The translations under genes were made by a program, and so were the position numbers. Positions 1-35,332 of a stretch of DNA of 35,332 bases are shown in pieces (position 1 is the first letter of the stretch; the number at the start of each line of letters is the position of its first letter). This DNA is from an uncultured Gemmiger sp. GTDB taxonomy: Bacteria > Bacillota > Clostridia > Oscillospirales > Ruminococcaceae. The stretch is taken from the NCBI GenBank assembly GCA_949295035.1, contig CASFJO010000051.1, positions 1-35,332 on the forward strand, given 5' to 3'. The notes beneath the pieces are model-generated. The model worked only from the letters and a program-made list of their open reading frames with translations. It made no database searches and had not been told where the DNA came from.

Positions 1-1
1 C

Positions 2-805
2 GCCACCCCCGCGGCCACCCCGGAACCGGATCAGCCCGCCATGCGCGAGACGGTCAGCGCCGGGGACATGAGCTGGAACACCCAGACCCGGGTGACCGCC
101 CCCACCCTGAACATGACCGTGACATCCCCCTACGGGCCGATGGTGGCTCTGCCCGCCCAGCCGATGATCGACATCAGCTATTTTGACACCGTGACCTTTA
201 TCGGCGACAGCCTCACCGAGGGGATGCAGAGCTATGAGACCTCGGTGTACGGGCGCTCCACCATCCTGGGCATCCGCAGCATGGGGCCGGACGCGGTGGT
301 GAACGGTTCCACCGTGAAAAATAAAGTCAGCGGCGAGGAGCTGGTGGTGCTGGACGCGGTGCAGGCCAGCGCCCCCGACGCGGTATATATCCTGCTGGGG
401 ACCAACTCGCTGGTGAATGCCGGCGAACAGAAGGAACGGTCTTTCCTGGCGTATTATGACCGGATGATCGACATGCTGCGGGAGCGGCTGCTGCCCGGCG
501 TCAGGATCTATATCCAGTCCATCCCGCCGGTGGACCCCTCCAAGACCACCAAGCTGAACAACGCCCAGATCGAACGGGTGAACAACGAGCTGGCCCGTAT
601 CGCGGTGGAGAAGGAGTGCTACTTCCTGGACCTGGATGAGGTCTTTGCCGATGAGAACGGCAATATGCGGGCGGATTTCGTGCAGGCGGACGGTATCCAT
701 ATCAAAAAGCCCGCCTATGAGGTCTGGATCGACTACCTGGCCCGCCATGTGGCCTACCAGCGGCGCTATGTGTACAAGGAGGCCAATCCCTTGTATATCG
801 CATGA
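2..805 (+). CDS. SGNH/GDSL-family hydrolase, 5' end missing
   Basis: The reading frame is open from the first bases of the window, so the true start lies upstream; an internal ATG at 41 is not preceded by a convincing ribosome binding site. The visible 267 residues contain an IGDSLTEG block (catalytic Ser of GDSL/SGNH esterases), a GTNSL block with the conserved Asn, and a C-terminal DGIH block with the Asp/His pair, so the complete catalytic set is present. The upstream visible residues are rich in Pro, Ala and Thr, as in a linker after a signal or anchor segment, suggesting a cell-surface or secreted protein (inference). Family members deacylate carbohydrates or lipids; the substrate cannot be told. 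Transcription should end at the hairpin just after the stop. Confidence 0.88.
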   Translation, partial: ATPAATPEPDQPAMRETVSAGDMSWNTQTRVTAPTLNMTVTSPYGPMVALPAQPMIDISYFDTVTFIGDSLTEGMQSYETSVYGRSTILGIRSMGPDAVVNGSTVKNKVSGEELVVLDAVQASAPDAVYILLGTNSLVNAGEQKERSFLAYYDRMIDMLRERLLPGVRIYIQSIPPVDPSKTTKLNNAQIERVNNELARIAVEKECYFLDLDEVFADENGNMRADFVQADGIHIKKPAYEVWIDYLARHVAYQRRYVYKEANPLYIA

Positions 806-806
806 A

Positions 807-854
807 AAATCCCGGCCGGGTGTGAGGCGTCTGCCGCGCACCCGGCCGGGATTT
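807..854. terminator. Bidirectional terminator between convergent genes
   Basis: Perfect 16-base arms (807-822 and 839-854, aaatcccggccgggtg and its complement) start two bases after the hydrolase stop and touch the stop codon of the opposing acetyltransferase. The A-rich flank on one side and T-rich flank on the other allow use from both directions. Confidence 0.85.
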
Positions 855-1300
855 CAGATTTTGTCCAGGCGGAACTCCTGCTCGTACAAGCCGCCGCCGT
901 GCTGTACCAGCTGCCCGGTGGGGCGAAAGCCCCGGCGCTCGTACAGACGCCGCGCCCCCGGATTGGTGTTCAGCACCCACAGGGTGGGCGCACCGGCGCA
1001 CTGCCCGATGGCAAATTCCAGCAGCCGGCTGCCGTAGCCCTTGTTCTGCTCGGCGGGCAGAATATACAGGTTCTCGATGCAGCTGCCGCGCACCGACACG
1101 ATGCCCACCGGTCTGCCGTCGGTGAGCATGTACAGCCGCGCCCCGGCCGCTATGGCCGCCTCCAGGCAGGCTTTCTGTCTTTGGGGCGTGTGCAGGGCCA
1201 GAAATTCCGGGGAGCAGACCGCCCGGTGGGAATCCTGCCAGCTTTCCGCGTGGATGGCCGCCGCGGCCATCATCTGTTCCGGCGTGACCGGGCCGATCAC
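854..1300 (-). CDS. GNAT-family N-acetyltransferase
   Basis: A 148-residue protein with the GNAT core: an N-terminal helix-rich half, a beta strand reading SCIENLYILPAEQNKGYGSRLLEF (acetyl-CoA pyrophosphate loop, Q-N-K-G-Y-G), then TLWVLNTNPGARRLYERRGF, the classic beta-4/alpha-4 segment of single-domain acetyltransferases. Substrate is unknown. A GTG start at 1300 is preferred because GAGAGGAGG lies eight bases upstream of it; an in-frame ATG at 1336 is the alternative (160 residues) but has no good ribosome binding site. It lies downstream of the chromate-transporter operon but is separated from it by a hairpin, so it probably has its own promoter, which I could not locate. Confidence 0.85.
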   Translation of the reverse strand: MIGPVTPEQMMAAAAIHAESWQDSHRAVCSPEFLALHTPQRQKACLEAAIAAGARLYMLTDGRPVGIVSVRGSCIENLYILPAEQNKGYGSRLLEFAIGQCAGAPTLWVLNTNPGARRLYERRGFRPTGQLVQHGGGLYEQEFRLDKI

Positions 1301-1353
1301 AGGCGCCGCCTCCTCTCTGTTCAGGCTGTTGTCCATGATACCACAAACCGGCG

Positions 1354-1398
1354 CAAAACGCCACCCGGGCGCAAATGTCCGCCCGGGTGGCGCTTTTG
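1354..1398 (-). terminator. Terminator after the chromate-transporter operon
   Basis: A 13-bp perfect stem (cgccacccgggcg at 1359-1371 with its complement at 1380-1392) lies directly after the stop codon of the upstream minus-strand gene and is followed on that strand by TTTT. Confidence 0.75.
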
Positions 1399-1899
1399 TC
1401 ATACCATGACCATCTCGTCCTCGTGCACCATGTAGTAGGCCAGCACATACAGCGCCGCCCAGAAGGCCACCGAGAACTTGTCCGAACAGGCGAAAAGCTG
1501 GGGCCGCACCGTGAAGAAGGGGCTCAGCTTGCCCTGCACCGTGCCGTCGTGGACGAACAGCACGCTGTGGTCCCGCTGGTGCACCACCTGCCATTCGCCA
1601 AAGTGGGCGGTGTGCAGCACCATCCGGTCGGCCCGGGGCGGCCGTGTCAGGGAGCCGCCCGCCGGTTCCGGGTCAAACACTAGGTCGCTGCTCACCACCA
1701 CATGGTCGCTTTCGTCCACCACCTCGTACCGGCCCTCGTCGGTGGCCTCGTGTACGTCGGTGTGATAGACCGGGCCCGCCTGGTCCAGCACCAGTTTGGC
1801 CGGCCCCAGCAGCTTCTGCTGCCGGATGGAGGCCAGGGCGGTGCCCGCCTCGTCCTTGATCTTATACCCGCCCAGCGCGGGCCGGATCCGCAAAATCAT
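1399..1899 (-). CDS. Hypothetical protein, possibly LURP-one/tubby-like fold
   Basis: A 166-residue soluble protein with no signal peptide. It alternates short beta strands with polar turns (for example LRIRPALGGYKIKDEAGTAL and GRYEVVDESDHVVV) and ends in a hydrophobic helix, FWAALYVLAYYMV, before an acidic tail. This layout, with a C-terminal hydrophobic helix, resembles the tubby C-terminal/LURP-one (scramblase-like) group, but I see no diagnostic motif and hold the assignment loosely. The start at 1899 is fixed by AAGGAGG and by a four-base ATGA overlap with the second chromate-transporter gene, so translation of the two is probably coupled and this protein may assist or sense the transporter (inference). 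Confidence 0.6.
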   Translation of the reverse strand: MILRIRPALGGYKIKDEAGTALASIRQQKLLGPAKLVLDQAGPVYHTDVHEATDEGRYEVVDESDHVVVSSDLVFDPEPAGGSLTRPPRADRMVLHTAHFGEWQVVHQRDHSVLFVHDGTVQGKLSPFFTVRPQLFACSDKFSVAFWAALYVLAYYMVHEDEMVMV

Positions 1900-2465
1900 A
1901 CCACGCCTCCTTGAAGCATATACAGCGCGCCGCCCAGAACCCCACAGCCGGCCATCACCAGGATGGGATCGGGCTTGTACCGGCACAGCACCACCAGCGC
2001 CGCCGCGAACAGCCCCGCGCCCAGCCAGTTGAAGGCCGCCGCGCTGGCCACCCCGTCTCCGAATACGGCCAGCGTCAGGATGCTCACCCCGGCGGAGGCG
2101 ATCAGCGCCACCACCGCGGGCCGCAGCCCCGCCAGCGCGCCCTGAATGTAGGCCAGATTCTGGTACTTGAAGTAGAGCCAGGCCAGCAGCGCCACGATCA
2201 CGCAGGACGGAAGGATGCAGCCCAGCGTGGCCACCAGCGCCCCGGGCACCCCGGCGATCCGCATCCCCACAAAGGTGGAGGAGTTCACCGCGATAGGGCC
2301 GGGGGTCATCTCCGCGATGGTGATCAGGTCGGTGAACTCGCTCATGGTCAGCCAGTCATGGCCGTTGACCACCTGCTGCTGGATCAGCGGCACCGCCGCC
2401 ATCCCGCCGCCGAAGCTGAACATCCCGATCTGGAAAAAGCTGAAAAACAACTGCATGTACAGCAT
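1896..2465 (-). CDS. chrA: Chromate transporter half, ChrA family (second subunit)
   Basis: A 189-residue polytopic membrane protein with the signature of short-chain CHR proteins: FFQIGMFSFGGGMAAVPLI at the N terminus, then EMTPGPIAVNSSTFVG, followed by several hydrophobic segments. Short-chain CHR proteins are usually encoded as adjacent pairs that act together, matching the neighbour at 2465-3055. Characterised family members export chromate; many clostridial homologues have untested substrates. The gene begins at the base where the preceding one stops (TGATG), so the two are translationally coupled. Divergent LysR gene at 3189 is the likely regulator. Confidence 0.9.
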   Translation of the reverse strand: MLYMQLFFSFFQIGMFSFGGGMAAVPLIQQQVVNGHDWLTMSEFTDLITIAEMTPGPIAVNSSTFVGMRIAGVPGALVATLGCILPSCVIVALLAWLYFKYQNLAYIQGALAGLRPAVVALIASAGVSILTLAVFGDGVASAAAFNWLGAGLFAAALVVLCRYKPDPILVMAGCGVLGGALYMLQGGVV

Positions 2466-3055
2466 CACAGCATCCGCTCCCTTCTGCGGTGCAGCCGCAG
2501 CCAGGTGGAGCCCAGCCCGTACGCCGCGCAGATAAAGATGATCCACAACACGTTCACGCTGAACAGCCAGGACGCCAGGAACGCCCCGATCAGGATCAGC
2601 ACCCCCACCGTGCCGCTCTCCTTGCGCACGCTGCGGGTCAGGTTCACGGTCACGTCGGCGATCACCGCCGCCACGCCCGACTGCATCCCCTTCAGCACCG
2701 CGGCCACGATCGGATTGGTGCGGAAGGCGGTGTAGCACAGCGAGACCAGCGAGATGATCACGAAGGGCGGGATGATGGTGCCCAGAATGGCCACCCCCAT
2801 GCCCGGCAGGCCCAGCGTGCGGTATGCCACCAGGATGGCCGCGTTCACCGCCACCGCCCCCGGCGAGGACTGGGCGATCGCCGCCAGGTCCAGCATCTCC
2901 TCCGGTTCCAGCCAGTGCAGCTCGTCCGCGAATTTTTTCTTCAGCAGCGAGACGATCACGTACCCGCCGCCAAAGGTGAACGCGCTGATGGTCAGGGTGG
3001 AAAGGAACAGGGTCCAGTATCTGTTTTTCGGGGTCTTTGTCGTTTCGGTCTGCAT
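2465..3055 (-). CDS. chrA: Chromate transporter half, ChrA family (first subunit)
   Basis: A 196-residue membrane protein, homologous to but distinct from its downstream partner. It shows TISAFTFGGGYVIVSLL and IAQSSPGAVAVNAAILVAYR, the two CHR signatures, with the Pro-Gly of the second kept. Start is ATG at 3055 behind GGGAGGAG. The pair probably forms a heterodimer equivalent to one long-chain ChrA (family knowledge). The upstream AT-rich gap to the divergent LysR gene should hold its promoter. Confidence 0.9.
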   Translation of the reverse strand: MQTETTKTPKNRYWTLFLSTLTISAFTFGGGYVIVSLLKKKFADELHWLEPEEMLDLAAIAQSSPGAVAVNAAILVAYRTLGLPGMGVAILGTIIPPFVIISLVSLCYTAFRTNPIVAAVLKGMQSGVAAVIADVTVNLTRSVRKESGTVGVLILIGAFLASWLFSVNVLWIIFICAAYGLGSTWLRLHRRRERML

Positions 3056-3093
3056 CGTTATCTCCTCCCGGAAAATAGAATACGACTTTGTTC

Positions 3094-3140
3094 GCTATTT
3101 GTAAAATACTATGATATAATAAAATGGATAGATAAATAGC
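3094..3140. promoter_or_regulatory. Inverted repeat in the chrA/lysR divergent region
   Basis: GCTATTT at 3094-3100 and AAATAGC at 3134-3140 form a perfect 7-base inverted repeat around a 33-base AT-rich centre, in otherwise GC-rich DNA. LysR-type regulators bind such dyads in the divergent promoter that they share with their target. Binding is inferred. Confidence 0.45.
3112..3120 (+). promoter_or_regulatory. Extended -10 promoter for the LysR gene
   Basis: TGATATAAT gives the TGN extension plus a consensus TATAAT -10 box. A weaker alternative is TTGTTC at 3088-3093 with TATGAT at 3110-3115, spaced by 16. The element lies between the two halves of the inverted repeat, so a bound regulator could repress its own gene. 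Confidence 0.55.
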
Positions 3141-3150
3141 TATGATAAAA

Positions 3151-3169
3151 GCGCGGCGGCCCGCCGCGC
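3151..3169 (+). repeat. GC palindrome with one-base centre in the lysR leader
   Basis: gcgcggcgg-c-ccgccgcgc: two perfect 9-base arms around a single central base, ending four bases before the AAAGGAG ribosome binding site. It would fold into a very stable leader hairpin. The same arrangement recurs before other genes in the window. Confidence 0.75.
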
Positions 3170-3188
3170 CCGGAAAGGAGAGCCGGCC

Positions 3189-4103
3189 ATGACGTTGCGG
3201 CATCTGAAGATCTTTCTGAGCATCTACGAGACCGGCAGCACCACCGCCGCCGCCGAACAGCTGTTCATCTCCCAGCCCACCGTGAGCGTGGCGCTGCGGG
3301 AACTGGAGGAGCACTACGGCGTGCGGATGTTTGAGCGGTATGCCAAACATCTGTATGTGACCCCGGCGGGCCAGCAGATGTACCAGTACGCCCGGCATCT
3401 GGTGAGCCTGATGGAGGAGGCGGAGGACGCCATCCGCAGCCTGGGGGAGGCGGGGACCCTGCGGGTGGGGTCCAGCATCACCATCGCCACCCGGTTTCTG
3501 CCGGAGTATGTGCGCCGGTTCAAGGAGCTGTATCCCCAGATGCAGGTGCGGGTAAAGGTGGACAACACCGACACCATCGCCCGGATGGTACTGGACAACC
3601 AGATCGACCTGGGCCTGGTGGAGGGCAAGGTACACAGCCCTTACATCCTGGCCAAACCCTACAGCGGGGACCGGCTGGTGATGGTATGCAGCCCGCAGCA
3701 TCCCTACGCCGCCTACAAGAGCGTGGCGCCGGAGGTGCTGATGGTGGAGGAGGTGCTGCTGCGGGAGAAGGGCAGCGCCGGCCGGGACCTGTTTGACCGG
3801 CTGATGGAGCATCGGGGCACCCACATCGAGCCCGCCTGGGAGAGCGTGAGCACCCAGGCGCTGGTGCGGGCGGTGCAGGCCGATCTGGGGGTGGCGGTGC
3901 TGCCTTACTACCTGGTGCAGGAGGCCATCCGCCAGGGCGCGGTGGTGGCGGTGCCGCTGGAGGGGGTGGACTTCTGCCGCCCCTACAGCGTGATCGTGCA
4001 CAAGAGCAAGTTCCACTCCGCCGCGCTGGACGCCTTTCTGGACCTGTGCCAGGCCCATCAGGAAACCGATGCGGAAGCGCCCTGCCTTCCTCCGCCGGTA
4101 TAA
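3189..4103 (+). CDS. LysR-family transcriptional regulator
   Basis: A 304-residue protein with an N-terminal winged helix-turn-helix (residues about 1-60: MTLRHLKIFLSIYETGSTT, then AAEQLFISQPTVSVALRELEE) and a C-terminal type 2 periplasmic-binding-like effector domain (from about residue 90, LRVGSSITIATRFLPEYVRRF). Length is typical. Start at 3189 follows AAAGGAG with good spacing. Being divergent from the chromate-transporter operon, it is the probable regulator of that operon and of itself; the effector is unknown. Its C-terminal tail is Pro-rich and probably disordered. Confidence 0.93.
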   Translation: MTLRHLKIFLSIYETGSTTAAAEQLFISQPTVSVALRELEEHYGVRMFERYAKHLYVTPAGQQMYQYARHLVSLMEEAEDAIRSLGEAGTLRVGSSITIATRFLPEYVRRFKELYPQMQVRVKVDNTDTIARMVLDNQIDLGLVEGKVHSPYILAKPYSGDRLVMVCSPQHPYAAYKSVAPEVLMVEEVLLREKGSAGRDLFDRLMEHRGTHIEPAWESVSTQALVRAVQADLGVAVLPYYLVQEAIRQGAVVAVPLEGVDFCRPYSVIVHKSKFHSAALDAFLDLCQAHQETDAEAPCLPPPV

Positions 4104-4106
4104 GCG

Positions 4107-4150
4107 CAAAAAGGCCCCGCCCGCCGCGAATATCGCGGCGGGCGGGGCCT
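4107..4150 (-). terminator. Strong terminator serving the HAD gene, possibly both strands
   Basis: Perfect 18-base arms (4112-4129 and 4133-4150) with a 3-base loop. Read on the minus strand the hairpin is followed by TTTTT, so it best ends transcripts from the HAD phosphatase gene 129 bases upstream; on the plus strand it lies eight bases after the lysR stop and could also act there, though the U tract is poor. Confidence 0.85.
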
Positions 4151-4278
4151 CAGCTTTCGGAAACGATGCCCTCTTTCCTTGCCGGAAGGGAAGAGGACCA
4201 TCAGAGCCCTCTCCCGCTTGCAATATCTCGGTTTTTCTGCGCGCAGAGCCGTGCGATCCCGTGCCGGAGATACGGCGT
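4151..4278 (-). other. Structured 3' untranslated region, possible small RNA
   Basis: About 128 bases between the HAD gene stop and its terminator contain no convincing gene. They hold an 11-bp hairpin at 4170-4196 (cctctttcctt with loop gccgg, one G-U pair), the palindrome CTGCGCGCAG, and possible ATCTC/GAGAT and GCCGT/ACGGC pairings. I recognise no known RNA family. A small open frame here has unnatural, Arg-rich composition and was not called. Confidence 0.3.
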
Positions 4279-5142
4279 TCAATCCCAGCCGCAGCCCTCC
4301 TGCCGAAGTTGTTCGGCCACACCGGGGATGTACCGGGCCAGCGCCAGGGCCACCCCGTCCTCCTGGTTGGTGGCGGTCACCGCGTCGGCGGCTGCCCGGG
4401 CCGCCGGTTCGGCGTTGCCCATGGCCACCCCCAGGCCGGCGGCCCGCAGCATGGCCGCGTCGTTGTCCGAGTCGCCGCAGGCCATCACCTGGTCCCGCCG
4501 GATACCCAGCTGTTCCGCCAGGGTCAGCAGGGCCGCCCCCTTGGTCACGCCGGGGGCGTTGATCTCCAGGTTGGTGCCCAGGCTGCAGGTCACCTCATAG
4601 CCCAGGGCGGTGAGCCGGTCCCGGGCGGCCTGCCGGTGGCCGGCGGCGCCAAACTGGCAGCTGAACTTTTCGATGCCCGGCTCCGCCGCCGCGAAGGCTG
4701 CCAGGTCCGGCACCGTGCGGCGGCTGGCCCGGATGTAGGGCAGCAGTTCCGGCTCGACCAGCGTTTCCAGCCGGGCCAGATGGGCGGCGGTGGTGTAGGC
4801 CCAGCCGTCCGCGTACAGGTCGATGGTGCAATCCAGGCCGGTCAGCACCTCCAGTACCTGCCGGGCCTGGGCCGGGGAGAGCAGCAGCCGTACCGCCGGC
4901 TGCCGCCCGGCCAGCCGCCACACGCAGCCCCCATTGCTGGTGAGGGCCCAGTCCACCCCGGGGATGGCCAGAAATTCCCGGGGCGCGCCGGCCAGCGGCC
5001 GGCCGGTGGCCGGCAGCACCGTCACCCCCCGGGCCAGCGCCGCCCGCAGCGCCGCCAGGGTGCGGGGGGTGATCTGTTTTTGGTCGTTGAACACGGTGCC
5101 GTCCAGGTCCAGCGCCACCATGCGTATGTCGTACTCTGCCAC
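4279..5142 (-). CDS. Cof-type HAD-superfamily phosphatase
   Basis: A 287-residue cytoplasmic hydrolase. Motif I is ALDLDGT (nucleophile Asp at residue 12), motif II is PATGRP, a conserved Lys lies in INAPGVTKGAAL, and motif IV is ACGDSDNDAAML; a C2B-type cap fills the middle. This is the Cof/YbjI/YidA subfamily, which dephosphorylates sugar phosphates, flavin or pyridoxal phosphates; the substrate cannot be assigned. The start is GTG at 5142, chosen because AAAGGAGG sits eight bases upstream. It is followed by an unusually long structured 3' region and a very strong terminator. Confidence 0.92.
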   Translation of the reverse strand: MAEYDIRMVALDLDGTVFNDQKQITPRTLAALRAALARGVTVLPATGRPLAGAPREFLAIPGVDWALTSNGGCVWRLAGRQPAVRLLLSPAQARQVLEVLTGLDCTIDLYADGWAYTTAAHLARLETLVEPELLPYIRASRRTVPDLAAFAAAEPGIEKFSCQFGAAGHRQAARDRLTALGYEVTCSLGTNLEINAPGVTKGAALLTLAEQLGIRRDQVMACGDSDNDAAMLRAAGLGVAMGNAEPAARAAADAVTATNQEDGVALALARYIPGVAEQLRQEGCGWD

Positions 5143-5240
5143 GGATGGGCCCTCCTTTGCGGGGAAAACTGTTTCGATCCCATCCTACCATATCCGGGCC
5201 GGGAAGGGAAGGAAAAACAACAAAACGGAAAATCGGAATA

Positions 5241-5270
5241 AAAAATACGCGGAGGATATCCTCCGCGTAT
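5241..5270 (-). terminator. Terminator of the ATP synthase operon
   Basis: A perfect 26-base palindrome (5245-5270, arms atacgcggaggat) 16 bases after the atpC stop, followed on the minus strand by a TATTTTTTATT run. A textbook rho-independent terminator. Confidence 0.93.
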
Positions 5271-5286
5271 CCTTGCGAAAAAACGC

Positions 5287-5685
5287 TCAGCGGGCCACGC
5301 TGCTGCGCACCAGCGCCCGGCGCAGCCGGGCCTGGGCCAGTTCCATATCCCGGGCGTCCGCGTCTTTCTGGGCCAGAACGGCCTCGGCGCGCTGGCGGCT
5401 GGCCTCGGCGCGGGCCTTGTCGATCTCCTCGGCCCACTCCCAGGTGGTGGCCACCAGCCGGGCCTTGCCGCCGGTCACGGCCAGCATGCCGCCGATGCAG
5501 GCGGCGCGGCGCACCGTGCCGTCCGCCAGGGTCACACGGGCCTCGCCCATGCCCAGGGCGGTCATGTAGTCGCAATGGCGGGCCAGGATGCACACGTCCC
5601 CGGCGATGGTGCGGCAGAACAGCTTTTCGGCCTCGCCTTCAAAGATCAGGCCGTCCGGCGTCACGATCTGAAGTTGAAAGGTCAT
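5287..5685 (-). CDS. atpC: ATP synthase F1 epsilon subunit
   Basis: A 132-residue protein with the epsilon beta-sandwich first (FQLQIVTPDGLIFEGEAEKL, typical opening) and a C-terminal helical hairpin from about residue 85 (EEIDKARAEASRQRAEAVLA). It belongs to the central stalk and can brake ATP hydrolysis. ATG at 5685 is preferred; a GTG at 5691 overlaps the atpD stop as GTGA and would add two residues, but lies too close to the AAAGGG ribosome binding site. Last gene of the operon. Confidence 0.95.
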   Translation of the reverse strand: MTFQLQIVTPDGLIFEGEAEKLFCRTIAGDVCILARHCDYMTALGMGEARVTLADGTVRRAACIGGMLAVTGGKARLVATTWEWAEEIDKARAEASRQRAEAVLAQKDADARDMELAQARLRRALVRSSVAR

Positions 5686-5687
5686 CG

Positions 5688-7968
<2,281 letters not shown>

Positions 7969-7983
7969 GCGTCCGATCCCTCC

Positions 7984-9510
<1,527 letters not shown>

Positions 9511-10050
9511 TTACAATACGATATTCTCCAGATCGCGCCGCAGCCGGGCCAGCCGGCCCTCCACCGTGCCGTCAAAGCGCACCCCGTCCATCTCCAGGCG
9601 GATGCCGCCCAGGCAGGCCGGGTCCACCGCGCAGGTGAGTTCCACCGTCTTGCCGGTCAGGCTCTCCAGGCGGGCTTTCAGGCGGGCGGCGGCGTCCTCG
9701 CTGAGGGGCACCGCGCTCACGGCCTTGGCGGGCAGGATGCCCCGCGCTGCGTTGTACCGGGCGCTGAACTCCTTTTCGCAGGCGCTCAGCTGCCGCAATG
9801 TGCCGTTTTCGCACAGAATCTTGAGGAAATTGAGCAGGTAGGGGTCCACCTGCCCGCGCAGCGCCTGGTCCAGCAGGGCGCAGCGCTCTTTTTTGGGGAT
9901 GTTCGGGGTGCACAGCAGCTTTTCGTAGTCGGGATTGGCCCGCATCAGGCCGGTCACTTCCCGCAGCTGGCCGCGCACAGCCTCGTCGCGGCTTTCCTCG
10001 GCGCACAGTTCAAACAGCGCGCCGCCGTACGTTTTGCCCACATCGTTCAT
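9511..10050 (-). CDS. atpH: ATP synthase F1 delta subunit
   Basis: A 179-residue peripheral-stalk protein: helical N-terminal domain (GKTYGGALFELCAEESRDEAV) that caps the alpha3-beta3 head and a C-terminal alpha/beta domain ending DPACLGGIRLEMDGVRFDGTVEGRLARL, the most conserved part of the family. Overlaps the atpF stop as ATGA, indicating coupled translation. Confidence 0.96.
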   Translation of the reverse strand: MNDVGKTYGGALFELCAEESRDEAVRGQLREVTGLMRANPDYEKLLCTPNIPKKERCALLDQALRGQVDPYLLNFLKILCENGTLRQLSACEKEFSARYNAARGILPAKAVSAVPLSEDAAARLKARLESLTGKTVELTCAVDPACLGGIRLEMDGVRFDGTVEGRLARLRRDLENIVL

Positions 10051-10547
10051 GATGCGTCACCCACATTCCGGATAAACTCGTCGATCAGGTCCTGATGGGC
10101 CTTTTGGTCAATCTCCCGCTCCACCACCTTGGACGCGATGTCCATGGCGATGCCGCCGATCTCGTCCTTGACCTCGTTGATGGCCTTTTTGCGCTGCTGG
10201 GCGATGTCCGCGTCGGCTTTGTTCTTGATCTCCACCGCGTCCGCCTGGGCCTGGCGCAGGATCTCCTCGCTGCGCAGCTGGGCGGTGCGGGTGGCGCTCT
10301 GCACCAGGGCGGCCGCCTCTTCCTTGGCGGCGGCCAGGCGCTGCTCGTAGTCGGTGCGCATGGCCTCGGCGTCGGAACGGGCCGCCTCAGCGTCCGCGAT
10401 CTGGGCGTCGGCAAGCTGCTGGCGCTGGGCCAGCACCTTCTGCACCGGCTTGAACAAGAACTTCTTGATCAGCCACATCTGGATCAGCAGGTTACAGATG
10501 GCCGCGACAAAGTTCCAGGGTACGATGGTCACCAGTTGCTGAAACAT
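10047..10547 (-). CDS. atpF: ATP synthase F0 b subunit
   Basis: A 166-residue protein with one N-terminal membrane helix (PWNFVAAICNLLIQMWLIKKFL) and a long charged right-handed coiled coil rich in Ala, Glu, Gln and Arg (about residues 30-150), forming the peripheral stalk as a dimer. Only one b-type gene is present, as usual in Firmicutes. Start ATG at 10547 follows AAGGAGG. Confidence 0.97.
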   Translation of the reverse strand: MFQQLVTIVPWNFVAAICNLLIQMWLIKKFLFKPVQKVLAQRQQLADAQIADAEAARSDAEAMRTDYEQRLAAAKEEAAALVQSATRTAQLRSEEILRQAQADAVEIKNKADADIAQQRKKAINEVKDEIGGIAMDIASKVVEREIDQKAHQDLIDEFIRNVGDAS

Positions 10548-10587
10548 CTGATTGTCACGCCTCCTTGTTCAGAATGGAATGGGGCGC

Positions 10588-10878
<291 letters not shown>

Positions 10879-10934
10879 CTAAACATGTAGTTTGTTGTTT
10901 TGTGTGGTTTTGCGTCACAGCCGGGCGGGAAGGC

Positions 10935-11681
10935 TCAGTCCTCCCCGGCGGCATTGGCGATATACAGGGTGGTCAGCATGCAGAAGATGAACGCCTGCAT
11001 GAAACCGGAGAACCAGTCGAAGTACAGCCCGGCGATGGCCGGGATGCCCACCGACAGGATGGGGATGGCCCCCAGTACCTCGCCCAGCGCGCCGGGCAGC
11101 CAGCCCAGAAGCGCGTGGCTGGCCAGGGCCAGCGCCGCGTAGAGCAGCGCGCTGATGACCGTGCCGGAGAGGATGTTGCCGAAGTGACGGCAGGCCATGC
11201 TGATGGGGGTGGCGATCTCGGAGAGGATGTTGAAGGGGGTGAGCACGAAGATCGGCTCGGTAAAGCCCTTCAGGTATCCGCCCAGACCGCCGGAACGGAT
11301 CTTGGCGCGGGTGATCAGAAAGAACACCATCACCGCCCAGGCCGCCTCGGTGGACAGGTCCGCCGTGGGGCTCCAGATGCCCACCAGGCTGATCAGGTTG
11401 CTCACCAGGCTGGTGGTGAACAGGGCCGCCACAAAGGGGATAAAGGCGTCAAATTTGACCCCCATATTGCCCCGCACGAAGTTGGTGGCGGTGTTTACCA
11501 GAAATTCCGCCGCCGCCTGCCGCTTGGAGATGCCGGTGACCTTCAGGTCCCGGGTGAGCCAGATGCACACGCCGGTGATCAGGATCATCACGATCCAGCT
11601 GCTGACGATGGTGGCCGAGATCTGGATACCGCCGCCGATGGGGATGGTATAGATCGGTGCGCCGTTGATGCTTACATCCAT
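10935..11681 (-). CDS. atpB: ATP synthase F0 a subunit
   Basis: A 248-residue stator membrane protein with about six hydrophobic segments. The essential Arg is at residue 165 in PISMACRHFGNILSG, which also carries the FGN signature, and the last helix reads FSGFMQAFIFCMLTTLYIANA, typical of clostridial a subunits. Provides the ion half-channels facing the c ring. Start ATG at 11681 lies behind GGAGGTGA. Confidence 0.98.
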   Translation of the reverse strand: MDVSINGAPIYTIPIGGGIQISATIVSSWIVMILITGVCIWLTRDLKVTGISKRQAAAEFLVNTATNFVRGNMGVKFDAFIPFVAALFTTSLVSNLISLVGIWSPTADLSTEAAWAVMVFFLITRAKIRSGGLGGYLKGFTEPIFVLTPFNILSEIATPISMACRHFGNILSGTVISALLYAALALASHALLGWLPGALGEVLGAIPILSVGIPAIAGLYFDWFSGFMQAFIFCMLTTLYIANAAGED

Positions 11682-11689
11682 AGCTGTTG

Positions 11690-12112
11690 TTATTCACCTC
11701 CCTTGCTGCTTGGGGTTTTGCGCCCGAAGGCGTACATGGCAAAGATGGTCAGCTGCGGGAACAGCAGCGGGATCGCCGCCGCCACCCAGTTAAAGACCGG
11801 GATCAGGACCATGGCTGCCACAAACACGCCCAACCCCAGTTTGCGGTAGATGTCGGACGCGCGCAGCAGATTGCGCCGGCCGGTCTCACTGTCGCAGTGC
11901 ACGGCCTTTTGCAGGGTCACCGCCAGGCCGAAAAAGTTCAGCCAGGCGACCCCCGCGCCCAGCGCCGCGCTCAGGGGCACCGACCAGCCGAAGGACAGCC
12001 CGGCGCCCGCGGCGGCCAGCACGCCCCATCCGGCGCTCAGCAGTACGGCGCCCGCGGCACATCCGATGCCGATATGGCGCAGTTCCCGCTTTACGTCCGG
12101 CTGCAGATTCAT
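11690..12112 (-). CDS. atpI: AtpI-like ATP synthase accessory membrane protein
   Basis: A 140-residue protein with four hydrophobic segments (around residues 13-32, 35-55, 90-110 and 112-130) and short polar linkers, in the position before atpB where AtpI (UncI family) is normally found. AtpI family proteins assist c-ring assembly and, with AtpZ, have been linked to Mg2+/Ca2+ transport. The ATG at 12112 has AAAGGAG eight bases upstream; an in-frame GTG three codons earlier overlaps that site and was rejected. Confidence 0.8.
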   Translation of the reverse strand: MNLQPDVKRELRHIGIGCAAGAVLLSAGWGVLAAAGAGLSFGWSVPLSAALGAGVAWLNFFGLAVTLQKAVHCDSETGRRNLLRASDIYRKLGLGVFVAAMVLIPVFNWVAAAIPLLFPQLTIFAMYAFGRKTPSSKGGE

Positions 12113-12136
12113 AGAACACACTCCTTTCCTTGCGGA

Positions 12137-12400
12137 TCAAAGATGCCGGTTGAAACTCCTGGGGGCTTTGCTTGCGGATCGGCTTGCTTTGCGGCAGGCG
12201 TCCCGGTAGAACTTGCGGGCGGTGGCCCCGGCGGTGCCAAGGCCCAGCACGAAGGCGGGCAGCATGATCCAGCCGGGCGCGCCCAGCCGCTGCTGCATCC
12301 AGGCCGCGCCGCCCACAAAAAGCAGAACCGGCACGACCAGCGAGATCCCCAGCTGGGTGAACCAGGTCAGGCCTCGTACCAGCTCCATCATGGGTTTCAA
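12137..12400 (-). CDS. atpZ: AtpZ-like ATP synthase accessory protein
   Basis: An 87-residue protein with two membrane helices (LTWFTQLGISLVVPVLLFVGGA and PGWIMLPAFVLGLGTAGATA) joined by a short loop, and a basic C-terminal tail; size, topology and first-in-operon position fit AtpZ. A TTG start at 12400 is chosen because AAAGGAGG is ten bases upstream; the ATGs at codons 4 and 5 are too far from it. AtpZ and AtpI together are common in anaerobes, many with Na+-linked synthases. Confidence 0.75.
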   Translation of the reverse strand: MKPMMELVRGLTWFTQLGISLVVPVLLFVGGAAWMQQRLGAPGWIMLPAFVLGLGTAGATARKFYRDACRKASRSASKAPRSFNRHL

Positions 12401-12420
12401 AACAGGTCTGCCTCCTTTCC

Positions 12421-12440
12421 GCGGCACACCGGCGCGCCGC
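12421..12440 (-). repeat. GC hairpin in the atp operon leader
   Basis: GCGGC and GCCGC arms flank a 10-base GC-rich loop in the leader, ending two bases before the atpZ ribosome binding site. A weak member of the leader-hairpin pattern seen elsewhere here. Confidence 0.4.
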
Positions 12441-12456
12441 AAAAAGCATTGCCCAT

Positions 12457-12485
12457 AGTATAGCAAATTTCCGGAAAGAGAACAA
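12457..12485 (-). promoter_or_regulatory. Sigma-A promoter of the ATP synthase operon
   Basis: On the minus strand TTGTTC (-35, 12480-12485) and TATACT (-10, 12457-12462) are separated by exactly 17 bases, placing the transcript start near 12450, about 50 bases before atpZ. Confidence 0.85.
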
Positions 12486-12586
12486 TAAAAAATCTCGCAA
12501 AACTCAAGAAAACAGGGCGCGGCCCGCCGTTTTTTCTGTCAAAAAAATAACGTGTTCGCGCGGGGCGCACAAGCGGCCCGCCCCGC

Positions 12587-12615
12587 TTTACTTTTTTGGC
12601 AAAATCCGCTACAAT
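12587..12615 (+). promoter_or_regulatory. Sigma-A promoter of the TetR gene
   Basis: TTTACT at 12587-12592 and TACAAT at 12610-12615 with a 17-base spacer, about 55 bases before the start codon and divergent from the atp promoter. Confidence 0.7.
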
Positions 12616-12670
12616 GGATTCTAACCGCCCCGGCCCGGCCCAGGCGGCGGAAAGGAGAGAGTGGCCTGCT

Positions 12671-13243
12671 ATGACCGATAAGTACCAGGCGCGGCGCGCC
12701 GCGCTGCTGGAGGAGATCTACGAGCTGATCGACAAAGAGGGCTACGAGGCGCTGCGGGTGCGATATCTGTGCGGCCGGCTGGGGATCTCCACCGGCACGT
12801 TTTATCATTATTTCCCGGAAAAGTACGAGCTGCATCAGCTGCTGTACCGGCGGATCGACGAGTATTTTCAGCAGCGGGTGCAGCCCCGCTTTACCGACGA
12901 CGAGGCCGCCAACCTGATGCTTTTTGCCGAGTGTTACGGCGAATACTGCATGCAGACCGGCGTGGCCGCCACCCGCTGTTTTATGGCGCTGCCCCTGCAG
13001 CCGCAGGGCGACGAACTGATCAGCGACCGGCGCCCCATCAGCCGGCTGCTGGAGGGCATCCTGGAACGGGGCAAGAGCAAGGGCCAGTTCCGGTGTTCCT
13101 ACTCCACCCGGGACTGCGCCCGTTATACCATGGTGGTGCTGCGGGGCTTTTGCAGCGACTGGGCCAAGCGGGACGGCGGCTACGATCTGGTGGAGGTGAT
13201 CCGCCGGTTTTTCCCCATCAGCCTGACCGGGCTGCAGGGCTGA
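12671..13243 (+). CDS. TetR/AcrR-family transcriptional regulator
   Basis: A 190-residue regulator. The N-terminal helix-turn-helix (about residues 10-56) reads IYELIDKEGYEALRVRYLCG then RLGISTGTFYHYFPEKYEL, the classic TetR recognition region; the remaining helical domain would bind an effector and dimerise. No autogenous operator is obvious. It is divergent from the atp operon and immediately upstream of the nonulosonate operon promoter, so either could be its target; the sequence does not decide. Start ATG at 12671 is set by the position of the family's N terminus; AAAGGAG is about 13 bases upstream, slightly far. Confidence 0.9.
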   Translation: MTDKYQARRAALLEEIYELIDKEGYEALRVRYLCGRLGISTGTFYHYFPEKYELHQLLYRRIDEYFQQRVQPRFTDDEAANLMLFAECYGEYCMQTGVAATRCFMALPLQPQGDELISDRRPISRLLEGILERGKSKGQFRCSYSTRDCARYTMVVLRGFCSDWAKRDGGYDLVEVIRRFFPISLTGLQG

Positions 13244-13319
13244 TCCGGCGCGTTTCGGCTTTCTCATGCCCGGCGGCGTGGGAAGGCCTTTTGTTTTGGG
13301 CGGCGCGCGGGGTTGCGTG

Positions 13320-13348
13320 TTGAAGTTTACGGCCTTTTACGGTATACT
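13320..13348 (+). promoter_or_regulatory. Sigma-A promoter of the nonulosonate operon
   Basis: TTGAAG (13320-13325) and TATACT (13343-13348) with a 17-base spacer. The transcript would start near 13355, giving a 70-base leader that includes the GC palindrome at 13389. Confidence 0.85.
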
Positions 13349-13388
13349 ATACAAAGAAAATTGCGCCCCGCGGCAGATGGCGGGGCCC

Positions 13389-13407
13389 GCCCGCGCCCGG
13401 CGCGGGC
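13389..13407 (+). repeat. GC palindrome with one-base centre in the legB leader
   Basis: gcccgcgcc-c-ggcgcgggc: perfect 9-base arms around a single C, ending two bases before the AAAGGA ribosome binding site. It could hide the site or protect the transcript end. Confidence 0.75.
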
Positions 13408-13423
13408 AGAAAGGATGGACAGT

Positions 13424-14407
13424 ATGGCGCACACCGTCATGGTCACCGGCGCGGACGGCTTTATCGGCAGCCACCTCACCGAGGAACTGGTCAAAAAGGG
13501 CGAGCGTGTCAAGGCGTTCTGCTATTACAATTCGTTCGGGAGCTGGGGCTGGCTGGACAGCCTGGAGCCGGCTGTGAAAAATGAGATCGAGGTCTTTATG
13601 GGGGACATCCGGGACCCCAACGGGGTGCGCACCGCCATGGAGGGCCAGGAGATCGTCTACCATCTGGCGGCCCTGATCGCCATCCCCTTCAGCTACCACA
13701 GCCCCGACAGCTATGTGGACACCAACATCAAGGGCACCCTGAACGTGCTCAACGCCGCCCGGCAGGTGGGCACATCCCGGCTGCTGGTGACCAGCACCAG
13801 CGAGGTGTACGGCACCGCGCAGTATGTGCCCATCGACGAAAAACATCCCTTCCAGGGCCAGAGCCCCTATTCCGCCACCAAGATCGGCGCCGACCGCCTG
13901 GCCGAGAGTTTTTACCGCAGTTTTGACCTGCCGATCACCATCGTGCGGCCTTTCAACACCTATGGCCCCCGCCAGAGCGGCCGGGCGGTCATCCCCACCA
14001 TCATCACCCAGCTGCTCAGCGGGCAGACCGAGATCAAGCTGGGCAGCCTGACCCCCACCCGGGACTTCAACTACGTCAAGGACACCGCCGCCGGCTTCAT
14101 GGCCCTGGCGGGGTGCCCCGCCGCGGTGGGTCAGGAGGTCAACATCGCCACCGGGCAGGAGCACTCCATCGGGGATCTGGCCGACGAGCTGATCCGCCAG
14201 ATCAACCCCGCGGCCCGGATCGTCTGCGACGAGCAGCGCCTGCGCCCGGAAAAGAGCGAGGTCAACCGTCTGCTGGGCTGCGCCGACAAGCTGCGCGCCA
14301 TGACCGGCTGGGCCCCCCGGTATACCTTTGAGCAGGGCCTGGCGGAGACCATCGCGTTTTTGCGCACCCACATGGACAGCTACAAACCCGGGGTGTACAG
14401 CCTGTAA
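13424..14407 (+). CDS. legB: NAD-dependent sugar 4,6-dehydratase, LegB-like
   Basis: A 327-residue extended short-chain dehydrogenase/reductase. It has the nucleotide-binding TGADGFIGSH near the N terminus, the catalytic STSEVYG segment and YSATK (Tyr148, Lys152), and the substrate-side RPFNTYGPRQS. It most resembles the LegB group that dehydrates an NDP-N-acetylglucosamine to the 4-keto-6-deoxy sugar, the first step to legionaminic acid; pairing with the LegC-like aminotransferase in the same operon supports this. ATG at 13424 is eight bases after AAAGGA; an upstream ATG at 13415 overlaps that site. The LegC partner is displaced 7 kb downstream by membrane-protein genes. Confidence 0.9.
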   Translation: MAHTVMVTGADGFIGSHLTEELVKKGERVKAFCYYNSFGSWGWLDSLEPAVKNEIEVFMGDIRDPNGVRTAMEGQEIVYHLAALIAIPFSYHSPDSYVDTNIKGTLNVLNAARQVGTSRLLVTSTSEVYGTAQYVPIDEKHPFQGQSPYSATKIGADRLAESFYRSFDLPITIVRPFNTYGPRQSGRAVIPTIITQLLSGQTEIKLGSLTPTRDFNYVKDTAAGFMALAGCPAAVGQEVNIATGQEHSIGDLADELIRQINPAARIVCDEQRLRPEKSEVNRLLGCADKLRAMTGWAPRYTFEQGLAETIAFLRTHMDSYKPGVYSL

Positions 14408-14418
14408 ATCTTCCGGCG

Positions 14419-14449
14419 GGGCCCGGGCTTTTTGCAAAGCGCCGGGCCC
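14419..14449 (+). other. Intergenic hairpin between legB and the DUF2142 gene
   Basis: gggcccgggcttt pairs with aaagcgccgggccc across a TTGC loop (13 bp with one bulge); TTTT follows eight bases later. It may act as a partial terminator that lowers expression of the downstream genes. Confidence 0.55.
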
Positions 14450-14471
14450 GCGCCCGTTTTGCGAGGTTTTC

Positions 14472-16133
14472 ATGAACGAACGGACTTTTGCCCGCCGGCT
14501 GCCCCGGCCGCCGGCCTGGGCCGGCTGGCTGCTGGGCCTTGCGCCGGTCACGGCGCTGGCGGTGGGGCTGGTGTACTACTGGCGGGTGTTCTATGCCTTT
14601 GACCGGATGGCCGCGGGCCTGTTCACCCTGCTGGCCTGCGCGGCGGCCTGGGCGCTCTATCTGGCGGTGTTCCTGACGGTGCGGCTGGGCCGCAGTTTTG
14701 CCGGGCGGGCCGCCGTGTGCATCTTTGTGTGCGGGGCGCTGTTCTGCTTTGCCAACCCGCCGCTCCAGGCCCCCGACGAGACCGACCACTACCTGCGCAG
14801 CTACGCCATCAGCCTGGGCCGACTGGACTTTGACGCCGACCGGGGCTACCCCGAGGATGTGGACCGGCTGCTGGCGGCTTTTCCGGGGGCGTGGGTCAAC
14901 GCCCACACCAGCGTGGGCTGGGGCAAGAACTCCCAGGGGGCCGAGGCCCCCTATGACTCCTCCGGCTACGCGCTCAAACAGTGGGGGGAGGACGGGGAGG
15001 TGCTGTCCATCGCGGACAGCTGTGCCCAATACCTGAGCGGCGCGCCGGCAAAACAGCCGGTCACCGAGCCGATCAGCCTGATGATCCTGCCCTTTGTGCC
15101 CCAGGCGCTGGGGATGGTGCTGGCCCGGCTGTTCGGGCTGGGGGCGCTGGGCTGCCTGTACGCCGGGCGGCTGGCCAACCTGGCCTGCTACACCCTGTTG
15201 TGCTGGCTGGCGCTGCGGGGCTGCCGGCGGTACCAGCCGGTGTTCCTGGGCGTGATGCTGCTGCCGCTGAGCTTGTATATGGCGGCTTCCCTGAGCTACG
15301 ACGCCACCCTGCTGGGCTTTTACTATCTTGTGGCCAGCTACTACTGCCGGGACGAGATCCGGGATAAGGATGTGTACGCCTTCTTCGCGGCGTTTGTGCT
15401 GATGAACGTGGCCAAGCCCTATCTGAACCTGCTGTGGGTGGCGCTGCCGCTGATCTTGCCCCGCCGGGCCTGGAAGACCCGCTGGAAAAAATGGCAGGTG
15501 GCGCTGGCGGCGCTGGCCGCCGCGCTGCTGGTCACCCGGTTCATCGAGTGGTACGGGGTGGCGTTCCGGTCAAACTACGGGGAGATCGAGCGGATGATCG
15601 AAGGGGTGGACCAGCTGCCCCAGCTGGCCTTCCTGCTCTCCAATCCGCTGCGGTATATCGCGGTGCTGGCCGGCACCCTCTACGAAAATCAGTTCTTCAT
15701 CGGGCAGCTGGGAGTGTTCGGGTCGCTGGACCTGCCCATCCCTGCCCTGAACATCCTCTGCCCGGCGGTGCTGCTGTTCTGCGCGGCGCTGTCGGTGCAT
15801 GAAAAAAGCAGCCTGCGCCCGCTGCCCGCCGCCGGGCTGGGGGCGCTGGGGGTGGTGTACATCGCCGGCGCCATGACCGCCATGTACATCACCTACACCC
15901 CCGTGGGGATGGTGCGGGTGATCGGGCTGCAGGCCCGGTACTTTTTGCCGGTGTTCCTGATGCTGTTGGTGCTGGTGGCGGCGCTGCTGAGCCATGTGCT
16001 GGAGCCCAGGCTGGCCGGCGCCGGCAAGGCGCTGAACGTGGCCCTGGCCACCGCCGGCGGCACGGCGCTGCTGGGGGCGGTGCTGCTGTTCCAGCACTGG
16101 TTCATCGGGCCGGTGTACACCATATATCTGTGA
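14472..16133 (+). CDS. DUF2142-type polytopic membrane protein, probable GT-C glycosyltransferase
   Basis: A 553-residue protein with about a dozen hydrophobic segments. After the second or third helix comes QAPDETDHYLRSYAIS (PDE at 101-103), the hallmark of DUF2142 proteins and positioned like the catalytic acidic pair in the first outer loop of GT-C glycosyltransferases. Such proteins would use a polyprenyl-phosphate sugar to modify a surface polymer outside the membrane (inference; DUF2142 is not biochemically settled). A large outer region (about residues 105-190) precedes the remaining helices. ATG at 14472 behind GCGAGG is the family-consistent start. Lies between LegB and the duplicated membrane module. 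Confidence 0.82.
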   Translation: MNERTFARRLPRPPAWAGWLLGLAPVTALAVGLVYYWRVFYAFDRMAAGLFTLLACAAAWALYLAVFLTVRLGRSFAGRAAVCIFVCGALFCFANPPLQAPDETDHYLRSYAISLGRLDFDADRGYPEDVDRLLAAFPGAWVNAHTSVGWGKNSQGAEAPYDSSGYALKQWGEDGEVLSIADSCAQYLSGAPAKQPVTEPISLMILPFVPQALGMVLARLFGLGALGCLYAGRLANLACYTLLCWLALRGCRRYQPVFLGVMLLPLSLYMAASLSYDATLLGFYYLVASYYCRDEIRDKDVYAFFAAFVLMNVAKPYLNLLWVALPLILPRRAWKTRWKKWQVALAALAAALLVTRFIEWYGVAFRSNYGEIERMIEGVDQLPQLAFLLSNPLRYIAVLAGTLYENQFFIGQLGVFGSLDLPIPALNILCPAVLLFCAALSVHEKSSLRPLPAAGLGALGVVYIAGAMTAMYITYTPVGMVRVIGLQARYFLPVFLMLLVLVAALLSHVLEPRLAGAGKALNVALATAGGTALLGAVLLFQHWFIGPVYTIYL

Positions 16134-16138
16134 CTTTT

Positions 16139-16160
16139 GCCCGGGCGGCAGCGCCCGGGC
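16139..16160 (+). other. Intergenic hairpin before the first membrane module
   Basis: gcccgggcg and cgcccgggc (9-base perfect arms, 4-base loop) fall between the DUF2142 stop and the next ribosome binding site (AAAGGAGG at 16168). No U tract follows, so termination is unlikely to be strong. Confidence 0.65.
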
Positions 16161-16184
16161 CTTCCGGAAAGGAGGCGGCGCTCC

Positions 16185-18167
16185 ATGACCCTGTTCTGGG
16201 GCCTTGTGGTACTGGCGGCCCTTGCGTGCGGCAGCCTGGCCCTGGCCGAACTGCTGGACCGGGACCCGGCCCTGCTGGCGCTGCCGGTGCTGGCCGGGGC
16301 GGTGCTCTGGCTGTGGCTGGGCGGTGTGGCGGGCCTGCTGCTGCCCGCGGCCTGGCTGTGGCTGGCGGCCATGGCCGGGCTGACGGTGTTTGCGGCGCTG
16401 GGCGCCGGGCCGGCCGCTTTGCTGCGCCGGGCCATGAGCCCGGCCTTTGGGCTGTTCGCGGCGGCCTCGCTGGCGTTTTGGCTGGTGTTCGCGGTGCGCC
16501 AGCCGCTGTTCACCCAGTGGGACGAGTTCACCCTCTGGGGCAGCGCCTGCAAGATGACCTGCGAGCAGGACCTGCTCTTCCCGGCCGCCCGGGGCTATCT
16601 GGCGGGGCGGGGCAGCCTGCCCGGCATGATGCTGGTGGGCTACCTGTTCCAGTTTGCCGCGCCGGGCTTTGCCGAATGGGCGGTCTTTGCGGCCTACGAT
16701 ACCGTATATATGGCGGTGGCGGCCCTGGCGGCCTCGCTGGCCGGCCGCGGCTGGCGGGGCGCGGTGCTGACCTTTACCGCCGTGGTGAGCCTGCCCTTTT
16801 TCTTGGCGGCGTATCAGCCGGGTGCGGTGAGCCAGGTGTATCAGTCCGCCATGGGGGACCTGGCGCTGGCGTTTGTTTTTGGCGGGGCGGTCTGCCTGTA
16901 TCTGGCTGTGGGCGATTCGCCTGCCGGCCTGGCCGGGTGCGCTCTCACGCTGATGTTCCTGACCCTGATCAAGGATATCGGCCTGGCCTACGCGCTGGTG
17001 GCGGTGCTGGTGATGGCGCTGGCCCGTGCCTTCGGCCAAAAGCCGGTGCGGCCGCGCCGTGTGCTGGCGGCCGTGGGCCTGGCGCTGGCGGCGGCGGTGC
17101 TGATCGCCGGGGCGTTCGTTCTCTGGAGCGTCTATGTGATGAACGCCAGCGGCGTGGACAAGAACGCCGTGGGCGGCGAGGGGGAGAGCGTGGGCTATGC
17201 CACCGTGCTGCTGGGCGGTCTGGCCCAGCTGGCGGGGATCGGCCGCACCGAAAAGTTCTCCGCCGTTCTGGCCCTGATGCTCAAGGCCCCTTTGACAACT
17301 CCGGTCTGCCTGCTGGGGCCGGGGGCCGTGGCCGCGGCGATCGCCCTGCTGCTGCAGGGGGCGGCGGCTTTCTGCGCCGCGCCGGGCGCCGCCCGCCGCC
17401 GGGTGCTCTGGGCGAGCGCCGGGCTGTGGGTAGGGCTGGCGGCCTTTTGGGTGTTCCACCTGTTTTTGTACGTGTATAACTTTGCCGATATCGAGGCGTA
17501 CCAGCTCAAGGACTACGCGCGCTACCTGGGGGCCGTTCACACCGGCATGACCCTGGCCAGCCTGGGGATGCTGGCCGGCGCCTGCGCGGGCAAAAAGGGC
17601 CGGGCCGCCCTGGCCCGGCTGGGGGTCTGCGGCGCGGCGGCGCTGGCGGCGGTCTGCCTGTGGCGGGGGCCGCGCACCGGATTCTGGAACTACCCCACCA
17701 GCCTGTACACCGCCCGGCAGGAGATCAAGGCCCGGGCAGCCTCTGTCAACGGCTATCTGGACTGGGACGATCAGGTGCTGCTGATCTGCCAGGGAGACGA
17801 TGTCTCCCGCTGGTACTACTACGGCTATGAACTGCACGCCACCATCGCCAACGGATTCGGCGGCAGCAGCTACGGGGATGAGCGGCTGGACAACCGCTGG
17901 CCCACCACCGGCATGACCCTGCTCCCCCATTTTACCGACGCCAACGAGTTTGAAACGGTCTGCAACCGGAACGGCCTGGTGGCCTTTTTGCAGGAGGCGC
18001 AGTACGACTACATCCTGGTGGACTGGACCGACGAGTATTTCTGCGAGGAGTTCGCCCCGCTGTTCGACGCGCCCATCCCGCTGGGCACCACCCACGAGCC
18101 GCTGCTGTTCAAAATTGAGGACGGCGGCGCGCGCATGACCCTGGTGGCGGGAGGTGAGGGCGCATGA
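16185..18167 (+). CDS. Module copy 1: 660-residue GT-C-like membrane protein
   Basis: I do not recognise a named family. The first ~490 residues hold about twelve hydrophobic helices; an acidic pair, Asp113-Glu114 in FAVRQPLFTQWDEFTLWGSACK, lies in the first outer loop as in GT-C glycosyltransferases. The last ~165 residues form a soluble domain with QVLLICQGDDVSRWYYYGYEL and YDYILVDWTDEYFCEEFAPLF. The protein at 18777 has the same length, the same DE motif, and the same two C-terminal blocks, so the two are paralogues. Probable role: transfer of a lipid-linked sugar or processing of a surface glycan, inferred from topology and operon. Ends ATGA-overlapped with its small partner. Confidence 0.8.
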   Translation: MTLFWGLVVLAALACGSLALAELLDRDPALLALPVLAGAVLWLWLGGVAGLLLPAAWLWLAAMAGLTVFAALGAGPAALLRRAMSPAFGLFAAASLAFWLVFAVRQPLFTQWDEFTLWGSACKMTCEQDLLFPAARGYLAGRGSLPGMMLVGYLFQFAAPGFAEWAVFAAYDTVYMAVAALAASLAGRGWRGAVLTFTAVVSLPFFLAAYQPGAVSQVYQSAMGDLALAFVFGGAVCLYLAVGDSPAGLAGCALTLMFLTLIKDIGLAYALVAVLVMALARAFGQKPVRPRRVLAAVGLALAAAVLIAGAFVLWSVYVMNASGVDKNAVGGEGESVGYATVLLGGLAQLAGIGRTEKFSAVLALMLKAPLTTPVCLLGPGAVAAAIALLLQGAAAFCAAPGAARRRVLWASAGLWVGLAAFWVFHLFLYVYNFADIEAYQLKDYARYLGAVHTGMTLASLGMLAGACAGKKGRAALARLGVCGAAALAAVCLWRGPRTGFWNYPTSLYTARQEIKARAASVNGYLDWDDQVLLICQGDDVSRWYYYGYELHATIANGFGGSSYGDERLDNRWPTTGMTLLPHFTDANEFETVCNRNGLVAFLQEAQYDYILVDWTDEYFCEEFAPLFDAPIPLGTTHEPLLFKIEDGGARMTLVAGGEGA

Positions 18168-18763
18168 GCGGCAAACGCTGGCTGATCTTTTTCTACGCGG
18201 CGGGGCTGGTTCTCTGGCTGGCCGCGGCCGTGCTGGGCTTTGTGCGGGCGGGGCAGCCCGCCGCCATTGCCCCCGGCGAGTTCACCCTGGTGAGCGCGGT
18301 GGAGGCTGAGCCCGCCGCCGGCGCCCCCGCCGGATCGGTGACCTTCACCTCCACCGACGCGGACCCGAAACTTTTTTGGGAAGGCGCGGCCCGGGTGGAC
18401 ACCGTAACGGTGTATATGAGCCAGGACCGGCCCTCCGGCGGGGTGACCCTGTATTACCGCGTTGCCGGCCAGACCGACTATTCCGAGCGGCAAAAGGCCT
18501 GGGCCGACCAGACCGCCCCCGGGGTATGGCGGTTTGAATTGGGCGGTGTGGAGGTGACCGGCCTGCGGCTGGACCCGGACAGCGAGGGCGGCGTGACCGG
18601 CTGCCTGAGTGCCGTGGCCCTCAACGAGCCGCGGCCCTTGTGGCGGCGGCTGATCCCGGACGCCGGCGCGCTGCTGGCGCTGGCGGCGGCTCCGTTGGTG
18701 CTGGCCGCTTTGGCCGGGGAGCTGACCGCCCTGGCCGCCCCGCTGGACAAAAAACGATGGTAA
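18164..18763 (+). CDS. Module copy 1: small bitopic protein with external beta domain
   Basis: A 199-residue protein with an N-terminal membrane helix (LIFFYAAGLVLWLAAAVLGF), an outside domain of about 120 residues, and a C-terminal membrane helix (AGALLALAAAPLVLAALAGE). The outer domain looks all-beta and carries TDADPKLFWEG, VTLYYRV and VTGLRLDPDSE, which recur in the partner at 20756. It resembles a carbohydrate-binding jelly-roll by pattern only. Four-base ATGA overlap with the large protein suggests a fixed ratio and a physical complex. Function unknown. Confidence 0.78.
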   Translation: MSGKRWLIFFYAAGLVLWLAAAVLGFVRAGQPAAIAPGEFTLVSAVEAEPAAGAPAGSVTFTSTDADPKLFWEGAARVDTVTVYMSQDRPSGGVTLYYRVAGQTDYSERQKAWADQTAPGVWRFELGGVEVTGLRLDPDSEGGVTGCLSAVALNEPRPLWRRLIPDAGALLALAAAPLVLAALAGELTALAAPLDKKRW

Positions 18764-18776
18764 GGAGACACACCGA

Positions 18777-20759
18777 ATGTGGGATGTATTGCTGGCCTTG
18801 CTGGCCCTGCTGGGCCTGACGGCCTTTCTCACCCTGTACGGGCGGTTGCCCGCCGCGCTGGGCCCGCTCACCGCGCTGAGCCTGGCGGGCCTTTGGCTGA
18901 CCGTCTGGGGCATGGCCGGGGCGCTGACCGCGGGCGGCTGGACCCTGTATCTGGCTTCCTGGGGGCTGGGCGGCTGGGCGCTGGTGCGCCGCCGCGAGCG
19001 CTGGCGCCAGCTGCTGACCCCGGGCCTTGTGCTGTTCGCGGTGATGGCGCTGGGGGTTACGGTGTACTTCGCGGTGCGCCAGCCCATCCCCACCGATTTT
19101 GACGAGTATTCCCTCTGGGCTACCGCGGCCAAGCTGACCAAGGCGAACGACGCCCTCTATACCGTGGGCGAGACCGGCACCCCCTGGCAGGCCACCCAGA
19201 CCCCCAGCCTGATCCTGATGGGATACTTTGCCCAGTTTCTGGGCAAATTTGCCTACTGGAAGGTGTACGTGGGGTACGACTGGCTGCTGTTTGCCTGCTT
19301 CGCGGCGGTGCTGGGGCGGCTGGGCTGGAAACAGTATGCCCTGGCGGTGCCGGCGGCGGTGGCCTGCTGGTGCGCCCCCTGGTTCTTCACCACCTACAAC
19401 CGCACCATCTTTTTGAGCAAGGTGTATATGAACAGCTACGGCGATATCCCCGCCGGGGTGCTGTTCGGCGGGGCGGTGGCTCTGTGGCTGGCCCTGCGCG
19501 CCGGCGCCGGCCCCCGCTGGCCGGTGCCGGTGGTGCTGGCTTTCGCCGCCCTGGCCAAGGACAATCTGTTCCCGGTGATGCTGGTGGCCGCCGGTATGGC
19601 CGCGGCGGACTGGTTCTTTTTCCCGGACGCCGGGCCCTTCCGCGAGGGCTGGCCCCGGCGGCTGGGATTCTCGGCCCTGGCCGGCGCGGTCTCACTGGCG
19701 GCCTATCTGGTCTGGAGCCGCTATATCGGCGCCCTGGCCGCCCTCAACGCCGCTGAAGGTGGCATGGGGGTCACCAGCCAGAGTCTGCCCTCGGTGGTGC
19801 TGAACGGCGTGAAGATGCTGCTGGGCCTGCCGGTAGAAAGCTACTATGAGGAGCGCCGCTGGCGCTTTGTGCAGGCCGGGCAGGACATGGCGCGCGCCTT
19901 TTTGCGGGACGAACTGTCCATGGTGGGGCCGGGCATCGTGGTGCTGGGGCTGATCCTGGGGCTGCTGGCGGCGGGGATCCTGCTGGCCCGCACCGGCCGG
20001 CTGCGGGCACGGATCGGGCTGCTGGCGGCGGTGGCGCTGGCGGGTTTTGCGGGCTACAACTTTGTGCTGCGGCTCAGCTATGCCTTTATTTTCCGGGAAG
20101 AGCAGTGCGTGGGCCTGGTGGACTACAACCGCTATATCTATCCCTATTATATCGGGCTGTTCCTGATCGCGCTGGCCTGCCTGCTGGCGGCCGCCCGGGA
20201 ATACCCCGCCCCGTGCCCCCGCGCTCTGGCGGCGGGGGCGCTGGTGCTGGCGCTGGGCGGCGGGATGCTGCTGCGCACGAACCAGTTCATCCTGCCCCAG
20301 TACAGCGTGCTGGGGTTCAGCCAGGCGGAGTTTGACGACCAGAACCTGATCCAGCAAAAGGCCGACGCGGTGGCCGCGGCGGTGGAGCCGGGCAGCCGGA
20401 TCTTCTTTGTGAGCCAGGGGGACAACGGCCTGCGCTGGTTCAGTTACAGCTGCGATCTGCTGCCGCTGATCCTGGATTACAGCGGTGATCTGGAAACGGG
20501 CGGCGGCGGTGGCGGCACCTTCGGACTGCCCGAGCTGGATAACGGCAATCTGTACTACCACCCCTACACCCGGGAGGACTTTTGCGCTCTGGTGGAGGAG
20601 AGCGGCTGCGCCTACATCCTGGTGGACGCGGTGGACGAGATCTTTGTGGAGAGCTACGGCAGCCTGTTTGCCGACGGGCTGGCCGGCGCGGCGGACACGC
20701 TGCTCTACCGGGTGACCGGGGACGGCTGGCAGCCGGTGGAAATGGAGGTGCCCCGATGA
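18777..20759 (+). CDS. Module copy 2: 660-residue GT-C-like membrane protein
   Basis: Paralogue of the 16185 protein, with identical length. Matching features are FAVRQPIPTDFDEYSLWATAAK (Asp109-Glu110), an outer-loop region, about twelve helices, and a soluble C-terminal domain with IFFVSQGDNGLRWFSYSCDLL and CAYILVDAVDEIFVESYGSLF. A run of six Gly (about residue 575) marks a flexible loop specific to this copy. Sequence divergence is considerable, so the duplication is old or the copies have specialised for different donors or acceptors (inference). Start ATG at 18777 follows AAGGAG after the copy 1 small gene. Confidence 0.8.
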   Translation: MWDVLLALLALLGLTAFLTLYGRLPAALGPLTALSLAGLWLTVWGMAGALTAGGWTLYLASWGLGGWALVRRRERWRQLLTPGLVLFAVMALGVTVYFAVRQPIPTDFDEYSLWATAAKLTKANDALYTVGETGTPWQATQTPSLILMGYFAQFLGKFAYWKVYVGYDWLLFACFAAVLGRLGWKQYALAVPAAVACWCAPWFFTTYNRTIFLSKVYMNSYGDIPAGVLFGGAVALWLALRAGAGPRWPVPVVLAFAALAKDNLFPVMLVAAGMAAADWFFFPDAGPFREGWPRRLGFSALAGAVSLAAYLVWSRYIGALAALNAAEGGMGVTSQSLPSVVLNGVKMLLGLPVESYYEERRWRFVQAGQDMARAFLRDELSMVGPGIVVLGLILGLLAAGILLARTGRLRARIGLLAAVALAGFAGYNFVLRLSYAFIFREEQCVGLVDYNRYIYPYYIGLFLIALACLLAAAREYPAPCPRALAAGALVLALGGGMLLRTNQFILPQYSVLGFSQAEFDDQNLIQQKADAVAAAVEPGSRIFFVSQGDNGLRWFSYSCDLLPLILDYSGDLETGGGGGGTFGLPELDNGNLYYHPYTREDFCALVEESGCAYILVDAVDEIFVESYGSLFADGLAGAADTLLYRVTGDGWQPVEMEVPR

Positions 20760-21403
20760 AGCGTTTGCGAAACTGGGCGCGCCGGCTGCCGGCTCCCATC
20801 CCGCTGGCCTGTTACGCGCTGGCGCTGGTGTTCTGGCTGGGCAGCGCCCTGGCGGTGCTGGGCTGGGAGGCCGCGGGCCGGGCCGGCGGCAGGCTGACCC
20901 GGACCACCCTGGACCCGTCCGCCCTGGAACAGGCGGACATTGCCCCGGCGGGTAACGGGGACTGGGTCACCACCGGCGGCGACCCCCAGCTGATCTGGCG
21001 CAATCCGGACGGCCGGCTGGTGCGCAGCCTGCTGATGGAGGTGACCTTCAGCCAGACCCCCCGGGAGGTCTGCCTCTACTACACCACCCGGGCAGACGAG
21101 CCCTTCAGCAGCGGCAAGCGGGTGTTCGGCGAAAAGCAGGACGACGGCAGTTACCGGTTCCGCCTGCCCGCCGGCGCCATCGCCGCTTTGCGGCTGGACC
21201 CCTGCAGCCCCGCGGCGGAACAGGGGGCCATCGCCCTGACGGACCTGACCCTGACCTTGAACGTGGATACCCCCTGGTACGCCGCCTTCAACCCGGGCTG
21301 GAGCGGGCTGTTCGGGTATCTGGTCTGGCCGGGCCTCGCGGCGGCGGCGCTGCGCTGGGCCTGGGACGGGGCGCGCTGGCTGCGCCGGCGAAAAGGAGCA
21401 TAA
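20756..21403 (+). CDS. Module copy 2: small bitopic protein with external beta domain
   Basis: A 215-residue counterpart of the 18164 protein: N-terminal helix (IPLACYALALVFWLGSALAV), outer domain with TGGDPQLIWRN, VCLYYTT and AALRLDPCS in the same order, then a C-terminal hydrophobic segment (GLFGYLVWPGLAAAALRW) and a basic tail. Shares only scattered motifs with copy 1, confirming an old duplication of the whole two-gene unit. ATGA overlap with the large gene is also conserved. Confidence 0.78.
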   Translation: MKRLRNWARRLPAPIPLACYALALVFWLGSALAVLGWEAAGRAGGRLTRTTLDPSALEQADIAPAGNGDWVTTGGDPQLIWRNPDGRLVRSLLMEVTFSQTPREVCLYYTTRADEPFSSGKRVFGEKQDDGSYRFRLPAGAIAALRLDPCSPAAEQGAIALTDLTLTLNVDTPWYAAFNPGWSGLFGYLVWPGLAAAALRWAWDGARWLRRRKGA

Positions 21404-21412
21404 GCAGACCGG

Positions 21413-21451
21413 GCGGGGGCTTTCCCCGCTTTGCGGCCGGCCGGGCCGGCC
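21413..21451 (+). repeat. Two GC hairpins before legC, one with a one-base centre
   Basis: First hairpin: GCGGGG/CCCCGC at 21413-21429 with a 5-base loop. Second: ggccggcc-g-ggccggcc at 21435-21451, perfect 8-base arms around a single G, 11 bases before the AAAGAGGTG ribosome binding site. No U tract follows. Confidence 0.7.
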
Positions 21452-21479
21452 ATAGAGTGTGTAAAGAGGTGTTTTGTGT

Positions 21480-22643
21480 ATGGCAACGTTCATCCCCCTG
21501 TCGGTGCCCAACTTCGGCGGGCACGAAAAGGAATACGTCAACGACGCGGTGGTCAGCGAGTGGGTGTCCACCGGCGGCAGCAAGGTGGCCGATTTTGAAC
21601 AGGCCATCGCCGACTATGTGGGCATGCCCCGGGCGGTGGCCTGCAACAGCGGGTCCTCCGGGCTGCACCTGGCGGCCATGGTGGCCGGGATCCGGCGGGG
21701 CGAGGAGGTCATCGTGCCCAGCCTGACCTTTATCGCGGCGGTCAACCCGGTCACCCGGTACATCGGGGCCGAGCCGGTGTTCATCGGCTGCGACGACAGC
21801 CTGTGCATCTGCCCCGACGCGGTGGAGGCGTTCTGCCGCGACCGGTGCGAGATGCGCGGCGGGGGGTTGTACAACAAGACCAGCGGCGCCCGGGTGCGGG
21901 CGCTGGTGGCGGTGCATGTGTTCGGCAACATGGCCGACCTGCCCCGCCTGACCGACATCGCCCGCCGCTACAATCTGGTGCTCATCGAGGACGCCACCGA
22001 GGCCCTGGGCACCCGGTACACCTCCGGCCCCTTCGCGGGCAAAATGGCCGGCACCATCGGCGATGTGGGGGTGTACAGCTTCAACGGCAACAAGATCATC
22101 ACCACCGGCGCGGGCGGCATGGTGGTCTCCAACCATCCCGACTGGGCCGAGCACGCCAAGCACCTGTCCACCCAGGCCAAGAGCAACGAACTGCAGTTCT
22201 TCCACGACGAGGTGGGCTACAACTACCGGATGACCAACCTGCAGGCCGCCCTGGGCCTGGCCCAGCTGGAGCAGCTGGAGGGCTTCATCGCCCACAAGCA
22301 CGCCCGCTGGCAGCAGTACAAGGACGCGCTGGACGGGGTGAACGGCTACCGCATCCTGGGCTTCCGGGAGGATTGCACCCGCCCCAACAAGTGGTTCTAC
22401 TCGCTCTATCTGGCCGACGAGCGGTATGACCGGGACGCCCTGATCCGCAAGCTGCACGAGCAGGCCATCCAGACCCGGCCGGTCTGGGCGCTGATCCATC
22501 AGCAGGCGGACTACGGCCGCAACGAGGCCTACGCCATGGAAAAGGCCGAGGACTACCGGGCCCATATCGTCAACCTGCCCTGCTCCACCAACCTGAGCGA
22601 GGCGGACTGCCGGCGGGTCATCGACGCGCTGCTGGCGCTGTAA
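21480..22643 (+). CDS. legC: PLP-dependent sugar aminotransferase, LegC-like
   Basis: A 387-residue DegT/DnrJ/EryC1 family aminotransferase. The cofactor Lys is Lys205 in YSFNGNKIITTGAGGM, the Asp that holds the pyridine nitrogen lies in IEDATEALG (about 170-177), and the phosphate-binding Ser/Gly region reads CNSGSSGLH. In legionaminic-acid pathways this enzyme converts the 4-keto-6-deoxy sugar made by LegB to the 4-amino sugar. ATG at 21480 lies nine bases after AAAGAGGT. Confidence 0.93.
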   Translation: MATFIPLSVPNFGGHEKEYVNDAVVSEWVSTGGSKVADFEQAIADYVGMPRAVACNSGSSGLHLAAMVAGIRRGEEVIVPSLTFIAAVNPVTRYIGAEPVFIGCDDSLCICPDAVEAFCRDRCEMRGGGLYNKTSGARVRALVAVHVFGNMADLPRLTDIARRYNLVLIEDATEALGTRYTSGPFAGKMAGTIGDVGVYSFNGNKIITTGAGGMVVSNHPDWAEHAKHLSTQAKSNELQFFHDEVGYNYRMTNLQAALGLAQLEQLEGFIAHKHARWQQYKDALDGVNGYRILGFREDCTRPNKWFYSLYLADERYDRDALIRKLHEQAIQTRPVWALIHQQADYGRNEAYAMEKAEDYRAHIVNLPCSTNLSEADCRRVIDALLAL

Positions 22644-22666
22644 CGACGCAAAGAGGGGGGCGGCCG

Positions 22667-23713
22667 ATGCTGCACATCGAGGAGTTGTATATCGAGCCTT
22701 CCGCCACCGTGCTGGAGGCGATGAAAAAGCTGGACGAGACCGGCCAGCGGATCCTGTTCGTGGCACCGCAGGGCCGGCTGGCGGCGGTGCTCACCGACGG
22801 GGACGTGCGCAAGTACATCCTGCGGGGCGGCAGCCTGGACGGGCCGGTGAGCGGCGCGGCCAACTACCATCCGGTCAGCCTGCCGGTGAGCGAGCGGGGC
22901 AGCGCCCGGGCGGTGCTGGAGCAAAAGGGCATCGACGCGCTGCCGCTGCTGGACAAAAAAGGCCATATCCTGGACATCGTGTTCGCCAGCGGCTTTGATA
23001 TCGACAACCGCAAGCCCGCCGGGCTGCCGGTGGTCATCATGGCGGGGGGGCTGGGCACCCGGCTCTACCCCTACACCAAGATCCTGCCCAAGCCCCTGAT
23101 CCCGGTGGGGGAGATGCCCATCATCGAGCACATCATCCACCGGTTCCGGGATTTCGGCTGCCGGAAGTTTTATCTGGTGGTCAACTACAAAAAGAACATG
23201 ATCAAATCCTACTTCAACGACCTGGACAAGGACTATGAGGTGGAGTATATCGACGAGGAGGAGCCGCTGGGCACCGGCGGCGGGCTCTGCCTGCTGAAAG
23301 GCCGGCTGGACGAGCCGTTCTTTCTGTCCAACTGCGACATCCTGATCGACGCGGATTTCGGCGACATCTACCGCCGCCACAAGGAGAGCGGCAGCCTCAT
23401 CACCATGGTCTGCGCCTTCAAGCACTTCACCGTGCCCTATGGCGTGGTGGACCTGGGCGAGGGGGGCGAGATCCGGGCCATGCGGGAAAAGCCGGAGATG
23501 AACTTTTTGACCAACACCGGCGTCTACGTGGTGGAGCCCCGGGTCGTCCGGGAACTGGAGGACGGCAAAAAACAGGGATTCACCGACATCATCGAGCGGT
23601 ACCGGGCCGCCGGCGAGCGGGTGGGGGTGTACCCCATCCGGGAACAGAGCTGGATGGACATGGGCCAGATGGAAGAACTGGACGCCATGCGCCGCAAGAT
23701 GGAAAACCAGTAA
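22667..23713 (+). CDS. ptmE: CBS-domain sugar-1-phosphate nucleotidyltransferase, PtmE-like
   Basis: A 348-residue two-part enzyme: residues 1-110 form a pair of CBS repeats (VLTDGDVRKYILRG, GIDALPLLDKKGHILDIV), and from residue 121 a nucleotidyltransferase starts with VVIMAGGLGTRLYPYTK and ILPKPLIPVGE. This layout is that of Campylobacter PtmE, which makes GDP-glucosamine for the legionaminic pathway. Its presence suggests the pathway here also runs on a GDP sugar rather than UDP (inference). CBS repeats usually sense adenylate or adenosyl ligands. Confidence 0.88.
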   Translation: MLHIEELYIEPSATVLEAMKKLDETGQRILFVAPQGRLAAVLTDGDVRKYILRGGSLDGPVSGAANYHPVSLPVSERGSARAVLEQKGIDALPLLDKKGHILDIVFASGFDIDNRKPAGLPVVIMAGGLGTRLYPYTKILPKPLIPVGEMPIIEHIIHRFRDFGCRKFYLVVNYKKNMIKSYFNDLDKDYEVEYIDEEEPLGTGGGLCLLKGRLDEPFFLSNCDILIDADFGDIYRRHKESGSLITMVCAFKHFTVPYGVVDLGEGGEIRAMREKPEMNFLTNTGVYVVEPRVVRELEDGKKQGFTDIIERYRAAGERVGVYPIREQSWMDMGQMEELDAMRRKMENQ

Positions 23714-23728
23714 AAAGGGGAGAGCACC

Positions 23729-24724
23729 ATGAGCATCTGCATCATCGCCGAGGCGGGCGTGAACCACAACGGCAGCCTGGAACTGGCCAAGAGGATGGCC
23801 CTGGCCGCCAAGGAGGCCGGGGCGGATATCGTCAAGTACCAGACCGCCGTGCCGGAACTGGTGGTGAGCAGGTTCGCCCCCAAGGCCGAGTATCAGAAGT
23901 CCACCACCGACGCGGCCGAGAGCCAGCTGGAGATGATCCGGCGGCTGCATTTCAGCTTTGAGGCCCACCGGGAACTGAAGGAATACTGCGATTCCATCGG
24001 CATCCAGTACCTGTCGGCGGCCTTTGATATCCCCAGCGTGGAGTTTCTGGCTACCCTGAAACTGCCGGTGGCCAAGATCCCCAGCGGGGAGATCACCAAC
24101 CTGCCCTATCTGGAGGCGGTGGCCGCCACCCGCACGCCGGTGATCCTGTCCACCGGCATGAGCACCCTGCCCGAGATCGAGGACGCGCTGAGCGTGCTGG
24201 AAGAGGGCGGCTGCCCCGGCGTGACATTGCTGCACTGCAACACCGAGTATCCCACCCCCTATGAGGACGCGAACCTGCTGGCCATGCTGGACCTGGCCGA
24301 GCAGTTCGGGCTGCCGGTGGGCCTGTCCGACCACACCCCCGGCTGGGAGTGCGATGTGGCTGCCGCCGCGCTGGGCGCCACCGTGATCGAGAAGCACTTC
24401 ACCCTGGACAAGGACATGGAAGGCCCGGACCAGAAGGCCAGCCTGGACGTGGCGGAACTCACCGCCATGATCACCGCGGTGCGCCGCACCGAGGCGGCGC
24501 TGGGCACCGGACGCAAGGCGGTGAGCCCCAGCGAGGCCAAGAACAAGCCGGTGGCCCGCAAGAGCATCGTGGCCGCCCGGCCCATCCGCAAGGGCGAGGT
24601 CTTTACCGCGGAGAACCTGACCACCAAGCGCCCCGGCACCGGGGTGAGCCCCATGCGCTGGCATGAGGCGCTGGGCCAGGCCGCCAAACGGGACTTTGCC
24701 GAGGACGAGCCCATCGAACTGTAA
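23729..24724 (+). CDS. legI: Nonulosonic acid synthase, NeuB/LegI family
   Basis: A 331-residue synthase that condenses phosphoenolpyruvate with a six-carbon amino sugar to form a nine-carbon sialic-acid-like sugar. The TIM barrel opens IAEAGVNHNGSLELAKRM, with ADIVKYQT, KIPSGEITN, LLHCNTEYP, VGLSDHT and IEKHFTLDK blocks all present. The C-terminal SAF (antifreeze-like) domain reads KSIVAARPIRKGEVFTAENL. Whether the product is legionaminic, neuraminic or another acid is inferred from LegB/LegC neighbours. Confidence 0.95.
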   Translation: MSICIIAEAGVNHNGSLELAKRMALAAKEAGADIVKYQTAVPELVVSRFAPKAEYQKSTTDAAESQLEMIRRLHFSFEAHRELKEYCDSIGIQYLSAAFDIPSVEFLATLKLPVAKIPSGEITNLPYLEAVAATRTPVILSTGMSTLPEIEDALSVLEEGGCPGVTLLHCNTEYPTPYEDANLLAMLDLAEQFGLPVGLSDHTPGWECDVAAAALGATVIEKHFTLDKDMEGPDQKASLDVAELTAMITAVRRTEAALGTGRKAVSPSEAKNKPVARKSIVAARPIRKGEVFTAENLTTKRPGTGVSPMRWHEALGQAAKRDFAEDEPIEL

Positions 24725-24730
24725 ACCCGC

Positions 24731-24776
24731 GCCGCCCGGACCGGACTTTCCACATCCGGGCGGCCCTTTGTGGAAA
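24731..24776 (+). other. Two overlapping alternative stems before legG
   Basis: Stem A pairs gccgcccgga (24731-24740) with tccgggcggc (24755-24764). Its loop contains tttccaca (24747-24754), which is exactly complementary to tgtggaaa (24769-24776). The two stems would form a pseudoknot or compete, immediately before AAGGAGG of the next gene. Confidence 0.6.
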
Positions 24777-24795
24777 ACGTAAGGAGGCGAACGGT

Positions 24796-25989
24796 ATGTG
24801 CCAGCCGGTCAAACTGGCGGTGGTCACCGGCACCCGGGCCGAGTACGGCCTGCTGCGCCCGGTGATCCGAAAACTTATGGCCCGCCCGGATGCGCGGCTG
24901 TCGGTGCTGGTAACCGGGGCCCATCTGGCGGCGGAGTACGGCAATACCGTGGCCGAGATCGAGGCCGACGGGGTGCCCATCGCCGCCCGCATCCCCATCC
25001 TTGTGCCGGGCGAGAGCGGCCCTCTGGCCACCGCCGACGCGGTGGAGAAGGCCATCCACGGCTTTGTGCGCTGGTTCGCGGAACGCCGGCCCGCCTGTGT
25101 GCTGGTGCTGGGAGACCGGTACGAGATCTTTGCCGCGGCCCAGGCGGCGGCCTTTGCCCGGGTACCGGTGGCCCACATCAGCGGCGGCGACGTGACCCTG
25201 GGCGCGGCGGACGACTGGTACCGCCACTGCATCACCAAGATCGCCCACCTGCATTTCCCCAGCTGCGCCCAGTCCGCCCGGCGGGTGGTGCGGATGGGGG
25301 AGCCGCCCTCCGCCGTATTCAACGTGGGCGGCCTGGGGGACGAGAACATCCGCACCATAGCCCTGCTGCCGCCGGAGGAACTGAGCCGCAGCATCGGCTT
25401 TGATCTGACAAAGCCCTACGGGCTGGTCACCTTCCACCCGGAGACCGCCGGCGGGGCCGACCCGTCCGCCCAGTCCGCCGCGCTGCTGGCGGCCATGGAC
25501 GCGGTGAGCGATGCCGCCGGCCTGCGCTGGCTGGTCACCAAGGCCAACGCCGACGCGGGCGGCGCGGTCATCAACCAAATGCTGGACGACTGGGCCGCCG
25601 CCCGTCCCGGCATCGCCGCGGTGCGCGCCAGCCTGGGGGTGGTGCGGTACCTCTCCGCCATGAAGGGGGCGGCGGTGGTGCTGGGAAATTCCTCCAGCGG
25701 GGTGGTGGAGACCCCCACCTTCGGGGTGCCCGCCGTCAACGTGGGCCACCGGCAGAAGGGCCGCCCGGTCTGCGAAAACGTGATCGGCTGCCCAGCGGAC
25801 AGAGCCGCCATCGAGGCCGCTCTGTACAAGGCGCTGGACCCGGCTTTTCTGCCGGTGGCCCAGGCGGCCAAAAGCCCCTACAACGGGGGCGATACCAGCG
25901 GAAAGATCGTGGAGATTTTGCTGCGGGAGGTGCGCCGGCCGGATTTCGGCGCGCCCAAAACCTTTTATGAAGGGGAGATACCGAGATGA
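24796..25989 (+). CDS. legG: Hydrolysing UDP/GDP-sugar 2-epimerase, NeuC/LegG family
   Basis: A 397-residue GT-B-fold enzyme that inverts C2 of the NDP-amino sugar and releases the free sugar used by the synthase. Diagnostic blocks are VVTGTRAEYGLL, LGDRYE, RHCITKIAHLHF, TFHPET and the C-terminal VLGNSSSGVVE. The usual HIHGGE block reads HISGGD here. ATG at 24796 follows AAGGAGG. Overlaps the next gene as ATGA. Confidence 0.93.
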   Translation: MCQPVKLAVVTGTRAEYGLLRPVIRKLMARPDARLSVLVTGAHLAAEYGNTVAEIEADGVPIAARIPILVPGESGPLATADAVEKAIHGFVRWFAERRPACVLVLGDRYEIFAAAQAAAFARVPVAHISGGDVTLGAADDWYRHCITKIAHLHFPSCAQSARRVVRMGEPPSAVFNVGGLGDENIRTIALLPPEELSRSIGFDLTKPYGLVTFHPETAGGADPSAQSAALLAAMDAVSDAAGLRWLVTKANADAGGAVINQMLDDWAAARPGIAAVRASLGVVRYLSAMKGAAVVLGNSSSGVVETPTFGVPAVNVGHRQKGRPVCENVIGCPADRAAIEAALYKALDPAFLPVAQAAKSPYNGGDTSGKIVEILLREVRRPDFGAPKTFYEGEIPR

Positions 25990-26963
25990 AACTGTTGATC
26001 GTGGGCCTGGGCAGCATGGGCAAGCGCCGCGCCCGGCTGCTGCGGGGCCTTTTGCCGGATGTGGCGATCGCGGGGGTGGATTCCGCCCCCGGCCGCCGGG
26101 AGGAAGCCCGGGCCTTGGGCATCACCCCCTATGAGAGCCCGGACGCGGCCCTGGCGGCGGGCGGCTTTGACGGGGCGCTGGTCTGCACCGCGCCCTTGAG
26201 CCACGCGGGGATCATCGGCCGGCTGCTGGACGCAAAGCTGCCGGTGTTCACCGAGCTGAACCTGGTGGACGACGGCTACGACGAGAATATCCGCAAGGCC
26301 AGAGAAAACGGGGTGCCGCTGTTCCTCTCCAGCACCATGCTCTACCGGGGGGAGACCCAATACATCAAACAGCGGGTGAAAGCGTTCGGCCGGCCGGTGA
26401 ACTACATCTACCACATCGGCCAGTACCTGCCCGACTGGCACCCCTGGGAAAACTACAAAAACTTTTTTGTGGGGGATGCGCGCACCGGCGGGGTGCGGGA
26501 GATCTTTGGCATCGACCTGCCCTGGCTGCTGGACGCGTTCGGCCCGGTGGCCGGTTTCAGCGCCATGAAGGACAAGATCAGCGATCTGGAGATTACCTAT
26601 CCGGACAGCGTCTTTGTCACCCTGCGCCATCAAAACGGGGTCAAGGGGATGCTGGCGGTGGACGTGGTCAGCCCCAAGGCGGTGCGCAACTTTGAGTGCT
26701 TCGGCGACGGGCTGCACCTGTTCTGGGAGGGCAACCCCCGCTCCCTCTATGAGTTCGACAAGCAAAGCGGCGAGAAGCGGCCGGTGAACACCTACGCCCG
26801 GGTGGAGCAGGACCCCCGCTACTCCGACAACATCGTGGAGAACGCCTACGTGGACGAACTGGCCAACTTTCTGGGGGTGCTGGCCGGCGCCGAAAAGCCC
26901 CGGTACAGCTTTGAACAGGACAAGGAGACCATCCGGCTGATCGAGGCCATCGAGCGAGCCTGA
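25986..26963 (+). CDS. Gfo/Idh/MocA oxidoreductase without the usual EKP motif
   Basis: A 325-residue protein with the N-terminal Rossmann GLGSMGKRR and a C-terminal beta-sheet domain. The conserved EKP motif, whose Lys takes part in catalysis in this superfamily, is replaced by Glu90-Leu91-Asn92 in VFTELNLVDD. The rest of the fold looks complete (YRGETQYIKQRV, GGVREIFGIDLPWLLDAFG). It may be a non-catalytic partner of the adjacent oxidoreductase, or work by another mechanism; PtmF-like genes occur in similar loci. ATGA overlap with legG implies coupled expression. Confidence 0.8.
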   Translation: MKLLIVGLGSMGKRRARLLRGLLPDVAIAGVDSAPGRREEARALGITPYESPDAALAAGGFDGALVCTAPLSHAGIIGRLLDAKLPVFTELNLVDDGYDENIRKARENGVPLFLSSTMLYRGETQYIKQRVKAFGRPVNYIYHIGQYLPDWHPWENYKNFFVGDARTGGVREIFGIDLPWLLDAFGPVAGFSAMKDKISDLEITYPDSVFVTLRHQNGVKGMLAVDVVSPKAVRNFECFGDGLHLFWEGNPRSLYEFDKQSGEKRPVNTYARVEQDPRYSDNIVENAYVDELANFLGVLAGAEKPRYSFEQDKETIRLIEAIERA

Positions 26964-26974
26964 GGAGGAGGACC

Positions 26975-27913
26975 ATGGACGTGCTTTTTGTGGGGCTGGG
27001 CTCCATTGGCACCCGGCACCTGAACAACCTGCATACCGTCGCCCGGCGGCGGGGCATCCCGGTACACGCCGACGCGCTGCGCAGCGGCGCCCGCCCGCTG
27101 CGGGAGGGCGCGGCCCAGCTGCTGCGGGCCCAATACATGCGGCTGGAGGACCTGCCGCCCCGATACGACGCCATCTTCATCACCAACCCCACCAGCCTGC
27201 ACCGGGATACCCTGGCGGCGCTGCGGGGCAGGGCCGGGGCTTTCTTCATCGAAAAGCCCATCTTTGACGACCCGGATGCGGACCTGGCCGCCCTGGGCCT
27301 GGCCGATGACCAGGGCCAGAAAGCCTATGTGGCGGCCCCCATGCGCTGGTGCGGCGCCATGCTGGCGCTGAAGGAAAAGCTGCCCGGCCTGCGGCCTTAC
27401 TCGGCGCGGGTGATCTGCTCCTCCTACCTGCCGGACTGGCGGCCCGGGGTGGACTACCGCACCGTCTACTCCGCCCACCGGGAGATGGGCGGCGGGGTGA
27501 CCATCGACCTGATCCACGAGTGGGACTATCTGGTGGAGCTGTTCGGCATGCCGCTGGAGAGCTACAACCTGCGGGGCACCTACTCGGACCTGGAGATCGA
27601 CTCGGACGATCTGTCGGTCTACATCGCCCGGTATCCCACCCTGCTGGCCGAGGTGCATCTGGACTACTTCGGCCGCACCTACCGGCGCTCCATCGAACTG
27701 TTCTGCAAAGAGGGCACCGTCACCGCCGATTTCGGCGCGGGTACGCTGACCCTGGCCGACGGCACGGTGGAGCGGTACGAGGAGCCGGTGAACGAGCGGT
27801 ATCTGCGGGAGATGGAGTATTTTGTCACCTACGCCCTCACCGGCGCGGGGCCCAGCTGCAACACCCCGGCCACCGCCCTGCAGGTGCTGCGGCTCACATT
27901 AGGTAAGGCGTGA
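26975..27913 (+). CDS. Gfo/Idh/MocA oxidoreductase with EKP motif
   Basis: A 312-residue NAD(P)-dependent oxidoreductase: GLGSIGTRH nucleotide loop, IEKP (residues 92-95), and TIDLIHEWDYLVELFG containing the catalytic-type His/Asp. It is not closely similar to its upstream neighbour outside the fold. Likely changes the oxidation state or stereochemistry of the sugar precursor or of the final nonulosonate; the step is not known. Its stop codon falls in a small hairpin. Confidence 0.85.
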   Translation: MDVLFVGLGSIGTRHLNNLHTVARRRGIPVHADALRSGARPLREGAAQLLRAQYMRLEDLPPRYDAIFITNPTSLHRDTLAALRGRAGAFFIEKPIFDDPDADLAALGLADDQGQKAYVAAPMRWCGAMLALKEKLPGLRPYSARVICSSYLPDWRPGVDYRTVYSAHREMGGGVTIDLIHEWDYLVELFGMPLESYNLRGTYSDLEIDSDDLSVYIARYPTLLAEVHLDYFGRTYRRSIELFCKEGTVTADFGAGTLTLADGTVERYEEPVNERYLREMEYFVTYALTGAGPSCNTPATALQVLRLTLGKA

Positions 27914-27919
27914 CGCCTT
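27905..27919 (+). other. Hairpin with a stop codon as its loop
   Basis: AAGGCG-tga-CGCCTT: perfect 6-base arms with the TGA stop of the oxidoreductase gene as the exact loop, just before the next ribosome binding site (GGGAGGG). Confidence 0.5.
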
Positions 27920-27935
27920 GGGAGGGATCGGTATT

Positions 27936-28700
27936 ATGGAAAAATTGCTCATCACCGTATGCGGCCGGGCGGGCAGCAAGGGGTTCAAAAACAAGAATCT
28001 GAAAACCTTCTGCGGCCTGCCGCTGGTCTATTACACCCTGAGCGCGGCGGGGATGTTCCTGGCCGCCAACCCCCAGGTGCGGGCGGACATCTGCCTGAAC
28101 ACCGACAGCCAGGACCTGGCCCGCCTGGTGGCGGACAAGTACCCGGAGGTGGTCTTTCTGCCCCGGGGCGAGGCGCTGGGCGGGGACGCGGTGCCCAAGA
28201 TGGCGGTCTTTCAGGACAGCCTGGCCCGGATGGAACAGGCCCGGGGCGAAACCTATGATTTTGTGATGGACCTGGACATCACCAGCCCGCTGCGCACCGC
28301 CAAGGACGTGGAGAACGCCTACCGGCTGAAAGCCGGCCGGCCGGATCTGGACCTGGTGTTCAGCGTCACCGACAGCCGCCGCAACCCCTGCTTCAACATG
28401 GTGCGGGACTGCGGCGACCATGTGGAGAAGGGCATTGACAACGCCACCTACACCGCCCGCCAGCAGGCCCCGGTGTTCTATGACGTGAACGCCAGCATCT
28501 ATGTGTTCCGCCGGGATTTCCTGGCGAATAATACCACCGGCATTCTGTGGGACGGCAAGATCGGCGCCTCCCTCATGAAGGACACCGGTGTGCTGGACAT
28601 CGACAGCGAGGAGGATTTCGTGCTCATGGAGGTCATCGCCCGCCACCTGTACGACACCCTGCCGGAGTTCAGCGCCGTGCGGGAGAACATCCGCCGGTGA
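27936..28700 (+). CDS. legF: CMP-nonulosonic acid synthetase, NeuA/LegF family
   Basis: A 254-residue cytidylyltransferase. The N-terminal loop CGRAGSKGFKNKNLKTF corresponds to the ARGGSKG.KNK signature, and VMDLDITSPLRTAKDVENA, with its LDITSPLR block, binds the sugar and metal. Activates the nonulosonic acid with CTP so that it can be transferred. Start ATG at 27936 is positioned after GGGAGGG; a frame extension upstream was rejected. Overlaps the next gene as GTGA. Confidence 0.92.
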   Translation: MEKLLITVCGRAGSKGFKNKNLKTFCGLPLVYYTLSAAGMFLAANPQVRADICLNTDSQDLARLVADKYPEVVFLPRGEALGGDAVPKMAVFQDSLARMEQARGETYDFVMDLDITSPLRTAKDVENAYRLKAGRPDLDLVFSVTDSRRNPCFNMVRDCGDHVEKGIDNATYTARQQAPVFYDVNASIYVFRRDFLANNTTGILWDGKIGASLMKDTGVLDIDSEEDFVLMEVIARHLYDTLPEFSAVRENIRR

Positions 28701-29494
28701 GCGCCGCGCCGATGGACGCCCGGCGGCTGGCCACCCCGCCGCCCGCCGCCGGGGAGGATCTGATGAATCTGGTGATGCGGGCGGGCAAACTGCTGCTGGA
28801 GAACGGGGCCGAGGTGTTCCGGGTGCAGCAGACCATGGACATCATCGCCCGCAGCTACGGCGGGCGGGATGTGAACATCTACGTGCTCACCAACGGGCTG
28901 TACTGCTCGATGGAGGGCCAGCGCACCCGGGTGGCCTACCTGCCTGAGACCAGCACCCATCTGGGCCGTGTGGCTGAGATCAACGATCTGTCCCGCCGGA
29001 TCGCGGCCGGCAAGGTGCCGCTGGAGGAGGCCATCGCCCGGCTGGACGCGATTGCCGCCCTGCCGCCCACCCCCGCCTGGGGTCAGGTGGCCGCCTGCGC
29101 CGGCGGGTCGGCCTGCTTCGCGCTGCTGTTCGGCGGGCTGTGGGTGGATGTGGGCTGGGCGCTGCTGATCGGGGCGGCGCTGCAGCTGTTTCTGTTCGGG
29201 GCGGCCCGGCTGCGGCTGAACAAGATCTTCACCAAACTGGTGGGGGCCGGGCTGGTGGCCGCGCTGGCGCTGGCCCTGCCCTGCCGGGGAATGGATCAGG
29301 TGATCATCGGCTGCCTGATGCCCCTGACCCCCGGCATCGCCCTGACCATGTCCATCCGGGACTTCATCAACGGGGACTATCTGTCCGGCACCATCCGCCT
29401 GATCGACGCGCTGCTCATCGCGGGCTCCATCGCCTGCGGGGTGGGCCTTGTGCTGGTGGGGGCCGGTAGCCTTGTGGGGGTGGTGTTTCCATGA
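28697..29494 (+). CDS. ThrE-type exporter large half (DUF1212)
   Basis: A 265-residue membrane protein. The soluble N-terminal region carries LMNLVMRAGKLLLENGAEVFR, the DUF1212 signature, then VYVLTNG-like and IADL-type segments (EINDLSRRIAAGKVPL), followed by about five hydrophobic helices with LMPLTPGIALTMSIRDFINGDY. Together with the next gene it forms the split version of a threonine/serine exporter. A GTG at 28697 overlaps the legF stop; an ATG at 28763 also has a good GGGGAGG site, so the exact start is open. Whether the cargo here is an amino acid is untested. Confidence 0.85.
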   Translation: MSAAPMDARRLATPPPAAGEDLMNLVMRAGKLLLENGAEVFRVQQTMDIIARSYGGRDVNIYVLTNGLYCSMEGQRTRVAYLPETSTHLGRVAEINDLSRRIAAGKVPLEEAIARLDAIAALPPTPAWGQVAACAGGSACFALLFGGLWVDVGWALLIGAALQLFLFGAARLRLNKIFTKLVGAGLVAALALALPCRGMDQVIIGCLMPLTPGIALTMSIRDFINGDYLSGTIRLIDALLIAGSIACGVGLVLVGAGSLVGVVFP

Positions 29495-29934
29495 GCGTGC
29501 CGGAACTGCTGCGTCAGCTGTTGATCGCCGCCGGTGGCACCTGGGCTTTCGCCATCCTGTTTCATGTGCCGCGCCGGTCCTGGTGGGCCTGCGCCGTCAC
29601 CGGCGGCGCGGGCTGGCTGGTCTACTGCCTGTGTGTGGCCGCCGGGGCCAGCACCGTTACCGCCAGCCTGATCGCGGTGCTGCCGCTCACCGCGCTCTGC
29701 CGGGCGTTCGCCATCGGGCTGCGCATGCCCATCACGGTGTTTTTGTTCAGCGGCATCTTTCCGCTGGTGCCCGGCGCGGCCATCTACTACACCGCCTACT
29801 ATTTTATCCGGGGCAACAACGAACTGTTCATGCAAAAAGGCGCGGAGGCCTTTAAGATCGCGGTGGCCATGGCTCTGGGCATCGCTTTTGTGCTGAGCAT
29901 CCCGCTGCCCCGCCGCCACCGAAAATCCGAATGA
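29491..29934 (+). CDS. ThrE-type exporter small half (ThrE_2)
   Basis: A 147-residue protein with five hydrophobic segments and the block PITVFLFSGIFPLVPGAAIYYTAYYFI, characteristic of ThrE_2/DUF3815 proteins. Overlaps the large half as ATGA, consistent with a heteromeric exporter. Length is normal for the family. Confidence 0.88.
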   Translation: MSVPELLRQLLIAAGGTWAFAILFHVPRRSWWACAVTGGAGWLVYCLCVAAGASTVTASLIAVLPLTALCRAFAIGLRMPITVFLFSGIFPLVPGAAIYYTAYYFIRGNNELFMQKGAEAFKIAVAMALGIAFVLSIPLPRRHRKSE

Positions 29935-29951
29935 CAAGGAGGCGTCTTTCC

Positions 29952-30872
29952 ATGCCCGATACCGTTCTTGTGGGCAGCACCGGCTTTGTGGGGGGCAATC
30001 TGCTGGCCGCCCATCCTTTTGACGCGGCCTACCACTCCACCAATGTGCGGGAGGGCTTCGGCCGGGCCAACGGTCTGGTGGTCTACGCCGGGGTGCCCGC
30101 CGCCATGTATCTGGCCAACGCCGACCCCGACGCCGATCGGGCGGTGATGGCCGCCGCCCGGGAAAATCTGCGCCGCCTGGCCCCCCAAAAGGTGGTGCTG
30201 ATCTCCTCCATCGCCGTGTTTGCGGACAGCCGCGGCAAGACCGAGGCCGACGAGCCCGCCCCCGAGGGCCTGGCCCCCTACGGGGCCAACCGGCTGCAGC
30301 TGGAGCGCTGGGTGCGCGAGGACTGGCCCGACGCGCTGATCGTGCGCCTGCCCGCCCTCTACGGCAGGGGGCTGAAGAAAAATTTCCTCTACGATCTGCA
30401 TACCATCACCCCCGGCCTGCTGCGCCCGGACAAATACCGGCAGCTGGCGGAGCGGAGCGAACTGGTGCGCGTCGGCTACGAGGACGCGCACAACGGCTTT
30501 TACAAACTGAGCGGCAAGGCCGACCCGGCCGCGCTGCGGGCCTGGTTTGAGCAGGCGGACTTCAACGCCCTGGCTTTTACCGACAGCCGCTCGGTCTACC
30601 AGTTCTACGATCTGGCCCGGCTGTGGAGCGATATCCAAACGGCCCTGCGCGCGCGCCTGACCGTGCTGCACCTGGCCACCCCGCCGCTGAGCGCCGCCCG
30701 GGTGTACGAGGCGTATACCGGCAGGACCTTTGTAAACCACCTGCCCGGCGCCCCCTTTGACTACGACCTGCGCACCCGCCACGCCGCGCTGCTGGGCGGG
30801 GCGGGGGAGTATCTGTGCAGTGAGGAGGAGTGCCTGGCCGCCGTCTGCCGTTTTCTACGAAACTGGAAATGA
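29952..30872 (+). CDS. NAD-dependent epimerase/reductase-like protein
   Basis: A 306-residue extended short-chain dehydrogenase-like protein. The nucleotide loop GSTGFVGGNL is intact and SSIAVF contains the catalytic-type Ser, but the YxxxK pair reads Tyr110-x-x-x-Arg114 (PYGANRLQLE). It may reduce or epimerise a nucleotide sugar, or have lost that activity. Start ATG at 29952 follows AAGGAGG. It is the last gene of the nonulosonate operon before the tRNA. Confidence 0.75.
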   Translation: MPDTVLVGSTGFVGGNLLAAHPFDAAYHSTNVREGFGRANGLVVYAGVPAAMYLANADPDADRAVMAAARENLRRLAPQKVVLISSIAVFADSRGKTEADEPAPEGLAPYGANRLQLERWVREDWPDALIVRLPALYGRGLKKNFLYDLHTITPGLLRPDKYRQLAERSELVRVGYEDAHNGFYKLSGKADPAALRAWFEQADFNALAFTDSRSVYQFYDLARLWSDIQTALRARLTVLHLATPPLSAARVYEAYTGRTFVNHLPGAPFDYDLRTRHAALLGGAGEYLCSEEECLAAVCRFLRNWK

Positions 30873-30896
30873 GGCGCGGGGGCGGCGGGCAGGGCA

Positions 30897-30915
30897 GGCG
30901 GCGCTTGTGGCCGCC
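30897..30915 (+). terminator. Weak hairpin after the nonulosonate operon
   Basis: GGCGGC and GCCGCC arms with a 7-base loop, without a U tract. No stronger terminator separates the operon from the tRNA gene, so read-through into the tRNA is possible. Confidence 0.3.
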
Positions 30916-30921
30916 CCACCC

Positions 30922-30950
30922 TTGATTTCAGACCGGATTTTTGGTATAAT
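30922..30950 (+). promoter_or_regulatory. Sigma-A promoter of the tRNA gene
   Basis: TTGATT (30922-30927) and TATAAT (30945-30950) with a 17-base spacer, about 20 bases before the mature tRNA. Confidence 0.9.
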
Positions 30951-30969
30951 AATAGGCACTCTGGCGTGC

Positions 30970-31046
30970 GGGCCATTAGCTCAGTTGGTCAGAGCCGGCG
31001 GCTCATAACCGCTTGGTCCCGGGTTCAAGTCCTGGATGGCCCACCA
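30970..31046 (+). tRNA. tRNA with CAT anticodon, probably tRNA-Ile2
   Basis: A complete 77-base cloverleaf: GGGCCAT/ATGGCCC acceptor stem, GCTCAGTTGGTCAGAGC D arm, anticodon loop CTCATAA, TTCAAGT T loop, and an encoded CCA end. CAT can specify Met or, after lysidine modification by TilS, Ile (AUA). Body features (TTAGCTCAG after the acceptor stem, CTCATAACCG around the loop, TGGTC variable loop) are closer to bacterial tRNA-Ile2 than to Firmicutes elongator tRNA-Met, but this is a judgement by eye. Confidence 0.95.
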
Positions 31047-31103
31047 TATACGCATTGGGCGGGTCCCCCGTGTGCGGGGATCGCGTCTGATGCAGCCGTT
31101 TTT

Positions 31104-31139
31104 GACCGTTCTGCGCATTCGGCAGAACGGTCATTTTTT
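31104..31139 (+). terminator. Terminator after the tRNA
   Basis: Perfect 11-base arms (gaccgttctgc, loop gcattcg) followed by TTTTTT. Confidence 0.95.
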
Positions 31140-31233
31140 GTATCCCGACAACCGCAAACAGGCGCAAAAGCCCTTCCGCAGGTTTTGATGGGCGTGCGGC
31201 GGGCATAGTATCGAGCAGCGGGGAGGGAACGCG

Positions 31234-32040
31234 ATGAGACACACAAGGGACGATCGGGTCTGGCGGGCCGTGCAGGTCCTGGCCGGGCTGACGGCGCTGG
31301 CGGCGCTGGCGATTTTGGTCCGGAACGGATGGAGCGGCCGCCAGAGCGCCCGGGCGCTGGAAAAGATGCGGCGGCAGTATGCGGCCGTTCCGGCCCGACC
31401 GGCGAGCGAGGATACGGCGCCGGCCGGCCGGGAGCCCGTGCCGGAACTGCGGCAGGTGGACTTTGCCGCGCTGCGGCAGGACTGGCCCGACGTGGTCGCC
31501 TGGATCCAGTGGCCGCTGATGGGGCTGGATCTGCCCATCCTGCACGGACAAACCAACGACCAGTATCTGCGCGCGCTGCCCGACGGCAGCTGGAGCAATG
31601 GTGGCAGCCTTTTTCTGGAGGCGAACAGCGTGAGCGTGCTGGACTGGCATGCCGTCGTATACGGCCACAACATGCAAAACGGCTCGATGTTCGGGCAGTT
31701 GAAACGCTATCTGGAAGAGGATTTCTTCCGCCAAAACAGCTCCGAGACCTGGTTTATCCTGTATACGCCGGCGGGCGTATGGCAGTATGATGTGTTTGCC
31801 GTAGAGCGGGTGGGCAGCACCGATCCGGGGGTCTACATGGTGGGGTACCAGCCCGGCGAGGCGTTCACCGCTTTTGTGCAGGAAATGCGCGCGCGCAGCC
31901 TCTACGATATGGGGGTGGAGGCGGACGGCGCAAACCCGGTGCTGACCCTGTCTACCTGCAGCCCGGACGGCGCGGCCCGGGGCAACCGGGTGGCGCTGCA
32001 CGCGGTACGGGGGCGGCGGCTGGACGGCAGCGGGGCATGA
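31234..32040 (+). CDS. srtB: Class B sortase
   Basis: A 268-residue transpeptidase with one N-terminal membrane helix (VLAGLTALAALAILVRN) and an outside catalytic domain. WIQWPLMGLDLPILHGQTND is the SrtB-type start of the barrel; the catalytic His145 is in YGHNM, Cys242 in TLSTCS, and Arg252 in RGNRVALHAV. Class B enzymes attach NPQTN-like or pilin-like substrates to peptidoglycan or to each other; no substrate with a sorting signal is visible in this window. A weak promoter (TTTTGA, 17 bases, TAGTAT) may lie just upstream. Start follows GGGAGGG. Confidence 0.93.
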   Translation: MRHTRDDRVWRAVQVLAGLTALAALAILVRNGWSGRQSARALEKMRRQYAAVPARPASEDTAPAGREPVPELRQVDFAALRQDWPDVVAWIQWPLMGLDLPILHGQTNDQYLRALPDGSWSNGGSLFLEANSVSVLDWHAVVYGHNMQNGSMFGQLKRYLEEDFFRQNSSETWFILYTPAGVWQYDVFAVERVGSTDPGVYMVGYQPGEAFTAFVQEMRARSLYDMGVEADGANPVLTLSTCSPDGAARGNRVALHAVRGRRLDGSGA

Positions 32041-32176
32041 AACCGCCGGCGGGCCTACTCTGCGGTATGATGGGGCCGCGGAAAAAATTTGTACGGAAAA
32101 ATCGCGCAGGCGTGAAGAATCCGCGGCTGCCCGTTCGTAGTATAAGCAGAACGGAACGCGCGGGGGGAGGGGCTGG

Positions 32177-32701
32177 ATGACAAACGCAGAATTTTCCCGG
32201 CTGGTCAGCCAGTACCAGGGCCTCGTGTATACCGTTTGCTACCAGCTGGTGCAGAACCACGAGACGGCGCAGGATCTGGCGCAGGAGACCTTCCTGGCCG
32301 CCTACACCCACATCGACGCCTGCCCGCCCGAACATTACAAGCCCTGGCTGGCCCGCATCGCGGCCAACAAGGCAAAGGACCACCTGAAAAGCGCCTGGAG
32401 CCGCAAGGTGGGGCTGCCCGGAGAGGACGCAATGCCCGAAACGCCCCGGCCGGGCGCGCCGCCCGGCGAGCCGGACCCGGAACAGACGGCGATGGACAAG
32501 GCGGGCGCCGAGGCTGTGGCGGAACTGGTGCGGGGGCTGCGGCAGCCCTACGGGCCGGTGGCCCGGATGTATTTTCTGGAAGAGCGTACGGTGGAGGAGA
32601 TCGCGGCGGCGCTGGGCCGGCCGGTCAAGACCGTACATACCCAATTGTACCGCGCGCGGCATATCCTGCAGCGGCAGATCGAGGAAGGGAGGAGCGGCTG
32701 A
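32177..32701 (+). CDS. ECF-type RNA polymerase sigma factor
   Basis: A 174-residue sigma-70 family protein with region 2 (LVYTVCYQLVQNHETAQDLA then QETFLAAYTHI) and region 4 (ARMYFLEERTVEEIAAALGR, PVKTVHTQLYRARHILQRQI), joined by a Pro-rich linker and lacking region 3, as in ECF factors. Its upstream 136 bases hold no good sigma-A promoter; a TGAAGAAT...CGTAGT pair may be an ECF-type, self-directed promoter (weak inference). The anti-sigma gene follows one base later. Confidence 0.92.
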   Translation: MTNAEFSRLVSQYQGLVYTVCYQLVQNHETAQDLAQETFLAAYTHIDACPPEHYKPWLARIAANKAKDHLKSAWSRKVGLPGEDAMPETPRPGAPPGEPDPEQTAMDKAGAEAVAELVRGLRQPYGPVARMYFLEERTVEEIAAALGRPVKTVHTQLYRARHILQRQIEEGRSG

Positions 32702-32702
32702 G

Positions 32703-33200
32703 ATGAGAGAAGAATTGTTTTGGCAAGACGGTCACCTGAGCGACGCGGGGCTCGCCGCGCTGCGTGACGGCAGGCTGGACGAACTGGCCCGCCTGGAGGC
32801 CGCGGAGCATCTGAGTTTCTGCGACGGGTGCCTGGACCGGTATCTGGCGCTGGCCGGGCCCACGCAGATCGAGCCGCCCCAGGACCTGACTTTGCCGGTG
32901 ATGCGGCGCGTCCGCCAGCGGGCGGCCCGGCTGGTGATGAACCGGTACGCGGTGGCCGCGGCGGCGGTGGTGCTGGCGTTTGGCTTGTGGGGGAGCGGCG
33001 TGTTTGGCCGCATTGCCCAAAAGCCCAAGTGGCCGGACGATCCGCCCGCCCGGAACCAGTGGGAGATCAGCGATTCGCTGAACCGGGTCTTCGGCGCTTT
33101 CGGCTATGCGGCCGATCAGCTGCTGGACGCGCTGCAGCCCACGTTTGACCAACCTTCCGGCGAGGCCGACCCACCCGCCGATTCTGTTAAAGGAGCGTGA
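32703..33200 (+). CDS. Anti-sigma factor with HxxxCxxC zinc-binding motif
   Basis: A 165-residue protein. The N-terminal part carries AEHLSFCDGCLDRYL, matching the His-x3-Cys-x2-Cys zinc-binding anti-sigma motif (zf-HC2), followed by a membrane helix (YAVAAAAVVLAFGLWGSGVF) and an outer Pro-rich segment. It should hold the ECF factor at the membrane until an envelope signal releases it (family knowledge). It directly follows the sigma gene. Confidence 0.85.
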   Translation: MREELFWQDGHLSDAGLAALRDGRLDELARLEAAEHLSFCDGCLDRYLALAGPTQIEPPQDLTLPVMRRVRQRAARLVMNRYAVAAAAVVLAFGLWGSGVFGRIAQKPKWPDDPPARNQWEISDSLNRVFGAFGYAADQLLDALQPTFDQPSGEADPPADSVKGA

Positions 33201-33208
33201 CCCCAACC

Positions 33209-33748
33209 ATGAAAAAAAACGGCCTGTTTGTGTTTTGCTTTGCCTTTGTGCCCGGCGCGGGCCAGATGTACCAGGGCTATATGAAGCGGGGCCTTTCCAT
33301 GGCCATCCTGCTGGCGGCCTCGGTGGTGCTGACCTGGCTGTTCAGCCCGCTGGGAATGCTGATCCCGGTGGTGTGGATGTACAGCTTTTTTGATACCTTC
33401 AACATCCATTACCAGTGCGTGGAGGGCGATCCGCCCACTGACGATTACATGCTGCACCTGGAGGAGAACCAGGCCCTCATGCGGCTGGTGAAGGGCCGCA
33501 GCACCCTGGTGGGCTGGGTGCTGGTGGCGCTGGGCGTATATATGCTCTACACCAATTTTGTGCGGGATCCGCTGCTGGAATTGGCCCGCAGCCTGCAGCT
33601 GGAATGGCTGATCCGCCTGCTCTACGGCATCCCGCAGCTGGCGGCGGCGCTGGCGCTGCTGGCGGTGGGGGTCTGGCTGGTGCGCGGGCCCCGGCCCGCC
33701 GCCTATCCCGACCGGGACGAGATCCCGCCCTACCGGGGCGGGGAATAA
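33209..33748 (+). CDS. TM2-like small membrane protein
   Basis: A 179-residue protein beginning with two closely spaced helices around FVPGAGQMYQGYMKRGLSMA, which has the Pro-Gly-x-Gly-x-x-Tyr-x-Gly pattern of TM2-domain proteins, then two further hydrophobic segments (VGWVLVALGVYMLYTNFV, ALALLAVGVWLV). The C-terminal tail is charged. Role unknown; in several Firmicutes such proteins sit beside ECF sigma/anti-sigma pairs. ATG at 33209 lies 12 bases after AAAGGAG. Confidence 0.7.
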   Translation: MKKNGLFVFCFAFVPGAGQMYQGYMKRGLSMAILLAASVVLTWLFSPLGMLIPVVWMYSFFDTFNIHYQCVEGDPPTDDYMLHLEENQALMRLVKGRSTLVGWVLVALGVYMLYTNFVRDPLLELARSLQLEWLIRLLYGIPQLAAALALLAVGVWLVRGPRPAAYPDRDEIPPYRGGE

Positions 33749-33761
33749 GGAGGTGGACAGG

Positions 33762-34481
33762 ATGGAGGACCGTGCCAACGGGGCCGCCTGTTCCGTGCCC
33801 GCGCCCGCCGTGCCCCGGCGGGTGGGCAGCGTGACCATGGGCCTGGCGCTGATCGCGGCCGGGCTGTGCATCCTGGGCGTCTATTTTGTGCCGGGATTCC
33901 CGGCGGTGACGGTGTTCAAGCTGGCGCCGCTGGTCCTGGTGGTACTGGGGGCCGAGATGGTCTGGCGAAGCCGCCGGGGCGAACGGGTGCGGTACGACCT
34001 TGCGAGCCTCCTGATCAGCCTGATTTTGCTGGGGGCGGGCTGTGTGGCATCCCTGGTGCCGATGGTGCTGGAATACTACCGGCCCGGCCAGTACGAAACG
34101 GTGCGCGCCGCCGCCCAGCGGGAGGTGGACGCCTGCCTGGACGGCAGCCTGGTCTACCGGGCGCGGGCCTATGTGGATCTGAACGGTCGCCCCGGCCTGA
34201 CCGACGAACAGGCCCGCCAGGCGGCCGACATCCGCTGCGAACTGGATCTCTACGGACCCTACGACACGGCGGAAGCCTTCGCCGCCGCCTGCCAGGCCCA
34301 GGCCCGGGCGCTGGAACCGGTGGGGCTTTCCAGCCTGTATGTGCGCTGGGACGGGCAGGACCAAAGCCTGTCGCTGTGGCTGGACCCGGCACTGGCGGGC
34401 AGCGCAAATGCCGCCAGCCTGGCCGCACGGGTACAGGTGGAGACCACCGGCGAGGATGACGCGACCGGCGAAGCCTCATGA
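33762..34481 (+). CDS. Membrane protein with LiaF-like transmembrane region
   Basis: A 239-residue protein with an N-terminal three-helix region (VTMGLALIAAGLCILGVYFV, LAPLVLVVLGAEMVW, LASLLISLILLGAGCVASLV) that resembles the LiaF/DUF5668 transmembrane domain, then an outside domain of about 130 residues without recognised motifs. Probably part of the envelope-stress operon. ATG at 33762 follows AAGGAGG; a GTG three codons earlier overlaps that site. Confidence 0.7.
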   Translation: MEDRANGAACSVPAPAVPRRVGSVTMGLALIAAGLCILGVYFVPGFPAVTVFKLAPLVLVVLGAEMVWRSRRGERVRYDLASLLISLILLGAGCVASLVPMVLEYYRPGQYETVRAAAQREVDACLDGSLVYRARAYVDLNGRPGLTDEQARQAADIRCELDLYGPYDTAEAFAAACQAQARALEPVGLSSLYVRWDGQDQSLSLWLDPALAGSANAASLAARVQVETTGEDDATGEAS

Positions 34482-34492
34482 CAAAAAACAAG

Positions 34493-34541
34493 ACCGCGCC
34501 CCGCCAGGAAGGATCTGCCCTTCCTGGCGGGGCGCGGTTTT
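34493..34541. terminator. Strong terminator after the ECF operon
   Basis: Perfect 20-base arms (accgcgccccgccaggaagg at 34493-34512 and its complement at 34519-34538, loop ATCTGC) followed by TTTT. It sits between the convergent ECF operon and carD-like gene and can serve both. Confidence 0.93.
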
Positions 34542-34555
34542 CTGTGTGTGGCGGC

Positions 34556-35038
34556 TCAGGCCGGCCCGCCGCCCGTTTCGATGCGGCGGGTGATGAAATC
34601 CGGCACCTGCTCGGCGGGGATGCCCAGAGCCACGCTCAGCTCCTGATGGAGCAGCCCTTCGGCCCGGCGGCGGAACTCCTGGTCCACCTTGCCCGCCCGG
34701 GCCTTGCCGTATACCGTCTTGATCAGCTGCACCAGCTCCTCGCAGCTGTGACTGCCCAGCACGCTGCGGTACAGGTCCGCCAGCTGCCGCTGGGCCTGGC
34801 CTTCGGTGGAGAGGGTGCAGACCTGGGGGATCTGGTCGATCAGGGCCAGGGCCTCCTGCCGGGTGAGCACCGGCCGGATGAACGCCGGCCCGTCCACCGG
34901 GGCGTAGATGGTCTCGCTGCCCTGCCGCGGGTGCAGGGTATAGTAAAGACGGTCGGAGGCAAAAGGCGGCGCGCCCACCGCTTCCACCCGACAGACACCC
35001 GTGGTACCGTAAACGACCCAATCGCCCGCTGCGTACAT
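34556..35038 (-). CDS. CarD-family transcriptional regulator
   Basis: A 160-residue protein whose N-terminal third, MYAAGDWVVYGTTGVCRVEAV, matches the CarD/CdnL/TRCF RNA-polymerase-interacting domain; the helical remainder fits the DNA-binding half. Such proteins bind the polymerase beta subunit and stabilise promoter complexes. Start ATG at 35038 lies near AAAGGCGGGAT and matches family N termini; the longer frame upstream is untranslated leader containing an attenuator-like hairpin. Confidence 0.88.
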   Translation of the reverse strand: MYAAGDWVVYGTTGVCRVEAVGAPPFASDRLYYTLHPRQGSETIYAPVDGPAFIRPVLTRQEALALIDQIPQVCTLSTEGQAQRQLADLYRSVLGSHSCEELVQLIKTVYGKARAGKVDQEFRRRAEGLLHQELSVALGIPAEQVPDFITRRIETGGGPA

Positions 35039-35066
35039 ATCCGATCCCGCCTTTCTGCGCAGAATG

Positions 35067-35100
35067 AAAAAGCGCGGGCCGGCCTTGCGGGCCGCCGCGC
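35067..35100 (-). promoter_or_regulatory. Attenuator-like hairpin in the carD leader
   Basis: On the minus strand gcgcggcggcc pairs with ggccggcccgcgc (11 bp plus a two-base bulge, loop CGCAA), followed by TTTTT about 30 bases before the start codon. It looks like an intrinsic terminator placed between promoter and gene. Confidence 0.6.
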
Positions 35101-35115
35101 ACGGCTTATAAATCC

Positions 35116-35144
35116 AGTATACCACAAAGTTTTTGGGGATGTAA
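35116..35144 (-). promoter_or_regulatory. Sigma-A promoter of the CarD gene
   Basis: Minus strand TTACAT (-35, 35139-35144) and TATACT (-10, 35116-35121) with a 17-base spacer. Confidence 0.8.
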
Positions 35145-35151
35145 GCGAAAA

Positions 35152-35182
35152 CGCCGCGTTCCCCCAAAAGGGGAACGCGGCG
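35152..35182 (-). terminator. Perfect palindrome, terminator of an upstream gene
   Basis: cgccgcgttcccc and ggggaacgcggcg (13-base perfect arms, loop CAAAA); TTTTC follows on the minus strand. It lies upstream of the carD promoter and so would end a minus-strand gene to the right. Confidence 0.7.
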
Positions 35183-35204
35183 GAAGGATACCGGGTGAAT
35201 TATA

Positions 35205-35332
35205 CTATCAAGTGCAACACTTTAGGAAAATAAAAAGAAGTTCATACAGAACCCTGGTAGAATAGAGTTACCACACAACTAAACCACCGGGAGGGAACTG
35301 TATGAACTACCATCATCTTAGCATAGAAGAGC
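35205..35332 (+). mobile_element. Left end of an IS30-family insertion sequence
   Basis: From about 35200 the DNA becomes AT-rich and contains ATCAAGTGCAACACTT, the kind of terminal repeat seen in IS30 elements of Firmicutes, followed by the start of a transposase gene. The exact left boundary is uncertain by several bases and the right end is outside the window. Confidence 0.75.
35302..35332 (+). CDS. IS30-family transposase, first 10 codons only
   Basis: ATG at 35302 follows GGGAGGG and encodes MNYHHLSIEE, which matches the opening of IS30-family transposases (MNYHHLTIEER-like, helix-turn-helix to follow). The rest is beyond the window end. Identification rests on ten residues plus the flanking terminal repeat. 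Confidence 0.7.
   Translation, partial: MNYHHLSIEE

What the first reader, a model, noticed from the sequence alone, without database searches (positions are those of the whole stretch)
16185..21403. Tandemly duplicated two-gene membrane module inside a nonulosonate operon
Two successive units each consist of a 660-residue polytopic protein (acidic DE pair in the first outer loop, soluble C-terminal domain) overlapping by ATGA with a ~200-residue protein that has a helix at each end and an outer beta-rich domain. Copies share motifs in order: FAVRQP...DE[FY]..LW, QGD...RW..Y and YILVD..DE.F in the large protein; DP.L.W, LYY and LRLDP in the small one. Both large copies are exactly 660 residues. 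I know no named family for either. The pairing suggests a GT-C transferase with an obligate outer accessory, two versions with different donor or acceptor. This is the best candidate for an undescribed system.
Basis: partly seen in the sequence, partly recalled or inferred. Interest (0 to 1): 0.82.

Follow-up and report, generated by a model that had tools for sequence, protein, structure and literature searches.

The report
Probable two-part sugar transferases, gut bacteria
Two neighbouring gene pairs in a gut bacterium each appear to encode a membrane sugar-transferring enzyme plus a dedicated outer-surface partner, tied to the making of a sialic-acid-like sugar; neither protein family has a name, and the pair is a concrete candidate for a kind of partner that reviewers have only speculated about.

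Summary
Confirmed: two large/small gene pairs (L1-S1, L2-S2; 660+199 and 660+215 aa), each joined by an ATGA overlap, lie in a legionaminate operon of a Gemmiger-like genome. The copies are old paralogues (~30% identical); no Pfam, NCBIfam or PDB family matches them convincingly. In related loci 113 of 123 decidable L genes are followed by S, and the pairs co-diverge (r = 0.86; within-locus swaps at most 0.37). Of 100 relatives, the 21 that hit L2 are the 21 with LegB (19 over cut-off, 2 split). L resembles DUF2142 by profile (92%; controls at most 6%), keeps an acidic pair in an outer loop, and 6 of 12 distant L genes lie near GT2-GtrA lipid-sugar synthases. The S domain is elsewhere fused to DUF2142, to a PMT_2-type protein and, in tandem, to an ABC exporter. 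Best reading: L is the catalytic subunit of an outer-face GT-C-type transferase or polymerase, S its glycan-recognition subunit, acting on a legionaminate-containing surface glycan. An unnamed soluble protein, perhaps GT-B-like, recurs upstream in relatives and may attach legionaminate inside the cell. New variant of a known kind.

The parts
16185..18167 (+). L1: 660-aa polytopic protein of an unnamed family, probable GT-C-type catalytic subunit (copy 1)
   Evidence: paralogue of L2; member of alignment A3; topology
18164..18763 (+). S1: 199-aa protein, helix - outer domain - helix; partner of L1
   Evidence: (ATGA overlap)
18777..20759 (+). L2: 660-aa probable GT-C-type catalytic subunit (copy 2); DE motif D109-E110, RY motif R452-Y453
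20756..21403 (+). S2: 215-aa outer-domain partner of L2
   Evidence: (ATGA overlap)
14472..16133 (+). DUF2142 (PF09913) polytopic protein; in related loci the next labelled gene after DUF2142 is L or S; remote relative of L
   Evidence: E 1.3e-37; 58 of 58, same strand
13424..14407 (+). LegB, NAD-dependent 4,6-dehydratase (TIGR04180)
   Evidence: 500 bits, cut-off 475
21480..22643 (+). LegC family aminotransferase (TIGR04181)
   Evidence: 456 bits, cut-off 420; the scan was made on 21489-22643
22667..23713 (+). PtmE-like CBS/nucleotidyltransferase (gene name recalled)
   Evidence: nucleotidyltransferase models; the best ones listed are all under their cut-offs
23729..24724 (+). LegI/NeuB-type nonulosonate synthase
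   Evidence: TIGR03569, 461 bits, cut-off 400
24796..25989 (+). LegG/NeuC-type UDP-GlcNAc 2-epimerase
   Evidence: TIGR03568, 386 bits, cut-off 236
25986..27913 (+). Two Gfo/Idh/MocA-type oxidoreductases (25986-26963 and 26975-27913)
   Evidence: for the first; the second read from its translation only
27936..28700 (+). CMP-nonulosonate synthetase (PtmF/NeuA type; gene names recalled)
   Evidence: PF02348; the scan was made on 27930-28700

Best explanation
Each L-S unit is one two-subunit extracytoplasmic glycosyltransferase (or glycan polymerase) of the GT-C kind. L is the polytopic catalytic subunit: it would take a sugar or oligosaccharide from a polyprenyl carrier at the outer face of the membrane, with the invariant D109-E110 of the first large outer loop as the catalytic or metal site and K261, Y435 and R452-Y453 around the same face. 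S, held by a helix at each end, presents an outer domain that binds and positions the acceptor glycan. Two paralogous units plus the DUF2142 enzyme would carry out successive steps in building, polymerising or attaching a surface glycan that contains legionaminic acid, made by the surrounding pathway. Shown: anatomy, pairing, co-divergence, co-occurrence with LegB, remote similarity of L to DUF2142, fusions of the S domain to other glycan machinery. Inferred: catalysis, glycan binding by S, physical complex, and whether legionaminate is donor, acceptor or part of the repeat.
For: Pairing: S directly after L in 113 of 123 decidable L genes in the window plus 71 loci (129 L in all, 6 cut by contig ends); 80 of the 113 L genes end in ATGA and 12 in GTGA. 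Co-divergence: tree-distance correlation 0.864 for 111 pairs, against at most 0.064 for random re-pairing and at most 0.369 when S copies are swapped only within a locus. Legionaminate link: the L2 search hits 21 of 100 relatives; LegB is over its curated cut-off in 19 of those 21, split fragments at E 1.5e-111 and 2e-96 in the other two, and over the cut-off in none of the 79 others (nearly all genomes have weaker hits to this model from related enzymes). Next labelled gene after LegB is DUF2142 in 48 of 49, after DUF2142 it is L or S in 58 of 58. GT-C character: L profile (131 sequences) vs DUF2142 profile (59) 92.1%, E 6e-7, over 253 columns of the membrane part, against reversed DUF2142 0.8%, PMT_2 1.4%, YfhO 5.6%, MBOAT 1.0%; invariant D, E, W, K, Y, R-Y; GT2-GtrA fusion within one gene of L in 6 of 12 distant loci (neighbours in four loci were not scanned). 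S as glycan module: homologous to N-terminal extensions of DUF2142 proteins in loci where the S gene is missing, and fused to a PMT_2-type protein and, twice in tandem, to an ABC2_membrane exporter beside an ABC ATPase and genes resembling rml sugar genes. YfhO-like genes recur in 11 loci (Pfam checked on L104 and L050); PMC8035078 section 8 lists YfhO as a GT-C of wall-polymer glycosylation and speculates that small GT-C enzymes may need a second, acceptor-binding protein.
Against: No Pfam GT-C model matches the L sequences scanned (32, 10 distant candidates), and no PDB chain matches either L profile at E up to 10. L-DUF2142 comparisons with smaller alignments were negative (2-3%); only larger ones gave 79-92%, the 92% match does not include the DE motif, and comparison with PMT_2 and YfhO is negative. 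No GtrA gene lies on the window's contig (four matches elsewhere in the genome), no lipid-sugar synthase was recognised in the operon, and legionaminate is CMP-activated, not lipid-activated. A soluble family of unknown kind (~440 aa) that recurs upstream of legB in relatives could be the transferase that uses CMP-legionaminate in the cytoplasm, which would leave L-S only later steps. Ten L genes in the clade lack a directly following S. Glycan binding by S rests on context alone.
Confidence: 0.6

Rival explanations
1. L is a repeat-unit polymerase and S its chain-length regulator (Wzy/Wzz-like job; the lactococcal WpsI/WpsH pair is the nearest described case), so the module polymerises a legionaminate-containing repeat made inside the cell rather than adding side sugars.
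For: S has the helix - large outer domain - helix layout; the lactococcal model pairs a DUF2142 polymerase with such a protein (PMC12599335 section 15; PMC10821137 passages); S copies are matched to their own L; a recurrent soluble, possibly GT-B-like family upstream could supply the cytoplasmic legionaminate transfer.
Against: No Wzz model is among the weak Pfam hits of S. S-domain fusions also occur with a PMT_2-type protein and an ABC exporter, which needs a wider role than chain-length control. No flippase was recognised in the operon. Two or three L-S units in many loci is odd for a polymerase.
Confidence: 0.25
2. Legionaminate in these bacteria goes to flagellin, and L-S only travels with the operon.
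For: Legionaminate commonly decorates flagellin in other bacteria (recalled); the window's own genome has a flagellin gene.
Against: 10 of the 17 genomes with L and S lack flagellin, 8 of them at least 98% complete; no PF01973 (Maf-type, recalled) in 20 genomes (of the 14 control genomes only archaea rang, so this negative is weak). The co-occurrence of L with LegB includes genomes without flagellin.
Confidence: 0.05
3. L is a transporter or flippase for the nonulosonate glycan rather than a transferase.
For: 13-14 predicted helices; the S domain is fused to an ABC exporter in one genome.
Against: Invariant acidic and basic residues map to the outer face and there is a large C-terminal domain; remote similarity to DUF2142, not to the MBOAT control; some distant relatives sit near GT2-GtrA, which already includes a proposed flippase.
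Confidence: 0.07

Closest known systems
DUF2142 (PF09913) membrane proteins, including lactococcal WpsI/WpsJ
   Same: Polytopic, acidic motif in the first large outer loop, neighbour of L in the operon; profile comparison with L 92%; in lactococci proposed as polymerase or transferase of cell-wall polysaccharide
   Different: L scores with no DUF2142 model, has more predicted helices before the acidic loop (4 against 3) and a large C-terminal domain, and its partner S is a separate gene
Lactococcal WpsI/WpsH polymerase and co-polymerase
   Same: GT-C-like protein plus a partner with a large outer loop between its two ends, in a cell-wall glycan cluster
   Different: There the DUF2142 protein is the one with the partner; no sequence comparison with WpsH was made; no legionaminate pathway is mentioned in the passages seen
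Multi-component transmembrane glycosylation systems of Gram-positives (CsbB/GtcA/YfhO and others)
   Same: Outer-face GT-C-type enzyme decorating surface polymers; GT2-GtrA beside some distant L; YfhO in some L-S clusters
   Different: No GtrA in this operon; a dedicated outer partner gene, which the review only speculates about
Eukaryotic GPI mannosyltransferase I, PIG-M/PIG-X (Gpi14/Pbn1)
   Same: A glycosyltransferase (GT-C, recalled) with an essential non-catalytic partner; [quoted passage not shown]
   Different: No sequence relation tested; ER enzyme of GPI synthesis; partner topology differs (recalled)
Legionaminic acid operons (LegB, LegC, LegI, LegG, PtmE, PtmF; names partly recalled)
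   Same: The set is present
   Different: Carries DUF2142 and one to three L-S units inside the operon, and two Gfo/Idh genes

Membership tests
GT-C glycosyltransferase superfamily (for L) | Polytopic membrane protein with an acidic (DxD or modified) motif in an outer loop | tested here: met
   13-14 hydropathy peaks; loop charges place loop 101-162 outside (my reading); D109-E110 invariant in 32 of 32
GT-C glycosyltransferase superfamily (for L) | Sequence homology to an accepted or proposed GT-C family | tested here: inconclusive
   DUF2142 92% with controls up to 6%, but 2-3% with smaller alignments; PMT_2 and YfhO negative; DUF2142 membership in the GT-C clan is recalled
GT-C glycosyltransferase superfamily (for L) | GT-C fold | not testable with these tools
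   Structure prediction switched off; no PDB relative
DUF2142 (for L) | Score over the Pfam cut-off | tested here: not met
Three-component transmembrane glycosylation system | Lipid-sugar synthase and GtrA flippase encoded with the GT-C | tested here: not met
   No GtrA match on the window's contig, four elsewhere in the genome; present within one gene of distant L in 6 of 12 loci
Wzz/PCP chain-length regulators (for S) | Match to a known Wzz model | tested here: not met
   no such family among the hits
Lactococcal WpsH (for S) | Sequence homology to WpsH | not tested
   No WpsH sequence was at hand; only the layout is alike
Known carbohydrate-binding modules (for S) | Match to a CBM model or solved CBM | tested here: not met
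   best PDB hits are odorant-binding proteins at E about 0.02 over about 49 residues, and exportin at 0.08 for another alignment; judged chance
Legionaminic acid biosynthesis operon | LegB and LegC over curated cut-offs plus NulO synthase, hydrolysing epimerase and CMP-synthetase | tested here: met

The most novel reading that the evidence does not exclude
L-S units are bacterial two-subunit GT-C transferases with a separate acceptor-recognition subunit, and they move legionaminic acid itself at the outer face from a so far unknown lipid-linked nonulosonate donor. The S domain is a mobile outer glycan-recognition module shared between transferases and exporters of cell-surface polysaccharide.
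Probability: 0.17. Interest if true: 0.82.

Novelty: new variant of a known kind. Interest (0 to 1): 0.62.

Why it matters
A review of Gram-positive surface glycosylation (PMC8035078, abstract and section 8 read) speculates that small GT-C enzymes may need a second protein to bind the acceptor polymer. L-S gives a concrete, conserved, co-diverging candidate, with natural fusions of the partner domain to three kinds of glycan machinery, so the idea becomes directly testable. It also points to a legionaminate-containing surface glycan in the Gemmiger/Fournierella/Faecalibacterium group of gut commensals. No listed paper announces this in its title or the abstract start shown: 7 listed of 7 with 'legionaminic acid' and 'Faecalibacterium', 3 of 3 with 'legionaminic acid' and 'GT-C', 15 listed of 24 and 20 listed of 9,478 for a broad query (weak). 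One review passage says that the composition and structure of a Faecalibacterium prausnitzii capsule are unknown (PMC12413058).

Tried and rejected
Rejected: recent duplication (L1/L2 only ~30% identical, and both types recur across many loci); flagellin as the general destination; L as a PMT_2 or YfhO member; S as homologue of the outer N-terminal domains of the two other DUF2142 proteins in this genome (3.6% and 0.5%, although those two resemble each other at 96%); S as homologue of L's own C-terminal domain (0.1%).

Led nowhere: PDB searches; Pfam and NCBIfam searches of the S core; S-type searches over 391 class genomes (one search found only the own genome, with the DUF2142 extension, one weak hit, not followed); plasmid searches (none; 106 and 107 one Subdoligranulum record, plus three chance matches at E 3-4); a paper search for GT-C accessory subunits returned none.

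Looking again I found that one of the recurrent families is an unnamed ~440-aa soluble family, possibly GT-B-like. I therefore lowered the best explanation from 0.62 to 0.60 and the novel case from 0.22 to 0.17, and raised the polymerase rival from 0.22 to 0.25.

Dropped rows: 6 of 38 L and 2 of 31 S were left out of alignments A3 and A4, 2 of 113 pairs were dropped because the aligned part of L was under 550 residues, 20 of 30 PMT_2 loci gave a usable reading frame; L frames of the named loci outside 550-760 aa were left out of the larger set. The 71 loci overlap with genomes and include close relatives, so counts are not independent events. The scan kept the best 80 of 91 matches.
Full report
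What is there. The window comes from a genome related to Gemmiger: the closest named relatives of L2 are Gemmiger sp. An120 and two Gemmiger MAGs at 90-94% identity. Between legB and legC of a CMP-legionaminate operon lie a DUF2142 gene and two large/small gene pairs, L1-S1 and L2-S2. The small gene starts inside the stop of the large one (ATGA) in both. L1/L2 and S1/S2 are true but old paralogues. No Pfam, NCBIfam or PDB family matches either convincingly; the hits with E under 1 are single-member or short matches to unrelated families.

Pairing. In the window, the 20 stretches and locus L014, profile searches gave 31 S for 38 L. In a second, named set (71 loci from Gemmiger, Fournierella, Faecalibacterium, Subdoligranulum, Ruthenibacterium, Pygmaiobacter, Anaerofilum and others) plus the window, 129 L genes were found; 6 are cut by contig ends, 113 have S directly downstream and 10 do not. 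Of the 10, L144, L145 and L155 have a neighbouring DUF2142 protein with an S-like N-terminal domain; in L123 and L140 the gene is the first of an L-L-S array; L138, L151 and L152 show only L among the labelled genes; L153 has a DUF2142 cut by the contig end; L154 has an S upstream but none after its L. Loci carry one, two or three L-S units. The trees of L and S agree: distance correlation 0.864 over 111 pairs, at most 0.064 for random re-pairing, and at most 0.369 when S copies are exchanged only within the same locus. So each S has followed its own L through duplication and divergence. Relatedness of the genomes inflates the raw value; the within-locus control keeps that relatedness.

Link to legionaminate. 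Searching 100 relatives with L2 finds 21 positive genomes. LegB is over its curated cut-off in 19 genomes, all L-positive; the two remaining L-positive genomes (G016, G049) have LegB in two complementary pieces on different contigs (best E 2e-96 and 1.5e-111). Counting these, it is 21 of 21 against 0 of 79 (Fisher p about 5e-22; within the family 21 of 21 against 0 of 40; the genomes are not independent). Weaker hits to the LegB model, from related enzymes, bring the genomes with any match to 98 of 100. In G043 L and LegB are on different contigs, in G041 and G019 about 23-27 kb apart, and both are still present. In the 72 loci the next labelled gene after LegB is DUF2142 in 48 of 49 cases, and after DUF2142 it is L or S in 58 of 58, all on the same strand.

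Other recurrent neighbours. Six unlabelled families recur in at least four loci: MBOAT (21 loci; Pfam checked on L117, L137 and L144, and on L039 outside this set), a ~323-aa family with a sub-threshold DUF1574 match (15 loci), YfhO (11 loci; Pfam checked on L104, and on L050 outside the set), a ~446-aa family (11 loci), and two more in 11 and 5 loci, the first of which may be spurious antisense frames. The two proteins of the ~446-aa family scanned singly have no Pfam match (L035, L142); of 9 members 3 match UDP-GlcNAc 2-epimerase (PF02350, a GT-B-like fold, recalled) weakly, best E 0.004, and none a PDB chain (two chance hits at E 0.2-0.3). It looks soluble (no prediction made), has invariant R.HPSEW and WMST stretches, which recall the HP and S/T motifs of GT-B sialyltransferases (recalled, not tested), and its profile hits 27 of 206 held loci, several cut by contig ends, not the window. 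It is the best candidate here for a cytoplasmic enzyme that uses CMP-legionaminate.

What L is. Distant L homologues occur in other clostridial families (13 of 391 class genomes, including the own one). Twelve loci (one from the own genome, C62) were read; their L proteins are homologous to this clade over the full length (hhalign 100%, E 3.6e-51). In 6 of the 12 (L075, L077, L079, L081, L083, L084) a GT2-GtrA/DPMS fusion protein lies adjacent or one gene away, in a seventh (L082) a GT2; neighbours in L073, L074, L076 and L078 were not scanned, apart from one protein of L076. This is the neighbourhood expected of an enzyme that uses polyprenyl-phosphate sugars. With 131 L and 59 DUF2142 sequences, profile comparison gives 92.1% (E 6e-7) over 253 columns, while reversed DUF2142, PMT_2, YfhO and MBOAT give 0.8, 1.4, 5.6 and 1.0%. 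A smaller L set gave 88.6% and, against 13 DUF2142 sequences, 79% with the DE motif of L set against the PDE motif of DUF2142, but with low confidence along that alignment. The smallest sets gave only 2-3%. I call the relation probable, not proven. Invariant residues in 32 L are G45, L50, F87, D109, E110, W114, K261, G384, Y435, R452, Y453. Hydropathy shows 13 peaks; counting 246-262 as a further helix gives a pattern in which basic loops are inside and D109/E110, K261, Y435, R452/Y453 and the C-terminal domain are all outside (charges, reading mine). No S hit appeared in the 12 loci. The own genome has two more L-family genes.

What S is. Helix, outer domain of about 150 residues, helix, with basic flanks inside; a crude propensity profile leans to beta strands in the outer part. 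Its domain is homologous to the N-terminal extension of DUF2142 proteins in loci without an S gene: 96.8% and 96.5%, against reversed 2.7%, other outer domains and proteins up to 3.6%, and 13% for the YfhO C-terminus. Searching 100 relatives with the S profile gives 19 genomes: 17 of the 21 L-positive ones and two others. The four L-positive genomes without S are G016, G019 and G045 (DUF2142 fusion) and G041 (solitary L, 64% complete). The two others are fusions: in G047 a 566-aa ABC2_membrane exporter subunit with two tandem S domains, beside an ABC ATPase and genes that look like rmlDBCA (L203); in G063 a 653-aa protein with a PMT_2 match at the Pfam cut-off (26.0 against 26.1 bits, 30.4) and one S domain, beside YfhO (L204). 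Compared with the S alignment, which does not contain them, these three domains give 97.4, 96.7 and 90.0%. The S domain is therefore a module linked to outer-face handling of surface glycans; glycan binding is the simplest job that fits all four settings (own gene beside L, DUF2142, PMT_2 type, exporter), but it is inferred.

Mechanism. Most likely L catalyses transfer at the outer face and S holds the acceptor. Rivals: polymerase plus co-polymerase, as proposed for lactococcal WpsI/WpsH (PMC12599335 section 15; PMC10821137 passages, where one sentence gives the two names the other way round from its figure legend and from the first paper); flagellin glycosylation, disfavoured because 10 of 17 genomes with L and S lack flagellin, 8 of them at least 98% complete, with no PF01973 in 20 (weak control); transporter, disfavoured. 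Open is how a CMP-activated sugar feeds outer-face enzymes: legionaminate may be put on a lipid-linked oligosaccharide inside the cell, perhaps by the ~440-aa family, or be moved to a lipid carrier by an unknown enzyme.

Known or new. The review PMC8035078 (abstract and section 8 read) states that some larger GT-C enzymes carry outer carbohydrate-binding domains and speculates that smaller ones may need a second acceptor-binding protein. L-S fits that guess. The eukaryotic GPI mannosyltransferase I is a two-subunit case whose partner's role is still open (PMC9306709 abstract). I found no description of L or S in searches of the held open-access library, where most subscription papers are missing and several listings were capped. 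Papers seen: PMC8035078 (abstract, section 8), PMC12599335 (section 15 and passages), PMC9746298, PMC10821137, PMC12413058 and PMC13390465 (passages; the last uses the name Wps for unrelated genes), PMC9306709 (abstract); others only as search listings.

Noticed in passing
L203:6801-8501 (-) (G047:C59): ABC2_membrane exporter subunit with two tandem S-type domains between its first helix and the permease, next to an ABC ATPase and genes resembling rmlDBCA: an exporter with an outer domain of the same family as S.
   Followed up: partly
L204:6714-8675 (+) (G063:C12): PMT_2-type protein with an N-terminal S-type domain, directly after a YfhO gene.
   Followed up: partly
L127:2017-3354 (-), L205:20721-22037 (+) and 25 further loci: Unnamed ~440-aa family with invariant HP and ST stretches, weakly like UDP-GlcNAc 2-epimerases, recurring near legionaminate/L-S clusters; candidate cytoplasmic legionaminyltransferase.
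   Followed up: partly
G000:C62:28081-29949 (L073) and G000:C31 (L168:10688-12496 -): Two further distant L-family genes in the own genome; the second lies near a DUF2142 gene and a GT2-GtrA gene.
   Followed up: partly
L168:4827-6893 and L169:4150-6345 (own genome): Two other DUF2142 proteins carry a different N-terminal outer domain, related to each other (96%) but not to S: DUF2142 proteins seem to exchange outer domains.
   Followed up: partly
L085-L155 set, mostly upstream of legB: An MBOAT gene (21 loci, 19 on the opposite strand) and a ~323-aa gene (15 loci) recur beside the cluster, suggesting acylation of the same glycan; not in this window.
   Followed up: partly
L205 (OY725868.1 140000-166000): Legionaminate cluster with DUF2142 and one L-S unit on a 305-kb circular record of Subdoligranulum variabile labelled as a plasmid.
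   Followed up: partly
G000:C59:84888-85301: Flagellin gene in the own genome although three genomes of the same genus have none; real motility or contamination (2.4%) was not decided.
   Followed up: no
L040:17091-18266 (+): A calcineurin-like phosphoesterase gene sits between legG and the first Gfo/Idh gene in one relative; some other loci have a gap of similar size there.
   Followed up: no
window 25986-27913: Two Gfo/Idh/MocA-type oxidoreductases accompany this legionaminate operon here and in many related loci; their role is unclear.
   Followed up: no
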